Shown one piece after another: positions 1-64,000 of a stretch of 64,000 nt of DNA. Source of the stretch: Ignavibacteria bacterium (lineage in GTDB: Bacteria > Bacteroidota > Ignavibacteria > Ignavibacteriales > SURF-24); contig JAAXKN010000004.1 in assembly GCA_025612375.1 (NCBI GenBank), positions 62,001 through 126,000 of the forward strand, given 5' to 3'. Each line of letters starts with the position of its first letter. The first letter of the stretch is position 1. A program made the translations under genes and the position numbers. The notes below the pieces were generated by a model, which was not told the origin of the DNA, made no database searches, and saw nothing but the letters and a program-made list of their open reading frames with translations.

Positions 1-585
1 TTCAACCAGGATAGGAAACTTAAAACAGTGCTTCAGTTTTTCAAGTAGCTGGAGGTTCAGGTTGAAAAGGACTCCCGACATTACAACTACGCCCCTTAGG
101 TAGTCTACAATACCGGTAAAAGCAATACAGCAGCCCAGAATTTTTTCCTCCTTAACCCCGGAATCTGAAATTATGCTGCTTATTACAAATATTATGCTTT
201 CAACCAGTTCATCCAGGTTACTTGAAACATCTACTTTATAAATATTTTTTTTAACCGCTTCTCCCGTAAGGTCAAGTATAACGGCGGTCATTTCGCCAAT
301 TTCAACGTCGATGCCTATTGCGTAAAAGGCATCCGCGTTCAGTTTCCACAGAGCAGGGCGTACGCCTCCTTTTTCAGTTGCCTCGCCCTTGCCTGTACTT
401 ACAATGAGCGACCTGGCGGAGAGTTCTTTCAGTATGCTGAAGATGGTGGATTTATTCAGATTAGTAATTCTTATGAGTTCGGAGCTGGATATGACGGAAT
501 TTTCCCTTATAACGTTAAGAGTGAGCTTTTCATGGTATCCCTTTACAGCTGCCGGGTCAAGGGTCATGTGTTTTCTTGTTTTCAT
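1..585 (-). CDS. ROK-family transcriptional regulator, N-terminal part (cut by window edge)
   Basis: This reading frame is open from an ATG at 585 to the left edge of the window, giving 195 codons without a stop. Residues about 15-80 form a winged helix-turn-helix (segment LIRITNLNKSTIFSILKEL), followed by the start of an actin-like ROK kinase fold (AIGIDVEIGEM, then AFTGIVD). ROK repressors of the NagC/XylR type bind sugars or sugar phosphates and control sugar-use genes. The sugar-binding and zinc-binding half lies outside the window, so the ligand cannot be guessed. The gene is divergent from a second ROK gene that starts about 240 bp away. Confidence 0.85.
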   Translation of the reverse strand, partial: MKTRKHMTLDPAAVKGYHEKLTLNVIRENSVISSSELIRITNLNKSTIFSILKELSARSLIVSTGKGEATEKGGVRPALWKLNADAFYAIGIDVEIGEMTAVILDLTGEAVKKNIYKVDVSSNLDELVESIIFVISSIISDSGVKEEKILGCCIAFTGIVDYLRGVVVMSGVLFNLNLQLLEKLKHCFKFPILVE

Positions 586-604
586 TTATGTACCCTGGGA
601 AATG

Positions 605-628
605 ACTGAGTCAGTGGGCCGTCCGGAC
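605..628. promoter_or_regulatory. Candidate operator dyads between divergent ROK genes
   Basis: Two short palindromes lie in the divergent intergenic region: ACTGA-G-TCAGT at 605-615 and GTCCGGAC at 621-628. They are 20-37 bp upstream of the leftward ROK start. Short dyads occur by chance, so the assignment is weak. Location between two repressor genes is the only support. Confidence 0.22.
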
Positions 629-822
629 TAACCTGCCCTGTTTTAATATAATGTAAATATTCTGCGGCAGAAATTACAGCCTTAAGGAGGTGAAAAAGGG
701 GTAAAAAAGAATGATACCAATTTTTGGACCTTGATTAACAATCACAAAAAGATAGATTCTAATTGAAGTTAGTTTGTTCGGAGGACAAACCAAAAGATTT
801 TGTGAACAGGAGCAATGAGCAG

Positions 823-2034
823 ATGAATGAGGAAAGCTTTATTCCAGGAAATCAAAAGGTTGTCAGAATTATAAACCGGGCAATGATCTTAAATTTAATC
901 CGTACCAAGCAGCCGATACCAAGGACCGAGATTGCCAGGATTACGGGACTGAACAAAAGCACCGTCTCAAGCATCGTATCGGGCCTCCTGCAGGAAAACC
1001 TTATCTATGAACAGGCAACCAGCGACCAGAACGTAGGGCGTAATCCGGTTAGCCTATTTCTCAGGAAAAACAGATTTTATGCGGGCGCAATTAATGTAGA
1101 TCCCGAAACTACCACGCTGGGGGTTGTGGATATTGACGGCACTATTATAGGGACTTCATCCCTCAGAACAGAATATGCCGGGCCGGAACGGTTCATCAGC
1201 CGCTGCACGGAAGAGATAAAAAGTCTTTGTCAGGAAAACCGTATTGATGAGCTAGAAGGAATAGGCTTTACAATAGGAGGTATTGTAGAGGACGGCAATT
1301 CAATTGCAAGCTATACCCCAAATGGGCGCTGGGAAAACTTTAATGTCAGCCGGGCAATCAGGAGTAACTGGCCGGGGCTCAAAATCGTTTCGGCAGGCAA
1401 CGAGGCAAAGTCCTGCGCACTGGCTGAGCTGTGGTTCGGCGGCAGTGAGGCAGATCTCTCAAGCTTTGTCTTTGTTTTGGTAGGCCCCGCTATAAGCTCC
1501 GGAATTGTTATAGACAACAGGCTCCTTGACGGCGGCTCACAGGCCTCGGGTGAATTCGGTCACATTACCATTGTCGAAGGGGGCGAAGCATGCGAGTGCG
1601 GTAACAAGGGCTGCTGGGAAAAATATTCCTCGGACCAGGCAACCATTAAAAGGTATGAAGGAAAATCATCCTCCGGAAAAGTTTCCCTGAATAATAAAGA
1701 AATAACCCTGCAGACAATCATCGATTCGGCATTCTTAGGAGAAAAGACTGCCATAAATACGTTGAAAGAAACAGGGTACTATATGGGGCTTGGAATTACA
1801 AACATTGTCCGCTCCATTGATCCCAAGGCAGTGATTCTTAGCGGAAGAATTACCCAGGCCTGGGATATTATTTATCCCGAAATGATTAAAGTTGTTAAAG
1901 AACGCACATCTTCAGGCAGAGAGAGAAATATTCAGATTCTTCCATCCTCGCTGTCTGAACACTCGGGGCTGCTTGGGGCAGCAACGCTCGTTATAAAGGA
2001 AATATTTGACTATTACAGGATTACATCTGAATAG
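823..2034 (+). CDS. ROK-family sugar-responsive repressor (NagC/XylR type)
   Basis: The protein has an N-terminal winged HTH (TEIARITGLNKSTVSSIVSGL) followed by a full ROK domain. Visible ROK hallmarks are the phosphate-loop region near VDIDGTIIG, the G-E-x-G-H motif (GEFGHITIVEGG) and the zinc-type motif CECGNKGCWE. The frame extends upstream to a TTG at 763. I prefer the ATG at 823, which has AGGAG about 10 bp upstream and starts shortly before the conserved HTH. It is followed after 41 bp by a TonB receptor gene and then by a transporter and a GH94 phosphorylase, so it is probably the local regulator of that glycan locus. By family knowledge the ligand could be a glucosamine- or glucose-type sugar; that is inference. 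Confidence 0.88.
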   Translation: MNEESFIPGNQKVVRIINRAMILNLIRTKQPIPRTEIARITGLNKSTVSSIVSGLLQENLIYEQATSDQNVGRNPVSLFLRKNRFYAGAINVDPETTTLGVVDIDGTIIGTSSLRTEYAGPERFISRCTEEIKSLCQENRIDELEGIGFTIGGIVEDGNSIASYTPNGRWENFNVSRAIRSNWPGLKIVSAGNEAKSCALAELWFGGSEADLSSFVFVLVGPAISSGIVIDNRLLDGGSQASGEFGHITIVEGGEACECGNKGCWEKYSSDQATIKRYEGKSSSGKVSLNNKEITLQTIIDSAFLGEKTAINTLKETGYYMGLGITNIVRSIDPKAVILSGRITQAWDIIYPEMIKVVKERTSSGRERNIQILPSSLSEHSGLLGAATLVIKEIFDYYRITSE

Positions 2035-2075
2035 CTGGTAATAGCAGTTTAGGCAACAATTTTAGAGAGGACAAA

Positions 2076-5006
2076 ATGCGAAGAATTAGCTCCATTCTAA
2101 GTCTTTTTCTTATTTCTCTAGCCTTCCTTTCTTCTAAAGCCTCGGCTCAGGCGAGTATTGAAGGAGTAGTCAGGGACTCCCAGACCGGAGAACCTCTCAT
2201 GGGCGCTACAGTTATACTTATAGGTACAAGCAAAGGAGCAACAAGCAATCCCGACGGCAAGTATGCCATCAGAAATGTGCCCGCAGGACAATATACAATC
2301 CGTACCACATTTATAGGATATGTTGAAGCAAGAAGAAATATTGCCGTTAATGACGGCGCAGCCGCAATAGAGAACTTTTCCCTGGAGCCTGTTACGGTTG
2401 AAGGGCAGGAAGTAGTTGTAACCGGGCAGGCGCTGGGACAGAAGCAGGCCATTAACCAGCAGCTTGCCGCAAACAATATACTTAATGCCGTATCCTCTGC
2501 CAGAATACAGGAGCTCCCGGATGCAAATGCCGCTGAATCAATTGCAAGGCTTCCCGGTATATCTGTCCTCAGAGAAGGAGGCGAGGGCAACCAGGTTATT
2601 GTACGGGGCCTGGCCCCGAAATATAACCAGATCACAATAGACGGCGTGCAGATGTCAACTTCAAGCCCGAACGACAGAAGCGCGGACCTCAGCATGGTTT
2701 CATCAAATATGCTCGAGGGAATTCAGGTGGCAAAGAGCAATACCGCCGATATGGACGCTGATGTGCTGGGCGGTACAGTAAACTTCGAGCTCAGAGAAGC
2801 CCGCCAGAGTGATACGCGCCTGCCGGTAGTTGTAAGCTTCCTGGCACAGGCAGGCTACAATAATCTTTCTAATGCTTACAATAAGTACAATAATTACAAG
2901 TATGTAGGCAGCATTGAAAACAGGTTTTCTGACGGCCTCTTTGGGGTCTTTGCACAGATTGATCTTGAACGGAAGAACCTTACCTCCAATGAACTGGGTG
3001 CCTCTTATACAAATTATCTTAAGGATCCGAAAAGCCAGACTGACTACCAGACTACGGGCCTTACTCTTTCAGATATTCCAAGGGACCGCCAGAGAATAAA
3101 CGGCGCACTCGTCATGGACTATCTGGTGCCTGATGGTAAATTTAAGCTTACAAATTTTGTCAGTTCCGGCAATACCGACACACGCAGCCGCCAGGAATTC
3201 TTTGACGTACTGAATACACAGAACAACTATACGCTCTCTTACGCCAACAGCAAGCTCACTATACTTTCAAACTCGCTCGACTATAAGCAGGCAATGCCAA
3301 TATTTAATTTCCATGCCAGGGTATCACATACGTATTCAGAGACAAAGGACCCTAACGACTGGTCCATTAATTTTATGCAGAAGGACCAGACAGGGCTTAA
3401 CCAGTTTATTGATGCCAAAAATGTCAACCCGCAGGAAGTTCAAAGGGCGGCCACACCGAATCTGAGCACAACATACTTGCGCAGCATTCAGACGACAAAC
3501 AGTTTCTCAAAGGAACGTGCACTGGCTGCTGTACTTGACCTCGACCGGGAGATCAACCTCTCGGAGCTTATTACAGCAGACTTTAAGGTAGGTGGAAAAT
3601 TCCGCCATCAGACACGTTCATATGATTTTAACCTTATCGGTCAGGGAGGAGGCTCTTTCGTTGATATAAGCGCAATTCCGATTACATCGCTTATTTCCCA
3701 AAACTTCGGGCTTCCGCCAAGCGACAATCCCAACGAAGTCCCGATGACGCATTTTGTCGACCCCTCATTCAGCTACGGGAAATTTTTAGAAGGTGACTAT
3801 CAGATGGGTTCCCCGCTCGACTTTGCTAAACTAAACAGCCTGGTGGACCTTGTAAAGGCAAACGCCTACCTGAATGTTCCGGCTTATGCTCCCGACGCCT
3901 ATAATTCACAGAGCTTCGACTATTCGGGCTTTGAGGACAGATCTGCTTTTTATGTTATGTCGGTTTTTAATATCGGCCAGCAGATTACTTTTATACCGGG
4001 CGTCCGGTATCAGAATCTTAAAACCAGCTATAAGGCAGCGCAGGGGCAGGTGAATACCACGGCCACGGTTTTATATCCCCATATCGACAGCACCGTAGTT
4101 CAGAACCATGCAAACTGGCTCCCAAGCGCGTCACTAAGGTATAAGCCGTTCTCATGGTTTGATATCCGCCTCTCGTACTCTCAGACTCTGGCATATCCCG
4201 ACTACAATGCAATTATCCCCAGGGCATCCGTTAACGGCAACAGCATCGCCTACAATAACAGCAGTCTGAAACCGTCGCATTCGGAAAACTATGACGCCTA
4301 TCTTTCATTTTATGATAATACAATCGGACTTTTTACCATTGGCGGTTTCTTAAAGAGGATTGATAACCTCATATTCGCAAACAGAATTCATGTCACCGGT
4401 ACGAATGCTGCGCAGTACGGACCTCCTCCAGCAATTTGGATCCCTATTCCGACGCAGACATATTTTGTCGACACGTATATTAACAGCCCTTTCAGAATTG
4501 ATAATTATGGAATGGAACTCGACTGGCAGACGCATTTCTGGTACCTGCCGGGACCCCTGGCAGGCCTGGTGTTTAACGTCAATTATACTCACATATTCTC
4601 CAAGGCAACTTATCCTTTCCTGCTGCAGGTAAAGTCGGGGCGTTTCATTACCTATACTGATACCTCATATACAGAACGCCTTCTGGATCAGCCTAATGAT
4701 ATAGTAAATATGTCGCTCGGGTTCGACTATGGCGGGTTTTCTGCCCGTATATCAATGCTTTACCAGACACACGTCTTTACAGCCGGGCATCTGTTCCCGC
4801 AGCTGAGAACCAACACGGCTGCCTACCGCAGATGGGATCTGGCCGTAAAGCAGGACCTCCCCTGGTTCAATCTCCAGATATATGGCGACCTTAATAACAT
4901 TAACGGGGCAAAAGACGTCAGTGAAATTCAGGGCGGTGCCGGTGTCCCAAGATCTCTCCAGGACTACGGCATGACGGCTGACCTGGGCTTACGGTTCAGG
5001 TTCTAG
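2076..5006 (+). CDS. TonB-dependent receptor with CarboxypepD_reg-like N-terminal domain
   Basis: This 976-residue protein has a signal peptide (about 1-24, ending ASA) and a carboxypeptidase-regulatory-like beta-sandwich (about 27-110). A plug domain follows (about 130-245, with ESIARLPGISV and VIVRGLAPKYN), then a long beta-barrel ending in the aromatic FRF typical of BAM-inserted proteins. Such receptors import oligosaccharides or metal chelates across the outer membrane using TonB energy. The plug resembles the Xanthomonas/Caulobacter-type oligosaccharide receptors. It follows the ROK gene by 41 bp and precedes a secreted T9SS protein and a GH94 gene, which suggests glycan import. No SusD homologue follows, so it is not a classical SusCD pair. 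Confidence 0.93.
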   Translation: MRRISSILSLFLISLAFLSSKASAQASIEGVVRDSQTGEPLMGATVILIGTSKGATSNPDGKYAIRNVPAGQYTIRTTFIGYVEARRNIAVNDGAAAIENFSLEPVTVEGQEVVVTGQALGQKQAINQQLAANNILNAVSSARIQELPDANAAESIARLPGISVLREGGEGNQVIVRGLAPKYNQITIDGVQMSTSSPNDRSADLSMVSSNMLEGIQVAKSNTADMDADVLGGTVNFELREARQSDTRLPVVVSFLAQAGYNNLSNAYNKYNNYKYVGSIENRFSDGLFGVFAQIDLERKNLTSNELGASYTNYLKDPKSQTDYQTTGLTLSDIPRDRQRINGALVMDYLVPDGKFKLTNFVSSGNTDTRSRQEFFDVLNTQNNYTLSYANSKLTILSNSLDYKQAMPIFNFHARVSHTYSETKDPNDWSINFMQKDQTGLNQFIDAKNVNPQEVQRAATPNLSTTYLRSIQTTNSFSKERALAAVLDLDREINLSELITADFKVGGKFRHQTRSYDFNLIGQGGGSFVDISAIPITSLISQNFGLPPSDNPNEVPMTHFVDPSFSYGKFLEGDYQMGSPLDFAKLNSLVDLVKANAYLNVPAYAPDAYNSQSFDYSGFEDRSAFYVMSVFNIGQQITFIPGVRYQNLKTSYKAAQGQVNTTATVLYPHIDSTVVQNHANWLPSASLRYKPFSWFDIRLSYSQTLAYPDYNAIIPRASVNGNSIAYNNSSLKPSHSENYDAYLSFYDNTIGLFTIGGFLKRIDNLIFANRIHVTGTNAAQYGPPPAIWIPIPTQTYFVDTYINSPFRIDNYGMELDWQTHFWYLPGPLAGLVFNVNYTHIFSKATYPFLLQVKSGRFITYTDTSYTERLLDQPNDIVNMSLGFDYGGFSARISMLYQTHVFTAGHLFPQLRTNTAAYRRWDLAVKQDLPWFNLQIYGDLNNINGAKDVSEIQGGAGVPRSLQDYGMTADLGLRFRF

Positions 5007-5197
5007 TTCCTAGGCTCAGTTTTAGTTCTTAGGTTCAGGTTCTTAATTGTTTTCTGTTTGTTCTTTGTCTTTATGTTCAGTCATTTATTGTTTTTTTCTG
5101 TCTTTCTGTTCCGTTCCGGTAGTGTGTTAGAATGGTACTTAGAAAATGAATTCATGTTCTTAATAACATAAACCTCAAAACAAGAAGGGGGTACTTT

Positions 5198-6931
5198 ATG
5201 AAAGCTATAATGGCTACTTTGTTCTTGGTTTCTGTGATATTACTGTCCGGTCTTTCGAGCGTGAGCTATGCTCAGAATGATACTCTTGTTGTATATGCCA
5301 ATTCGGATAAAACTCTGGATCAGATAATCAGTGCTGATGTTTCAACAGGTGGTGCACAGGCCCACAAGGTATATAAGCTTGTTTCCACCGATACTACCTA
5401 CTTGTTTGCGGCTGCAATTACGGCAACCTCAAATATTTCGATTGTCGGCAAGCTTGGATTAAACGGAAGGCCAGCCACCATCCAGCCCGATGTTCTTCCC
5501 GATGCCAGCGTTCCCGGAACTTTTCTTATTCTGAATAAGAACGGAATTAAAGCTCTCCTGAAAAACCTTTATATTACCGGCCAGTCAATTGCCGGTTCAG
5601 TTAATTCTCCCAATGCAATTGGTATTATTGTAAAAAGCGACAGCTGCCGCCTTGAGGTGGACAACTGTGTCTTTGAGCAGTGGGACCAGTATGCGCTTAA
5701 TTACCAGGGAAATATGGACAAGCTATTCGTCTATAATACCAAATTCAGGAACATGGTTAACAGCGCCGGCCAGTGGTATGTTGGAGAAGCGGTCCGCAAT
5801 TCCGGCGGCAATGCAACCGATTCACTCGTAATGAGAAATAACACGTTCTTCTGCGTTAACGCATACGCGGCAGCCCCGGTAACAGGGAAAATATTAAAAT
5901 ACTTTGAATTTATACATAACGACGTAGTCTGGATGTTTAAGAACCCGTTCTTCGCCTTTAACGTAACAAATGCCAAAATTAATGATAATCTTTTCTATGC
6001 TGCATGGGCCGGCGGAATCAGCAAAACGGAATACCCGTGGTGGGACCAGCTGCGCTCTCCTGAAAAAGGTTCATTAATTGATTTCGATACACTGAACGTG
6101 GCAATTGCCAAGATATTCGACCCTCAGGATTCTACAAATGCAAATGTCAGAATGCTGGCTGAAGCAAAAAGAACGGTTGAGGTCAAGAATAATACGTATT
6201 TCTGGCCGCAACGAGTTATTGACTATATAAAGGCATGGAACGATACTGCTCATGTGGACTCGGTTATTACGGCAACCTGGATGAACCAGAGAACTACAAA
6301 TATGTTTGCTGATTCTACAACGTGGCCCGGATTTGTTGAGGCAAATAATCAGAACGTTGACCCCGGATTTGGACCTTCAATTGACTCCGTAATGGACAAT
6401 AAGCCGGAGTTCGGCGTCGGATTCCTGGAATATTTCAAGGCCGTAAGAACTGCAAAAATATCAACTGAGGTCTGGGGTTATCACCTCCAGCACGTTATGC
6501 AGGGTGTTAACTGGATTCCTCAGTGGCCGCTGCCCGAAGCTAAGGACCTGAAATATACCAATGCTACACTTCTTACTGCATCTACTGACGGAAAGCCGAT
6601 TGGCGATCTGAACTGGTTCAATATGGCTATAAGCGGTGTGAAAAATTATTCTTCAGTTGTTCCAAAACACTTTACACTATATGAAGCTTATCCGAATCCT
6701 TTTAACCCTTCGACCAATATCAAGTTCGACCTGCCCCAAAGCGGAAATGTTACTCTTAAAATTTATGACATACAGGGCAGACTGGTTACAACGATTCTGA
6801 ATAATGAATTTAAGATAAGCGGAACATACGAGTACAAAGTTGATTTGAACAGAATGGCCTCCGGCATTTACCTCTATACACTGCAGCAGAACGGCCAAAT
6901 GCTGACAAAGAAAATGGCTTTATTAAAGTAA
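5198..6931 (+). CDS. Secreted beta-helix-like protein with T9SS type A sorting domain
   Basis: The 577-residue product has a signal peptide (about 1-25, ending SYAQ). A middle region rich in short strand repeats (such as LEVDNCVFEQW, LVMRNNTFFC, KINDNLFY) is typical of right-handed parallel beta-helices. The last 80 residues are a T9SS type A sorting domain (EAYPNPFNPSTNIKFDLP and a final KKMALLK). GDLNWF before the tail resembles DUF5123/DUF4957-type proteins found in glycan loci, a family-level impression only. No catalytic residues can be named. Position between the TonB receptor and the permease suggests surface glycan binding or cleavage. A GGGGG-rich ribosome site lies just ahead of the ATG. 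Confidence 0.82.
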   Translation: MKAIMATLFLVSVILLSGLSSVSYAQNDTLVVYANSDKTLDQIISADVSTGGAQAHKVYKLVSTDTTYLFAAAITATSNISIVGKLGLNGRPATIQPDVLPDASVPGTFLILNKNGIKALLKNLYITGQSIAGSVNSPNAIGIIVKSDSCRLEVDNCVFEQWDQYALNYQGNMDKLFVYNTKFRNMVNSAGQWYVGEAVRNSGGNATDSLVMRNNTFFCVNAYAAAPVTGKILKYFEFIHNDVVWMFKNPFFAFNVTNAKINDNLFYAAWAGGISKTEYPWWDQLRSPEKGSLIDFDTLNVAIAKIFDPQDSTNANVRMLAEAKRTVEVKNNTYFWPQRVIDYIKAWNDTAHVDSVITATWMNQRTTNMFADSTTWPGFVEANNQNVDPGFGPSIDSVMDNKPEFGVGFLEYFKAVRTAKISTEVWGYHLQHVMQGVNWIPQWPLPEAKDLKYTNATLLTASTDGKPIGDLNWFNMAISGVKNYSSVVPKHFTLYEAYPNPFNPSTNIKFDLPQSGNVTLKIYDIQGRLVTTILNNEFKISGTYEYKVDLNRMASGIYLYTLQQNGQMLTKKMALLK

Positions 6932-6952
6932 TTTAGATCATAACACTCCTTT

Positions 6953-6987
6953 ATGGGCTGCTTTCTTGTGAAAGCAGCCCATTCTTT
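6953..6987 (+). terminator. Rho-independent terminator
   Basis: ATGGGCTGCTTTC (6953-6965) pairs perfectly with GAAAGCAGCCCAT (6970-6982) around a TTGT loop, followed by TCTTT. It lies 22 bp after the T9SS protein stop and ahead of the permease gene, so the permease/phosphorylase pair may have its own promoter. Confidence 0.75.
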
Positions 6988-7043
6988 GCTGAAGTTTAAC
7001 TGGCCTGGCGTGTTGCATAGTAATAATTTTTACGGGTAATCAG

Positions 7044-8351
7044 ATGAATAATTTTACAGGAAAAAAACTTAGTCCTGCATTCTGGGTCCCTACACTTTAT
7101 TTTGCCGAGGGACTTCCCTTTGTTGCGGTTGCAACGGTATCCGTGCTGATGTACAAGGATATGGGCCTTTCTGATTCTCAGATTGCTTTCTTTACAACGC
7201 TTATTGCGTGGCCCTGGACATTGAAACCGTTCTGGGGACCTTTGCTCGAGATGTTCAAGACAAAAAAGTATTTTGTTGTTGCCACGCAGTTCATAGGCGG
7301 TGTCGCATTTGGGCTCCTTGCCCTTACGCTGCCTTTATCCGGGTTCTTCAAGTATTCACTCGTCCTTTTTGCAATCATTGCTTTTAACTCGGCTACACAC
7401 GACATTGCTGCCGACGGGCTTTATATAAATGTGCTTTCAGAAAAGCTGCAGTCCAAGTTTATTGGCTGGCAGGGGGCATTTTATAATATAGCCAAGGTAT
7501 TCTCTCAGGGGGCACTGGTCTATATCGCAGGCAGGCTTGAAGTGAGCGCGGGAGTCACACAGGCATGGATGATTGTAATGGGCATCTTCGGACTTGTATT
7601 GTTAGGACTGAGCCTGTATCATATGAAAATGCTGCCAGCAGGTAACAAGGCGGCCAGGGTTCAGAACTTAAATGAAGCTTTTTCAACTTTCTGGGATGTG
7701 GTCAAAACATTCTTTAAGAAGAAAAATATCTGGTGGGCAATTGCATTTATAGTTTTCTACAGGTTTGCCGAAGGTCAGGCAGTAAAGATTGTACCGCTTT
7801 TCCTGCGCTCAGCGCGCACGCAAGGAGGCCTGGGACTTAGCACTTCCGAAATAGGAATAATCTACGGCGTATTCGGTGCTGCGGCATTTGTGCTCGGTTC
7901 AATTCTGGCAGGTTACTTTACTGCGAAGCGCGGACTGAAAAAATCTTTGTTCATTCTGGCGTGCTTCTTTAATATTCCGTTTGCGGTATATGCATTTCTG
8001 GCCATCACAACTCCCACGGACTTTGCCATTATCAGCCTTGCCGTTGTCTTTGAGTATTTCGGCTACGGGTTTGGATTTGTTGGGCTTATTCTTTTTATGA
8101 TGCAGCAGATTGCACCCGGCAAATATAAAATGGCGCATTATGCTTTTGCTACGGCTCTGATGAATCTGGGCTTTATGATCCCTTCAATGATAAGTGGACT
8201 TTTATCTGACTTTCTGGGTTACAAAAATTTCTTTATATGGGTTATTATTGCCACTATCCCATCGTTTCTGGTTACCTGGCTTGTACCGTTTACAGAACAC
8301 ATCGATGAAAAGGCGGAGAAGGAAGAAATGAAGGCTAGTATTAACGAATAA
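7044..8351 (+). CDS. MFS permease, AmpG-like sugar transporter
   Basis: The 435-residue product has about 12 hydrophobic segments. Its start (PTLYFAEGLPFVAVATVSV, then LIAWPWTLKPFWGPLLE) resembles AmpG-type major facilitator permeases that carry amino-sugar disaccharides into the cytoplasm. It sits 40 bp upstream of the GH94 phosphorylase and is probably co-transcribed with it. The natural reading is inner-membrane import of the disaccharide that the phosphorylase cleaves. AmpG itself imports anhydromuropeptides, so a cell-wall sugar substrate cannot be excluded. The substrate assignment is inference from similarity and context. Confidence 0.85.
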   Translation: MNNFTGKKLSPAFWVPTLYFAEGLPFVAVATVSVLMYKDMGLSDSQIAFFTTLIAWPWTLKPFWGPLLEMFKTKKYFVVATQFIGGVAFGLLALTLPLSGFFKYSLVLFAIIAFNSATHDIAADGLYINVLSEKLQSKFIGWQGAFYNIAKVFSQGALVYIAGRLEVSAGVTQAWMIVMGIFGLVLLGLSLYHMKMLPAGNKAARVQNLNEAFSTFWDVVKTFFKKKNIWWAIAFIVFYRFAEGQAVKIVPLFLRSARTQGGLGLSTSEIGIIYGVFGAAAFVLGSILAGYFTAKRGLKKSLFILACFFNIPFAVYAFLAITTPTDFAIISLAVVFEYFGYGFGFVGLILFMMQQIAPGKYKMAHYAFATALMNLGFMIPSMISGLLSDFLGYKNFFIWVIIATIPSFLVTWLVPFTEHIDEKAEKEEMKASINE

Positions 8352-8391
8352 ATTAATATCACAGACTGAATATATTTCAGGAGATTTTCAG

Positions 8392-10791
8392 ATGAATTAC
8401 GGCTATTTTGATGACTTGAACAGGGAGTATGTAATAGAGCGCCCTGACGTTCCCGTTTCCTGGACGAACTACCTTGGAGTGGAGGATTTCTGCACGGTTA
8501 TTTCGCACAATGCCGGCGGTTACTCTTTTTATAAATCACCCGAGCACCACAGGATTACGCGTTTCCGGCAGAACGGGATACCTCTGGACCGCCCCGGCCA
8601 TTACGTCTATATTCGCGATGATGAAACAGGCGAGTACTGGTCAGTCTCCTGGCAGCCCGTGGGAAAAGACCTCTCAAAGGCAAAATATACAACGAGACAC
8701 GGGCTTAGTTACTCCAGGTTTCAGTCGGATTATAACGGTATTGAATCTGAACAGCTCCTCTTTGTACCGCTTGGAGATGATGTGGAACTGTGGGATGTTA
8801 AAATAAAAAATAATGGAAATAATAGTAGAAAGCTGAGCGTTTTTACTTACCTTGAGTTCTCTTTTCACCATATTGAAATTGACAACCAGAACCTGCAGAT
8901 GAGCCTTTATGCAAGCGGCTCAAATTATAAGGACGGCATCATTGAATACGATTTCTTCTATGAGCCGTGGACTTATCATTTCTTTGCTTCAAACTTTGAT
9001 CCCGACGGCTTTGATGCCGTGCGCGACATTTTTATCGGGGACTACCATACGGAAACAAATCCTGCTGCTGTAGAAGAAGGCTTCTTAAGAAACTCCACCG
9101 AGCTTGGAAATAACCACTGCGCTTCGCTGCACAAAAAACTTACGCTTGAGCCTGGTGAAGAGACAAGGCTCATATTTATGCTTGGCGTTGGCTCAAGAGA
9201 AGAAAATGGGTATAAAATAAAGGAAAAGTATTCCGATTTTAATAATGTCGATAATGCTTTTCAAAAGTTAAAAGAATACTGGGATGGCAAACTCTCCATC
9301 TTCCAGGTCAGTACTCCTCACGCGGGGCTTAACACTATGATAAATATCTGGACGCTCTATCAGGCCGAGGTATGCGTCATTTGGTCGCGCTTTGCTTCAT
9401 TTGTTGAGGTAGGCGGCCGCACCGGCCTGGGTTACCGCGATACATCGCAGGACGTAATGGGAGTTGTACATACCAACCCGGTAAAGACAAAAGAAAGAAT
9501 TCTGCAGCTTTTGCGCGGCCATACCTCAATGGGCTATGGGCTTCATCTGTTTGACCCGAATGTCTTTGAGCCTGAGGAGGATAAGCTGCCCGGGGTTAAA
9601 CTTCCTACCGTTGTACCAACACCAAGCCCGCAGGATATAATCCATGGCATCAAGGATGTATGTTCCGATGATGCCCTCTGGCTGGTGGCCTCAATCTGCG
9701 AGTGGATTGTGGAAACGGGTGACCTGGACTTCTTCGACTATGTTGTGCCTTTTGCAGACAAGGGTGAGGCAACGGTATATGAGCACCTCAAAAAGATACT
9801 CGACTTTTCTGCAGAGTACACGGGCAAAAACGGCATATGCCAGGGACTTCGTGCCGACTGGAATGACTGCCTTAATTTAGGCGGAGGCGAAAGCGCCATG
9901 GTATCATTTATGCATTACTGGGCCATAAATATATTTCTGGTTTCAGCTGAGAAACTGGGGCGTCAGGATGACGTTCAGAAATATACGGAGATGGCCGGGA
10001 AAGTTAAGGAAGCTTGCCAAAGGGAACTCTGGGACGGGGAGTGGTATTTAAGAGGATTTACAAAAAAAGGCATCAAAATCGGGACACATAAAACCGGGGA
10101 GGGCAAAATATTCCTCAACTCTCAAAGCTGGGCAGTCTATTCGGAAGTAGCAGATGCCGAAAGGGGAATGAAATGCATGGACTCTGTTGATAAATACCTT
10201 TCTTCCCAATATGGGCTTCACCTTGTTTGGCCGGCCTACTCAACGCCCGATGATGATATTGGATATATTACAAGAGTCTATAAAGGCATAAAAGAAAACG
10301 GCTCCATATTCAGCCACCCGAATCCCTGGGCCGTTATTGCAGAATGCAAACTGGGCCGCGGAAGCCGTGCAATGAAGTTCTATGACGCAATACTCCCTTA
10401 TAACCAGAATGATATTATTGAGATCCGCCAGGCTGAACCTTACTCATACTGCCAGTTTATTATGGGGCGTGACCACACAGCCTTCGGACGTGCAAGGCAC
10501 CCGTGGCTTACGGGAACAGCGGGATGGTTCTATACGGCAGTAACAAAATATATCCTCGGCATAAGGCCATCTTACTATGGGCTTGTAATTGACCCGTGCA
10601 TACCAAAAGACTGGACGGGCTTCGAGGTAAAAAGGAAATGGCGCGGCGCACTTTATAACATAAAAGTCCTGAACCCCGATGGAGTTGAAAAGGGAGTTAA
10701 ATGCATATCGGTAAATGGAGAGCCCATTGAAGGTCCGGTACCGGTTCAGGCTCCCGGAACAGAAAATGAAGTTGAAGTTACAATGGGTTAA
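8392..10791 (+). CDS. GH94 phosphorylase, probably N,N'-diacetylchitobiose phosphorylase
   Basis: GH94 enzymes cleave a beta-disaccharide with phosphate, giving a sugar 1-phosphate and a free sugar in the cytoplasm. The 799 residues align well, from memory, with Vibrio proteolyticus chitobiose phosphorylase (801 aa). Shared blocks include the start (NYGYFDDLNREYV), RPDVP, WTNYLG, FVEVGGRTGLGYRDT, VVPTPSP, GIKDVCSDD and FSHPNPWA. The general acid falls at D492 in RADWNDCLNL, the same number as in the Vibrio enzyme. Cellobiose phosphorylase (also GH94) is the main alternative. No signal peptide is present. A GGAG lies 8 bp ahead of the ATG, and the gene follows an AmpG-like permease, which fits an imported amino-sugar disaccharide. 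Confidence 0.93.
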   Translation: MNYGYFDDLNREYVIERPDVPVSWTNYLGVEDFCTVISHNAGGYSFYKSPEHHRITRFRQNGIPLDRPGHYVYIRDDETGEYWSVSWQPVGKDLSKAKYTTRHGLSYSRFQSDYNGIESEQLLFVPLGDDVELWDVKIKNNGNNSRKLSVFTYLEFSFHHIEIDNQNLQMSLYASGSNYKDGIIEYDFFYEPWTYHFFASNFDPDGFDAVRDIFIGDYHTETNPAAVEEGFLRNSTELGNNHCASLHKKLTLEPGEETRLIFMLGVGSREENGYKIKEKYSDFNNVDNAFQKLKEYWDGKLSIFQVSTPHAGLNTMINIWTLYQAEVCVIWSRFASFVEVGGRTGLGYRDTSQDVMGVVHTNPVKTKERILQLLRGHTSMGYGLHLFDPNVFEPEEDKLPGVKLPTVVPTPSPQDIIHGIKDVCSDDALWLVASICEWIVETGDLDFFDYVVPFADKGEATVYEHLKKILDFSAEYTGKNGICQGLRADWNDCLNLGGGESAMVSFMHYWAINIFLVSAEKLGRQDDVQKYTEMAGKVKEACQRELWDGEWYLRGFTKKGIKIGTHKTGEGKIFLNSQSWAVYSEVADAERGMKCMDSVDKYLSSQYGLHLVWPAYSTPDDDIGYITRVYKGIKENGSIFSHPNPWAVIAECKLGRGSRAMKFYDAILPYNQNDIIEIRQAEPYSYCQFIMGRDHTAFGRARHPWLTGTAGWFYTAVTKYILGIRPSYYGLVIDPCIPKDWTGFEVKRKWRGALYNIKVLNPDGVEKGVKCISVNGEPIEGPVPVQAPGTENEVEVTMG

Positions 10792-10878
10792 AAACGAATT
10801 TGGGGCAGGTCCCCATGAAAACTCTTCCTGTGGTTAAGGGGATTAAACTGATGCTTCAAAAGAGGTTAAACTATAACC

Positions 10879-10916
10879 TTATTCCCGCTGTGAACTGGTA
10901 TAAACGGCGGGAATAA
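10879..10916. terminator. Hairpin between convergent genes
   Basis: TTATTCCCGC (10879-10888) is perfectly complementary to GCGGGAATAA (10907-10916) with an 18-nt loop. It lies between the ends of the GH94 gene and the leftward dehydrogenase gene. There is no clean T-run on either side, so termination is plausible rather than certain. Confidence 0.45.
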
Positions 10917-10934
10917 AGTAAATAAAATGCAGAA

Positions 10935-12113
10935 TTATTTATACGAATTTTTTATTATAGATACGGTCTCTTCGTGCGAGAGGCTGTAAGGATCAAGCGT
11001 GAAAAGTCCTCCCATCGTCTCCCTTGCATTCCGGGCAAGTGTTTCAATCTCAGACTCCTGAATGCCGTAGTCCGACATCTTAAGTTCGCTTACGCCGCAG
11101 CACTCCTGCATTTCCTTTAAGGCTTCAATAAACTTGCATGCGCCTTCTTCTTCGGTAAGCCCCTTGACGTTTCTTCCCATTGCTTCGGCCATCTGTGAGA
11201 GCCTGGCCGGGACGACCCTGGCAAAAAATGAGAAGTATGAAACCGACAGCATTATAAGCCCTGCCCCGTGCGGCAGTTCAGGATGAAAGGCGCTTAAAGC
11301 GTGCTCCATAGAATGTTCTGACGTGCAGCTGGAAGTTGACTCCACCATGCCGGAAAGTGTATTTGCAAGGGCCACATTTGTTCTGGCCTCCAGATCCAAC
11401 CCATTTTTTACGGCCTGGGGCAGAAACCGGCTTAAAAGCCCAATGCTTTTAAGAGCGAAAATGTCGCTTATCGGGTTTGCTATTTTTGAAATATAGCCTT
11501 CGGCAGCATGAAAAAACGCGTCAAAACCCTGATATGCCGTTAAATGAGGAGGAACAGAGGTCATCAGTTCGGGATCTACAATTGAAAGACAGGGGAATGT
11601 ATCGTTGTTTCCAAAGCCAATCTTTTCATTGCGCTCTTCGTGTGTAATCACAGTCCATGGATCTGCTTCAGTTCCGGTGCCTGCAGTAGTTGTAATAGCA
11701 ACAATCGGGAGCGCACCCTGAAGGACCGCCTTGCCCTTGCCCGTTCCGGCGTGAATGTAATCCCAGTAGTCTCCCGGGTTTTTGGCCATTACGGCTATAC
11801 TTTTTGACGAGTCAATTGCGCTTCCGCCTCCAAGCCCTATAACGAAGTCGCAGCCATTCTCCTTTGCCGCTTTAGCACCTTCCATTACATGGAGCCTTAT
11901 CGGGTTCGGAAGTATTTTATCAAACACCACCGAATCGATCCCTTTCTTTTTAAGCAGCGTAATTACTCTGTCCAGGTAACCGTACTTCTTCATTGAAGTG
12001 CCGTTTGTAGTTACTATTAAGGCTTTCCTGCCCGGAAGTTTTTCTGTGGCAAGATTCTCAAGCTTGCCTGCGCCGAACAAAATTTTTGTCGGTATGTTAT
12101 ATTCAAAATTCAT
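10935..12113 (-). CDS. Iron-containing alcohol dehydrogenase
   Basis: This 392-residue protein is a group III (Fe-ADH) dehydrogenase. It has the NAD(P)-binding GGGS motif at 95-98 (GLGGGSAIDSSK) and the TTTAGTGTEA segment. The metal ligands of the family are present as D198 and H202 (GFDAFFHAAEGY), H271 (SMEHALSAFH) and H282 (LPHGAGL). Members reduce aldehydes or oxidise small alcohols in the cytoplasm; the particular substrate is not readable. It is a single gene whose end converges with the GH94 gene. Confidence 0.93.
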   Translation of the reverse strand: MNFEYNIPTKILFGAGKLENLATEKLPGRKALIVTTNGTSMKKYGYLDRVITLLKKKGIDSVVFDKILPNPIRLHVMEGAKAAKENGCDFVIGLGGGSAIDSSKSIAVMAKNPGDYWDYIHAGTGKGKAVLQGALPIVAITTTAGTGTEADPWTVITHEERNEKIGFGNNDTFPCLSIVDPELMTSVPPHLTAYQGFDAFFHAAEGYISKIANPISDIFALKSIGLLSRFLPQAVKNGLDLEARTNVALANTLSGMVESTSSCTSEHSMEHALSAFHPELPHGAGLIMLSVSYFSFFARVVPARLSQMAEAMGRNVKGLTEEEGACKFIEALKEMQECCGVSELKMSDYGIQESEIETLARNARETMGGLFTLDPYSLSHEETVSIIKNSYK

Positions 12114-12230
12114 TTGTAGAAACTCCTTTAATTAAAAATAGCAGAGGATAGAAATTATCCGGGGGAAATTTACAAATTTTAAGGAGCAATCAGAAGAAGT
12201 TAAATGTGAAAGGATGATAAATAATTGAAA

Positions 12231-12263
12231 GTGCCATCAGAAATCAAATCCCGATGGCATTTC
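12231..12263 (-). terminator. Probable terminator of the methyltransferase gene
   Basis: GTGCCATC (12231-12238) and GATGGCAT (12253-12260) form a stem just downstream of the leftward methyltransferase stop codon. The flanks are A/T-rich, but no long T-run follows. Confidence 0.5.
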
Positions 12264-12276
12264 ATTTGCGCTAAAC

Positions 12277-13092
12277 TTAAAACTTCAGATGTACCATATA
12301 CATCATTTTATAATGGTCCGACATTGAGGCAACGATTTTAGTCCTCAGGGGCAGCCCCTTCTTCATGTGCCTGAACATCGGGTACTCTTCTACAGATTCC
12401 AGCTTGATATTCCAGTCCTTAATTGCGCTGGAGTCCTGCAGCCCCCACTTCATAAATGCACTTTCATTGATGCCTACCCTCTGGAGGAGTTTTTCATTGG
12501 CAGTTTTGACACCAATTGGGGACGCCGCGTCAAAAATAAATTCGGCGCCAGGGAAAGCGCACGAAAGCTTGCTGAAAATATCTTTTACCTGGCTTTCATT
12601 AAAATAATACATCACGCCTGCTGCCATAAACAGGACTCCGTCACCGGCCTTAAGCTGCCTGAACCAGCTTTCATCAAGAAACGAGCAGGCTATAAACTTT
12701 CTTCTCGGGGTTTCGCCTATAAACTTACGCCTCAGCTCAATCACATCAGGCAGGTCCAGGTCGTACCACAAGAGGCTTCCGTTATCGACCCTGTCGAACG
12801 TTGTATCCAGTCCGCATCCTGCATTTACAATTGAAGCTTTAGGGTGTCTGGCAAGAAACTCCCTGATTGTCCTGTCTATATGAATGCTGCGGGCAATCCA
12901 CTCAAACTGTGTGACGTCGTGGATTTTCCGGGCCATGTCAGAAAAATCATAATCCATCCTGCTGATGATCTCAAGTGCGGTTTCATCCTTCAGTAAGGGC
13001 TTTTCTTTCCTGGTTTCAACGGCTCGGCCCCATAAAGGAAGAAGCAGGGTCAGCTGCACACTGCCAAGCTCTACTGCTGTTTTCTCCGGCAT
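12277..13092 (-). CDS. SAM-dependent methyltransferase, leucine carboxyl methyltransferase/TcmP-like family
   Basis: The protein shows the SAM-binding segment VNAGCGLDTTFDRV, the acidic WYDLDLPDVIELR motif and GVLFMAAGVMYYF. This combination is typical of the LCM/PPM1-TcmP family of class I methyltransferases, which modify carboxyl or hydroxyl groups of small molecules. A GTG at 13104 could start a slightly longer frame. The ATG at 13092 has GGAGG five bases upstream and is the better start. It lies 15 bp downstream of the ArsR-type regulator gene and is almost surely in the same operon. The methyl acceptor is unknown. Confidence 0.85.
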   Translation of the reverse strand: MPEKTAVELGSVQLTLLLPLWGRAVETRKEKPLLKDETALEIISRMDYDFSDMARKIHDVTQFEWIARSIHIDRTIREFLARHPKASIVNAGCGLDTTFDRVDNGSLLWYDLDLPDVIELRRKFIGETPRRKFIACSFLDESWFRQLKAGDGVLFMAAGVMYYFNESQVKDIFSKLSCAFPGAEFIFDAASPIGVKTANEKLLQRVGINESAFMKWGLQDSSAIKDWNIKLESVEEYPMFRHMKKGLPLRTKIVASMSDHYKMMYMVHLKF

Positions 13093-13107
13093 GATCCCCT
13101 CCACGGT

Positions 13108-14133
13108 TTATTGTTCTTTTTTAATTTTCCTTTTATTATAGCCTTTGTCATCGTATGGCTGAAGCTTCTCAAGCCACATCTCTTCTAAGAACGCGATGTC
13201 TTTTGCGTAGTTATAATTAACTGGAGCATCTTTTTTTGGTTCAAGTACGTCCAGAATTTCGAAGGCCACGCCCTTTTCTCCCAGTTCATTCCAGGCTTCC
13301 TGAAGCTCTTTGATCTCGTGCAGCCCCCATTCCTTAAGAGCCACCATGTGCAGGTTTCTTTTAGCTTCCAGGTTCTTTCCGCTGCCAAGGAATATCTTGC
13401 CGTTTTTCAGATTCCTTAACTGGTAGACGCCCATGGTCGGGCGGTCCTTTTCTTTATAATCTCTGATAATTTCTTTTCTTTTTGAAGCATCCATTTTCTT
13501 CTCCGGTATTAATTGCGTCCTGACTGTATCCTTTTTTTTAGAAAGGAATTCCGGTGTGTCTGTTCCCGAATTATTCCTGAATCGGGGACTCACCCGGTAG
13601 CTTCCTCTTTCTCTATTCATCATCCCTTCATCAATAAAATAACGCCTTATGGAGCAGTAGTCTTCATTTACTTCTCCCAGCATCGAATCAACGTCCTTTT
13701 CAGGGTACGTCCTGCTCCTGTCAAAGAGCTTAACTATCTCCTCAAGAATTATGAGGCGCTTTTTGTGCTGGGATGGAATTCTTAAAAGCTTTCCTCCGCT
13801 GAAGTATGAGTCAATTACCTTCTTCCTGTATTCTTTCATTCTTTCATCCTGAACCGGCTTTTCCACATTCACGAATGAAATAATATCTTCTAATGTACTT
13901 GAAAATATATCTTTATTTATGTGAAATACGGCATAATACTGCTCTTTCTGTCTGCATACAAGTCCCGAAGCCTCTAGTTTCTTCATATGGAAGCTCACAG
14001 TCGATTCCGAAAGGTTCAGCCGTTTTGCAAGTTCTTCCAGGTACATCGGCTTTTCCACCAGTGAATTTACAATCAGGAGCCTCGATTCATCCCCGAGCGC
14101 CTTCATTATGCTTATGCTTTCCTTGATTTCCAT
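13108..14133 (-). CDS. ArsR-type regulator fused to DUF2087 and a GIY-YIG-like domain
   Basis: Residues about 1-90 are an ArsR-type winged HTH (IMKALGDESRLLIVNSL, LNLSESTVSFHMKKLEASGLV). Residues about 100-180 match DUF2087 (ending EVNEDYCSIRRYFIDEGMM). Residues about 225-335 look like a GIY-YIG fold (MGVYQLRNLKNGKIFLGSGKN, then FLEEMWLEKLQPYDDKGYN). DUF2087 regulators are common; the third domain is less usual. The frame reaches a TTG at 14148, but the ATG at 14133 is preferred because the HTH alignment begins there. No typical metal-binding cysteine pair is seen in the HTH. It precedes the methyltransferase gene, and an operator-like palindrome lies about 20 bp upstream of its start. Confidence 0.85.
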   Translation of the reverse strand: MEIKESISIMKALGDESRLLIVNSLVEKPMYLEELAKRLNLSESTVSFHMKKLEASGLVCRQKEQYYAVFHINKDIFSSTLEDIISFVNVEKPVQDERMKEYRKKVIDSYFSGGKLLRIPSQHKKRLIILEEIVKLFDRSRTYPEKDVDSMLGEVNEDYCSIRRYFIDEGMMNRERGSYRVSPRFRNNSGTDTPEFLSKKKDTVRTQLIPEKKMDASKRKEIIRDYKEKDRPTMGVYQLRNLKNGKIFLGSGKNLEAKRNLHMVALKEWGLHEIKELQEAWNELGEKGVAFEILDVLEPKKDAPVNYNYAKDIAFLEEMWLEKLQPYDDKGYNKRKIKKEQ

Positions 14134-14153
14134 TAAATATCCCGTCAATTTAT

Positions 14154-14169
14154 TTTGATAAGTATCAAA
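14154..14169 (-). promoter_or_regulatory. Candidate autoregulatory operator of the ArsR-type gene
   Basis: TTTGATA-AG-TATCAAA is a perfect inverted repeat with 7-bp arms, placed 21-36 bp upstream of the ArsR-type start codon. ArsR-family repressors bind such A/T-rich dyads over their own promoters, so autoregulation is likely. Nothing else in the sequence tests it. Confidence 0.5.
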
Positions 14170-14242
14170 GTAAAAATAAGAAATAATTTTCCTTATCGCA
14201 AATATAATTTGATGGTTGTCGAATTAAATTGTCTCCTATAAC

Positions 14243-14283
14243 AAAAAAGCCCGGAAAAGCAGCTTCGAAGCTGTTTCCCGGGC
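14243..14283 (-). terminator. Rho-independent terminator of the outer-membrane protein gene
   Basis: Read leftward, GCCCGG and an inner CAGCTTCGAAGCTG stem pair to form a long hairpin at 14249-14283, followed by TTTTTT (14248-14243). It is about 75 bp after the stop of the leftward outer-membrane protein gene. Confidence 0.85.
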
Positions 14284-14359
14284 ATATCAGATGGCCTGTT
14301 ACTTACAAAAGGCCGGTTAATGGAAGTCTTTTTTAAGAGTGCTTAGGCACTGATGAATT

Positions 14360-14977
14360 TTAGAATACTCCGAACTTCAACGTAATTCCGCCTGAAAAGT
14401 TGCTGAAATCAGAATCCTTTAAGCCATAGGTGTCAACGCCGTTAACAAAACGGTAGCTTACATTAAATCCTACTTTCATATATTTTGCAATATTCAATTC
14501 CCCGCTTACTCCGGGTTCGAGCACAAAAACTGCATCTGCGTTACTATCATCATTCCACTCGTCTGAGAGTAAATCGGTGTCATGGTTAGCTGAACGGTAA
14601 GAAACCCCGCCTGCGCCGATGAGCAATGAGACCGATGAGTGCAGAAGGCTATTGGGATTGAAATAATATTCCAGAACGCCGCCGCCGTAGCCGAAGTTAA
14701 TATAAGGCTGTGAGCTGTAGTTAAATACCTTCTGGACGTCGCTGTTTGCCTTGATGTTGTTTGCAAGGCCGTATCCGCCGCCGCCGATCATGAACTGATG
14801 ATTGATCAGCCAGCCGCCGTAGGCGCCTACAAGGACTCCAAAGTTATTTTTAACAGATGAGAACTTTACCTGAGGTCCGCCAAATCCGCCATTGTCCATT
14901 TCTCCTTCGAAAAATGATTTCCTCTGTGCAAATGTTGCAGAGGCAAGTAATAAAACGATAAGTAATGCCTTTTTCAT
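14360..14977 (-). CDS. Small outer-membrane beta-barrel protein
   Basis: The product of about 205 residues has a signal peptide (KKALLIVLLLASATFAQ). Repeated amphipathic strands rich in Gly, Tyr and Phe follow (such as FGVLVGAYGGWL and YINFGYGGGVLEYYF), ending in FSGGITLKFGVF, a typical C-terminal barrel strand. The upstream ATG at 14989 is possible, but the ATG at 14977 has GGAG six bases ahead. It is divergent from the GH30 gene. Its promoter carries an operator nearly identical to one in front of the receiver gene at 20372, so it probably belongs to the regulon of the neighbouring two-component system. Function beyond a surface barrel is unknown. Confidence 0.82.
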   Translation of the reverse strand: MKKALLIVLLLASATFAQRKSFFEGEMDNGGFGGPQVKFSSVKNNFGVLVGAYGGWLINHQFMIGGGGYGLANNIKANSDVQKVFNYSSQPYINFGYGGGVLEYYFNPNSLLHSSVSLLIGAGGVSYRSANHDTDLLSDEWNDDSNADAVFVLEPGVSGELNIAKYMKVGFNVSYRFVNGVDTYGLKDSDFSNFSGGITLKFGVF

Positions 14978-15022
14978 TTTTAACTCCATTTATATTGTCA
15001 TTAGTGTTTTGAAAACTTACAT

Positions 15023-15094
15023 AGTAAATCTACTCTCTGGCCGGCAGCAGATAAATTGGCAAAAGACGGATTATTTTGTAGTCCATGGACTATA
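15023..15094 (-). promoter_or_regulatory. Conserved operator-promoter module, copy A
   Basis: Read toward the outer-membrane protein gene, this module contains the palindrome TAGTCC-N2-GGACTA (15079-15092), then ACAAAATAATCCG, TTGCCAATTT and GTAGATTTACT (15033-15023). The same elements in the same order and almost the same spacing occur at 20263-20334. Within the 28-nt operator core the two copies differ at only two positions. The palindrome lies 102-115 bp upstream of the start codon, a position typical of an activator site. Confidence 0.7.
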
Positions 15095-15244
15095 AAGACA
15101 GGGCTCTAAAAAGAGAAAGTATTTTGAAGAATTTTCCGTTTGTATTTGTTTTGCTTCGGTCTAAATCCTACTTTTGGGAAGTAATTTCAGTCAATTCAAA
15201 ATAAATAATGGTGAAGTTAAGTGAATTATCAAACGGACCGCTCA

Positions 15245-16681
15245 ATGAAAACGACTATCTGTCATCTTTTAATTGTGATCCTGCTTCTTGCCTCCTCCGG
15301 ACTTTCTTACGGCTGCAAGAAAAAGGATAATGTGACCAGCCCGGCTTCGCAGGAGAACATAAACGTTCAATTCTGGCTTACTGATCCGGCGCAGAAAACC
15401 TATTTTACTGAACAGCAAAGTATTGCCACGGCTCCGGCTGTGGGCGGAATAAATACCATTACCGTAATTTCAGATAAAGCATATCAGGAGATGGATGGCT
15501 TCGGCTGTGCTTTAACAGGGGGAAGTGCATACCATATTTATAATATGCCTGCTGCTGAAAGAAAACAGCTTTTGACTGAACTGTTTGATTATAAGGATAA
15601 GAATATAGGCATAAGCTACTTAAGAATAAGCATCGGCGCCAGTGACCTCGATGCAAAGGTTTTTTCTTACGATGACCTTCCTGCAGGCGAAACTGACGCG
15701 AATATGAATAAATTCTCACTTGCTGAAGATGAGAAATACCTTATACCATTGCTAAAGGAAATTCTGGCAATAAATCCCGCCATAAAAATTCTTGCTTCAC
15801 CATGGTCGGCACCCCTGTGGATGAAAACAACCGGCAAAAGCGTTGGCGGAAGCCTTAAGCCTGAATACTACGATGCTTACTCGAAATATTTCATCTCATA
15901 CATTATGGGTATGAAAAATAAAGGCATTAACATAGATGCAATTACAGTGCAGAATGAGCCTCTGCATGGCGGGAATAACCCAAGCATGGTAATGCCCGCA
16001 ACACAGCAGGCCGAATTTATAAGGACCAGTCTTGGACCCGCATTCAAGAGTGTTGGAATAAATACAAAGATTATTATTTATGACCACAATGCAGACCGTA
16101 CCGATTACCCGATCTCTGTTCTGAACGATCCCGATGCAAAAAAATATATTGACGGCTCAGCTTTTCATCTTTATGGCGGCAGCATCAGTGACCTGAGCCT
16201 GGTGCATAATGCACATCCCGATAAAAACCTTTACTTCACCGAGCAGTGGGTGGGTGCCGGAAGCAGCTTTGCAGATAATCTTAAATTTCATATTAATGAT
16301 TTGATAATCGGTGCTTCAAGAAACTGGTGCAAAACTGTTCTGGAGTGGAACCTGGCCTCAAATGCAAGCCTCACGCCTCATACCGCCGGCGGCTGCGATC
16401 AGTGCCTTGGCTCCATTACAATAGAAGGCAGCCAGGTGACACGTAACGTCGGCTATTACATTATGGCACATGCATCCAAATTTGTAAGACCCGGCTCAAA
16501 GAGAATTGAATCTAATATGCCGACTGACCTGCCGAATGTTGCTTTCCTGACGCCTGAGGGTAAAGTGGTTGTAATTGTTCTGAATAACGGGTCATCTGCA
16601 AAGGCATTTAATATGCAAGTGGGAGATAAGACAATAACTGCCTCACTGGCTTCCGGCGCGGCAGGAACGTTTGTCTGGTAA
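15245..16681 (+). CDS. Secreted GH30 glycoside hydrolase
   Basis: GH30 enzymes act on beta-glucosyl, beta-xylosyl or beta-1,6-glucan bonds. This 478-residue product has the family marks DGFGCALTGGSAY, SYLRISIGASDL and LASPWSAPLWMK. The acid/base is E238 (TVQNEPL) and the nucleophile E333 (YFTEQWVG). The N-terminus is a signal sequence ending SYGCKKK, which looks like a lipoprotein signal with an imperfect lipobox. A GTG at 15221 would add eight residues; the ATG at 15245 puts the charged residue and hydrophobic core in the usual place. The C-terminus is a short beta-sandwich ending at FVW, with no T9SS tail. It lies between the outer-membrane protein and the sensor kinase. The exact substrate cannot be read. 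Confidence 0.9.
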   Translation: MKTTICHLLIVILLLASSGLSYGCKKKDNVTSPASQENINVQFWLTDPAQKTYFTEQQSIATAPAVGGINTITVISDKAYQEMDGFGCALTGGSAYHIYNMPAAERKQLLTELFDYKDKNIGISYLRISIGASDLDAKVFSYDDLPAGETDANMNKFSLAEDEKYLIPLLKEILAINPAIKILASPWSAPLWMKTTGKSVGGSLKPEYYDAYSKYFISYIMGMKNKGINIDAITVQNEPLHGGNNPSMVMPATQQAEFIRTSLGPAFKSVGINTKIIIYDHNADRTDYPISVLNDPDAKKYIDGSAFHLYGGSISDLSLVHNAHPDKNLYFTEQWVGAGSSFADNLKFHINDLIIGASRNWCKTVLEWNLASNASLTPHTAGGCDQCLGSITIEGSQVTRNVGYYIMAHASKFVRPGSKRIESNMPTDLPNVAFLTPEGKVVVIVLNNGSSAKAFNMQVGDKTITASLASGAAGTFVW

Positions 16682-16774
16682 ACAGTTCCCGGTAAAACAG
16701 TTTCCGGTAAACGGAATTTTCTAATTCAACTTGCTATAAAAAATCAAAACAGGTATTTTACTGAAAAAACAGCA

Positions 16775-19528
16775 ATGATTGATAATATAAAAAATGAGGA
16801 TCTGCGCCGGTTATTTGCGCTTTCTACAGAAATGTTTGCAGTAATCGGCTACGACGGGTACTTCAAAATCCTGAACCCTGCATGGGAGGCCTGTCTGGGC
16901 TACACTATTGAGGAGCTGCTTTCAAAACCCGTAACTGAATTCATTCATCCCGATGACCTTGAGGTGAAAGGTTTTGAAACAGACAGCATCAGCCCGGATG
17001 GCGAGGCGCCTTCTTTTATAAACCGCTACAAATGTAAAGACGGATCCTATAAATGGCTGCTCTGGATTGCAGAATCGTACTGCGAAGAAAAAATGGTCTT
17101 TGCAGCCGCACGAGATGTAACAAACTACAAGAAAATTGAAAAATCCCTTCGTGAAAGCGAGGCCCGTTACCGCCTTATTGTAGAGGGCAGCCAGGATATA
17201 TTTTTTTATGAGTGCTCTGAAGACGGGAGAATCCGTTATATCTCTCCTTCTGTAAAGAACGTTACCGGGTACGACCCCAAGGAACTCGCGGGCAGAATGC
17301 TCAAAGAGTTTGAGGCGGATATCAGCACAGATACTGCACCGTCAAATGAATGCAATGGGGCGGATATACCTGAAAAGTCAAGCCGGGCAGCTGTTAACCG
17401 GACTATTAACCATAAAGACGGCAGGCGCATAATACTCGATATCACTGAGTCGGCCATAACAGATTCCAACGGCTCAAGGCAGCTGATTGGCTTTGCAAAG
17501 GATATAACTGAAAGAATTCTCTCCGAAAAATCACTCCAGGAAAGCCAGCGCCGTATGTCCACTCTGGTCAAAAACCTTCCGGGCATGGCATACCGGCTGA
17601 GAATGGACAGGGACTGGGTAATGGAGTATGTAAGCGAAGGCGCCTATGCACTTACCGGATACCATCCTGACGAACTTATAAGGAAATATAACGTTGCTAT
17701 GGGAAGCGTTATCCATCACGACGACATTTATGAGGCTTTCGAAAAAATATATACTGCAGTCAACAATGGGGTTCCGTTTACAATATATTACAGAATAGTG
17801 ACTGCTGAGGGAAAACTTAAGTGGGTCTGGGAGCAGGGGCAGGGTATTTACTCGCCCGACGGGCTGCTGGAGGCAATTGAGGGCTTTACTACAGATGTAT
17901 CTTACTACAAAAATGCCGAAGAGGAGCAAAAGAGACTTAACCGAGCCCTTAAGGCTATTACACAGGTAAACCAGATAATAATTCGCGCAACCGATGAGCT
18001 TACTTTTCTTAATGATGTTCTGGATATCATATGCAACATAGAAGGCTACAGAATGGCCTGGGTGGGCTACCTTGAGAATGATGCCGAAAAACTGATCCGC
18101 CCTGCAGCCTGGAAGGGTTATGAGGACGGATACCTCAAGCACGTAAAACTTTCCTGGGGAAATAACTATTTCGGCCAGGGGCCTACAGGCATTGCAGTCA
18201 GAACTAAAAAGCCCGCCATGCTGCATAATATTGAGCGCGATCTGCCAAGTCCTCAGCTCAGGCAGACTTGCCTGGAGCGCGGCTATATGTGCATTTATGC
18301 CGCACCCCTAATGGAAAACCAGGTGCCATTTGGCGTCCTTGTGATCTATGGGGATAAGGCCGACCTGTTTAATTCAGAAGAAAAGTCACTGCTGGAACAG
18401 CTGGCAAACGATATATCATTCGGCATTTCAACACTCAGAGCGCGTGCGGCAAAGGAAAAGGCGGAAAAAGCCCAGCGCGAAAGCGAAAAGCGCTACCAGA
18501 CACTAGTTGAATCCTCGCCGATAGGAATTGGTATACAGAGGGACTATAAGTGGGTTTACGTCAATCCTGCGGCAGTCAGGATTTACAACGCCCGGAAAGC
18601 TGAAGATATTCTGAACAAACCCGTTAACGCCGTAGACAACCTGTCGGAGCGTGAACGGGAAATAATTGTCGAAAGGACAAACAAAATCATTTCAGGCGCC
18701 ATTCTTGAGCCTTATGAGTTTAAGACGGTATTTCCGGATGGAAGGGAAGTCTTTGTGCAGACGAACTCTGTGCCCATTGTTTACGAAGGGAAGCCTGCAA
18801 TACTTACGCTTCTAAAAGAAGTTACACGTGAGAAAGTTGCAGAACGAAGCCTGCAGAACTCCAGGGAAGAGCTCCGCAGGCTTGCTGCACACCTGCAGGC
18901 TGCACGTGAGGAGGAACGCACATACATAGCACGCGAAATCCACGACGAACTGGGGCAGTATCTTACGGGGCTTAAAATGGATATATCATTCCTTGAGGAT
19001 CTCGTTAACGATAACAGTGAACTCTCAAATAAAGAGCAGCTCCTGGATAAAATTGCATCAGCTTCCAGCCTGATTGATACAACGGTTAAATCAGTCCGCA
19101 AAATTGCAAGCGAACTAAGGCCTGTTATCCTGGACAGCATGGGGCTTGAAGCGGCCATAGAGTGGCTGGCCGATGACTTCCGGGCAAGAAGCGGAATTCC
19201 TTGCGAATGCTTCCTGACAGTCCCCGAAATCAAGCTCGGGCGCGATAAGTCGACTGCGGTATTCCGCATACTTCAGGAATCTCTTACAAACATAATGCGC
19301 CATGCAAATGCTACCAGGGTAACTGTATCTTTTATTGAGGAAGGATCAAACTATCTGATGGAAATAAAGGACAACGGTAAGGGTATTACCGAAGAGGACT
19401 TTAAAAAAGCTAAATCCTTTGGCCTGCTCGGTATGAAGGAACGCGCCTATCTCTTCGGCGGCACAACTGAATTTGAAAGTAAACCCGGAAAGGGGACAAC
19501 TGTAAGCGTTCAGATACCCTTCAAATAA
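16775..19528 (+). CDS. Soluble multi-PAS/GAF sensor histidine kinase (HisKA_3 type)
   Basis: The 917-residue protein has, in order, PAS (about 10-120), PAS (125-255), PAS_3 (258-380) and GAF (400-560). A fourth PAS (575-690), a HisKA_3 dimerisation domain (700-775) and an HATPase_c domain (810-917) follow. The phosphorylated residue should be H723 in AREIHDELGQY. The ATP lid is seen in IKDNGKGI and FGLLGMKERAYLFGG. No transmembrane segment or signal peptide is visible, so it should sense an internal signal. Kinases of this type pair with NarL/FixJ regulators, and one follows 30 bp downstream. There is no clear haem or cofactor motif to say what the PAS and GAF domains detect. Confidence 0.93.
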   Translation: MIDNIKNEDLRRLFALSTEMFAVIGYDGYFKILNPAWEACLGYTIEELLSKPVTEFIHPDDLEVKGFETDSISPDGEAPSFINRYKCKDGSYKWLLWIAESYCEEKMVFAAARDVTNYKKIEKSLRESEARYRLIVEGSQDIFFYECSEDGRIRYISPSVKNVTGYDPKELAGRMLKEFEADISTDTAPSNECNGADIPEKSSRAAVNRTINHKDGRRIILDITESAITDSNGSRQLIGFAKDITERILSEKSLQESQRRMSTLVKNLPGMAYRLRMDRDWVMEYVSEGAYALTGYHPDELIRKYNVAMGSVIHHDDIYEAFEKIYTAVNNGVPFTIYYRIVTAEGKLKWVWEQGQGIYSPDGLLEAIEGFTTDVSYYKNAEEEQKRLNRALKAITQVNQIIIRATDELTFLNDVLDIICNIEGYRMAWVGYLENDAEKLIRPAAWKGYEDGYLKHVKLSWGNNYFGQGPTGIAVRTKKPAMLHNIERDLPSPQLRQTCLERGYMCIYAAPLMENQVPFGVLVIYGDKADLFNSEEKSLLEQLANDISFGISTLRARAAKEKAEKAQRESEKRYQTLVESSPIGIGIQRDYKWVYVNPAAVRIYNARKAEDILNKPVNAVDNLSEREREIIVERTNKIISGAILEPYEFKTVFPDGREVFVQTNSVPIVYEGKPAILTLLKEVTREKVAERSLQNSREELRRLAAHLQAAREEERTYIAREIHDELGQYLTGLKMDISFLEDLVNDNSELSNKEQLLDKIASASSLIDTTVKSVRKIASELRPVILDSMGLEAAIEWLADDFRARSGIPCECFLTVPEIKLGRDKSTAVFRILQESLTNIMRHANATRVTVSFIEEGSNYLMEIKDNGKGITEEDFKKAKSFGLLGMKERAYLFGGTTEFESKPGKGTTVSVQIPFK

Positions 19529-19558
19529 AATAATGTTCAATAAAGCGGAACTGCATTC

Positions 19559-20191
19559 ATGATAAAACTTTTAATTGCCGATGACCATCCTGTAGTAAGA
19601 GAGGGATTAAAACAGATCGTCTCCCAGTCTAAGGATATTAACGTTGCCGGCGAGGCCCTGGACGGCAACGAGGTCCTTGAAAAGGTATCAGCCGAGGACT
19701 GGGACGTTGTAATGCTCGACTTTGAAATGCCCGGCCGAGACGGTTTCGATGTACTCAGGGAAATTCAGAGGATCAAGCCGGGGCTCCCGGTCCTCATGCT
19801 GAGCGTTCATCCCGAGGATCAGCTTGCCGTAAGGGCCCTTAAAATGGGAGCTGCGGGCTATATGAATAAGGTTGCGGCTCCAAAAGAACTGGTAAATGCC
19901 GTAAAAAAGATTTATGAAGGTGGCAAATACGTAAGCGCGGCACTTGCTGAAAAACTTGTGCGCGACCTGTCATCAAAATCTGATGATGAACCGCATAACC
20001 TGCTTTCCGACAGGGAATTCCAGACACTGCGTTTAATTGTATCAGGTAAGGATGTAGAGGAAATTGCAGATGAAATGTTTATCAGCGTAAAAACTGTCCG
20101 CACGTACCGCGACAGGATACTAGAAAAACTAAAACTTAAAAATAACGTGGAACTTACACATTACGCCTTAAAACATAAATTGCTGGATTAA
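19559..20191 (+). CDS. NarL/FixJ-family response regulator
   Basis: The 210-residue protein has a receiver domain with the acidic pocket D8-D9, the phosphoacceptor D54 (VVMLDFEMPGRDG) and the switch lysine after GAAGYMNK. A LuxR-type HTH follows (LSDREFQTLRLIVSGKDVEEIADEMFISVKTVRTYRDRIL). It lies 30 bp after the kinase gene and is its evident partner. NarL-type proteins bind short palindromes, and two near-identical palindromic promoter modules flank this system at about 15.08 and 20.27 kb. It is therefore the best candidate for binding them, which is inference. Confidence 0.94.
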   Translation: MIKLLIADDHPVVREGLKQIVSQSKDINVAGEALDGNEVLEKVSAEDWDVVMLDFEMPGRDGFDVLREIQRIKPGLPVLMLSVHPEDQLAVRALKMGAAGYMNKVAAPKELVNAVKKIYEGGKYVSAALAEKLVRDLSSKSDDEPHNLLSDREFQTLRLIVSGKDVEEIADEMFISVKTVRTYRDRILEKLKLKNNVELTHYALKHKLLD

Positions 20192-20262
20192 AGGTAAAGA
20201 CCTGCTCTTTACCTTTAAGAACGCTTTCCCATACCAACTCATCCAATTAAGGGAATAACTCC

Positions 20263-20334
20263 TATAGTCCCTGGACTACAAAATTATCCGCAAATTGCCA
20301 ATTTTTACCCTTGCCCGCTCTCTGTAAATTTACT
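20263..20334 (+). promoter_or_regulatory. Conserved operator-promoter module, copy B
   Basis: The module contains TAGTCC-N2-GGACTA (20265-20278), ACAAAATTATCCG, TTGCCAATTT and GTAAATTTACT (20324-20334), 94-107 bp ahead of the receiver gene start measured from the palindrome. It repeats the order and spacing of the module at 15094-15023 on the other strand. There is no good TTTG at the -33 position, as expected for an activator-dependent promoter. Confidence 0.7.
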
Positions 20335-20371
20335 GGTGTAAGAAAAGAATTTACAGCTTTAAGGAACTTAA

Positions 20372-20761
20372 ATGGATAAAATTAAGGCCGCTATTGCAGA
20401 CGATTCAGAACTGATAAGACATCGCCTGGCGCAGAAACTGAAAAGAATTCCTGAAATTGAACTTGCCTGGCAGACAGGCGACGGCAGAGCGGCAGTCGAA
20501 TGGTTTATGAGGAAAAGACCCGATATAATGATACTTGACGTGCAAATGCCTTCAATGACCGGGCTTGAGATTCTGCAGAATCTCAAGCCCGGCAAATCGG
20601 GTGAAACCGTTTTTATTGTACTTACAAATTACCCTGTTGAAGTGGTTAAAAGGAAGTGCCTTGAGGCTGGTGCAGATTACTTTTTCGATAAAACTACTGA
20701 ATTTGAAAAGATCTTTGAAGTTATCAGATCGGTAAGCCAAAACAGGGCTGCTGAAAAATAA
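20372..20761 (+). CDS. Stand-alone response-regulator receiver domain
   Basis: This 129-residue protein is a receiver domain only, with acidic residues D10-D11, phosphoacceptor D56 (IMILDVQMPSMTG) and the conserved lysine in YFFDKTTEF. It has no output domain. Such proteins act through protein contact or as phosphate sinks. AAGGA precedes the ATG. The upstream promoter carries the operator shared with the outer-membrane protein gene, and the DUF116 gene follows after 19 bp. The receiver may therefore be both a target of, and a modulator of, the neighbouring kinase/regulator pair; the second part is speculation. Confidence 0.9.
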   Translation: MDKIKAAIADDSELIRHRLAQKLKRIPEIELAWQTGDGRAAVEWFMRKRPDIMILDVQMPSMTGLEILQNLKPGKSGETVFIVLTNYPVEVVKRKCLEAGADYFFDKTTEFEKIFEVIRSVSQNRAAEK

Positions 20762-20780
20762 TTCATGGGAAACAGGTAAA

Positions 20781-21965
20781 ATGAGGGAAATTAAAATGAA
20801 GGCTATAACATATTCATTAAGAAACGGTGAGGAAAACTCTGATAAATATTATTCAGATATTGAACGTTTTACCGACAGCATTCTTCTGGAAGCCGAAAGG
20901 CAGTTTTTGCCCGTTGTAAAATCATATATGAAGTACCTCGAGAATAGCCGCATGGAAAAGCTCCGCTCAGTAAACGAGTATATGTATGAATTTCTTTCTC
21001 TCGGAGTATACTGGAGAACTTATGGCAGCGGGGCACAAAAGTTAAATCCTTTTGTGGGGCATTTGCTTGTTGGACTCTTTAACCTGCGCAGAAAATACAG
21101 GAGAGCCAAAAAATATATAGATTCTCTAAGAGGCGTCTTATTCACATTATTCCTCGTTCCGGAAGAAAGTTCTTTACCGCAGATTGACCTTTCAAAGCTG
21201 GAGAAACTACTGCTCTGGCTGGAGGCTACCGGGGAATTTAAAGAGGAAGTAAAGCGTTTCAAAATGTGGAAGGAGTATTTTGATTCCTCTGAAGAAGAAA
21301 CAATAAATTATATGAAAGAAAATGCTGCCTTTGCAGATTGGTTTGAACTTAAAAGCGAAATAATGCTGGGATGCTACACTGGCAATGTTAAAAGTTTCCA
21401 GCAGAATCAGCTGGAAGGCCACAAATGGACTGAAGATTACATTTTCTGCCGCAGAAAAAAAGTTGAATATCACCTTGGAATGTTCGGCGCAGAGATCATG
21501 AACAGGGCCTTTCTAACCTGTTTCAGGAAGACGTCCGGTAAATCCGTCCTTCTGCCTGCCTGCATGAGGCTGCATAACGATGAAAAATGCAGGGCAAAGA
21601 AAAAATCGCTGGACCTTATCTGCACCGCCTGCAGTAAGGATTGCAGAATTAACCAGTATTCCAGACTGGGGAAAAAGTACGGCTTTGAAGTCCATATTAT
21701 ACCTCATTCATCAGACTTCACTTCATGGCTTAAAACGTGGGGCATGAATAAAAATACCGGTGTTGTTGGGGTAGCCTGCATATTGAACTTAATTACCGGC
21801 GGGCTTGAAATGAAGGGCCTTGATATTGCAGCTCAATGCGTGCTATTGGACTATTGCGGATGCAGGAACCACTGGCATAAAGAAGGGATAGAAACGGATA
21901 TAAACGCCGACGAGCTTTTAAGAGTGCTTGAAATAGAAAAAGAAGAGCTTGCCCTCGCTGTCTGA
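20781..21965 (+). CDS. DUF116-domain protein
   Basis: The 394-residue protein has an alpha-helical N-terminal half with no recognised domain. The C-terminal half matches DUF116 in style (LLPACMRLHNDEKC, ICTACSKDC, HIIPHSSDFTSWL, GVVGVACILNLITGG). Cysteines in CTACSKDC and the CGC near the end could bind metal. The biochemical role of DUF116 is not known to me. It follows the receiver gene by 19 bp and probably shares its promoter. An internal ATG five codons in, preceded by GAGGG, is an alternative start. The last codons abut a decayed gene fragment. Confidence 0.8.
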   Translation: MREIKMKAITYSLRNGEENSDKYYSDIERFTDSILLEAERQFLPVVKSYMKYLENSRMEKLRSVNEYMYEFLSLGVYWRTYGSGAQKLNPFVGHLLVGLFNLRRKYRRAKKYIDSLRGVLFTLFLVPEESSLPQIDLSKLEKLLLWLEATGEFKEEVKRFKMWKEYFDSSEEETINYMKENAAFADWFELKSEIMLGCYTGNVKSFQQNQLEGHKWTEDYIFCRRKKVEYHLGMFGAEIMNRAFLTCFRKTSGKSVLLPACMRLHNDEKCRAKKKSLDLICTACSKDCRINQYSRLGKKYGFEVHIIPHSSDFTSWLKTWGMNKNTGVVGVACILNLITGGLEMKGLDIAAQCVLLDYCGCRNHWHKEGIETDINADELLRVLEIEKEELALAV

Positions 21966-22168
21966 TGCCCACATGGGCTTCCGGCACAAGCGAGCGGCTT
22001 AAGTCAAATGTGGGGCCTGGCAGGCTCCTTGACAGTTCAAAATATTTTGTCATTGCTGTCGATGCCTTTTGTAACGGCGTCTCCTCTTCGCCTTCAAACA
22101 GCATCTCCAGCCTGGGATGTGGATCCCAGACGGTAAACAAAGCTGTTGCAGACTTTCTTGAGCAGTAG
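21965..22168 (+). pseudogene. Remnant of a homoserine acetyltransferase-like alpha/beta hydrolase
   Basis: The 67-codon frame contains PTWASGTSERLKSNVGPG, LLDSSKYFVIAVDA and NGVSSSPSNS. These match the N-terminal third of MetX-like alpha/beta hydrolases (usual pattern PTW-GG-S, GPG-LD-KYF-I-DALGNG-SSSPSNS). The usual length is over 300 residues. Here the nucleophile elbow and catalytic Asp/His regions are absent, and the frame jumps to a short tail (VNKAVADFLEQ) resembling a family C-terminus. The first strand is missing too. This fits a gene reduced by an N-terminal loss and a large internal deletion. Its first ATG overlaps the DUF116 stop codon. Confidence 0.6.
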
Positions 22169-22237
22169 CAAGAGCAGAAAGGCAGTTTACAAAGTGAAGC
22201 AAGCAGTAGTGTTTGTGCTTATGAAATGGCATTCTAA

Positions 22238-22277
22238 AATTTGCCTGTCAAGGGCCATTGCACCTGGCAGGCAAATT
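22238..22277. terminator. Hairpin between convergent units
   Basis: AATTTGCCTG (22238-22247) is perfectly complementary to CAGGCAAATT (22268-22277). It lies after the pseudogene and just beyond the end of the leftward SnoaL-like gene, so it may serve both strands. No clear T-run is present. Confidence 0.5.
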
Positions 22278-22300
22278 CAACTTATATGAGGTTTGAAATT

Positions 22301-22744
22301 TTAATGGTGCACCAGCTCGTGCAGAATTCCCATCTGGCGCATAATTGTGGTAAGATCGGTATACGACTTCCAGCTTATTATCTTCCCATCCTGAATGGTA
22401 ATTAAGTCACAGCATTTGAGATTAATATTCTTTCCGCTGGCAGGAAATTCTCCAAACTCGGGGAAAGGATATTTCCCGTCATTTTTTCCCTTTAATGCAT
22501 ATTCAACCGCTACTGTATCCTCGCAGCTTACAATTTTAGTAATGTCATATTTTACATCGGAAGAAATGCTCATTCGGAACTGCAGAAACTGTCTGAATCC
22601 TTCCGGGCCCTTGAAGATATTTTCTCTCGGGACAATAGTGGTTTGGGCGTCCTTGTCAAAGAACTTCATGGTGCCTTCGAAATCCTGGCGGTTAATCTTG
22701 TCGAAAATACCGCTGATCATTTCCTTGTTTTCCTGGGCCGTCAT
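22301..22744 (-). CDS. SnoaL-like (NTF2-fold) protein
   Basis: This 147-residue protein matches the SnoaL-like ester cyclase/NTF2 superfamily. The pattern includes FDKINRQDFEGTMKFFDKDA at the start, GPEGFRQFLQFRMSI in the middle and DLITIQDGKIISWKSYTDL near the end. Members bind small hydrophobic molecules; few have known substrates and most annotated members are not true polyketide cyclases. A GGAGG sits ahead of the ATG. It is a single gene with no informative neighbour. Confidence 0.82.
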   Translation of the reverse strand: MTAQENKEMISGIFDKINRQDFEGTMKFFDKDAQTTIVPRENIFKGPEGFRQFLQFRMSISSDVKYDITKIVSCEDTVAVEYALKGKNDGKYPFPEFGEFPASGKNINLKCCDLITIQDGKIISWKSYTDLTTIMRQMGILHELVHH

Positions 22745-22924
22745 ACTGCCTCCTTCAAAATGGTGAATAGTAACACTGATTTAATGCCCTGATGAAGCAC
22801 AGGCTTAAACTAAAAGCTGCCTCATTACGGCACAGTCAATAAATTTAATTACCGGAAACTTGGAAATGCCATTATTTATCCATGGGGTAATGATTTGATT
22901 TGAATACAGGTGAGGGAACTTTTT

Positions 22925-23530
22925 TCAGAGGCTGCTGCTGTGAATTATCTCAGCCCCAAGCTGTCTTATTTCATTCATCTTTTCTTCTGATTCATTAAAG
23001 TCTATGGGCATTGAGGCGTCTTCAATAACTGCAATATTGAAACCTTCCCTGAGTGCATCTTTAACTGAATAATAAACGCAGTAGTCCCTGGCCAGGCCTG
23101 CCATATAGATTTTGTCTGTCTTCCTTCCTCTCAGGTAATCAGCAAGGCCGGTGGACTTTTTATGCCCGTTGTCATAAAATGCGCTGTAGCTGTCTATCTC
23201 GGGATCCATTCCCTTGCGGAAAATGGCTTCCACACGGTTCATGTTGAATTCTTCAGAAAAGGCCGCCCCTTTGGAGCCCTGTACGCAGTGATCGGGCCAG
23301 AGGACCTGATTAAGTCCGCCCAGTGTAATACGGTCGAAAGGAACTTTACCTTGATGGTTTGAAGCAAAGCTTTTATGATCCTTCGGATGCCAGTCCTGGG
23401 TTGCAACCACAAGGCCAAACTTCTCCTGCAGCCCGTTAATAAGAGGAATTATCCTGTCGCCGTCCTTAACGGCAAGCGAGCCGCCAGGCAGAAAATCGTT
23501 CTGTATATCTACAATCAAAAACACATTCAT
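22925..23530 (-). CDS. pncA: Nicotinamidase/pyrazinamidase
   Basis: Nicotinamidase converts nicotinamide to nicotinate for NAD salvage in the cytoplasm. The catalytic triad of the isochorismatase-like family is visible as D8 (LIVDIQNDFLPGG), K106 (AIFRKGMD) and C151 (LARDYCVYYS). Metal ligands correspond to D46 and H48 (TQDWHP) and H81 (WPDHCVQG). The length of about 201 residues is normal. A TTG at 23542 would add four residues, but the ATG at 23530 begins right at the conserved core. It is a single gene. Confidence 0.93.
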   Translation of the reverse strand: MNVFLIVDIQNDFLPGGSLAVKDGDRIIPLINGLQEKFGLVVATQDWHPKDHKSFASNHQGKVPFDRITLGGLNQVLWPDHCVQGSKGAAFSEEFNMNRVEAIFRKGMDPEIDSYSAFYDNGHKKSTGLADYLRGRKTDKIYMAGLARDYCVYYSVKDALREGFNIAVIEDASMPIDFNESEEKMNEIRQLGAEIIHSSSL

Positions 23531-23774
23531 CTTTTTACCCAATTACTCACATGTTGCTTATACTTAAGATAAGAAATTTGAGCATAATATAATTAATGGG
23601 TTTTCTTCAGGCCTGAGGCTGCAACCGGTTATTCAGATGCCTGGCTGTAATTACTTCAAATAATGTGATTTTAAAATAAAAAAACACCTCGCATCTCATT
23701 ATGAGATTTTTAGATTATTATTAATGGCTGTGTGATTAATTGTGGATACTATAATAAGTTAAGAAAGGCTGAGG

Positions 23775-24233
23775 ATGAGATCTGTAATATGCCCTCTGTC
23801 GCCGGAACGGGTAAATGAATATTCCGTGAGAATTACCGGCTTTTTAGTAGCTGTCCTCTTAAGTACATATCTGGTTTCGGACAACGTTTATATCATCTGG
23901 TTCTTAATGGCGGATTTTTTTATCCGTACTTTTACTCCTCTTAAATACAGCCCTTTAAGCGGACTTGCCTCTGCTTTTACAAGGATATTAAGGCTGCCTG
24001 TAATAAAAATACCTAAAGCTCCAAAAATATTTGCCGCCCGACTGGGCTTCGTATTTACAGCTGTTATCACCCTGCTTTATTATTCGGGATTGACGGTAAG
24101 CAGTCATGTGCTGGCATTGGTTTTAATCTTATTTGCAATGCTTGAAGCAGCACTGAATATCTGTGTGGGCTGCCAGGTTTATACTTACATAATTCTGCCG
24201 TTTTATAAAAAGGAACTGGAGGCTGAGGATTAA
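23775..24233 (+). CDS. DUF4395 integral membrane protein
   Basis: The 152-residue protein shows three or four hydrophobic segments and the family pattern CPLSPERVNEY at the start, PKAPKIFAARLGFVF in the middle and CVGCQVYTYI near the end. DUF4395 proteins are small membrane proteins of unknown role, often near thioredoxin-like or redox genes. The conserved CVGC pair could be redox-active, which is inference. An AAGGCTGAGG element precedes the ATG. It converges with the end of the large leftward secretion operon but has no evident link to it. Confidence 0.85.
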   Translation: MRSVICPLSPERVNEYSVRITGFLVAVLLSTYLVSDNVYIIWFLMADFFIRTFTPLKYSPLSGLASAFTRILRLPVIKIPKAPKIFAARLGFVFTAVITLLYYSGLTVSSHVLALVLILFAMLEAALNICVGCQVYTYIILPFYKKELEAED

Positions 24234-24307
24234 AAAAGATCCTATAGTATATTATTGATGGCAGTAAAGAAAGAAAAATAACTGTCCGGCCTGGTAAAAC
24301 TCCTGCT

Positions 24308-25384
24308 TTAGTTTCTGAGCCTTAATAATGTTTTCCAGCTGTCGGAAATGCCAGAGAGAATGTCACTTAGCCTTTCATCCTGCTTGTTGAGGCTTCTGGC
24401 CTCAGAAGTAAATGATCTGCCTTCGTGCGGCAGTTCACCGGTATTTCCTTTATCAATGTAACATGCCATCAGCCGGGAGAGGGCCGACATGACAATCCTG
24501 GAATAATACGGGCCTATCCACCAGATGTAGGGACCGGGATTGCAGTCCAGCAGGTAAAGTCTTCCTTCTGAACTGACAATAACGTCCCATGCGGAAAAGT
24601 GAAGTCCCAGTATCCTGTTTGCCCTGGCTATAAGCATCTCATGCTCATGGCTAAGTCTGACCTCTTCAAAGCCTCCCGGATCTGTACGGCTGTCAATGTC
24701 TTCAGAAAGAATCCTGAGTGCAAGTATAACGTTGTCTCCTGCGGTGTGAACCCTTATGGTTTTGCCTTTTACTTCTTCCTGAAAAAGGGCAGGGCAGTAC
24801 TTGAGTTCATCTGTCACCAGATCCCCGGCAAGCCTTCTTGTTCCTCCGACGCCATAGCCCGCCTTTATAATAAGAGAATTTTCAGGTGAATGATGCCTGC
24901 TGAAAAACTCCAGGCTGTTTGTAGAGAATGTATAAGGGACAGGAAGCCCCTCTTTTTGAAGCATATTAAAAAACTGCGCCTTTGCATTGTGATGGAAGTA
25001 TGCTTTGGGCGGGTTTACAATAAGAGCGCCCCTTCTTTCAAGAATGTTAATCAGGCCTGAGAATACCTTCTGCTTCAGCTCCTCTTTCAGGTACCGCGCC
25101 TGCCACATCCTGAATTCCATTTCGTTCATAAGGGGCGGAACAGCGGGCGGTACATCTGTACTTAGGCACCTTATATAAACCGCTTTTACTTCAGACAGGT
25201 CTTCCCCGTAAAATACTTCGTTGTCATTTAGGACAACCCTGTGCAATACTTCCTTCCCCTGATCCTTCAGAGGCAGGATGTATGGATTCATGCCCCTTGA
25301 AGTAAGTTCTTCAAAAAGAGTTACCGATTGAGGGTCACTGGCTTCCGGGGAAATTATCAGGCAGTCGGGCTTAAAATTATTCAT
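24308..25384 (-). CDS. ATP-grasp ligase, graspetide/RimK-like
   Basis: This 358-residue protein has ATP-grasp hallmarks: a nucleotide-loop segment IIKAGYGVGG (172-181), FQEEVKGKTIRVHTAG (201-216) and FSAWDVIVSSEGRLYLLDCN. The metal-binding D280 and N282 lie in LLDCNPGP. The overall plan resembles MvdD-type ligases that form side-chain esters or amides in graspetides, and RimK. It is the last gene of a leftward operon encoding a C39-type peptide exporter, and its start overlaps the previous stop. The natural inference is modification of the glycine-rich precursors at 40.3-41.2 kb. The alternative is addition of amino acids to a peptide or small molecule. Confidence 0.78.
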   Translation of the reverse strand: MNNFKPDCLIISPEASDPQSVTLFEELTSRGMNPYILPLKDQGKEVLHRVVLNDNEVFYGEDLSEVKAVYIRCLSTDVPPAVPPLMNEMEFRMWQARYLKEELKQKVFSGLINILERRGALIVNPPKAYFHHNAKAQFFNMLQKEGLPVPYTFSTNSLEFFSRHHSPENSLIIKAGYGVGGTRRLAGDLVTDELKYCPALFQEEVKGKTIRVHTAGDNVILALRILSEDIDSRTDPGGFEEVRLSHEHEMLIARANRILGLHFSAWDVIVSSEGRLYLLDCNPGPYIWWIGPYYSRIVMSALSRLMACYIDKGNTGELPHEGRSFTSEARSLNKQDERLSDILSGISDSWKTLLRLRN

Positions 25385-26415
25385 TATAGCTCCTGATTTT
25401 GCTGAATCTCGAATAAATGCACGAGCATTCTTTTTAAGAATACGGTGTTTCTTTTCCCCTGAAGAACCTCTTTGCAGGGTATCTTTTTTTCAATGCCGCC
25501 TTTCTTTAACATAAGCTCAAGGAGTCTGGATACGGCATAATTCTGTGCATCCTGATCCATGTAGGAAATATTTGGGTCAAAAGAAATATCATAGAACCAG
25601 AATGTGCCCTCATCATCCAGAATTCCAAACACCTCGTAAAAGCCCGTTCCAAATTCCCTGTAAAGCTTTCTTCCTGTTTCCTCTAATTCCCCTTCCGGGA
25701 TGCAGTATGTAAACTTTTCCAGCTCCTCATTAAAAGCCTTCCTTTCGGGTGGTGAAATTATGTTTACAAGTATCGGGCGGTCTTCAAAAAAACTGATCCT
25801 TAAGACATTTCCCCGCACCGGTTCATAAAGTAAATAGGGAATAGATGAGTGCCCCCCATTAAAGAGGTCATCCAGCTTACCATATGTAATTTCTCTTATG
25901 GGAGAATTGGAGTCGGGATACGACCATAAAACGCCGCCCAGGCTTTTATGCATTTCCTGTACTTTCAGGAGCGAATTGCTCAGGCACACCTTGGGAACCC
26001 TGAAGCCTCCGTCTTTTAACTTTAGCAGTACCTCATACCGGGACGTAAGGTTTATTGAAGGAATAAAGTCATTGACCAGCGTATATTCATCTTTCTTACA
26101 GGACAGAATATAAAGCAGGCTGTAAAGCTGGCTTTTTAACTGCTGCTGAGATAAATGAAAATCCTGAAAATATGTCCAGTCTGTAAACGCCTTCTCTTCC
26201 GGCAGAAAGGGAAACTGATAATAGACACCCGAAAGAAAAAATACTGACTTGCTCTCCGGCCTGAGGCCGTTTATAAGAAGCTCTTCAGGAGAAATGGAGA
26301 CGGAAAATTGGGGATCATCCGTGTCAATCTTTGTATAGTCAACCCCGTTCTTCCTGGCAGCACTTGCCATTAGACTAAGCTGAGGATTATCTTTTTTACC
26401 TATTAAGTAAAGCAT
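25384..26415 (-). CDS. Second, divergent ATP-grasp-like protein
   Basis: The 343-residue protein lacks a clean glycine loop but keeps the ATP-grasp segment YEPVRGNVLRISFFEDRPI and a terminal metal-site-like motif WFYDISFDPN followed by ISYMDQD. It therefore looks like a diverged relative of the downstream ligase. It starts at an ATG with AGGAGG upstream, overlaps the TolC-like gene by 20 bp, and overlaps the next ligase gene at the stop/start junction. Paired ATP-grasp genes are known in microviridin-type clusters. Whether this copy is active or a partner subunit cannot be told from sequence. Confidence 0.62.
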   Translation of the reverse strand: MLYLIGKKDNPQLSLMASAARKNGVDYTKIDTDDPQFSVSISPEELLINGLRPESKSVFFLSGVYYQFPFLPEEKAFTDWTYFQDFHLSQQQLKSQLYSLLYILSCKKDEYTLVNDFIPSINLTSRYEVLLKLKDGGFRVPKVCLSNSLLKVQEMHKSLGGVLWSYPDSNSPIREITYGKLDDLFNGGHSSIPYLLYEPVRGNVLRISFFEDRPILVNIISPPERKAFNEELEKFTYCIPEGELEETGRKLYREFGTGFYEVFGILDDEGTFWFYDISFDPNISYMDQDAQNYAVSRLLELMLKKGGIEKKIPCKEVLQGKRNTVFLKRMLVHLFEIQQNQEL

Positions 26416-28144
26416 GATCCTCCTTTGCCGTACTTTCAGCTTTATTTATCAGGTCAAGCACAACCGCAGGCTTGATTCCCAGGTACTGAAAAAACTGAAA
26501 GAGCAGATCTATCTGGCTGTCATAAATGTTAAGTATGGCTATTGTTTCAGAAAGCCCTGTTTTTTTGTACTCGCTGAAATCAAAACGGGAAATGCGCTGA
26601 ATGCGGTAGAGCTCTTCACCTTCCTTTTTTATACTCTCTGCATACGACAGATTATTGCGTGCAGAATTAAGACTGATGTGAGATGATTTAAGCCTGAATA
26701 AAAAATCGTTTACCTGCAGGTTTATGTTTTCTTTTGTCCTTTTAAGGTTCTGCTCCTGCTGTTCATAATCTTCAATTGCAAGCTCCCTTTGGATCTCTGC
26801 GGGTGAAGAAAAGAGACTGAACCTGTAGTTCAGGCCTACATTCCATGCAATGCCGTCGGGTTTCCGGAAAAGGCCGCCCAGAGAATTAGGTATGGTGGAA
26901 TATCCGAGCTCATCAGATTCAAAAACTGCCATGTTTCCTGTAATTGAAAGGTCAGGCTTGTGCTGGTTTAGCGAATAGCTTAGATTCACCTTTGCCTGAT
27001 CAAGCGACTTCTGAGAAAGTTCGATCTCGGGGTGATTGTAGACGAGTTTATTGGAATCGTCATTTAAGTAGCTGTCCATTAAAAACTTTTCAAAGGTTTC
27101 GAGGTATACTTGTATTGAATCCAGGGCAGGAATAAACAGGCTCATATCCTGCGAGCCGGCAGCTTTAACCGGGTTTAGCTTTGCTGAAAAAGATATATAG
27201 TCAAAGAGCATTGCGTCTTTATCTGAAAGCATCTGGCGGTACTCTTTTTCAATCCGCAGGCGGTCGTAGACCGAGATGAGGCTTTTGGAAGTAAGTACCT
27301 GTTGATCCTTCAGCTGGACATCTGTAAGTGCAATAAGTTCATTGGTCAGTTTAAGCTTGCTCCAGAGAAAGTATATCTTGAAGTAATTTTTGATGGTTTC
27401 ATATGATATGCTGTTTTGGGCAAGAAGGGAGTTTGTCTTTGCGATATCAATGTTTATCCTTGTGATCTTTTTATCTGCCTCAACCTGTGAGCCATCGCGT
27501 CCGGCATTCTTAAACAAGGGGAGCTCAAAACTGTTGGATAAAACAGCGCTCCACGGGTATCCGTATGCCCTGGGAAGCACCCTGTTCTTTAATGAGAGAT
27601 TAAGTGCGTTAATGGACAAACCATATGAAGTTTTGTAATTAAGACCCATGCTGTATGACTGAAGGAAATCCCTGTAATCAGTACTTGCATGGAGCTCAAT
27701 TTCCCTTTCCTCCCACCTTAAAGGCTGTGGAATCCACATAACTCCACGGCCACCATTAGGAAGCCTGTAGTCGGATTTGATAGGGTTTTTGTTATCCCAT
27801 TCTACAGGGACCCTTGCATTAACGTCAACCAGCCTGTCATATGACCGGTAGCCCTGGACTCCCGCAGACAAATTAAAATATGGCTTATACGCCTCATCGG
27901 AGAGTGAAAGCTGCAGGTCGTACTTACGGACCTGGTTTTTAAGTGAACTGATCTCGTAAGAATTACTTACCTGGTAGCGTATTACTTCCCCCAAATCCCG
28001 CAGCTTCAGTGTGTCAAATACGGCTGAACGGCCTGGAAAGATCCTGTCGAAATTTTCAAGTACATCGCTTTCCGTCTGTGCATTAGCTGCAGAGGCGGCA
28101 GTTACGGCAATTATAAACAGTATTCTAGTGCAGAACTTCAGCAT
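26396..28144 (-). CDS. TolC-like outer-membrane efflux channel
   Basis: The 582-residue protein has a signal peptide (ILFIIAVTAASAANAQ) and long alpha-helical stretches with coiled-coil character, interspersed with strand segments such as GIAWNVGLNYRFSLFSSPAEIQRELA. The pattern fits outer-membrane factor proteins of type I secretion. TolC repeats are diverged, and the protein is longer than usual (about 450-500). GGGAG precedes the ATG. It overlaps genes on both sides by 20 bp, so it is translated together with the PhnD-like protein and the ATP-grasp genes. The evident role is the exit channel for the HlyD/ABC exporter of the same operon. Confidence 0.8.
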   Translation of the reverse strand: MLKFCTRILFIIAVTAASAANAQTESDVLENFDRIFPGRSAVFDTLKLRDLGEVIRYQVSNSYEISSLKNQVRKYDLQLSLSDEAYKPYFNLSAGVQGYRSYDRLVDVNARVPVEWDNKNPIKSDYRLPNGGRGVMWIPQPLRWEEREIELHASTDYRDFLQSYSMGLNYKTSYGLSINALNLSLKNRVLPRAYGYPWSAVLSNSFELPLFKNAGRDGSQVEADKKITRINIDIAKTNSLLAQNSISYETIKNYFKIYFLWSKLKLTNELIALTDVQLKDQQVLTSKSLISVYDRLRIEKEYRQMLSDKDAMLFDYISFSAKLNPVKAAGSQDMSLFIPALDSIQVYLETFEKFLMDSYLNDDSNKLVYNHPEIELSQKSLDQAKVNLSYSLNQHKPDLSITGNMAVFESDELGYSTIPNSLGGLFRKPDGIAWNVGLNYRFSLFSSPAEIQRELAIEDYEQQEQNLKRTKENINLQVNDFLFRLKSSHISLNSARNNLSYAESIKKEGEELYRIQRISRFDFSEYKKTGLSETIAILNIYDSQIDLLFQFFQYLGIKPAVVLDLINKAESTAKEDHALLNR

Positions 28145-30383
28145 AGTCTCCCGATGAAATTTTATTTTTATTCTGTTCCGTTATTTGTACAGTTATCAGG
28201 CCGCCATTATCCGAGAGCACTTTTCCTTTTCCTGCAGTTACAAGCTCCTGTTCACCAAGAAAATTAGACTTTGTATTCCTGACCTTTACAAATCTTACTT
28301 CCTTACCTGCTTCAACTATAATACTTGCGGGCATTCTAAGCTGTGCCGTTCCGTTTTCAACCTTTACAACCGTCATGTATAACGGAACGTGCATTGTAAC
28401 TTCAAAAGTAAGGCGGAATAAGTTTGGAGGATAACTTCTAGCCGAAATGCGGTTAGTAAAAAGATGCTGTTTTCTTCCGGAGTTTTCCCTGACGCACGTG
28501 AAGGTGTAATCGTTAACGCCTTTCCTCTGGTTTACCTGGCAGTAAAGTGCAACTTTGCTGAGGCTGCCAATAGCATTCTGCGAAAGCCTCAGGTTATCCA
28601 CATCAACAACCTCGTAGCCTCGCTTTGTAAGGTTTGAAATGAGCTCACTTTTAAGCCTGTTACGGTCGAGATTCCCGTATACCTTAAGAGGCATGAGGAA
28701 TATTTTATTGACCTTGGAAAGTGTTTCTGAGTTAAATCCCTGGAACATGCTTCTGAGCTTATTCTGGTCAACCGCCGACCAGTCGCCATAAGGATGCATT
28801 GTAAAGGAACTTGATGAAAAAATGACCGTAGGATCAGCCGTCCTGAGAATCGACTGTATATTTGAAATTATATCCTGCGAAACATTATCCCTGCACCACA
28901 TGAGAGATAAGGGCTCGGTCCCTACGGAAAAGTTTTCAATAAGATTTACATTCGGGTTTGCATATTTATAGTAATATGCCACCTCTTCGGTTACAAAGGC
29001 CACGTCACTTTTCCCGCGGACTACAGAGTCTATGGCGCTGAAGGACATATCGGCGTAGCGGAGCTTTGAAAAATAAGTCTCGGGTTCTATGCCGCTTTTG
29101 TAAAGTGAAAGAAACGGGGCAAGATAAGCATTCTTTGAGAAAGCGGCTCTGGCGCCCCGGGTGCTGAAAATATCCTTATAGCTCCTGTTTGTAGACACAG
29201 CTACAATGTTGACGTAGTTCTTCTTGCTCCAGGTTCTTATTAGTATTGGGCGGCCCGTACCAGAAGAATATAAACGGTCCGAAATTATGTTGTTGAAAAC
29301 TGCAAGCCCTACTGTTCCGTTATTGTAAGCCTCATAAAGATCCTCTTCATTATTGTAAACCTTGAGCTGGAACTTAACACCGCAGTTTTGTTCCAGGAAC
29401 TGCAGCACAGGCTTCCACTCGGCTGACATGGTGGTATTCCCAACAGGCAGAACGGCCGTACTGCTGACGCCTATTACAACGTTGTTCACGCCTGAAACCC
29501 CATCCAGGGAATTGTTGCCGATCATGGTGAGCTTTGGAAACTGCGCCTGGAGGTCCTCCAGCAGGCCTGAGCGTTCAAGAGCATCGGTGGATTTTGTATA
29601 TATGGAATACTTATCCCAGAACTTCTTCCATGCAAAGGCTTTCGGATAAAGATTGTTGAATATGTATTTTACAGTGCTGTACATGCCGGGAAACTTTTCC
29701 TTCAGCACAATGTCATTGGCACGCAGAATGTTTGTTATATTGCCTCCATACTTAAATAAGGAGTCAATCTTCCAGGATTCCGGAGCAACCGTGGCGGCCT
29801 CAGGCGGAAGGGGATATTCATTGTAAAATCTAACAAACGGAACAATTTCCCTGAACAGATCAACAAGAAAGAGCATGCCGGGGTTATTCTGCTTAACTAT
29901 TCTGAAGTCATCCTCGCTCATAGACACTTCACTTACGTCGCCGTAAGTGCTGAACTCAATCTCAAGATTTATTACATTCTTTCTTACAACGAGCTCGCCA
30001 TAATTCTTTTTTAATTCGGACCTCGACGGATACTTTTCCACTGCCGCTCTGAAAGCTTCTATCAGGTCATCGGTTTTTGTTAGCAGTGTGTCGATCTCTT
30101 CCATAGTAGTGAAATTCTTGTCGGAGTATTTCAGGTAACTGTCGAATTCCGCCGTGAGTTTGTTTACGTACAGATTCTCCTGCCGGACGCTCCTGACGTA
30201 GAGGACTGAAAGAAGCAGGACAGAAAGAAATACGAATAAAGTTAGGCCAAGCATTGTCTTCTTTTTCTTAGAAAGTCTGAATGCGTTAACGGGCTCTTCT
30301 ATTGGTGCTTCTTCTTTTGGAGTCTCTTCCTGTTCCAGGAAAAGCTTTATCCCTTCTTCATCTGTAATTTTATATTTGTTCAA
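28125..30383 (-). CDS. Membrane-anchored protein with PhnD-like periplasmic binding domain
   Basis: The 752-residue protein has a short charged cytoplasmic N-terminus (1-41), one transmembrane segment (about 44-66) and a large periplasmic part. Residues about 300-530 resemble a PhnD/phosphonate-type solute-binding fold (VVIGVSSTAVLPVG, EDLYEAYNNGTVGLAVFNN, SDVAFVTEEVAYYYKY). The last 200 residues look like beta domains, and I recognise no family there. The start appears to be a TTG overlapping the stop of the regulator gene (ATTGA) with AAGGAG eight bases upstream. Its place between regulator and TolC-like gene suggests a dedicated accessory of the exporter, perhaps a signal or peptide receptor; function is unknown. 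Confidence 0.65.
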   Translation of the reverse strand: MNKYKITDEEGIKLFLEQEETPKEEAPIEEPVNAFRLSKKKKTMLGLTLFVFLSVLLLSVLYVRSVRQENLYVNKLTAEFDSYLKYSDKNFTTMEEIDTLLTKTDDLIEAFRAAVEKYPSRSELKKNYGELVVRKNVINLEIEFSTYGDVSEVSMSEDDFRIVKQNNPGMLFLVDLFREIVPFVRFYNEYPLPPEAATVAPESWKIDSLFKYGGNITNILRANDIVLKEKFPGMYSTVKYIFNNLYPKAFAWKKFWDKYSIYTKSTDALERSGLLEDLQAQFPKLTMIGNNSLDGVSGVNNVVIGVSSTAVLPVGNTTMSAEWKPVLQFLEQNCGVKFQLKVYNNEEDLYEAYNNGTVGLAVFNNIISDRLYSSGTGRPILIRTWSKKNYVNIVAVSTNRSYKDIFSTRGARAAFSKNAYLAPFLSLYKSGIEPETYFSKLRYADMSFSAIDSVVRGKSDVAFVTEEVAYYYKYANPNVNLIENFSVGTEPLSLMWCRDNVSQDIISNIQSILRTADPTVIFSSSSFTMHPYGDWSAVDQNKLRSMFQGFNSETLSKVNKIFLMPLKVYGNLDRNRLKSELISNLTKRGYEVVDVDNLRLSQNAIGSLSKVALYCQVNQRKGVNDYTFTCVRENSGRKQHLFTNRISARSYPPNLFRLTFEVTMHVPLYMTVVKVENGTAQLRMPASIIVEAGKEVRFVKVRNTKSNFLGEQELVTAGKGKVLSDNGGLITVQITEQNKNKISSGDYAEVLH

Positions 30384-31639
30384 TTGTTTCTCTCCTTAAA
30401 TGAGGAAGGATGTATATTGTACTTTGTGCAAAGCTGGTAAATCCTTGAGGCTGACAATCCCGTGGATTTTGCCACTAACTTAATTTCACCCCTGTGTTCA
30501 ATCATCATTTTTATCAGGTTATCCCGGAATGGAGCTTTATCAGAGCCTTCAGCAGCCTCTCCAGCAAGCGGTGAATTTACAGGCAAAGGATTGTTCATTT
30601 CCCTAAATCTCATCTGATAGCTTTCCGTCAGGTGCTCTATTGAAGCTGCGCTGCCCTCGGGAGTCAAGGCAATAATGAGCTTTGCCATATTTTCAAGCTC
30701 CCTGATGTTGCCGGGATATTCGTACTTTGTGAAAAGAAATTCTTTAAGCTCCAGGCTTAATTCCGGAACCGGGAGTTTTAATTCCACGGATGTATTTTTG
30801 AGAAAGTAATCCAAAAGCAGCGGTATCTCATCTTTCCTTTCCCTGAGGGGCGGCATGCAGATTTCACATACAGACAGCCTGTAGTAAAGATCCTCCCTGA
30901 ACTTTCCTTCCGAGATAAGAGCCCCTAAGTTTTTGTTTGTTGCGGCAATTACACGCACATTGACGTTGACAGTTTTGTCAAAGCCGATTTTCTGAATCTC
31001 TCCAAACTGGAGCACGCGCAAAAGCTTTACCTGCGTGCTTTCATTTAGCTCGCCGATTTCATCAAGAAAAATTGTGCCCCCGTCGGCTTCTTCAAACTTT
31101 CCCGGCCTTAAGACTGCTGCGCCGGTAAATGAGCCTTTCTGGTATCCGAAAAGTTCTGCTTCAATCAGCTGCTCCGGTATGGCTCCGCAGTTTACAGGAA
31201 GAAACTTTTCCCTTCTGCTTAACTGGTGAATTACCTTTGCAAATACTTCCTTGCCCGTTCCTGTTTCACCCGTAATTAAAATGGGGTAGCCCGTTTTTGC
31301 AAAACGCACGGCCGTAGTTAAAAGCTTAATTATTTTTGGGTTTCTTCCGATGAAGTTCGGAAATTCAACCTCCGGGATCTCTTTGGTATCCGTAAAAAAC
31401 ACATTATTCAGCGGTGAAAACGCTACAATCTGCCCGCGCAGCAGATCCAGTTCTGTCAGCATCGACCGCCTTTCACCTTCCAGCAGGCGGCTGTTTGCTA
31501 TTACCTGCCCCCGCAGAACCTCAACGTGAAGCAGCATGTTGCTTATCCTGTTCCCGGAATTGTAGAATGTTGCAGTTACTTTGGGCTGCGTGCCTTTATT
31601 ATCTTCAAGAGGAAGAATTTTCAGTTTAGTGTTTTTCAT
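30380..31639 (-). CDS. Sigma-54-dependent transcriptional activator
   Basis: This 419-residue bacterial enhancer-binding protein has a central AAA+ domain with Walker A GETGTGKE, the sigma-54 contact loop GSFTGA (a GAFTGA variant), Walker B GGTIFLDEIGEL and the R-finger region REDLYYRL. The C-terminal 45 residues form a Fis-like HTH (EIKLVAKSTGLSASRIYQLC). The N-terminal 90 residues have no receiver or GAF domain, so control may be by level, partner protein or unknown ligand. It lies inside the exporter operon, and a sigma-54-like promoter with two upstream dyads precedes the precursor genes. Activation of the precursor operon is thus the leading inference. Confidence 0.9.
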   Translation of the reverse strand: MKNTKLKILPLEDNKGTQPKVTATFYNSGNRISNMLLHVEVLRGQVIANSRLLEGERRSMLTELDLLRGQIVAFSPLNNVFFTDTKEIPEVEFPNFIGRNPKIIKLLTTAVRFAKTGYPILITGETGTGKEVFAKVIHQLSRREKFLPVNCGAIPEQLIEAELFGYQKGSFTGAAVLRPGKFEEADGGTIFLDEIGELNESTQVKLLRVLQFGEIQKIGFDKTVNVNVRVIAATNKNLGALISEGKFREDLYYRLSVCEICMPPLRERKDEIPLLLDYFLKNTSVELKLPVPELSLELKEFLFTKYEYPGNIRELENMAKLIIALTPEGSAASIEHLTESYQMRFREMNNPLPVNSPLAGEAAEGSDKAPFRDNLIKMMIEHRGEIKLVAKSTGLSASRIYQLCTKYNIHPSSFKERNN

Positions 31640-31657
31640 ATTCTATTTTTTGGCCTC

Positions 31658-34600
31658 TTACTCGGCCCCAAGCTGATCCTTGGCCATGGCGTAATAAAAA
31701 CCTCTTTGCTTTATGAGTTCATCGTGGGTGCCTTTCTCCAGGACTAACCCGTCTCCAAGAAAGCATATTATGTCGGCGTTCCTTACCGTGCTCAGCCTGT
31801 GGGCAATTATGAAGGCTGTACGGTTAACCAGTATATTATTAAGATTTTCCTGTATCCTTTTTTCCGATTCCGCATCCAAAGCCGATGTGGCTTCGTCGAA
31901 AATAAATATCTTAGGATTTCTGTAAAGAGACCTGGCTATGCAGATCCTCTGCTTCTGTCCGCCAGAGACTGCAAGGCCCCTTTCGCCTACAATTGTCTTA
32001 TAGCCAGCCGGAAGCTGCATGATGAATTCATGAGCGGCAGCCATTTCTGCAGCCTCACGTACCCTCTTTTCATCGGGGTTTATGTCACCCAGGGCTATGT
32101 TTTCCATTACAGTCCCGCTGAAAAGAAAACTCTCCTGAAGAACCATCCCTATATTTCTTCTTAATGAAAGAAGATTTATGTTCTTTATATCAACGCCGTC
32201 AATCATTAAAGAGCCGCCAGTAGGCATTATAAAGCCGGGGATCGTTTTTATAAGAGTCGACTTTCCGCAGCCCGATTTCCCCACAAAGGCTACAACCTGC
32301 CCGGGCTCAACCTTGAGGTTTATACTCTTAAGGACGAGCGGGGAGTCTTCCGAACCGTAACGGAACTGCAGGTCCTTGAACTCGATCCTCCCTTCACAGT
32401 GAGCCATCTCATGTTTGACTTCCACCCCGGCTACTGGGGGCTTTTCTTCAGGCTCGCACTCAAATACATCGTTTAATCTGTCCATTGCAACCGAGACCGA
32501 CTGGTAGTTGTCCCATAGCCCCACGATGCTCATAATAGGCCCCATAACTGAACCTATAAGAGCATTAAATGCCATTAGCTGACCGATGGACATTGAGCCG
32601 TTTATTACCTGGTTGCTTCCTACCCACAGTATCGCTACAGTTGATGCGGTGTTCAGTGTCTGGCTTATTACTCCAGACACCAGTCCCAGTTTCTGCGACT
32701 TAAAAGACAGGTTGACAGACTTCAGGAAAGACTCTTCCCAGCGGTTTCTGACGTTCCACTCTGTCCCGTTAGCCTTTATCGTTTCAATGCCGTGTATTGC
32801 TTCAATCAGATAGGATGACTGATCACTGCTGACCATAAACTGCTCGTTGCTTATCCTCTTGAAAATGGGAGTAAAGACAAAGGTCAGTGCGATAAAAAAG
32901 GGAATAAACGCGAGTACCACGAGCGAAAGCGTTACACTGTAGAGAAACATCATCTGCAGATAAATAATCAGCATTATGACGTTAAGGACAGTTGAAATGG
33001 ATGCATCGGTAAGTATGGCCCTGATCTTTGAGTTTTCACCAAAACGCGTTATTGTGTCACCGAGCTTCCGGTTGTAGAAATAGCTCATCGGAAGGCTGAG
33101 CGTGTACTTGAAAAACTCGGCCAGCATACGCAGATCCAGCTTGGCCGAAATGGTTGCAATGATAAACTGCTGGGCGCTTGAGGTTAATGTCGAAAAGAAT
33201 GCCACAAGCACCATTCCCATCAGCATCATGTTCAGCAGGGAGGTGTTTTTATATACAATTACATTATCAAGTATCGACTGAATAAAAAGAGGGCTTGCCA
33301 GGCCGAGAACGTTTAGTATTAAGGCCCCAATGAAAACTTCAATTAAGAACATTTTCATCGGCTTCAGGTAATTAATATACCTGAAGATAGGGTTCTTTGC
33401 CGGCTTGAGCTCATTCAGCCTTTCTGTAGGCTCCAGCTCAATTGCGTAACCGGTCCAGCTTTTTCTGAACTCGCTGTGCGTGATCTTCCTAATACCTATG
33501 GCAGGATCGGCTACCCACACAAACTCCCTGGAAATTTTGAAGAGCACGATCCAGTGATATCCCTGCCAGTGAAGTATGGCGGGCAGATTAACATCCTTCA
33601 GCGATGGGTACGTAAGCTTGAGGCCGCGCGCCCTGTAGCCCAGGTTTTCTCCTGCCTTGCATACAGCAGCCATTGAGGCGCCGGCAACAGATACGTTTGC
33701 CATCTCTCTTACCATTCCCATGCTCAGTTTGTGCCCATAATACTTGGACACCATCGTGAGGCACGCTGCGCCGCAGTCCATCTCATCATGCTGCCTGAGC
33801 CAGGGGAATTTCTTTATCTTCTTTCCCTCGTCAAACGAAGGAAACTCGTCTTCATTCTCACTGCTGTTGTGTGAGGTGAGCTCCCGTTGTCTTCTTTCCT
33901 CATTTTCATAACTGTTTATTTTGTCAAGGAAAGCATCCCTCAGGGCACCGTTTAGAGCAAATATCTCTTCAACATAGCGGTGTGGTATTTCCAGTACTGT
34001 CGAGGCTGTCTTTGCCAAAGCTTCATAACCCTGCTTCCTGTCGCTAATTGCCCCGTATTCTCCCGCGAAGTCGCCTTTCTGGGCAAGCCCGACGAGGAAT
34101 TTCCCCTCAACCATATTCCTGTATATCTCAAAGGAGCCGCTTACAACATAATAAAGAGAGTTATTCATTTCGTCCTGGCTGAAGATTGCTTCTCCTTCTT
34201 CATACCTGGAGACCCATACACTTTCAGAGAGCTCATTAAGCCAGGTTTCATCAATCTTCTTTACTGCAACAATCGATGTGAGCACTTTTTTAAGTTCGGA
34301 AGATGCAATGCTCCTCTTGAGCTTTTCGGCTATCGGGGCCATCTCAGGCATGCGGGCATTGACCTCAAAGACCAGGGTCTCATCTGCCGAAGAAATGGAA
34401 TAATCCCACCTGGCGGCTTTTACAAAGGACATCTCTCCCGTATAATCTCCTTCATTCAGCTTCCCGATGCTCCTGAGCCTGTCGTCAATTTTTTTCTTGA
34501 GGCGCAGGCTTCCTGAAATGACTGATATGAAGGTGTTTTGCTCGTCACCTTCCTGATAAAGCTCCTCACCAAGGCTGAGTTTCCTTGTTGTTGTATTGCC

Positions 34601-34690
34601 GGAAAGAAGCTCCATGTCCTCAGCCGTAAGCCCGGAGAAGAGTGAAACTGAATTCAGGCGTTCTATAATTTCGTCTTCTTTATAGTACAT
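31658..34690 (-). CDS. C39-peptidase ABC exporter (PCAT) with two cyclic-nucleotide-binding-like domains
   Basis: The 1010-residue protein has two cNMP-binding-like domains (about 10-130 and 150-265) and a peptidase C39 domain (about 295-425) with C306 (DCGAAC), H379 (GYHWIVLF) and D395 (VADPA). ABC transmembrane helices (about 440-720) and an ATPase follow, with Walker A GKSGCGKST, signature VSGGQKQR and Walker B IFIFDEATSALD. PCATs cut double-glycine leaders and export the remainder. All catalytic parts are present. The two precursors across the divergent promoter have VTGG leaders and are the obvious substrates. The gene lies directly after the HlyD gene in the same operon. The fused cNMP domains are known from some cyanobacterial exporters; what they bind here is unknown. 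Confidence 0.93.
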   Translation of the reverse strand: MYYKEDEIIERLNSVSLFSGLTAEDMELLSGNTTTRKLSLGEELYQEGDEQNTFISVISGSLRLKKKIDDRLRSIGKLNEGDYTGEMSFVKAARWDYSISSADETLVFEVNARMPEMAPIAEKLKRSIASSELKKVLTSIVAVKKIDETWLNELSESVWVSRYEEGEAIFSQDEMNNSLYYVVSGSFEIYRNMVEGKFLVGLAQKGDFAGEYGAISDRKQGYEALAKTASTVLEIPHRYVEEIFALNGALRDAFLDKINSYENEERRQRELTSHNSSENEDEFPSFDEGKKIKKFPWLRQHDEMDCGAACLTMVSKYYGHKLSMGMVREMANVSVAGASMAAVCKAGENLGYRARGLKLTYPSLKDVNLPAILHWQGYHWIVLFKISREFVWVADPAIGIRKITHSEFRKSWTGYAIELEPTERLNELKPAKNPIFRYINYLKPMKMFLIEVFIGALILNVLGLASPLFIQSILDNVIVYKNTSLLNMMLMGMVLVAFFSTLTSSAQQFIIATISAKLDLRMLAEFFKYTLSLPMSYFYNRKLGDTITRFGENSKIRAILTDASISTVLNVIMLIIYLQMMFLYSVTLSLVVLAFIPFFIALTFVFTPIFKRISNEQFMVSSDQSSYLIEAIHGIETIKANGTEWNVRNRWEESFLKSVNLSFKSQKLGLVSGVISQTLNTASTVAILWVGSNQVINGSMSIGQLMAFNALIGSVMGPIMSIVGLWDNYQSVSVAMDRLNDVFECEPEEKPPVAGVEVKHEMAHCEGRIEFKDLQFRYGSEDSPLVLKSINLKVEPGQVVAFVGKSGCGKSTLIKTIPGFIMPTGGSLMIDGVDIKNINLLSLRRNIGMVLQESFLFSGTVMENIALGDINPDEKRVREAAEMAAAHEFIMQLPAGYKTIVGERGLAVSGGQKQRICIARSLYRNPKIFIFDEATSALDAESEKRIQENLNNILVNRTAFIIAHRLSTVRNADIICFLGDGLVLEKGTHDELIKQRGFYYAMAKDQLGAE

Positions 34691-34692
34691 AT

Positions 34693-36111
34693 CTATTTAT
34701 TTTCATCCTCCCCGCTTAAGTAGTCAAAGAATTTTCCTATCGGGGCAAAAACAAGTTCAATTATCCGCTTTTTGCCGACTACAACCTCTGCAAGGCCATT
34801 GGCGCCATAGATCAGGTTTATGCGCGGGTTCTTTTTAGTAAAACCAACCTGAGCTTCATATACATAACCCAGGCCCTCAACAAGCTTTGTGTCTTTTGCA
34901 AGACTGACCAGCTTGCCTTCCTGAACTCCATATTCCTGATAAGGAAAAGCGTTGAATTTTACAAATACAGGCTGACCTACCTTTACCTTTGAAATATCCT
35001 TGTTCTCAATGTAGATCATTCCATATCTCGGGAAATCATTTCTTATTATTCTGCAGATAACTTCACCCTGATTTATCATCTGGCTTGACTTCACAAAGAG
35101 CTGGCTTACTACACCTGGGAACTGTGCCTTTACTATTGCCTGGCTTTGTGTTATCTCAACGCCCTCGGTTCTGCTGTTGACATTTTTTATTTGCAGATTG
35201 TAATCGCCAAGCTGTACTATGAGGCTCTGGCGGAGTGAGCTCATCTGCTTAAGCGCATTAAGAACTTCTGTCTTAAATGAGCTGATATAATTATCTATTG
35301 ATGAAGAGACAGAGTAGTAGTCCCTTTCCGAATTCATCAAATCCGGACTGGAGATAATGCCTTCTTTTAATAAAGACTTGTTTTCCCTGTAGATCTTTTC
35401 ACGTTTGGACAGAAGAATGTCCGACTTTCTTACTTCATTTAATATGTTATTTGCTTTTACCTTCAAGTCGGATATCATCAGCTGGTATTCATTAAGGCCG
35501 CTGTAGTTTTTTACGTCGTATGCAGCCGAATCAAAACTGAAGTTGTTAAGGTCTGAAGTGACTTCACCGGGAACGGGAACCCTGAACCTCTTGTCGCGTT
35601 TTGCGTAGTACTCTCCAATGCCTTTCGTCTGCTTTATAAACTCATTTAGCTTCAGTATCTTTTTTATCACCTCATCGCGCTTCTCTACAAAATCCTTCCT
35701 TTCCAGGCCTGTTGCATTAATGTTGGGTGAGTAAATTGACAGGAGCACATCGTTGAAAGTGACAATGTCATTTTCATTGATCCCGATTGAAGAGACAATG
35801 CCCGAGAAAGGCGCCTGCACGACGTAATCTTCACCTTTTATGATTAGTGCCGAAGTAACGGTATCATCCACCTCGACAATGGTAGAATAGATTAGGGCGC
35901 CTATCAGAATTACAAAAATGAGATAAATGGGACCACGTAAGACCCAGCTCGGGGGTGTATCCAGAAATGTGGCAACGGATGTCGAAAATTCCTGCCTTGT
36001 TGCGTGCTCAAAAAGATTTAACGCCTTATATTTGACCGGCCCGCCGGGTGCATTGGTATTCTCTTTCTTGCCCTTTTTGAAAAGAGAATAGATCTTTTTT
36101 ATTTTATCCAT
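34693..36111 (-). CDS. HlyD-family membrane fusion protein
   Basis: The 472-residue protein has a cytoplasmic N-terminus and one transmembrane helix (about 58-82, in IYLIFVILIGALIYSTI). A lipoyl/barrel-sandwich half-motif (VVQAPFSGIVSSIGINENDIV) comes before a long coiled coil (about 140-320). The second half-motif (IVKAQFPGVVSQLFVKSSQMI) and a beta-barrel end the protein. This is the usual periplasmic adaptor joining an ABC exporter to a TolC-type channel. It ends two bases before the exporter start. No strong Shine-Dalgarno sequence is seen. Confidence 0.9.
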   Translation of the reverse strand: MDKIKKIYSLFKKGKKENTNAPGGPVKYKALNLFEHATRQEFSTSVATFLDTPPSWVLRGPIYLIFVILIGALIYSTIVEVDDTVTSALIIKGEDYVVQAPFSGIVSSIGINENDIVTFNDVLLSIYSPNINATGLERKDFVEKRDEVIKKILKLNEFIKQTKGIGEYYAKRDKRFRVPVPGEVTSDLNNFSFDSAAYDVKNYSGLNEYQLMISDLKVKANNILNEVRKSDILLSKREKIYRENKSLLKEGIISSPDLMNSERDYYSVSSSIDNYISSFKTEVLNALKQMSSLRQSLIVQLGDYNLQIKNVNSRTEGVEITQSQAIVKAQFPGVVSQLFVKSSQMINQGEVICRIIRNDFPRYGMIYIENKDISKVKVGQPVFVKFNAFPYQEYGVQEGKLVSLAKDTKLVEGLGYVYEAQVGFTKKNPRINLIYGANGLAEVVVGKKRIIELVFAPIGKFFDYLSGEDENK

Positions 36112-36176
36112 TTGTGAAATTTGTCCGTTAAATAAATGGCTCGTGCATTATCAGGTTCAAAACAATCCGCTGTATG

Positions 36177-36228
36177 CCTGCGTCTACTGGCCTGCGTCTA
36201 CTGGCCTGCTTCAGAAGGCCTACTTCAG
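36177..36228. repeat. Short 14-bp tandem repeat
   Basis: CCTGCGTCTACTGG occurs twice in tandem (36177-36190, 36191-36204), followed by a diverged third copy (36205-36218) and a partial fourth (36219-36228) that covers the stop codon of the LRR gene. It looks like replication slippage at the end of the gene. Confidence 0.7.
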
Positions 36229-38337
36229 TATCATGATCTTCTGGGCTTCAGTAAAGCTTCCGCACTTCATCATTACAAAGTAAACCCCGGTTGGAAGATA
36301 CGGGCTTCCCCAGGAAAATTTGTGGTAGCCTTTTGACATCTGTCCCTTCATTATGTCTTCCACCTTTCTGCCCGCTGCGTCATATACACTTATCTCCATG
36401 TAGTCGTCTTTCGGTATTGAAAAGTGCAGCGTAGTGGTTGGATTAAAGGGATTAGGGTATGGCGCGTAAAGTGCGTAAGTACCCTTTTTTATTTTGTCAT
36501 TCGGTGTCTGACAGTGCTGGCTGAAGAGTCCTGTTACAGCTACCGGAAACGGATTCGGATGCAGGAGAAATAAAGGTATGCCTTCCGGATTCTGCATGCC
36601 GTCTTCATCGCAGTAAAGGTAGTTATTAGTTACGTCAAGATTTACAACCTTAAGGCTTTTAACCGTGTCGGGTATAGTCTTAAGGAAGTTATCCGAAATG
36701 TTTATCACGGCAACGGGGTTCTTCAGTTTTGTCAGTACAAGCGGTATTGAACTGAACTTGTTGTTATCAAGATTTATGTTTGCAAGGCTGTCAAGAAGAG
36801 AGAAACTCTCAGGCAGATCACTTAGCTCGTTGTGCGACAGAGTAATATTGACCAGTCTCATTTTCCCAATGCTCTCGGGGAGCTTAAGAAGTTTGTTGTT
36901 CTTAAGACTCAGCACCCTTATATTCTGAAGGCTGCTGAAACTCCCGGGCAGCGTCTCAAGTTTGTTATTCTCCAGGTTCTGCACTTCTATTCCTGTCAGT
37001 CTGCCGTAGCTCTCCGGCAGGTATCTCAGATCGTCATTCTGCAGTGTGATTACCTGAAGCTGCTTTCCTATCCGGCCAATTGAATCAGGCAGCGCCTTTA
37101 ACGGGTTGTCATTCAGATAAAGATTTATCAGCGTACGCAGATTGCCAAAAGACTCGGGAAGCAGTGTAAGTGAGTTATTATTCAGGAATACCGATTCCAG
37201 CAGAGGAAAACTCCCAAATCCTGAAGGGAGTGAAGTAAGACTGTTGTTTGAAAGGTCAAGCATCTTTAACCGGGGAATTTTGCCTATGTCCCCGGGAAGG
37301 AGCGATATTTTGTTGAATGATGCATTCAAAGCCTCAAGGCTGTCCATACGCGGCATGTTCCCGGGTAAAGTTATAAGGAGGTTCTTTGAAACATCCAGTG
37401 ACTTTAGTCCCTTCAGATTAGTAATCCCTTCGGGGAGGCTTTCAAATCTGTTTGAAGAAAGGAATAACTTATTCAGGCGGCTTAAGCTGAACATTCCTTC
37501 AGGAAGCGCCTTCAAGTAGTTATTCTCCAGGTTCAAGAGGCTAAGTTTCTTCAGGCCTGCCATAGTTCCCGGAAGCGCCAGAATTGAGTCGTAGCCGAGA
37601 GAAAGGGTTTCAATGTCAGAAAGGCTCCCCAGGCTGTTGGGCAGCCTGTAAAGTGATCTGTTGTTATCCGCGTACAGCTCTTTAAGCGGCAGCCCGCTCA
37701 GGTCCTCTTCTTTTATATCTTTAATAATATTGCTGGAGAGATTAAGGTATTTGAGGCTTTTGAGGTCCTTAAAAAATTTAATTGATGAGCCGAAACCGGG
37801 AATATAATACAGCGTATCTGCCGGCAGCACCTGCAGAGCATTTGCCGATACATCAAGATAGGATAGTGAACCAAGGTGTACGAACTTTTTAGGAAGTCCG
37901 GTTAACCTGTTTCCGGAAAGGCTTAAGAAACGAAGATTTGTAAAAAGCTGGATATTGTCATCCAGACGTTTAATCGTATTATTATTCAGAATCAGCGTAT
38001 CTAAATTTGTAAGCTTGTATAAATTAACCGGAAGAAAGGTAATCTTGTTATAGCTTAAATCCAGATAATGCAGGGCTGTCAGATTTTCAACCGTTTCGGG
38101 AATATTTTCCAGGTCGTAATTGCTTACGATAAGCTTCTCAAGTCTGCCTGTGAAATAATTCCATTTCTGATAACCTATCGAGCCCGGGGCTTCTCCATAA
38201 AGGCTGTTCGCCGTGCAAAGGTCCCTTATGAATTGAACATCATCCTCATTAAGCGAGAACTGAGCAAAGGTTTTCTGAAGGAAAAAGTTCTGAAAAACAG
38301 CGATAAAGAGTAAAATTTTCAGCCAGTTTATGTTCAT
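36220..38337 (-). CDS. Secreted leucine-rich-repeat protein with T9SS sorting domain
   Basis: The 705-residue protein has a signal peptide (ILLFIAVFQNFFLQKTFAQ) and then about twenty leucine-rich repeats of about 23 residues (pattern L-x-x-L-D-L-S-x-N-x-I-x-x-L-P). It ends in a T9SS type A tail (YPNPFNPTTTLHFSIP and a final AQKIMILK). LRR domains bind proteins, and the T9SS tail predicts surface anchoring or release. It appears to be the first gene of the leftward exporter operon, about 108 bp ahead of the HlyD gene, and is divergent from the SUMF1-fold gene. A role as surface receptor or immunity/target factor for the exported peptides is speculative. Confidence 0.85.
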   Translation of the reverse strand: MNINWLKILLFIAVFQNFFLQKTFAQFSLNEDDVQFIRDLCTANSLYGEAPGSIGYQKWNYFTGRLEKLIVSNYDLENIPETVENLTALHYLDLSYNKITFLPVNLYKLTNLDTLILNNNTIKRLDDNIQLFTNLRFLSLSGNRLTGLPKKFVHLGSLSYLDVSANALQVLPADTLYYIPGFGSSIKFFKDLKSLKYLNLSSNIIKDIKEEDLSGLPLKELYADNNRSLYRLPNSLGSLSDIETLSLGYDSILALPGTMAGLKKLSLLNLENNYLKALPEGMFSLSRLNKLFLSSNRFESLPEGITNLKGLKSLDVSKNLLITLPGNMPRMDSLEALNASFNKISLLPGDIGKIPRLKMLDLSNNSLTSLPSGFGSFPLLESVFLNNNSLTLLPESFGNLRTLINLYLNDNPLKALPDSIGRIGKQLQVITLQNDDLRYLPESYGRLTGIEVQNLENNKLETLPGSFSSLQNIRVLSLKNNKLLKLPESIGKMRLVNITLSHNELSDLPESFSLLDSLANINLDNNKFSSIPLVLTKLKNPVAVINISDNFLKTIPDTVKSLKVVNLDVTNNYLYCDEDGMQNPEGIPLFLLHPNPFPVAVTGLFSQHCQTPNDKIKKGTYALYAPYPNPFNPTTTLHFSIPKDDYMEISVYDAAGRKVEDIMKGQMSKGYHKFSWGSPYLPTGVYFVMMKCGSFTEAQKIMILK

Positions 38338-38479
38338 TCTTTCAAAATTCGTTTCAGAGGTTCTTAAAGTAAGAAATTTTGATTTTAAAGCAAAATCCTT
38401 ATAAAGAAAATTCCTTTAGATTTATTTTCGTATTTTGCATAAGTTTTTTTAACGGAATTCCTATTACTAACGCTGAGAA

Positions 38480-40048
38480 ATGGTTTCAATGAAAGCTTTT
38501 ATCTTTGTTTCGGCCATATTATTAGTATTCCCTTTCTATTCTTTTGCCGGAGAAATTCAGGTGAAGAATGCCCGGATCGATGAAATAAACAATCAAAAAA
38601 AATATGCATTCATTAGCTTCGATGTATCCTGGGAAAATTCATGGCGGAGTGACATTACCGGAATGGGCTACGCCGAACCGTATAACTACGACGCTGCATG
38701 GGTATTTGTAAAATTCAGGGATAAGGCAGGGCGCTTCAGGCATGCAAGCCTTTCAGCAATCAGCAAAAGCCACCGTTCAGACGGGAAAGCCGCCATCAGT
38801 GCCTCGCGCGACGGCAGGGGGGTGTTTGTTTATTCGGCAAAGAATTTTTCCGGACCAGCAGACTACAAAGGAATTAAACTGAAGTGGAATTTCGGCTCCG
38901 ATAACATAGATATAAATCAGGATACTGAAATCAGAGTCCTGGCAGTTGAAATGGTCTTTATCCCCGGGGGCTCTTTTTATGCCGGCGACGGAGGCTCTTA
39001 CGGGAGCTTCTTTAACACCAGGCAAGGTGTGCCTGCACTCGTTTCGCAGGAGCCGGTGCTTCTTAAGGCCTCAAGCAACAGCTTTGATGACGGGGCACTT
39101 TCTAATGAGGGAGTGTGGGTTTCAGGAACCTCAGGCATCAGATCTAAAGATGGGGATTTTGAAAATCCCGAATTTCCTACGGGATATGGCGCCTTTTACG
39201 TCATGAAGTATGAAATTTCACAGGGGGAATATGCAGGATTTCTGAACCTTATTTCCGCCGGGCAGTCGCATGGGCGTGACCTTAATGCCGAAGGCCAATA
39301 CAGAAATACAATTACGTTTAATGGCAGGCAGTTCGTTGCAAAGCGACCTAAACGTGCCTGCAACTTCCTGAGCTGGATGGATGGTGCTGCTTATGCCGAC
39401 TGGACAGGCATGCGCCCGATGACAGAACTGGAATTTGAAAAAGCCTGCCGCGGATACAATTCTAATACAAATGATGCCAATTTGCCCGTGAAAAACGAGT
39501 ATGCCTGGAATGATGATTCCATTGCGGCTGCGGGAGTAATTGCAGGAACTGAAGACGGTTCTGAATCTGTAAATGGCAATGCGGCCTTTGACAACGTGAC
39601 CTATAAAGGTGGGGACGGATTGTACGGCCCCTTGGGGTGCGGAGTCTTTGAAAAACCCGGCCCGCGGAACCTTTCAGGCAAAAGCTACTACGGTGTCTGT
39701 GAACTAAGCGGGAACCTTTCTGAACAGTGTGTCACACTTGGCAATACAGCAGGGCGTTCATTTATGGGAAACGACGGCGACGGAGTGCTGACTGAAACAG
39801 GAGAAGCCGATGAGAGCAGCTGGCCGGGAATTAACGGCAATGCCGATGAGGACAAGGCCAACCTTAAGTACATTGGAAACATCGTGGAATCTCCCGGGAT
39901 CACTGCTGCAGCAGGAAGCGGGCAGAGGGGCGGAAACTGGTATACAAGAAAAACCTTCCTCATGATAAGCGACAGGGCATTTGCCTCGCATCCTTCAGGC
40001 CGGAGGTCAGAGTACGCCGGTTTCAGATGTGTAAAATATGCACAGTAA
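38480..40048 (+). CDS. Secreted SUMF1/FGE-fold protein without the catalytic cysteines
   Basis: The 522-residue protein has a signal peptide (ILLVFPFYSFAG), a beta-rich N-terminal domain (about 25-155) and a SUMF1-type C-terminal domain (about 160-520). SUMF1 marks are MVFIPGGSFYAGD, FYVMKYEISQGEYAGFLN, RPMTELEFEKACRG and the terminal RGGNW and YAGFRCVK. True formylglycine-generating enzymes carry two cysteines after the RGG-W/Y motif. Here that stretch is YTRKTFLMIS, so oxidase activity is unlikely. The fold also occurs in T9SS/gliding proteins (GldK/GldJ) and in lectin-like binders. It is divergent from the exporter operon and upstream of the precursor genes. An ATG three codons later is an alternative start. 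Confidence 0.83.
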   Translation: MVSMKAFIFVSAILLVFPFYSFAGEIQVKNARIDEINNQKKYAFISFDVSWENSWRSDITGMGYAEPYNYDAAWVFVKFRDKAGRFRHASLSAISKSHRSDGKAAISASRDGRGVFVYSAKNFSGPADYKGIKLKWNFGSDNIDINQDTEIRVLAVEMVFIPGGSFYAGDGGSYGSFFNTRQGVPALVSQEPVLLKASSNSFDDGALSNEGVWVSGTSGIRSKDGDFENPEFPTGYGAFYVMKYEISQGEYAGFLNLISAGQSHGRDLNAEGQYRNTITFNGRQFVAKRPKRACNFLSWMDGAAYADWTGMRPMTELEFEKACRGYNSNTNDANLPVKNEYAWNDDSIAAAGVIAGTEDGSESVNGNAAFDNVTYKGGDGLYGPLGCGVFEKPGPRNLSGKSYYGVCELSGNLSEQCVTLGNTAGRSFMGNDGDGVLTETGEADESSWPGINGNADEDKANLKYIGNIVESPGITAAAGSGQRGGNWYTRKTFLMISDRAFASHPSGRRSEYAGFRCVKYAQ

Positions 40049-40103
40049 TTTTTCCCAATTGGGCTACATACAATGCCTTAGCCCTTCCCTTCAGCACGAT
40101 TTC

Positions 40104-40144
40104 CGGCTGTAATATTACAACTATCAATTATAATATTACAGCCG
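40104..40144 (+). promoter_or_regulatory. Candidate enhancer: two palindromic dyads upstream of the precursor promoter
   Basis: TGTAATATTACA (40109-40120, perfect palindrome) and TATAATATTACA (40129-40140) have centres 20 bp apart, about two helical turns. Together with flanking bases they form a 14-bp perfect inverted repeat (40104-40117 with 40131-40144). They lie about 115-135 bp upstream of the predicted sigma-54 start. This is the usual place for enhancer-binding protein sites. No T-run follows, so a terminator is less likely. Confidence 0.55.
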
Positions 40145-40222
40145 CATTAAAGAATTTTACTTTTTTTGGCGCCTGCCCTTTAGAAATTAAGGAAAATCAT
40201 GCTGTAACAGCTCCCTGATTTC

Positions 40223-40237
40223 AGGCACAATACTTGT
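40223..40237 (+). promoter_or_regulatory. Sigma-54-like promoter of the precursor genes
   Basis: AGGCAC-N5-TTGT fits the -24/-12 consensus TGGCAC-N5-TTGC with exact spacing and two mismatches, one of them at the important -12 C. Transcription would begin near 40249, leaving about a 40-nt leader with AGGAGG before the first precursor gene. The presence of a sigma-54 activator gene in the same locus supports the call. Confidence 0.5.
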
Positions 40238-40288
40238 ATCAAAAGCAGCAGACGTTTACTTAAGCTAAACTAAATTACAGGAGGTCTT

Positions 40289-40735
40289 ATGGCAAGAATT
40301 AAATTAAATGATCTGGAAGCTAACCAGCAGCTTGATGCTGAAGCACTGAAAAATGTAACAGGCGGCGCAGGAACATATACCAATGCTGCAAATACTGGTA
40401 CAAAAACAGGCGGCAATTCCACCAACTATGGTACACAAGGTGGCGGCACAGGCGGACAGGGCGGATATTCAAGCGGCGGCTATACACAGGGCGGAAGCGG
40501 TTTCGGCGGCCAGGGTATTGGCGGCGGCGCATCTTCAAGCGGATGGGGCTTCCTGAATTTTGGCGGCGGTAATAAAGGCGGCGCAGGCTACGGCGGAAAT
40601 GCATCGGCTTCAACCGTTGGCACAGTAGGCGGCTCAGGCGGAGCCGGCGGATCTGCTGTCGGAGTAATGAATTCCGGAAATGTAACTGACAATATGTCTG
40701 AATCTGTTTCAATTCCTGTAACACTAAGCTTATAA
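40289..40735 (+). CDS. Glycine-rich precursor peptide with double-glycine leader, copy 1
   Basis: The 148-residue product begins with a leader (ARIKLNDLEANQQLDAEAL, then KNVTGG, residues 1-26) of the type cut after GG by C39 peptidases. The remaining 122 residues are about one third glycine, with Ser, Thr, Asn, Ala and aromatic residues and no cysteine. The core holds only two acidic residues (D and E in VTDNMSESV) and two lysines, and all four are conserved in copy 2. The C-terminus SVSIPVTLSL is strand-like. A strong AGGAGG precedes the ATG. I recognise no named family beyond the leader type. It may be a glycine-rich bacteriocin-like peptide, a modified RiPP or a surface polymer subunit. 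Confidence 0.85.
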   Translation: MARIKLNDLEANQQLDAEALKNVTGGAGTYTNAANTGTKTGGNSTNYGTQGGGTGGQGGYSSGGYTQGGSGFGGQGIGGGASSSGWGFLNFGGGNKGGAGYGGNASASTVGTVGGSGGAGGSAVGVMNSGNVTDNMSESVSIPVTLSL

Positions 40736-40745
40736 GGAGAATAAT

Positions 40746-41198
40746 ATGTCAAGAATAAAACTTAATGATCTCGAAGAAAACCAGCAGCTTGATGCCGAAG
40801 CCTTGAAACAGGTTACCGGCGGAAATAACTTTACAAACTCTGCAAACACCGGTACAAAAACTGGCGGCAACTCCACAAACTACGGCACACAAGGCGGCGG
40901 CACAGGCGGTTCTGGCGGCGGATCCTACGGCGGATGGACCTCAGGCGGCAGCGCCGCAGGCGGTACAGGCTTCGGCGGAAGTGCTTCAGGCGGAGCAGGA
41001 AGCTGGGGATTCTTAAATTTCGGCAGCACTGGCAATAAAGGCGGCGCAGGCTACGGCGGAAATGCCTCGGCTTCAACCGTTGGCGCTGTCGGCGGTTCAG
41101 GCGGAGCCGGCGGATCTGCTGTCGGTGTCATGGGTTCGGGAAATGTTTCCGATAACGTATCGGAATCTGTTTCAATACCAATTACCATGTCTTTATAA
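40746..41198 (+). CDS. Glycine-rich precursor peptide with double-glycine leader, copy 2
   Basis: The 150-residue product is a paralogue of copy 1, 10 bp downstream with its own Shine-Dalgarno sequence (AAGGAG). The leader (residues 1-26, ending KQVTGG) differs at few positions. Blocks conserved between the two cores are NTGTKTGGNSTNYGTQGGG, WGFLNFG, NKGGAGYGGNASASTVG and the tail SVSIPITMSL. The central glycine-rich segment differs in sequence and length. The two acidic residues (in VSDNVSESV) and two lysines of the core are again the only charged ones. A terminator follows directly, so the two precursors form their own short transcript and can be made in large amounts. Confidence 0.85.
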   Translation: MSRIKLNDLEENQQLDAEALKQVTGGNNFTNSANTGTKTGGNSTNYGTQGGGTGGSGGGSYGGWTSGGSAAGGTGFGGSASGGAGSWGFLNFGSTGNKGGAGYGGNASASTVGAVGGSGGAGGSAVGVMGSGNVSDNVSESVSIPITMSL

Positions 41199-41210
41199 TT
41201 TTATAAAAGG

Positions 41211-41235
41211 TCCCGGCTTGCCCGGGATCTTTTTC
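41211..41235 (+). terminator. Rho-independent terminator after the precursor genes
   Basis: TCCCGG (41211-41216) pairs with CCGGGA (41222-41227), followed by TCTTTTT. It lies 12 bp after the second precursor stop and separates the precursor transcript from the chaperone/isomerase genes. Confidence 0.85.
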
Positions 41236-41331
41236 ATCATTATGGCAGCTTAAGAATTTAAAATACGTTCGATAAAAATTTATAAATGAAATTTTATTGA
41301 GTTTTCGTTAAGTTGTTGTCCGATTTTTGTT

Positions 41332-41351
41332 TCTCAACACCGGTGTTGAGA
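41332..41351 (+). promoter_or_regulatory. Perfect 20-bp palindrome upstream of the repeat-chaperone gene
   Basis: TCTCAACACC is followed without a gap by its reverse complement GGTGTTGAGA. It lies 32-51 bp ahead of the start codon in the promoter of the downstream two-gene unit. A palindrome with no loop is more like a protein-binding operator than a hairpin. The binding protein is unknown, and it does not match the dyads at 40109-40140. Confidence 0.6.
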
Positions 41352-41382
41352 GTTATCACTGTCTATCTTGTAAGGAGGATTC

Positions 41383-42699
41383 ATGGAAAAATTTTTCTTT
41401 AGTGTTCGTAATTCCCGGATCAATTGCACTGACGTCCTAAAGTTCATGAAATTAACCGGCCTTTTTCATACCGCTCACACCTATACAGCAATGAACTCAA
41501 TCCTGAAAGAATTTGCAAAAAAAGCAGGTGTAACCGTATCTGATGAGATGCTGCAGAGTTATGCTGACTATAAAAGAAAGCAGCTTGGACTTCTCAAGGC
41601 CGAGCAGATGCAGAAGTATCTGGATACGCTTGAAGTATCTCTGGACGATTGGGAAAATTCACTTGAGGATGAGCTCTACCGAAACGAGTTGAGAAATAAA
41701 TTGGGCGGCTCTGTTTATGTCGGGGATGCCTGGAATATACTTAAAACAATTCCCGAAATCAGAAACAGCATAAATGACCTCATAGCCGAAAAAGCCGCAA
41801 ACTGTAAATTGGACCTTAACGATGAAGAACTTCAGAAAGAATCCGACGCATTAAGAAGAGCTCTGAACCTCCACAAAAAAAGTGACCTGGAAGTTTACCT
41901 GACCAGCCTTAACATGAATGAGGACGACTGGGAAAAAAGCGTAACGGCTAACCTGATGTCAAAGAAATTAAAACAGGAAAATGTCTCTCCTTTAACTAAA
42001 GCAGAAGTGGCAGGCATATTAAACCGTTATCCCGTAATAAAAGATCTTTTAAGCAAACTTGTTTTCGGCAACGTGATAAGAGCCAAGGCTTCCGAACTGA
42101 ACCTTACGGTAAGCGATGATGAACTGAACGCCTACACCGAAAATTTCCGCAGGGCTCTTGCCCTTCATAAGCTTGAACATTTTAACATATGGCTCAATGC
42201 TGCCGGACTGACAATAGATGATTTTGAAATTATGGCTGAAACAGCCATACTGACAAAAAAAGTTATCCTGAATACTGATGAGATTCTCCATAGCGGCAAT
42301 ATTGAAAAAGGGGTGAAATGCAGCTCATTCTTCAGCGATGCTCTTCTGGAAGTAATTTCACAGGAACTCGTTGTTGCAGACGCAAAAGAAAAAGGCGTCA
42401 GGATAACAAATAAAGATCTTCAGGAACTCTCAGATGCCTTAAGGCGTGTTAACGGATACCATAATGCTTCAGTCTTCAAAAAGCACCTTGAATTCTACGA
42501 TCTTTCAGCTGAGTACTGGGAAGAGTACGTGGAAAAACAGGCCTTTATCAGGAAGATGAAACAATCTCAGACAACGGACAAAAAACTTCTGGAGTACCTC
42601 CACAACAATAACGAAGTTTTAGATTCAGTGAAGGCCGGTGCATTCAAAGAGTATGCTTATAACCTGTCGGACAAGACAGCACTTGAATGGTTCAACTAA
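41383..42699 (+). CDS. Cytosolic protein of four SurA-N-like helical repeats
   Basis: The 438-residue protein has no signal peptide and no prolyl-isomerase domain. It contains four related units (about 15-107, 115-198, 207-296, 315-394). Each has the pattern VSDEELQ-x-x-A-D-x-x-RR-x-L-x-L-x-x-x-x-x-x-x-x-YL-x-x-x-x-x-x-x-DDWE. A single unit of the same type begins the downstream PpiC isomerase. The pattern resembles the SurA N-terminal chaperone domain. GGAGG precedes the ATG. By position it should bind the precursors in the cytoplasm, perhaps at the leader, before or during export. That role is inference. Confidence 0.75.
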   Translation: MEKFFFSVRNSRINCTDVLKFMKLTGLFHTAHTYTAMNSILKEFAKKAGVTVSDEMLQSYADYKRKQLGLLKAEQMQKYLDTLEVSLDDWENSLEDELYRNELRNKLGGSVYVGDAWNILKTIPEIRNSINDLIAEKAANCKLDLNDEELQKESDALRRALNLHKKSDLEVYLTSLNMNEDDWEKSVTANLMSKKLKQENVSPLTKAEVAGILNRYPVIKDLLSKLVFGNVIRAKASELNLTVSDDELNAYTENFRRALALHKLEHFNIWLNAAGLTIDDFEIMAETAILTKKVILNTDEILHSGNIEKGVKCSSFFSDALLEVISQELVVADAKEKGVRITNKDLQELSDALRRVNGYHNASVFKKHLEFYDLSAEYWEEYVEKQAFIRKMKQSQTTDKKLLEYLHNNNEVLDSVKAGAFKEYAYNLSDKTALEWFN

Positions 42700-42729
42700 T
42701 CAGTTTTATAAATTATACGGAATTGCCAA

Positions 42730-43488
42730 ATGGATGAAGTAGTTTTATTAAGTATCAATGAAAACCCTGTTACAAATTCTCAGATTGTTGTAAGGCTGAA
42801 AGCCAAAGGCGAATATAAAAAAGCTCTTTCTGAACAGATGACTGCTGTTGCCTTAAAGGACTACGCCGGAAAAAACGGCATTTCAGTTTCTGACGGTGAA
42901 CTGCAGGAATATGCAGATAAAAAAAGAAAAGAACTCGGACTTTTCTCTGTATCGGCTACAGAAAAGTACTTCTCCAATCTGGGTATAAACATAGACCAGT
43001 GGAGTGACGGGCTTGAAGAAGAACTCTTAAAGGAAAAAGTGAAGAAAGCTGTTGTCACTGAGGAAAAGGTAAAGGAATACTTTGAATCAAACCGTCCGAG
43101 ATTTATGTGCGTCCCGCTGCACAGAATAGTCGTTAAAGAAAAACCTATGGCTGAGGAAATAAGAATGCAGATTGAAGATGAAGATGAGGATTTTTCAGCT
43201 CTGGCTAAAAAGTACTCAATAGATTCTTCCACGGCTTCAGCAGGCGGCTATATGGGAGTAATAAAAAGAGGTGCACTGCCCGTTGAAGTTGAAGCAAAAG
43301 TATTCAGCGCTTCGGAAAATGCTCTCAGCGGCATTTTTGAGGACTCTGAAGGGTATTCTTTATATAAGACCGGGAAAGTTGTTTATCCTGAACTCGACGA
43401 GACTATGAAGGAAAATATAACAAGTGGGCTCTTTGACTTGTGGACAAATAACCTCCTTAACTCTGCAGCAGTAAAATTCCCGAACTGA
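42730..43488 (+). CDS. PpiC-type (parvulin) peptidyl-prolyl isomerase, cytosolic
   Basis: The 252-residue protein starts with a SurA-N-like helical unit (about 8-108), homologous to the four units of the upstream gene. A parvulin domain follows (about 125-220; RPRFMCVPLHRIVV, FSALAKKYSIDSSTASAGGYMGVIKRGALP, VFSASENALSGIFEDSEGYSLYK). No signal peptide is present, unlike periplasmic SurA or PrsA. It starts 30 bp after the repeat-protein gene and is co-transcribed with it. PpiC-like proteins occur with C39-type exporters in some other bacteria. The likely role is to keep the glycine-rich precursors foldable or exportable. Confidence 0.88.
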   Translation: MDEVVLLSINENPVTNSQIVVRLKAKGEYKKALSEQMTAVALKDYAGKNGISVSDGELQEYADKKRKELGLFSVSATEKYFSNLGINIDQWSDGLEEELLKEKVKKAVVTEEKVKEYFESNRPRFMCVPLHRIVVKEKPMAEEIRMQIEDEDEDFSALAKKYSIDSSTASAGGYMGVIKRGALPVEVEAKVFSASENALSGIFEDSEGYSLYKTGKVVYPELDETMKENITSGLFDLWTNNLLNSAAVKFPN

Positions 43489-43503
43489 TAACTTTATTCT
43501 TAA

Positions 43504-43546
43504 GTCCGGAAGGTAAAAAGCTGTTTTCAGTTTTTACCTTCCGGAC
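43504..43546. terminator. Strong hairpin between convergent genes
   Basis: GTCCGGAAGGTAAAAA (43504-43519) is perfectly complementary to TTTTTACCTTCCGGAC (43531-43546), a 16-bp stem with an 11-nt loop. It closes the isomerase transcript and may stop transcription from the opposite strand too. Confidence 0.8.
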
Positions 43547-43612
43547 ACATTCACTTCCCTAAATTCTCCAAAATTTGAAACTGTTAAAGAACAATAAATT
43601 TGCAGCTTACTA

Positions 43613-44725
43613 TTAAATTCCTGCATTTATATTAAAGCTGACAATGTAATAATTCCTGTTGAAGTGGTCAAAGCCCCAGCCGCCCATGCGCAGGTCGCCA
43701 AAAAGATCACGATAACTGTAATCATCATAGTCCGGAAGAGGGAGCCTGGTAAAATCTATGCTGAGTGTTAAAGGAAATGCAATATTGGCCAGTCTGCTAA
43801 GGGGAATTTCCAATCCTGCGCCATATGTTAGCTGATGAATACCAGTAACTGACCCGTCGGTAATCTGTGTGTCAAGAGTCTCGGAATAATGCCCGATTCT
43901 CAGTTTCAGCACTTCCCATAAAGATGCTTCCATGCCCAGCCTGACCTGGGAAAAATACCTGGTTTCAAAGACGTCCATATATTCCCCGGCCAAAAGCAGC
44001 TTTAATGGCCTTAGGTCATATCTGCCGGCTTTATCTGTCCTGAATTCATAGGAGGCACCAAGATGCATGATTGTTGGAAAATATATGCTGCTGTTATTAA
44101 AACGGCTCTTTACTTTGGAGTATCCGGCGTTAACAAGACTTAGCCCAAGATAAAGATTCTGATTATCCAAACTCCCCAAATGGAAACGTTTCAGAAGGCC
44201 CAGGTCAAAATAATATGTGTTAAGGGCAACTGGAGACAGATTGTCCCATAAATCATATTCCTTCTCAAAAAAGTAATTCAGGTTAACGCCCAAGCTGAGA
44301 TCAGGCAAAATCTCATTTGAATAGTTCAGCATGAATAAACGGTTGATGTTCCTGTCGGGAAAGTATTTCTCCTCGTCGGGCCTTCCTACAGAGAACGTGA
44401 AGTAGCTGAAACCGAAAGCCCCGTACTTCCCGGAATTAAAGCTGATGCCGTAGGTATTATAATATCCTTCAGTTTCCTGGGGATAATTGGGATTCATGTG
44501 TGAAACCTCAAAGTTCATGCCTTTTGAAAATGAAAGAGCCGCAGGATTATCAAGTATGGAATAAGGGCTTTCATGAAGTGTTACCTGCCCGCGCCCCAGG
44601 GCTTCACTTCTGGCATTCGGCCTTTGGTACAAAAGGATTCTTTCGGCGTAGCCTTCATACTGCTGGGGAAAACAATCTGAAGAATAAGAGATGATAACGA
44701 AAAGAATAAGAACTATCTTTTTCAT
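43613..44725 (-). CDS. PorV/OmpP1-like outer-membrane protein
   Basis: The 370-residue protein has a signal peptide (IVLILFVIISYSSDCFPQ), then the segment RSEALGRGQVTLHESPYSILDNPAALSF. This corresponds to the G-R-G-x-x-x-A-x-x-D-x-x-x-x-x-x-NPA start of the PorV/PorQ-UPF0164 family. Repeated amphipathic strands run to the C-terminus. Such barrels include the T9SS shuttle protein PorV, but many paralogues exist with unknown roles. It is a single leftward gene converging with the isomerase unit. Assignment to T9SS itself is not supported. Confidence 0.75.
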   Translation of the reverse strand: MKKIVLILFVIISYSSDCFPQQYEGYAERILLYQRPNARSEALGRGQVTLHESPYSILDNPAALSFSKGMNFEVSHMNPNYPQETEGYYNTYGISFNSGKYGAFGFSYFTFSVGRPDEEKYFPDRNINRLFMLNYSNEILPDLSLGVNLNYFFEKEYDLWDNLSPVALNTYYFDLGLLKRFHLGSLDNQNLYLGLSLVNAGYSKVKSRFNNSSIYFPTIMHLGASYEFRTDKAGRYDLRPLKLLLAGEYMDVFETRYFSQVRLGMEASLWEVLKLRIGHYSETLDTQITDGSVTGIHQLTYGAGLEIPLSRLANIAFPLTLSIDFTRLPLPDYDDYSYRDLFGDLRMGGWGFDHFNRNYYIVSFNINAGI

Positions 44726-45017
44726 TTTGAGACTCCATTTTTGTGGTATAGATGAATTTTAATGAAGTATAAGTATTCCGATAGTTCCGCCTTTTTTTTG
44801 AATAGAAGTAGACTTGTTGTACCTCAAAATTAATAACTGGAAAGGAAAATAGCAATGATCTGGCTGACTTCGCATTTTAGTTTCTGCTTCTTCCTGAGGG
44901 AAAGTGCCAATTGAAAATCAGGAACTTTTTACCTCCTCTTGCGTCAAAAATATTTAGAAATCATTATATTGTCTCTGATAAAATCAACTGCCTGTCCAAC
45001 AAATAAGGATTCAAAAA

Positions 45018-46739
45018 ATGAAAAAGATCCTACTGCCCGTTTTCATATTTCTCCTGGGAGTTTCCTCCTATGCCCAGGATGCAGCAAATAAGATCGAAAG
45101 CCTCATGGCCAAGTACAATGAGTACGGATATTTCGACGGAAGTATTCTTGTGGCAGATAAAGACAATGTTGTCTTTAAGAAGGGCTATGGAAAGGCTAAC
45201 ATTGAATGGAACATTTCAAACTCCCCGGATACAAAATTCCGTGTTGGATCAGTTACCAAACAGTTTACCTCAATGCTTATAATGCAGCTGGTGGAAAAAG
45301 GGAAGATAAGTCTTGATGGGAAAATAACAGATTACCTCCCTTACTACAGGAAAGATACAGGCTCCAGGATAACAATCCATATGCTCCTGACACACACGTC
45401 AGGTATACCAAGCTATACCTCTCAGCCGGGCTTTTCTGAAAGGATAAGCCGAATGAATTACAAGCCCGATGACTTTATTAAGGAACAGTGCAGCGGCAGC
45501 CTGGAGTTTGAGCCGGGCTCCCGGATAGTGTATAATAACTCAGGATATTTTATTCTGGGTGCCATAATTGAACACGTTACAGGAAAAAGCTACGAGGCGG
45601 CCCTCAGGGAAAATATACTTGATCCACTTGTAATGAAGAATACGGGCTACGATCATTCCGAAGACATTATTCCGAACAGGGCCTCCGGGTACGACAGGAA
45701 GGGAGATGCCTTCAGGAACACATCTTTCCTCGATATGTCGCTTCCTTATGCCGCAGGCAGCATGTATTCAACGGTTGAGGACCTCCTCCTGTGGGATAAG
45801 GCTCTTCAGACCGATAAACTTCTTTCCCCCGAGCTGAAGAAAAAAATCTTCCGGAAATATATGAAATTTGGTGAGATGTATTACGGCTACGGGTGGATGA
45901 CGGCTAAAAGATTTAACGGGCACGATTCACTTGATGTAATTGCACACGGTGGAAGCATAAACGGATTTAATGCAATGAACTACATGATACCTGAGGCCGG
46001 GCAGTATGTAATTATCTTAAGCAATGCCGGAGCTGCCCCGCTGGACAAAATGACAAACCAGATTATTAACATACTTAATGGAAAAAATGAGCCGGAGCCT
46101 CAAAAGCCTCTGGCCAGAATCCTCTGGAGGACACTTGAACAGGAGGGCTCACAAAGCGCCATTAGCAAGTTCAGAGAGCTTAAAAATAAAAAAGATGAAT
46201 ATGCCTATACCGAAGCGGAGATTAACAATATGGGATATAATCTCCTTTCCGAAGGCAAGACTGATGAGGCAATAGACATCTTCAAACTCAATACAGAGGA
46301 ATTCCCCCAATCATCTAATGCATATGACAGCTATGGCGAAGCCCTCCTTAAAAAGGGCCTGAAGGAAGAAGCTGCAAAGAACTACAGGAAGTCGCTTGAA
46401 CTGAATCCCGGGAATGAAAATGCAGTTAAGGTGCTTAAAGAGCTTGGACAGGGGGACTTCAGCTCTCCTGAAGTAAAGCTGAAGGAAAACGGGCTTAATG
46501 AATTTGCCGGCACTTATCAGCTCGCACCTGGATTCAGCATTAAGGTTACGGTTGAGGGCGATAAAATTTTCGGGCAGGGAACAGGCCAGCCACGCTTTGA
46601 AATGTTTCCTTTGTCTGAGGATAAGTTTTTTCTAAAAGTGGTAAACGCCCAGGTAAGTTTCCAGAGAAAAGACGGGACAGTTTCCGGCATGACGCTCTAC
46701 CAGAACGGGCAGAACCTCCCGGGAAAGAAAGTTGAGTAG
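45018..46739 (+). CDS. Secreted serine hydrolase (class C beta-lactamase/PBP-like) with TPR region
   Basis: The 573-residue protein has a signal peptide (LPVFIFLLGVSSYAQ), then a penicillin-binding-like hydrolase domain (about 25-355). The nucleophile motif is S78-V-T-K81, YNN (VYNNSGYF) and HGG (IAHGGSINGF) are the other motifs. Residues about 375-480 contain TPR-like helices (YDSYGEALLKKGLKEEAAKNY). The last 90 residues form a small beta domain similar to those following other beta-lactamase-family hydrolases. The family includes D-aminopeptidases, esterases and beta-lactamases, so resistance should not be assumed. It is a single gene. Confidence 0.88.
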   Translation: MKKILLPVFIFLLGVSSYAQDAANKIESLMAKYNEYGYFDGSILVADKDNVVFKKGYGKANIEWNISNSPDTKFRVGSVTKQFTSMLIMQLVEKGKISLDGKITDYLPYYRKDTGSRITIHMLLTHTSGIPSYTSQPGFSERISRMNYKPDDFIKEQCSGSLEFEPGSRIVYNNSGYFILGAIIEHVTGKSYEAALRENILDPLVMKNTGYDHSEDIIPNRASGYDRKGDAFRNTSFLDMSLPYAAGSMYSTVEDLLLWDKALQTDKLLSPELKKKIFRKYMKFGEMYYGYGWMTAKRFNGHDSLDVIAHGGSINGFNAMNYMIPEAGQYVIILSNAGAAPLDKMTNQIINILNGKNEPEPQKPLARILWRTLEQEGSQSAISKFRELKNKKDEYAYTEAEINNMGYNLLSEGKTDEAIDIFKLNTEEFPQSSNAYDSYGEALLKKGLKEEAAKNYRKSLELNPGNENAVKVLKELGQGDFSSPEVKLKENGLNEFAGTYQLAPGFSIKVTVEGDKIFGQGTGQPRFEMFPLSEDKFFLKVVNAQVSFQRKDGTVSGMTLYQNGQNLPGKKVE

Positions 46740-46744
46740 TACTC

Positions 46745-46782
46745 TTGCAGGGTCAGTCCTGGCAAGAGGACTGACCCTGCAA
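46745..46782. terminator. Perfect-stem terminator between convergent genes
   Basis: TTGCAGGGTCAGTCCT (46745-46760) pairs with AGGACTGACCCTGCAA (46767-46782) around GGCAAG. It lies between the stops of the serine hydrolase and the methyltransferase genes, with A-runs outside on the right. Confidence 0.75.
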
Positions 46783-46785
46783 AAG

Positions 46786-47568
46786 CTAATTATCAGCTGA
46801 AATTACGTAGAAGCAGGTGGTAATAAAAAAGTTCCTTACATATGGTATACTTGAAATTAAGGCCGACTGCTTTCTTGGCTTCATATTAAACTTTACTTCA
46901 TAGTTTGGATTTATGAAGTAGAAAAGCTTCCTGTCAACTTTATAGTTCAGCTTCTTTGTTATTCTTTCAAACCCTTCAATAGTGATCCTGGTCTCCTTTG
47001 TATCCAGCAGGTGCTCGATCAGCCTGTCGCTTTCATGGAAAGACTTTAACAGACCCGCGTATAACGGGTTTGGCAACAGGTGTATAAAAGGAGCCAGTGC
47101 CATAAATTTACTTTTGCACATCTGCTGATGGCCTCCGAAAGGCATCTGCCACGGCGGAAATGCAAGAAAAGCCTTTCCCCCGGGATTTAAGAGGTCCTTC
47201 ATCTTTGAGAGTATCTTCTCGTGCCCGTGGATATGTTCAAGGGCATCTTTTAAGATTATCAGGTCGAACTTTTCCCCGTTAAAATTAAATATGTCGTCAC
47301 AGATAAGACGGGCTCTGTTTTCTTCAATTTCTTTGGCAAATATTCTCTTCCCGGCTTCAATCTTTACAGTATCTATATCCACACCGGTTATGCGGCACCC
47401 ATGGTCGCTGAACGCCTTTAATATTCCTCCTTCACCGCTTCCGATCTCAAGTACATTCTTGTCCTTAAGAGGCATTACCTCACTTAAAAAAGGTAAAATG
47501 TATTTCTTTGCATTAGTATACTGCTGCTCGAAATATATATCATGGTTCATATGGAAATCGAAAGGCAT
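46786..47568 (-). CDS. Class I SAM-dependent methyltransferase
   Basis: The protein shows the SAM-binding motif VLEIGSGEGGILKAF, the acidic motif II ITGVDIDTVKIEAG, DLIILKDALEHIHG and LNPGGKAFLAFPPW. These mark the Methyltransf_11-type fold. The open frame runs upstream to 47649. The ATG at 47568 has GGAG upstream and begins just before the conserved region. The C-terminal part (about 170-260) is rich in aromatic residues and may bind membrane or lipid substrate. The acceptor is unknown, and neighbours give no hint. Confidence 0.85.
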   Translation of the reverse strand: MPFDFHMNHDIYFEQQYTNAKKYILPFLSEVMPLKDKNVLEIGSGEGGILKAFSDHGCRITGVDIDTVKIEAGKRIFAKEIEENRARLICDDIFNFNGEKFDLIILKDALEHIHGHEKILSKMKDLLNPGGKAFLAFPPWQMPFGGHQQMCKSKFMALAPFIHLLPNPLYAGLLKSFHESDRLIEHLLDTKETRITIEGFERITKKLNYKVDRKLFYFINPNYEVKFNMKPRKQSALISSIPYVRNFFITTCFYVISADN

Positions 47569-47758
47569 TGTAGGGAACTCCTTTAACTGGAAATATTTGT
47601 AAACTCTCACTGCTTTTGCAGCATTGTGCCATTTCAGATGGCAAATCATTGCTAAAAATAGGTAAAATTCAAATAAATCTAAAGTGTACTTTTCTTATCT
47701 TTTTTCATTATTATTGCATTTGCTGTATCAGAATTTCAATTAATTATTTTGGTGAAAA

Positions 47759-48556
47759 ATGAAAAAATCTGCTGCCTTACTGGCATTTATCCTCATCCTC
47801 TTAAATGCGTCTTTTGCCCAGGGAATTCAAAAGCTGAGGGTAATGACTTATAACATTCATCACGGACAGGGAGTTGACGGGAAAATTGATATTGAAAGAA
47901 TTGGCGGCCTTATACTTGAAAACAAAGCCGGCCTCGTAGCCCTGCAGGAAGTAGACCGCGGTGTGGAACGCTCGGGTAAAATTGATATTATGCAGATGCT
48001 TAATACCCAAACCGGTATGTTTATGGCTTTCGGAAAAAACATAGATTTTCAGGGCGGAGATTACGGCAACGGAATCCTTTCAGGATTTAAGATAGATACG
48101 GTTAAAAACCATCATTATAAAATGTTGCGTGAGGGTGAGACGAGAGGACTCCTCCGGTCTGTAGCCGACATAGGTGGCCAAAAGGTTGTGTTTATTAATA
48201 CCCATACAGGCGACAAAAACAGTGAGTCTGAAAAACTGATGAATGCGGGTGAAATTATTGACGTGCTGAAAAGCTGTGATGGTCTGCCTGTTATTCTGTG
48301 CGGGGACTTCAATGACCGCCCTAATAGCAAAATGCATGACAGCCTGGCTCAGTATTTTGTAGACGTGTGGCAGCTGCTCCATAAAGATGAAGGATTTTCA
48401 TTTCCTTCAACTAATCCCGACAGGAGAATAGATTATATCTATGTTTCAAAAGAGGCCTTAAGAAAACTAAAACCGGTATCAATAAAGGTGCTGCAGTCTG
48501 AAGCCTCAGACCATCTGCCTCTTTTGGCCGAGTTCGAGCTTTCAGAAGATAAATAA
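47759..48556 (+). CDS. Secreted endonuclease/exonuclease/phosphatase-family protein
   Basis: The 265-residue protein has a signal peptide (AALLAFILILLNASFAQG) and the EEP fold. Marks are MTYNIHHGQGVDG, VALQEVDRGVERSG (metal-binding E), NTHTGDKNSESEK, ILCGDFNDRPNSKMHD (D-x-N catalytic motif) and RRIDYIYVS with SEASDHLPLLAEF (final D-H). Secreted members are nucleases or phosphodiesterases, for example sphingomyelinase-like enzymes. It precedes the GH10-like gene by 62 bp and may be co-transcribed with it. Confidence 0.9.
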   Translation: MKKSAALLAFILILLNASFAQGIQKLRVMTYNIHHGQGVDGKIDIERIGGLILENKAGLVALQEVDRGVERSGKIDIMQMLNTQTGMFMAFGKNIDFQGGDYGNGILSGFKIDTVKNHHYKMLREGETRGLLRSVADIGGQKVVFINTHTGDKNSESEKLMNAGEIIDVLKSCDGLPVILCGDFNDRPNSKMHDSLAQYFVDVWQLLHKDEGFSFPSTNPDRRIDYIYVSKEALRKLKPVSIKVLQSEASDHLPLLAEFELSEDK

Positions 48557-48617
48557 CCCTTTATGCGACTGATAAAATTTAATTTCCCGTAGTTGAAAAT
48601 AACAGGTAAACATTGAT

Positions 48618-49763
48618 ATGAATAAAAGAGAATTTATAAAAATACTGGGCCTCAGCGGCCTGGGGCTCCTGGGAGGCAACGCCTTAAATGCCTTTTCGAA
48701 GTCACCGCTTTTTAATGCGGCAGAGAAGAAAAAAATAAAAAACTGGGCCTGGATAATGACAGACATAAAGACATCCGAAGACGAATGGAAAAAACTGTTT
48801 GCCCAAATGCGCGCCTCAGGAATAGATGCCGTCCTGCCCGAAGTCTACGACTCTAACTATGCTTATTATAAAAGCCGTCACCTGCCCGTCAAAGACGCCT
48901 GGCTTGAAAGGCTCCTTCCTATTGCAAAATCAGAAGGACTGGAGCTCCATGCCTGGATGAGGTCAATGATGTGCAACATCGGGGAAGTCAGACAGAAGCA
49001 CCCCGACTGGTTTGTCGTTAACAGAAAAGGGGAGTCTGCAGCCTTGAAGCCTGCCTATGTCCCTCATTATAAGTTTTTGTGCCCCACGCATCCGGAAGTT
49101 CAGGAGTTTGTACGTGAGACCGTAAGTGAACTCTCGCAGATTAAGGAGCTGGACGGTGTGCACCTGGATTATATCCGCTTTCCCGACGTCATTCTTGCCG
49201 AGAAACTCCAGCCCAAATATAACATTGTGCAGGACAAGGAGTATCCCGAATACGATTATTGCTACTGCGAACTCTGCCAGAGTGAATTTATGAAGAAGAC
49301 CGGTATCGACGTAATGAAGCTGGATGACCCTTCCACGAACGCAGAATGGAGGCAGTTCCGTTACGACAGAATTACAAACCTTGTTAATAATGTGCTGGTT
49401 CCTGAGGCCCGCAAATACAATAAGCCGGTAACGGCGGCAGTCTTTCCGAACTGGGAAGCTGTTCGCCAGCAGTGGTCGAAATGGGATCTGGATGGCTTTC
49501 TTCCAATGCTTTATCACGGTTATTATGATAAAGGCATCGGCTGGATAGGGGAGGAGACCAGTAAGGAAATAAAGTCACTAAGCAAGCCTGCCCCATTGTA
49601 CAGCGGATTGTTTATACCCCAGCTTAACCCTGCGGAACTGGCAGAAGCTGTTGAAACCTCTTTTGCCGGCGGGGCAGAAGGCGTTTCACTCTTCCTGGCA
49701 CATTCAATGACAGATGAACACTGGAAGAGCTTCAAACAGGCGGTCCAAAAAAGAATGGACTGA
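48618..49763 (+). CDS. Secreted GH10-like (DUF187-type) glycoside hydrolase
   Basis: The 381-residue protein begins with a hydrophobic export signal (KREFIKILGLSGLGLLGGNA) that has KR rather than the RR of a Tat signal. The main domain follows the family 10-like/GHL10 (DUF187) pattern: WIMTDIKTSEDEWKKLFAQM, GIDAVLPEVYDSNYAYYKS, LHAWMRSMMCNIG, GVHLDYIRFPDV and PMLYHGYYDKGIGW. Acidic residues D and E in HLDYIRF and PEVYD are candidate catalytic residues. The carbohydrate substrate is unknown. It follows the EEP-family gene and ends before a terminator. Confidence 0.82.
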   Translation: MNKREFIKILGLSGLGLLGGNALNAFSKSPLFNAAEKKKIKNWAWIMTDIKTSEDEWKKLFAQMRASGIDAVLPEVYDSNYAYYKSRHLPVKDAWLERLLPIAKSEGLELHAWMRSMMCNIGEVRQKHPDWFVVNRKGESAALKPAYVPHYKFLCPTHPEVQEFVRETVSELSQIKELDGVHLDYIRFPDVILAEKLQPKYNIVQDKEYPEYDYCYCELCQSEFMKKTGIDVMKLDDPSTNAEWRQFRYDRITNLVNNVLVPEARKYNKPVTAAVFPNWEAVRQQWSKWDLDGFLPMLYHGYYDKGIGWIGEETSKEIKSLSKPAPLYSGLFIPQLNPAELAEAVETSFAGGAEGVSLFLAHSMTDEHWKSFKQAVQKRMD

Positions 49764-49800
49764 AATAACAGATACGTTGAAACAACAGATGCGTTTTAAG

Positions 49801-49834
49801 GCTGCCATGAAAATGTTTCACGGCAGCTTTTTTT
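49801..49834 (+). terminator. Rho-independent terminator after the GH10-like gene
   Basis: GCTGCCATGAAA (49801-49812) pairs with TTTCACGGCAGC (49816-49827) with one A-C mismatch, followed by seven Ts (49828-49834). Confidence 0.85.
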
Positions 49835-49836
49835 AT

Positions 49837-50847
49837 TTATTTTCTGCCGCTTTTGCGCTCGCTGTCAAGCATGGACATCTGATGTTCATTATACCGGCTT
49901 CCTTTTGCGGCTCCCGGCGGTACGGCACGCTCAATTTCTTCCAGATCACTTTCATCAAACCTTACTTCAAGAGCTTTTAGGGCTTCTTTTAGCCTTTCAC
50001 GCCTGCGCGCACCAATAAGCGGTACTATATCACTCCCGCGAGACAGAACCCAGGCAATTGCAGCCTGTGCAGCCGTCAGGTTCCTCTTCTCCGCAGCATT
50101 TTTTAAGGCTTCCACAAGCAGCAAATTATGCTCAAGGTTTTCCTTGCTGAAGCGCGGGCTGTACCTGCGGAAATCGTTTTGGGCTACGTCGCGGTCTTTT
50201 GACCAGTGGCCGCTTATAAGTCCCCGTGACAAAACACCATATGCCGTAATTCCAATGCCAAGTTTACGGCAGGCAGGCAGAATCTCATCTTCAATTCCCC
50301 TTGATATGAGCGAATACTCAATCTGCAGGTCGCTTACCGGATGCACAGAATTTGCGCGGACAATGGTGTCTGCTCCAACTTCAGACAGCCCCACATACCT
50401 AACAAAACCGGCTTTTATCATATCTGCAATTGCACCCACTGTTTCTTCTATCGGGACATTCGGATCAATCCTTGCCGGCCGGTAGATGTCAATGTAATCG
50501 GTTCCAAGCCTTTTTAATGAGTATGCCAGAAAATTCTTCACTGCCTGAGGGCGGGCGTCATAACCAAGCCAGTTTCCCTGAGGGTCCCGCATCCCTCCGA
50601 ATTTCACGCTGATGAGTATATTCTCCCGCGCTTTCCCCTTAAGGGCATCCCGTAAAAGCATTTCATTATGCCCCATCCCGTAAAAGTCACCCGTGTCAAA
50701 AAGGTTTATCCCTTCCTCAATAGCATTGTGAATTGTTGCAATGCTTTCTTTCTCATCAGCAGGGCCGTACAGGTCGGACATCCCCATTAACCCCAGACCC
50801 ATTGCAGAAACCTCAGGGCCATTGCTGCCAAGCTTACGCATTTCCAT
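49837..50847 (-). CDS. Aldo/keto reductase
   Basis: The 336-residue TIM-barrel protein shows AKR marks: [12 protein letters not shown] near the start, [15 protein letters not shown] with catalytic D and Y, ISVKFGG with catalytic K, and [12 protein letters not shown]. The usual catalytic histidine is replaced in IYRPARIDP, as in AKR13-type members, which keep function. NADP binding is suggested by [14 protein letters not shown] near the end. GGGAG precedes the ATG. It is a single leftward gene; the substrate is unknown. Confidence 0.92.
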
Positions 50848-51111
50848 TATTATCTCCCTTTTTAGTCATAAATAATTATTTACCTCATCTGAAAACAATT
50901 TTCAAGGTTAATTAAAAGCAATTTTAGCCTGTGTTTACGGAGCGGTTGGATACCTCATCCGTTACAGCCGGTTTTACTCCTTGCCCCGGTAAATCAAATT
51001 ATGTATGTTAATTCAGACATTTTTTTTATTTGACTTTTCGGCCTGTAAATGAGAGGCGTGCCCGTGTGCCGGGTGAGTAAAATTAATAAATAGCTACTTT
51101 ACGAGGATATT

Positions 51112-52584
51112 TTGAGTTCAAAAATCAGCAAAATTCTGTTATTCATAAGCTTTCTTTTAGTTATTCCTTTCCTTAGCCTCCGCCCGCAGTTTATTCATGT
51201 AAAGGACAGCCATTTCATTCTTAATGAAAAGCCTTATTATTATCTCGGAACAAACTTCTGGTACGGGTATTACCTGGGTATTCCTGAACCAAAAGAAAAC
51301 AGGGAAAGACTTGTAAGAGAGCTTGACCGCCTGAAGGCTGCCGGAGTAGATAACCTCAGGATACTTGCCGGCTCTGAAAAGTCAGACATAAAAAACTCCA
51401 TTAAACCTGCCATACAGATCTTCCCCGGAGTCTATGATTCTACTTTACTTTCAGGACTCGACTTTCTTTTGTCGGAAATGAAAAAAAGGGATATGCATGC
51501 CGTTGTCATTCTGACTAATTACTGGGAATGGTCAGGCGGTATGGCGCAGTACTATTCCTGGAACGGGGGCGGAAGAGCGCTGGACCCCGCTGTGGATGAC
51601 TTTGGCGATTTTATGAACTATGCAGCCATGTTCTATAGGAGCAATGAGGCCAACCAAAACTTCAGGAATTATTTAAGCAGCCTCATCAACCGTAAAAACA
51701 TATATACGGGGCTTTATTATTATGAGGACCCTTCCATTATGGCCTGGGAACTTGCGAATGAACCCCGCCCCGGCACAGGCAGCCGGTACATAAGCTATTA
51801 CTATGAATGGATCGACTCCACTGCAAAGTTTATCCACTCACTTGATCAGAACCATCTCATTACTACCGGAAGCGAAGGAATAATGGGCTCTTTGGAATCC
51901 GAGAATATTTATCTAAGGGCACACAAAAGTAAATTTATCGACTATGTGACCATTCACGTGTGGGCCAAGAACTGGAAGTGGTTCGATTCAAAACGTTATA
52001 ACGAAACCTATAAGAACGCCCTGGCAAAGGCAACTGAATATATACAGGAGCATATAAGGCTTGCACGCAGCCTAAATAAACCCCTGGTAATGGAGGAATT
52101 CGGACTCCCAAGGGATAATGAACTCTTTACTGCCGGAAGCGAAACAACAGCACGGGATAAATACTATTCGGAGCTCCTTGACCTCGTCTACCGCAGCGCC
52201 AAAGAGGGATCTCCCTTGGCAGGTTCAAATTTCTGGGGGTGGGGAGGCGAAGGCCGCTCGCCAAACAGCGACTTCATTTGGCATGAGGGAGATCCTTTCG
52301 TATGCGATCCTCCAATGGAAGAGCAGGGCCTTAATTCTGTATATGACACGGATTCTTCCACAATTGAAGTGCTGAAAGAAAAGTCATTATTGATGAAAAG
52401 CCTGAGAGAAGATAGTACGGCAGTTAAGGATACGTCAAAAGGTTTTTCATTACTTCAGAATTACCCGCACCCTTTTAACAATCTGGCTGACAGCTTTACC
52501 CCTTCCCCCTCTATTTTATTGCCGCTTCTTAAGAGGACAGATAGGGCAAATAAGTGTACTGAATTTGACCCCCGTATTTTTTAA
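51112..52584 (+). CDS. Secreted GH5 beta-mannanase-like enzyme with disrupted T9SS tail
   Basis: This 490-residue product has a signal anchor at the start and a GH5 domain (about 30-430) of the mannanase type. Family blocks are YYYLGTNFWYGYYLG, GVDNLRILAGSE, VVILTNYWEWSGGM and GSNFWGWGGEGR. The acid/base is E217 (ELANEPRPG) and the nucleophile E329 (MEEFGLPR). A TTG with GAGG upstream is the likely start, since it puts the signal sequence at residue 1. The C-terminus begins like a T9SS tail (FSLLQNYPHPFN) but then continues into unrelated sequence and stops. Secretion by T9SS may therefore be lost. It precedes the large Ig-repeat protein. Confidence 0.85.
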   Translation: MSSKISKILLFISFLLVIPFLSLRPQFIHVKDSHFILNEKPYYYLGTNFWYGYYLGIPEPKENRERLVRELDRLKAAGVDNLRILAGSEKSDIKNSIKPAIQIFPGVYDSTLLSGLDFLLSEMKKRDMHAVVILTNYWEWSGGMAQYYSWNGGGRALDPAVDDFGDFMNYAAMFYRSNEANQNFRNYLSSLINRKNIYTGLYYYEDPSIMAWELANEPRPGTGSRYISYYYEWIDSTAKFIHSLDQNHLITTGSEGIMGSLESENIYLRAHKSKFIDYVTIHVWAKNWKWFDSKRYNETYKNALAKATEYIQEHIRLARSLNKPLVMEEFGLPRDNELFTAGSETTARDKYYSELLDLVYRSAKEGSPLAGSNFWGWGGEGRSPNSDFIWHEGDPFVCDPPMEEQGLNSVYDTDSSTIEVLKEKSLLMKSLREDSTAVKDTSKGFSLLQNYPHPFNNLADSFTPSPSILLPLLKRTDRANKCTEFDPRIF

Positions 52585-52746
52585 TTAATTATGTCGCAAT
52601 AAGAATATAATTAAGGGAAATGTCTCTGTTTTAGCTGATTTTCCTCTGACACTGCCTTTCTTAAAATTATACCGCCAGTGCTAAACGTTCTTTACCCTTT
52701 TAGAAATTTCTAAGATGTGAATAAAAATATAATCTTTGGAGGGCCT

Positions 52747-55700
52747 ATGAAAAAAGCGCTACGAAGACTCATTTTTTCTGCATTCCTGCTGACGGAACTA
52801 ATTTCTTCAGCAGCATTTGCATACACTTCCTCCGTCTACCGGGCAAGGAGTTCACCTCCGGAATTTGAAGTCGATAGTATTGCTCCCAAAAAAGGTCCGG
52901 CCTGGGGAGGCACTATTGTAACCATATACGGGAAGAAGTTCCTGCCGAATACAACCTTTGAGGTCCGCTTTGGCGGAATTCCCGGCGCTAATGTGACGCG
53001 CTTAGATAACCAGACCCTGAGCGTCAAATCACCGCGCCATCCTTTAAGTGATTTAACTCCGGATACTCTGCAGGTAACAGTAACAGATCTTAGTGAAAAG
53101 ACGAATGTGGCAAAAGTATCTCCCGACAGCTTTATCTATGTACGCCCGGGCACAAAGTTAAGCCTTCTTCCGGCTTCGGCCTTTTACAATGGGACTGTTG
53201 AGCTTACTGCCACGCTTACCGACTCTTTAAACGCCCCGGCTGACAGCCAGACGGTTACTTTTACCTTGGGAGGGCAATTGGCAGGAACGGCAATTACCGA
53301 CACCTCAGGCCTGGCAAAGCTAAGTGTATCTATAAGCGGAGTTGAATCCGGAGTGCATGCAGGCTATATCGGGGCAGGCTTCCAGGAGAACTTTTTTTAT
53401 AAATCTTCAATTCCTGCTCAGGCAGATCTGACTGTCAAACCCGTGCAGGCAATCTTAAGCCTCAACAGCCCGGTGGTTAACTATGGGGAGGGTATAGAAC
53501 TGAAGGCTGTACTGACTTTTTCAGGCACTCCGCTTACAGGCAAAACGGTCTTCTTTTCAGTAAACTATAACCCGGCCGGATCTGCGGTGACACAAAATGA
53601 TGGCAGCGCAAGTCTTACTTTAACTCAGCCCCTTGATGCCGGACAATATAATATCAAGGCAGTCTTTGCTGAACAGGGCTTCGACACCACTTCAGCTGCC
53701 GGAACACTTACAATTAACCAGGCTGCTACAAGCACCACAGTCGAAAAGGTGGAAACGTCCTCTGGAAGCATAATCAGTCTTACAGCCAGGCTTACAGCAA
53801 ATGGTAATGTCGTAAAAAATGCGGCAATTATATTTACAATCGATGGAAGTATTTCGGCAGGTACTGCCATAACCAACGACGAGGGAACGGCGACTCTCAG
53901 CGGCGTTAACCTGGGCACTCTTGGTATTGGTCCGGGAACACACGCTGTCAGTGCCGGTTTTGCAGGAAACACAAACTACAAGCCGTCATCAGCTTCTAAT
54001 GAGCTCATTGTAAGCCAGGAAACTACAGAAATCAGCATTTCGGGTTTTGAAGCTGACTATGGAAGCACAATTATGCTTTCGGCTAAACTTACCTCAAAAA
54101 CAACCGGACTTGGAATTAAAGGCGCCATAATAAATTTTGCAATTGAAGGGGGGCCTCAGATAGAACCGGCTGCTACGAATGAAAGCGGGGAGGCATCTAA
54201 AAGCGTTAACCTCGGGAATACCAGTCCGGGCACACATAACTTTACCGCAAGCTTTGCAGGAAACAGCAGCTATGGCCCAAGCCTGGCCTCGGCGGTAATC
54301 ACAGTAAAACAACAGACTCCAGCAGCGACTAATATTCTGGTTGAAAAATCGGCAGGATCCTTTGGAGGCAAAACTACACTTACAGCTAAGCTTACCAATT
54401 CCTCCGGTACAGGCCTAAGCGGCATGAAACTCCATTTTAAACTTAATGGAGCAGATATAGGCGATACAGTAACAAATGCCGGCGGAGTAGCCCATCTGCA
54501 TGGAGTCAGTATAGCCGGAATTGAGGCAGGCATGCATGAAAATTATATCGAGGCCAGTTTTTCACCCGCAAGTGGTGAATATGCTCCAAGCTCGGGCAAA
54601 GGGCCGCTGGAGGTTGCCCCTGCTGCAACAGGCATTAGTATCAATAATGTCGAAGCTGAATTTGGAAACACAATTACTCTTACGGCTAAACTCACGTCAT
54701 CTGTTACCGGCAACGGCATTGCCAACGAAACAGTTAGTTTTGTAATTGATGGCGGTCCCGCAGTGGAGCCTGCTAAGACCAATTCAGACGGAGTGGCAGT
54801 AAGGAGCGTTAATCTCGGCGCTACCAGTCCCGGAAAGCATAATATTACAGTGAGCTTTGGTGGGAGTGCAAACTATGCCCCAAGCCAGAACGTAGCTTTG
54901 CTTACTGTTACTCAAACACAAACAGCAACAACCCTCAGTGTTTCCAATGTGGAGGCTGACGGAGGAGGCACGGTTACCCTTACGGCTAAGCTTACCTCAA
55001 GTGCCTCAAGCCTTGGAATACCGGGGGCGGCAATCAGCTTTTCATTTAATGATGGTCCCTCTGCAGGCACTAAAATTACGGATGAAAACGGCATCGCCAG
55101 CCTCTCCGGCGTTGCTGTGCCCGGTAATCTCGGCCCGGGCCTTCATAAAGGGGCCATCAGGGCCAGTTTCTCCGGAAACAGCCAGTACATGGCGAGCTCT
55201 GGTTCGGGTGATCTGAAAATTAATAAGGCCACGAGCAGCCTGACCGTTTCAAGCGCATCCGGTACATATGGCGGCAGCACAAAACTGAGCGCTGCGCTTA
55301 AATCGGGAAATTCAAACCTCTCAGGACAGACAATCAGATTTTATTTGAAAGAAGCGCTGGTAGGAGAGAATACAACAGGCAGTGACGGCGTTGCAAGCTA
55401 TACTGCTCCTTTGGGCTCTATAGACGCCGGAACGTATCCTTCAGGCGTAAAGGCTGTATATGCGGGATCGGATACTTATTCCGCAAGCTCTGCTTCAAAC
55501 AGCCTTATAGTTGCCCAGGCTTCAACTAACCTGAGTGCTGCAGATGCTGAGGCTGATTATGGAGGTAAAGTTACACTTTCATCTGTACTTACCTCAACTG
55601 TAACGCAGTCGGGCATTGCAGATAAGTCCGTAAGTTTTATTATCCAGGGCGGTCCTCAGATAACTGCCGTTACAAATGGCAGCGGGATTGCAGCCGTGAG

Positions 55701-58700
55701 CGTTGATCTTGGCGCAACCAGCGCAGGCACGCATGATATTACAGCCTCTTTCTCCCCCTCAGGCGGGAACTATACAGGAAGTACGGCAAAAGGGAAGCTG
55801 ACTGTAAAAGGTTCTGTAACAAGCCTTGCTGTAACGGATCTTACCGGCTCCTACGGAGGTACTGTTACGCTGGAAGCCGTCTTGTCCTCTGCAGGAGCGG
55901 GCCTTCAGGGAAAGACAATTAAGTTTACATTCAACAATAAAACATATTCGGCAGAAACTAATAATAGCGGCATTGCAAAAGTTGCTGAGGTAAGTATTTC
56001 AGGCTTTGACGTCGGTACGCATTCCGGTGTAATTCTGGCGGAATTTGCCGGAACAGGTGGTTACAGCTACAGCTCAGCTTCCGGAAGCCTTACGGTCGGG
56101 AAAGCTTCTACTGCAATAGCAGTTGCAAGTGTGACCGGCACACCGGGCGGGAAGGTTGATCTATCGGCTGCACTGACATCAGGAGGCTCCAAACTGCAAG
56201 GATTGACAGTAAGATTTGAATTAAATAATAATCCTGTCGGGGAGGCTAAAACTAATGACCTCGGTGTGGCAACTATCTACGGCATTACCTTGCCGGGCAA
56301 TTTGAGTGCAGGCCCGCATCCAGGCGCAATTGCTGCAGTCTTTGACGGAACCAATAACTATATGCCGGTCCAGGGCTCCGGCACACTTACAATAACACAG
56401 ACTCCAACAGCTATTCAGGTTACCAAGGCCAAAGGATCCTACGGAGGCAAAGTTAACCTCGCGGCAAAGCTGACCAGCTCATCAGGTATCCCGTTAAACA
56501 GCATGAAGCTTCACTTCAAGCTTAACGGCATGGATATAAACGATGCATATACTGATGAAGGAGGCCTGGCTGTACTGAGCGGGGTCAGTATAGCGGGAAT
56601 TGATGCAGGATTGCATGATAACTATATCCAGGTAAGCTTTTCGCCTGTAGACAATAGTTACGCTCCCAGTACCGGTTATGGCCCTCTGGAAGTTACTCCG
56701 GCAGCAACAACCATCAGCATCAGTGATATGGATGCGGACTTTGGAAGTACAGTTACTTTAACTGCCAGGCTTACCTCTGCTGTTACCGGAAATGGTGTTG
56801 AGAACAAAACAATTGTCTTCAGGGTTGATGGCGCTGAGGTTGGAAACGGAACAACCGGTGCGGATGGCAAAGCGGTCAAAAACTACTATCTGGGCAATAC
56901 CACTCCTGGTTCTCATACAGTTGAGGCATTCTTCTCTCCTTCGGGCGGGAACTATTCGGGCTCAAGCGGCAAGGCCGCCCTCAATGTAAAAGCAGCCTCA
57001 ACTGCCCTCGTTGTTACAAATGTTGCAGGTACATATGGCGGCAAAGTTACTCTTACTGCAACACTTACTTCACAGGGCGCTCCTTTAAGCGGAAAAGTAG
57101 TTGAGTTTTCACTTAATAATAAAACAGTTGGTACCGCAGTAACAGATGCCAATGGTATTGCAGTTAAGACTGATGTCGGTTTAACGGGTATTCCTGCGGG
57201 CAGTTATCCAGGCTACATCGGTGCAAGCTTTGCGGAATCGAGTCCTTTCAAAGGAAGTAGCAGCAAGGGGGACCTTGAAGTAAAAAAGGCCGCAACTGCT
57301 GTTGCAGTTTTGCCCGTTGAAGTGCAGTACTCCGATCAGGTTAGCCTTACTGCTGTTGCTATTTCGGCGGCACAGGACGTACTTAATGCATCCGGCGGAA
57401 GGATTGAGTTCAAGTACCAGGCGGGCAGTCAAACAGCAGTTTCTTTGGGTGTTGTAACATCCTACAGCGTTGTCAGTGGCAGGCTGAACTTTAGTTTTAC
57501 ATTTATCTGTACGCTTGCTCCTGATACCTATAAGATACTGGCAGTATTTACCCCATCGGATCAGGCAAACTTCGAGGTCTCATGCAATATATCTCCATGG
57601 GGCCCGCTTGTAGTTAAGCCCGAAGATGCTCTGGCTGAATATTCAGGCCTGAGATACTTTTCGGCTGCAGCTTTATCGGCTTACACCTCGCAGCTTACTT
57701 TTTCCTCAACTGTTGCAGATTACCCGGATGCTTCCCGCGGAAATATTTCAAATGCCAAGGCTGAGTTTAGAGAGGTACCAGCAGGGGAATTATACGATCA
57801 GGGGATCGTCCGCGGAACTAACCTTCCCGTGTCTTTACTTAATTCTTCAGATGAAACCCTCGGAATTGTAACTGCGCAGCCTTTTAACCGGAAACTGGGC
57901 GAGTCGGAAATAAATAACTGCGGCACAACATTCAGCGTATATACCCGCATATACGGCTACTATCACGCATTAAGTGATCCGGCTCTTGTTTCTGTCTGCA
58001 TCCCCTCTACAGAAAATATCTCAGGCGGCGGATTTATCATCCCAAATTCACCATCAGGCAAGTACCGCTGCAAGGCAGGAAGCAAAGCCAGTTTCGGATT
58101 TTCAATGAAGTACAGCAAAACCGGCAAGGATGTCCAGGGCCAGGTAAATATAATAGTCCACGCCGAAGACAATAAAATCTATCAGATTACGGCAAACGCC
58201 ATTAGTACACTTTCTGCATACCTGATTCAGAATTTGCCGGGTAAAGCTGCAAGCTTCACCACCAGGGCAGAACTCAGGGATATTACCGACCCTTCAAAAC
58301 CGGTCTTTTTAGGCGGGGGGCTTACGCTTAACCTCGAGATATATGATGATGAAAAAGATAATCAAAACGATGCCATTGCCATTACACTTCAGGAGCCTGG
58401 TTCGGTGCTCCTGTTTTCAAGCAACTGGGACGGGACAAAGACAGTCTCACAAGCGCTCAAAGCCCCCAAAGGCGGCGGAACTATAAGGGTACTGAGCATA
58501 GATAATCCTGTGAGTGTAGAGGAAGAGGAAATAGTTCCTAAAGAATATGCCCTCTACCAGAATTATCCCAACCCGTTTAACCCGAGCACAAATATACAGT
58601 TCGACCTGCCTGAGGAAAGCAGGGTTAGTATAGTGATTTATAATATTCTGGGAAGGGAAGTCCTAAGGCTTGTTGACAAGGACTTCCCCGCAGGCAGACA

Positions 58701-58833
58701 CCAGGCCGTATGGAACTCGCAGGATGGGCGCGGCACGTTTGCCTCAGGCATGTATATCCTGCGCATATCAGCTAAATCCTTAAGCAGCCAAAAGAGCCTT
58801 GTTTCCACAAAGAAAATGATGCTGGTAAAGTAA
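52747..58833 (+). CDS. Giant surface protein: IPT/TIG domain, about 15 Ig-like repeats, T9SS sorting domain
   Basis: The 2028-residue product has a signal peptide (about 1-25), an IPT/TIG domain (about 35-125; SIAPKKGPAWGGTIVTIYGKK) and about 15 bacterial Ig-like repeats of about 95 residues (coding region roughly 53.15-57.6 kb). Repeat units follow the pattern YGGKVTLTAKLTS, GKTVxFxLNG, TDxxGxAxxxxVxLG and SxxYxPSSG. A beta-rich region of about 300 residues follows, then a T9SS type A tail (NYPNPFNPSTNIQFDLP, final KKMMLVK). Such proteins are surface adhesins or matrix proteins. The frame runs upstream to a GTG at 52717, but the ATG at 52747 has GGAGG four bases ahead. Confidence 0.9.
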   Translation: MKKALRRLIFSAFLLTELISSAAFAYTSSVYRARSSPPEFEVDSIAPKKGPAWGGTIVTIYGKKFLPNTTFEVRFGGIPGANVTRLDNQTLSVKSPRHPLSDLTPDTLQVTVTDLSEKTNVAKVSPDSFIYVRPGTKLSLLPASAFYNGTVELTATLTDSLNAPADSQTVTFTLGGQLAGTAITDTSGLAKLSVSISGVESGVHAGYIGAGFQENFFYKSSIPAQADLTVKPVQAILSLNSPVVNYGEGIELKAVLTFSGTPLTGKTVFFSVNYNPAGSAVTQNDGSASLTLTQPLDAGQYNIKAVFAEQGFDTTSAAGTLTINQAATSTTVEKVETSSGSIISLTARLTANGNVVKNAAIIFTIDGSISAGTAITNDEGTATLSGVNLGTLGIGPGTHAVSAGFAGNTNYKPSSASNELIVSQETTEISISGFEADYGSTIMLSAKLTSKTTGLGIKGAIINFAIEGGPQIEPAATNESGEASKSVNLGNTSPGTHNFTASFAGNSSYGPSLASAVITVKQQTPAATNILVEKSAGSFGGKTTLTAKLTNSSGTGLSGMKLHFKLNGADIGDTVTNAGGVAHLHGVSIAGIEAGMHENYIEASFSPASGEYAPSSGKGPLEVAPAATGISINNVEAEFGNTITLTAKLTSSVTGNGIANETVSFVIDGGPAVEPAKTNSDGVAVRSVNLGATSPGKHNITVSFGGSANYAPSQNVALLTVTQTQTATTLSVSNVEADGGGTVTLTAKLTSSASSLGIPGAAISFSFNDGPSAGTKITDENGIASLSGVAVPGNLGPGLHKGAIRASFSGNSQYMASSGSGDLKINKATSSLTVSSASGTYGGSTKLSAALKSGNSNLSGQTIRFYLKEALVGENTTGSDGVASYTAPLGSIDAGTYPSGVKAVYAGSDTYSASSASNSLIVAQASTNLSAADAEADYGGKVTLSSVLTSTVTQSGIADKSVSFIIQGGPQITAVTNGSGIAAVSVDLGATSAGTHDITASFSPSGGNYTGSTAKGKLTVKGSVTSLAVTDLTGSYGGTVTLEAVLSSAGAGLQGKTIKFTFNNKTYSAETNNSGIAKVAEVSISGFDVGTHSGVILAEFAGTGGYSYSSASGSLTVGKASTAIAVASVTGTPGGKVDLSAALTSGGSKLQGLTVRFELNNNPVGEAKTNDLGVATIYGITLPGNLSAGPHPGAIAAVFDGTNNYMPVQGSGTLTITQTPTAIQVTKAKGSYGGKVNLAAKLTSSSGIPLNSMKLHFKLNGMDINDAYTDEGGLAVLSGVSIAGIDAGLHDNYIQVSFSPVDNSYAPSTGYGPLEVTPAATTISISDMDADFGSTVTLTARLTSAVTGNGVENKTIVFRVDGAEVGNGTTGADGKAVKNYYLGNTTPGSHTVEAFFSPSGGNYSGSSGKAALNVKAASTALVVTNVAGTYGGKVTLTATLTSQGAPLSGKVVEFSLNNKTVGTAVTDANGIAVKTDVGLTGIPAGSYPGYIGASFAESSPFKGSSSKGDLEVKKAATAVAVLPVEVQYSDQVSLTAVAISAAQDVLNASGGRIEFKYQAGSQTAVSLGVVTSYSVVSGRLNFSFTFICTLAPDTYKILAVFTPSDQANFEVSCNISPWGPLVVKPEDALAEYSGLRYFSAAALSAYTSQLTFSSTVADYPDASRGNISNAKAEFREVPAGELYDQGIVRGTNLPVSLLNSSDETLGIVTAQPFNRKLGESEINNCGTTFSVYTRIYGYYHALSDPALVSVCIPSTENISGGGFIIPNSPSGKYRCKAGSKASFGFSMKYSKTGKDVQGQVNIIVHAEDNKIYQITANAISTLSAYLIQNLPGKAASFTTRAELRDITDPSKPVFLGGGLTLNLEIYDDEKDNQNDAIAITLQEPGSVLLFSSNWDGTKTVSQALKAPKGGGTIRVLSIDNPVSVEEEEIVPKEYALYQNYPNPFNPSTNIQFDLPEESRVSIVIYNILGREVLRLVDKDFPAGRHQAVWNSQDGRGTFASGMYILRISAKSLSSQKSLVSTKKMMLVK

Positions 58834-58866
58834 TCTCAGGCTTGAACTGCCTTAACTAAGAAAAAC

Positions 58867-58905
58867 AAAAGCCCCAAAACGGCAATGCCGTTTTGGGGCT
58901 TCAAA
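58867..58905. terminator. Bidirectional terminator
   Basis: GCCCCAAAACGGCA (58871-58884) is complementary to TGCCGTTTTGGGGC (58886-58899), with an A-run outside on the left and TTCAAAA on the right. It lies between the Ig-repeat protein and the leftward permease gene. Confidence 0.85.
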
Positions 58906-58925
58906 AGGTTTCTTTATTTGGGAAA

Positions 58926-60416
58926 TTAAACTTCCTCTTCTACCAGCTCTTCCTTAGCCTTGGCCTTGTTTTCAACTTCGGCAATATATCTCTTTGTGGC
59001 CTCCGGAAGTTCCTTCCAGCCTCTTATGGCCAGAAACATTCCGATTAAGGCAAATGGCATCAGGAATATCGGCCACCAGTGCCAGCTTTGTGTTGTTAAA
59101 TAACCAAGTCCTATTGACTGAATGCCGGAGCCCAGATATACAAAGCCGTCAACAATGCCCGAGCATGTTGCTGTGGCCTTCCTGCCGCCAAAGTCAGCTG
59201 CAGCCGTTCCCGACATCAGTGAGTGGCACCCTGTAACCGCCGTTACTATCAGTACTGCTGAAATTCCTACAATTACGGGGGAGGAGGTTAAAAATATAGC
59301 CATTACACCTGCAAGTACAAACATGGCGCCCGATAAGAATACAACCGGGGGAGTTCTTCTTGACTGGAAGAAATTATCTGAAATGAGGCCGCCAAGGAAA
59401 CCGCCAATGATACCGAAAATGCAGAGCAGAAGTCCCCAGTTATCCATGAAGAATTCGCCGCCGGGCTGATGAACTTCCTTTGCAAAGATTGTGTACCATT
59501 GCATAATGCCGTTTCTCAGAGCACCAGAGGTCAGCTCAATAAAGGCGAATGTCAGCATGAGCGAGCTTCCGAAAACCATTTTGAGCAGGTCTTTGGTGGA
59601 ATATTCAACGTCCATCTTGCCTGATGAGGCGTCATGTGTATCAAATTCAGGAAAACCGGCTTCTTCGGGCGTGTCCTTAATTAAAAACCAGTCCATTACT
59701 GCCCAGAAGAGCATTATAATGGCAGGGACAAAAAATACGGCCCATACTGCATCAACCGAGCCGGTCTTAAGTGCAAAAATGCCCTGAAGCAGTGAGCTTA
59801 ACCAGTTCGACGGGCCTCCCGGGGTTACTTTTACCATGTCAACAATTGCCTGCCCCCAGTCGAATGCGAAATAAACTCCTATGGAAATTAAAGAACCGAA
59901 AATTGCGCCGAATACCCCGCGCTCTCTTACGTGGAACCAGTAAGCTTTAACCTTTATAATGGAAACAGCCCCGTAGCTCTGGAAATACATGTTTAATGCA
60001 TAGAGGACCGAAAAGACTACTACGAGATTGCCCGTGTAACGCCCGGTTAATACAAGGTAGGTTATAACACCGAGTAAAATATTTGCAATTGAAGCGCCTA
60101 CCGAGGAAATGATTATTCCTTTCTTACCGCCTATCTTGTCTACCAGAGGGCCGTTAATGAGAAAAGAACAGGCATAGACGATTGTTCCGGCTCCGAAAAT
60201 TATTCCGAAATCCTCTTTCGACATCAGACTTCCAAGTGCATTCTTTGAAACATTCAGGTTGTAACGCCCCATGTAAAGAAATGCATACGACATGCCGAGA
60301 GGAAACCAGTTAATAAACCTGCGGATTAAAAACCACTTGCCGTGCTTTAGAGGATTGTTATAAAAATATAAAAATATTATAAGTACAATACTCAACGTAA
60401 CAATAATGACGCCCAT
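58926..60416 (-). CDS. MFS organophosphate:phosphate antiporter-like permease (GlpT/UhpT family)
   Basis: The 496-residue protein has about 12 transmembrane segments and the OPA-type start FINWFPLGMSYAFLYMGRYNLNVSKNAL, followed by FGIIFGAGTIVYACSFLINGPLVDKIGGKKG. The central hydrophilic loop (about 235-270, IKDTPEEAGFPEFDTHD) is usual for this family. Members exchange glycerol 3-phosphate or hexose phosphates for phosphate. The arginines that bind phosphate are plausible at YMGRYN, but the substrate is not certain. It is a single leftward gene. Confidence 0.88.
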   Translation of the reverse strand: MGVIIVTLSIVLIIFLYFYNNPLKHGKWFLIRRFINWFPLGMSYAFLYMGRYNLNVSKNALGSLMSKEDFGIIFGAGTIVYACSFLINGPLVDKIGGKKGIIISSVGASIANILLGVITYLVLTGRYTGNLVVVFSVLYALNMYFQSYGAVSIIKVKAYWFHVRERGVFGAIFGSLISIGVYFAFDWGQAIVDMVKVTPGGPSNWLSSLLQGIFALKTGSVDAVWAVFFVPAIIMLFWAVMDWFLIKDTPEEAGFPEFDTHDASSGKMDVEYSTKDLLKMVFGSSLMLTFAFIELTSGALRNGIMQWYTIFAKEVHQPGGEFFMDNWGLLLCIFGIIGGFLGGLISDNFFQSRRTPPVVFLSGAMFVLAGVMAIFLTSSPVIVGISAVLIVTAVTGCHSLMSGTAAADFGGRKATATCSGIVDGFVYLGSGIQSIGLGYLTTQSWHWWPIFLMPFALIGMFLAIRGWKELPEATKRYIAEVENKAKAKEELVEEEV

Positions 60417-60837
60417 ATCGATATCCGTCCTGTTGAATTTTTAGAGGAAAACTTGATGTAATAATGTGGCTCTAAATTGGCCAAGTAAAAATATGGCATT
60501 AAATAATTATTAGCAAGGTTTTCGCCCGATTAATAAATTCTCATGTTCTTAAAGTATTAAATCCACCGGAATTTATAGTGACAGGAAATATGAGGAAATG
60601 ACTGATTCCCGTGCAAAAAAGCAGCAAAACAGGATGCCTTGCAGTGTGCGGGCTACCTGAAAAATGAAGAAGCCCGGGACTTGCATTAAATAGCTGTTTT
60701 TTAGGGCATAAAATTTTACACAGGGCTAAAATGCTATTTGAAGCCTGTTTTCATTTTAAATAACCTTGGAGAAATCGCGTTTTATTTTATAAATTTCAAC
60801 TCTCATAATTTATTCTTTTATAGCGGATTTTTTTTCA
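60417..60837. other. 421-bp intergenic region between divergent genes
   Basis: No convincing gene is seen. It should hold the promoters of the leftward GlpT-like permease and the rightward CBM9 protein. A weak hairpin (CGGGCT with AGCCCG, about 60648-60678) is present, with no T-run. The last 100 bases are very A/T-rich. Confidence 0.6.
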
Positions 60838-61938
60838 ATGCTGATGACGAAAACATTCCTTAAATATATCTTCCTGTGCGCCATTTTTTATGCTTTTTCT
60901 TATAACGTTTTATATTCACAGAAAATAGCTGAGCCTGAAATACCTTTTTCACCCAGGCACTACGTCTGCTTCAGGACGGACGTTAAAATGAATATTGACG
61001 GAAATCTGGATGAACAAAGCTGGCAGAAAGCACCTTGGACTGAAGCCTTTGTTGACGTTGAAGGGGGCGAAAAGCCCGCTCCGAAATTTAGGACCAGGGC
61101 TAAAATGCTGTGGGATGACAACTTCCTATACGTAGCTGCCGAACTGGAAGAACCCGACCTCTGGGCTACACTCACCAAGAGGGATACCACAATTTATAAC
61201 GATAATAATTTTGAAATATTTATAGATCCCGACGGAGATACACAGAACTATTATGAGTTCGAGATTAATGCCCTTAACACATTCTGGGACCTCCTTATGA
61301 CAAAACCCTACCGCACAGGGGGCTTTCCCATAAGCACATGGGATATCAGGGGAATTAAAACAGCAGTTGGAATTCAGGGGACATTAAATAACCCTGCGGA
61401 TAAGGACCAAAGCTGGACGGTTGAAATTGCTTTCCCGCTGAAAGTCCTCTTGCAGTCTTCAGGACACAAGGGGCTTCCCCAAAACGGTGAGCAGTGGAGA
61501 GTTGACTTTACAAGGGTTGAGTGGGGAGTAACATCTTCCGGCGGCAGGTACAAAAGAAATGATGATGAGACCAGCTACTGGGCGTGGTCGCCAATCGGGC
61601 TTATAGATTATCATTATCCGGAGATGTATGGCTATGTCCAGTTCTCAGACAAAATTGCAGGAAACAGTGAAAGTTTCGTGCAAAAGCCCGAAGAATATGC
61701 CAAATGGGTCCTAAGGAAAATATTCTACAAGGAAAAGGTTTTCTTCCTGGAGCATGGCAGATACACAAACAGTTTAGGGGATCTTAAGACCGGGGATATA
61801 GATATTCCGGGTTACAAGTGGCCTCCTGTAATTGAAACAACTTCAGATTTCTTTGAAATCTCTGCAGTCAGTTCAGACGGCAAAAACAAAGTATACATTT
61901 TCAGCGACGGAAAAACAGGCCGGATTTCGCTTAAATAG
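60838..61938 (+). CDS. Secreted CBM9-like carbohydrate-binding protein
   Basis: The 366-residue protein has a signal peptide (KYIFLCAIFYAFSYNVLYSQ) and a family 9-like carbohydrate-binding domain (about 45-270). Marks are NIDGNLDEQSWQKAPWTEAFVD, AKMLWDDNFLYVAAELEEPDLWAT, NNFEIFIDPDGDTQNYYEFEINALN and WRVDFTRVEWG. The last 80 residues have no recognised domain. CBM9-like proteins bind cello- or xylo-oligosaccharides. No hydrolase domain or T9SS tail is seen. No clear Shine-Dalgarno sequence precedes the ATG. It is a single gene. Confidence 0.87.
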   Translation: MLMTKTFLKYIFLCAIFYAFSYNVLYSQKIAEPEIPFSPRHYVCFRTDVKMNIDGNLDEQSWQKAPWTEAFVDVEGGEKPAPKFRTRAKMLWDDNFLYVAAELEEPDLWATLTKRDTTIYNDNNFEIFIDPDGDTQNYYEFEINALNTFWDLLMTKPYRTGGFPISTWDIRGIKTAVGIQGTLNNPADKDQSWTVEIAFPLKVLLQSSGHKGLPQNGEQWRVDFTRVEWGVTSSGGRYKRNDDETSYWAWSPIGLIDYHYPEMYGYVQFSDKIAGNSESFVQKPEEYAKWVLRKIFYKEKVFFLEHGRYTNSLGDLKTGDIDIPGYKWPPVIETTSDFFEISAVSSDGKNKVYIFSDGKTGRISLK

Positions 61939-62186
61939 CTATCTCCAACAAGGATTGTGAACCTTTATGCTGCCAACTTTATTATGTCCCAAAATTCAGC
62001 CTAAAATTGCTTGTAAAAAGTTAAATCAGTAAGTTTTACACGTGAATTTCTTAATTGTTGAGTTTTGAGCTGGAATAATAAAGCTCGGCTTCACAGAATT
62101 CCGGTTTCTTTGAGAAATTCAGGTTATGGGGGATAAAAAAAGTTAAATCAATTGCATGATTAGATAAAATTTTTAGGAGAACTAAA

Positions 62187-63071
62187 ATGATCGGTTACCT
62201 TTATGGATCTTTGCTTGCAATCATCCAGTTAGTAGTTGTTATTGTAGCGTTATATCTGTTCGGATCCAGACTCCAGAAAACAGAAGGAGAAACCTTTAAG
62301 GCCCGCTTTAAGGCTGCAAAAAAGGGGATTTTAGTTGTACCGGCTTTATTGCTCGTACTCTTTTTTGCATTTGACGGATATTTAGCCGTGAAACTAGTTG
62401 AGCAGAAAGATGCCTCACAGATAATGGACTTCCTGCTTCTCGATAAAATGCACAGGAATACAGACGACCTGCTCAGTGATCTGTCCAAAGAAGTGAAAAA
62501 CTTCTCTGACCATCACCCCGAATTTAATGTGCAGTATGAAGTTCAAAAGCAGTCGAAACCCGCTTCATCCTACGAAGATGCGGTGGTTGACCAGGCTTTC
62601 CAGGTTGTCCTTTATGCTGAACGCAAGGGCATAGGGAATGATCCGGAACTTCAGAAAATTAAACTGATGAAGGACGACGTCCAGGAAATGCGTAAGGAAA
62701 TGGCCAGAATTGAAAGTTCACTGTCAAACCCTATAAAAGTACAGAAAGGCGAAACACACCGCACAATAGTTCAGCGCTACCTGAAGGACGAAATGAAGCT
62801 TGACGACAAGCAGATTAAATCCATTGTCAGCAGGACGGCACTTTTTAACAGCCTCGTCCCAAATTTCTACGTCTATAATCTCTATAAGGACGGCGTCTTT
62901 TTAACAACCGTTACACAGGGTGAAGCTAAGGTCTCACCGATGACAGTTGCAAGACTCTCACAGAAAAGAATGATGAGCGGCGTTATTAAGGAAAATAATG
63001 AGCTGAAACTTTCTCTGGATTCGCTTAGATCAGCTTATAAGCCAGACACTGAAACTCCTGAACAACAATAA
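62187..63071 (+). CDS. Unrecognised membrane protein with coiled coil
   Basis: The 294-residue protein has two transmembrane segments (about 5-27 and 49-69) with a short basic loop between. A helical region with likely coiled coil (about 85-190) and a small C-terminal domain (about 190-265) follow. The segment VQKGETHRTIVQRYLKDEM loosely recalls a LysM start (V-x-x-G-D-T), and the C-terminal 40 residues are again helical. I recognise no family. AGGAG precedes the ATG, and a strong terminator follows, so it is a separate transcript. A cell-envelope role is a guess. Confidence 0.8.
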   Translation: MIGYLYGSLLAIIQLVVVIVALYLFGSRLQKTEGETFKARFKAAKKGILVVPALLLVLFFAFDGYLAVKLVEQKDASQIMDFLLLDKMHRNTDDLLSDLSKEVKNFSDHHPEFNVQYEVQKQSKPASSYEDAVVDQAFQVVLYAERKGIGNDPELQKIKLMKDDVQEMRKEMARIESSLSNPIKVQKGETHRTIVQRYLKDEMKLDDKQIKSIVSRTALFNSLVPNFYVYNLYKDGVFLTTVTQGEAKVSPMTVARLSQKRMMSGVIKENNELKLSLDSLRSAYKPDTETPEQQ

Positions 63072-63093
63072 AATTACATTATATTTTTAATTT

Positions 63094-63127
63094 AAGCCCG
63101 GGGAAGATTATCCCCGGGCTTTTTTTT
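63094..63127 (+). terminator. Rho-independent terminator
   Basis: AAGCCCGGGG (63094-63103) pairs with CCCCGGGCTT (63112-63121), followed by an uninterrupted T-run. It closes the unknown membrane protein gene and also lies next to the end of the leftward DUF1573 gene. Confidence 0.92.
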
Positions 63128-63137
63128 ATGATAGGAC

Positions 63138-63890
63138 TCATTTTAATATATCTGCCGTAAGAATCAGTGTCTGTGTGGGTTCAGTGGGATCATTGCTCGA
63201 AACTTTTATGTTCCTGGCTATTTTGCCCTTCAGGTTTGAAGTGTCAATGTCAACCTTTAAGTATCCCTTTTTCCCCGGTTCAATTTTTCTGCCGCTCAGG
63301 CGTGTTGCAATGCCCGGGCCGGTTGTTACAACAAATCCTATGTCAAGAGGTGAACCGCCTGTATTTGTAAAATTAAAAGTGTACTGTGCAACCTTGCCTT
63401 CCTTTAATTTTCCCAAATCGTGCACTTTTTCCGTAAATGAAAGCTTCGGCGTTTTTAAGACTGACTTGTTGCTCCCAATGCCGGCGTTCGAAATAACATT
63501 AGTATTCGCTATACCGCCAGTTAAAACATTTGCTGTAAATGTAACCTTGGCTGTAGCGTGCGAGGGATCATTTGTTTCGATATACACGGTTTTATTCTGC
63601 TTGCCCTCTCTTCCCTCTGAATTAAAGGTTACCTCCAGCCCCGTGAATTCTCCGGGCCCTAATTTATTTTTTCCCGGTTTTGCAGCTGTGCAGCCGCATG
63701 AGGCCCTGACTTCCTTTATATCCAGAATTTCGCCTCCCACATTCTTTATTGTATAGATTTTAGTCACCTTTTCCCCTGCTTTTATATCTCCCATGTCATA
63801 GCTCGATGGTGTAATTGAGATCTGGGGAAACTGCTGTGCAAACGTAAAGCCTGAAATAAAAAGAATCATAAAAAAGTATCTTTTTAACAT
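63138..63890 (-). CDS. DUF1573-domain secreted protein
   Basis: The 250-residue protein has a signal peptide (YFFMILFISGFTFAQ) and two related beta-sandwich halves. The first (about 22-125) is a DUF1573 domain (YDMGDIKAGEKVTKIYTIKNVGG, RASCGCTAAKPG, VTFNSEGREGKQNKTVYIETNDP). The second (about 150-250) keeps the fold (VHDLGKLKEGKVAQYTFNFTNTG, SNDPTEPTQTLILTADI) but lacks the CGC motif. The biochemical role of this family is not known to me. GGAGG precedes the ATG. The upstream partial gene ends just before its start, so they share a transcript. Confidence 0.9.
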   Translation of the reverse strand: MLKRYFFMILFISGFTFAQQFPQISITPSSYDMGDIKAGEKVTKIYTIKNVGGEILDIKEVRASCGCTAAKPGKNKLGPGEFTGLEVTFNSEGREGKQNKTVYIETNDPSHATAKVTFTANVLTGGIANTNVISNAGIGSNKSVLKTPKLSFTEKVHDLGKLKEGKVAQYTFNFTNTGGSPLDIGFVVTTGPGIATRLSGRKIEPGKKGYLKVDIDTSNLKGKIARNIKVSSNDPTEPTQTLILTADILK

Positions 63891-63891
63891 T

Positions 63892-64000
63892 TTATCCCTC
63901 CAGCTTTAATGACCTGTTTTCTGAATACATTGTGTAAAAGCCAAGCAATAAAAGACCCGAATTCTCCAGAATTTTCTGCCACCCGACCCTGCTTCCAGAA
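63892..64000 (-). CDS. C-terminal end of an unidentified gene, probably membrane protein (partial)
   Basis: Read leftward from the window edge, one frame is open for 35 codons and ends in a TAA at 63892, one base before the DUF1573 start. The tail contains WQKILENSGLLLLGFYTMYS, a likely terminal transmembrane helix. A second frame is open as well, so the choice rests on the hydrophobic pattern and the stop/start coupling. The rest lies outside the window; its identity is unknown. Confidence 0.4.
   Translation of the reverse strand, partial: SGSRVGWQKILENSGLLLLGFYTMYSENRSLKLEG

Follow-up and report, generated by a model that had tools for sequence, protein, structure and literature searches.

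The tandem genes at positions 40289-41198 of the window, the whole 64,000-nucleotide stretch of Ignavibacteria DNA analysed here, encode two glycine-rich precursors with a double-glycine leader. The gene cluster around them is best read as a graspetide-like system acting on a protein-sized cargo, a reading to which we give slightly better than an even chance. It features one double-glycine exporter, two ATP-grasp proteins and two SurA/PpiC-like proteins, and is confined to a single Ignavibacteria genus in everything searched. The precursor genes have the following layout, taken from the sequence:

40289-40735, plus strand: precursor 1, 148 aa (26-aa leader and 122-aa glycine-rich core)
40289-40366, plus strand: leader of precursor 1, MARIKLNDLEANQQLDAEALKNVTGG
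40688-40690 and 40700-40702, plus strand: D134 and E138 of precursor 1
40746-41198, plus strand: precursor 2, 150 aa (26-aa leader and 124-aa glycine-rich core)
40746-40823, plus strand: leader of precursor 2
41151-41153 and 41163-41165, plus strand: D136 and E140 of precursor 2

The precursors are 82% identical to each other, and ribosome-binding sites (ggagg and aaggag, respectively) lie close upstream of their ATGs. Both 26-aa leaders end in VTGG, with the double-glycine site at residues 25-26. After this site, each core carries one Asp, one Glu, two Lys and no Arg (K39, K96, D134 and E138 in precursor 1; K38, K98, D136 and E140 in precursor 2), and about three quarters of the core residues are Gly, Ser, Thr, Asn or Ala. 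A Ser or Thr is found five residues before each core acid in all four sequences (two precursors in two genomes). This arrangement would fit two ester rings; with a Ser/Thr content of 24-26%, the fit is a weak hint. The leader lacks Pro, and the Phhx(1,2)h motif is absent from it. This motif is not strictly defining, since only about half of the known graspetide precursors have it (PMC8939145). The core bears no likeness to any known graspetide core, no relative of the precursors was found in the PDB or Pfam, and the AlphaFold model is uninformative (pLDDT 43). No match to a sigma-54 -24/-12 promoter lies near the precursors with up to two mismatches allowed, and across the window matches are no more frequent than expected by chance.

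The cores are polar, with a GRAVY of -0.16 to -0.27 and a highest 19-residue hydropathy of 0.85-1.15. This bears on an alternative in which the pair forms a two-component contact-dependent bacteriocin like CdzC/CdzD of Caulobacter, glycine-zipper proteins that leave the cell through a type I system. The tandem arrangement of two glycine-rich genes with double-glycine leaders and a type I exporter follows this precedent (PMC5380434), but the cores contain no hydrophobic glycine-zipper segment, unlike zippers that insert into membranes. No immunity gene is evident, the precursors lack PDB and Pfam relatives, and a bacteriocin of this kind is improbable.

The precursor genes occur in one other genome only, the Ignavibacteria MAG bin-C14 (G160) of the same genus; apart from this MAG, no further homologues were found in 164 genomes of the order, 395 genomes of the phylum or a scan of GTDB contigs. 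Precursor 1 is 93% identical to its G160 orthologue at the protein level (dN/dS 0.06) with 47% of the 4-fold degenerate sites changed, and precursor 2 is 96% identical (dN/dS 0.02). Because the proteins are kept while 47-49% of the 4-fold sites differ across the two genes, both open reading frames are real coding genes; no other proteins of the cluster are as well conserved as their products. The residue counts bear out the preliminary description of the cores as rich in Gly, Ser, Thr, Asn and Ala, with one Asp, one Glu and two Lys each. Its further argument, that just the Asp, Glu and Lys residues are conserved, fails. All four charged positions of each core are indeed kept in G160, but so is almost the whole core: the four sequences agree at 91 of the 121 ungapped core columns, and at 55 of 85 once all-glycine columns are left out. 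The chance that all four charged columns are invariant is P ~ 0.18. The invariance of these residues is therefore no more than background, and it was rejected as evidence for rings.

Within each genome, codons 41-55 and 102-127 of the two copies are more alike than those of the orthologues—a sign of gene conversion between the precursors. Grouping by species holds for 25 nucleotide sites, and 5 sites are crossed. Since conversion has homogenised parts of the genes, the tandem precursors are not independent witnesses. The leader, the variable middle and the tail lie outside the converted regions. In the acid-bearing tail (codons 136-150), the paralogues differ at 31-38% of the nucleotides and nevertheless keep D, E, S-E-S and SVSIP. 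Because this tail escaped conversion, its conservation between the paralogues reflects genuine constraint, but the constraint is spread over the whole tail, including N, S, V, I and P.

The remaining genes of the cluster are arranged in two runs on opposite strands:

38480-40048, plus strand: FGE-sulfatase-domain protein with an apparent signal peptide (Pfam PF03781), syntenic in G160
41383-42699, plus strand: SurA_N-like repeat protein, 438 aa, without an isomerase domain (SurA_N_3 2e-14 in 3 stretches; TIGR04500 7e-26 in 4 stretches, below cut-off)
42730-43488, plus strand: SurA_N and PpiC rotamase protein, 252 aa (Rotamase 1e-13; TIGR04500 5e-17, below cut-off)
36220-38337, minus strand: leucine-rich-repeat protein with a type IX sorting tail (Pfam LRR_8, Por_Secre_tail), syntenic in G160
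34693-36111, minus strand: HlyD membrane fusion protein (Pfam HlyD_3, TIGR01843)
31658-34690, minus strand: PCAT with two cNMP-binding domains, a C39 double-glycine peptidase and an ABC transporter (Pfam)
30380-31639, minus strand: sigma-54-dependent activator (Pfam Sigma54_activat 2e-64), with a homologue after the PCAT in Burkholderiales
28125-30383, minus strand: protein with a PhnD-like periplasmic binding domain (Pfam Phosphonate-bd 3.8e-19), 75% identical in G160
26396-28144, minus strand: TolC-like outer membrane efflux protein (Pfam OEP 1.8e-19)
25384-26415, minus strand: ATP-grasp 2, predicted catalytically dead partner (motif loss and profile comparison)
24308-25384, minus strand: ATP-grasp 1, graspetide-type ligase predicted to be active (K135, K174, D231-S-R233, D267, D280, N282)

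The minus-strand run is tightly packed from 36111 down to 24308 and leads from HlyD through the PCAT, the sigma-54 activator, the PhnD-domain protein and the TolC-like protein to the two ATP-grasps. The plus-strand run consists of the FGE-domain protein, the two precursors and the two SurA/PpiC-like proteins. Both runs and the intervening leucine-rich-repeat protein are syntenic in G160. The ATP-grasp genes belong to the same cluster as the leaders and cores, though to an opposite-strand operon about 14 kb away. The PCAT carries the only C39 match in the genome, and its C39 peptidase, ABC membrane and ATPase domains are all present (Pfam E 2e-34, 2e-45 and 4e-33); double-glycine leaders of the precursor type number only two. 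Of the 164 genomes of the order, the same 2 have the precursors, ATP-grasp 2 and the TIGR04500-like proteins, and these two are also the only ones with close relatives of ATP-grasp 1. By this conservation and uniqueness, precursors, exporter and ATP-grasps appear to be tied together.

The FGE-domain protein was set aside as a modifier of the precursors because of its apparent signal peptide and because FGE/EgtB-type chemistry usually involves sulfur, whereas the cores are free of Cys. The PhnD-domain protein, of 752 aa, sits inside the type I secretion operon and is conserved in G160. A class C beta-lactamase-fold protein with TPRs (45018-46739) adjoins the cluster and is conserved in G160; the gene between it and the cluster (43613-44725) is not. 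A reading as a defence system found nothing beyond generic ABC-ATPase and cNMP-domain matches.

ATP-grasp 1 is a relative of a peptide macrocyclase and is predicted to be active. Its best solved relative is PDB 7DRM (E 2e-23; 1e-25 with a profile), recorded there as an ATP-grasp domain-containing protein, which we take to be PsnB, the plesiocin macrocyclase. The next structural matches are CdnC and then two microviridin-type ligases. Among NCBIfam models, TIGR04187 matches best (1e-13, at a score of 51 bits far under the cut-off of 350), and MvdD reaches 2e-10; both models describe peptide maturases. As judged by alignment with graspetide ligases (L030, which is chryseoviridin-type, L027, L028/L042 and L029), ATP-grasp 1 retains the D-x-R motif and the residues for ATP/Mg, with the Phe of the DFR motif, at the variable place of D-[FWY]-R, replaced by Ser (I-D231-S-R233). 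ATP-grasp 1 groups with graspetide ligases in a tree whose long branches and few rows back the grouping but not a precise position. Alternatively, ATP-grasp 1 might act like RimK or PGM1 and attach an amino acid or a small molecule to the precursor or to its C-terminus, without making side-chain macrocycles. Weak RimK-family matches (TIGR00768 3e-09, MptN 1e-10) point in this direction, but peptide macrocyclases score better. In addition, the D-x-R element present in ATP-grasp 1 is missing from the order's own RimK-like ligases, which form a separate clade. Such a tailoring activity is very unlikely.

ATP-grasp 2 shares the fold of the graspetide ligases but is predicted to be catalytically dead, since its catalytic residues are replaced (R126, S165, P223-E-R225, F263 and S278 at the corresponding positions). 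It has no family match in Pfam and NCBIfam searches, and comparison with a graspetide-ligase profile by hhalign yields a probability of 96.9% (E 1.9e-10). The AlphaFold model is uninformative (pLDDT 32). No homologues were found in the GTDB contig scan or the 395 phylum genomes, and in the order only the one in G160. The ATP-grasps evolve fastest in the cluster, with 64-65% identity and a dN/dS of ~0.15 for ATP-grasp 1.

Pairs of an active and a degenerate ATP-grasp are also found elsewhere. The branch 8 loci of Makarova et al. 2022 (PMC8939145) resemble this cluster in having an inactive ATP-grasp beside an active one, but there the partner is truncated, peptidases are present and no precursor is identified, whereas here the partner is full-length and candidate precursors are at hand. 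Two further pairs were found. L029 (G419:C13:84500-104000, positions 6791-9956) of the Bacteroidota has, in a row, a 2OG-oxygenase-like ORF, a protein of 247 aa with Lys/Glu repeats (KEGKSEKEK...), an ATP-grasp that is truncated and one of the TIGR04187 type (E 5e-47), which suggests a corallotide-like graspetide locus with a large cargo. In L042 (G512:C1:3397500-3417000, positions 9340-13133), an active-looking ATP-grasp with VDYR, a degenerate ATP-grasp and a 644-aa possible peptidase fit branch 8.

The two SurA/PpiC-like proteins adjoin the precursors. Neither has an evident signal peptide, as judged by eye from the N-termini, and their TIGR04500 scores of 91 and 62 bits fall short of the 180 bits set as the curated cut-off. 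TIGR04500 is one of the families that recur at ATP-grasp loci (PMC8939145), and the synthesis of rosaritide needs the TIGR04500 protein MirC together with the TIGR04187 ligase MirB (PMC13097080). The family was nevertheless rejected as proof of a graspetide: TIGR04500-like PpiC homologues from clusters without ATP-grasp score equally (80-92 bits). In plasmid-borne clusters of Burkholderia, Caballeronia and Leptolyngbya, such a protein adjoins the same kind of PCAT. A sigma-54 activator joins the two in Burkholderiales, while the cyanobacterium Leptolyngbya has PpiC and exporter; no ATP-grasp genes lie around them within stretches of 20-31 kb. Because it is found without ATP-grasp in these three genera, the PpiC-PCAT part is not graspetide-specific and is a general export module for double-glycine proteins; it is the ATP-grasps that point to graspetides. 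The Caballeronia and Burkholderia plasmid loci (L031, L032, L035; positions ~12800-18300) run from HlyD through the TIGR04500-like PpiC and the cNMP PCAT to the sigma-54 activator and have PP2C-like and double-glycine ORFs close by—a related export system for double-glycine proteins.

In the main rival explanation, the precursors would be glycine-rich surface or matrix proteins that leave the cell unmodified, through the C39 transporter and with the help of PpiC-type holdases, much as EbfG proteins are exported in Synechococcus biofilms; the ATP-grasps would act on another molecule. The Burkholderiales module of HlyD, PpiC, PCAT and sigma-54 activator with its nearby double-glycine ORFs would suit such an export, as would the purifying selection over the whole core, which a structural protein would show. 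Double-glycine proteins also serve cyanobacterial biofilms, and the EbfG proteins of Synechococcus elongatus (PMC4997328) resemble the precursors as small secreted proteins with a GG leader; an ATP-grasp, present here, is not mentioned there. Against unmodified export, the ATP-grasps are encoded in the operon of the transporter and conserved together with the precursors, no other leader of the precursor type was found in the genome, and ATP-grasp 1 is closest to peptide macrocyclases. Export of an unmodified protein is possible, though we hold it to be unlikely.

PsnB serves short repeated TTxxxxEE-type cores. The cluster resembles the PsnB system (PDB 7DRM-7DRP) in ATP-grasp 1, which is 29% identical over ~276 residues with the D-x-R and ATP/Mg residues, and differs from it by a single glycine-rich core of 122-124 aa and the predicted dead second ATP-grasp. 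The mir cluster of rosaritide (graspetide group 21; PMC13097080) shares a precursor, a TIGR04187-like ligase (MirB), a TIGR04500-like SurA/PpiC protein (MirC) and a PCAT (MirD). Here, in contrast, there are two TIGR04500-like proteins below cut-off, two ATP-grasps, HlyD/TolC and a much larger glycine-rich core, and the protein at 42730-43488 has the PPIase-like domain that MirC lacks. Corallotide (graspetide group 15; PMC13097080), for which Lys-Asp bonds are reported, is similar in its unusually large cargo and genus-restricted cluster but features five KxxxD repeats and a 2OG oxygenase, neither of which is present here. Corallotide loci also have a PF00144 protein, but the beta-lactamase-fold protein at 45018-46739 carries an apparent signal peptide and belongs to a common family.

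The graspetide-like reading is supported because ATP-grasp 1 matches PsnB, keeps the ligase motifs and groups with graspetide ligases; because proteins of the kind needed by the rosaritide ligase adjoin the precursors; and because the ATP-grasps share the operon of the only exporter and co-occur with the only two leaders. It is weakened because the leader motif is absent, the core is unlike known ones, its charged residues are conserved at background level and the ligase lies ~14 kb away, and likewise by the fast evolution of the ATP-grasps, the low TIGR04187 score and the ATP-grasp-free PCAT clusters. Both ATP-grasp proteins of the preliminary description are present, the second without catalytic residues, and its idea of a graspetide is partly supported, on the enzyme side—PsnB, TIGR04187/MvdD, D-x-R and the TIGR04500-like neighbours—and not on the Asp, Glu and Lys residues. 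With the enzyme features in place and the leader motif lacking, the cluster is not filed as a proven graspetide.

In the pathway that we infer, the two paralogous precursors would be made with their double-glycine leader and kept unfolded or delivered by the SurA/PpiC-like proteins in the cytoplasm. ATP-grasp 1, probably in complex with ATP-grasp 2, would activate the only carboxylates of the core (D134 and E138 in precursor 1). These acids may be joined to the hydroxyls of Ser129 and Thr/Ser133, five residues before each acid, or to Lys, giving two bonds per chain at most. The PCAT would then cut at the double glycine and, with HlyD and TolC, release a stapled protein of ~122-124 residues to the surface or the medium. 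A bolder version, which is decidedly doubtful, holds that an active and a dead ATP-grasp form a heterodimer which, served by SurA-like holdases in the cytoplasm, staples an entire exported structural protein rich in glycine close to its C-terminus; graspetide chemistry would then build extracellular material rather than a small bioactive peptide.

If true, the graspetide-like reading would mean that in Ignavibacteria graspetide chemistry reaches beyond small peptides to secreted, glycine-rich cargo of protein size. The cluster would also offer a compact test of the roles of dead ATP-grasp partners and SurA-like partner proteins, and with two acids per core, the connectivity of the rings would be unusually easy to solve.
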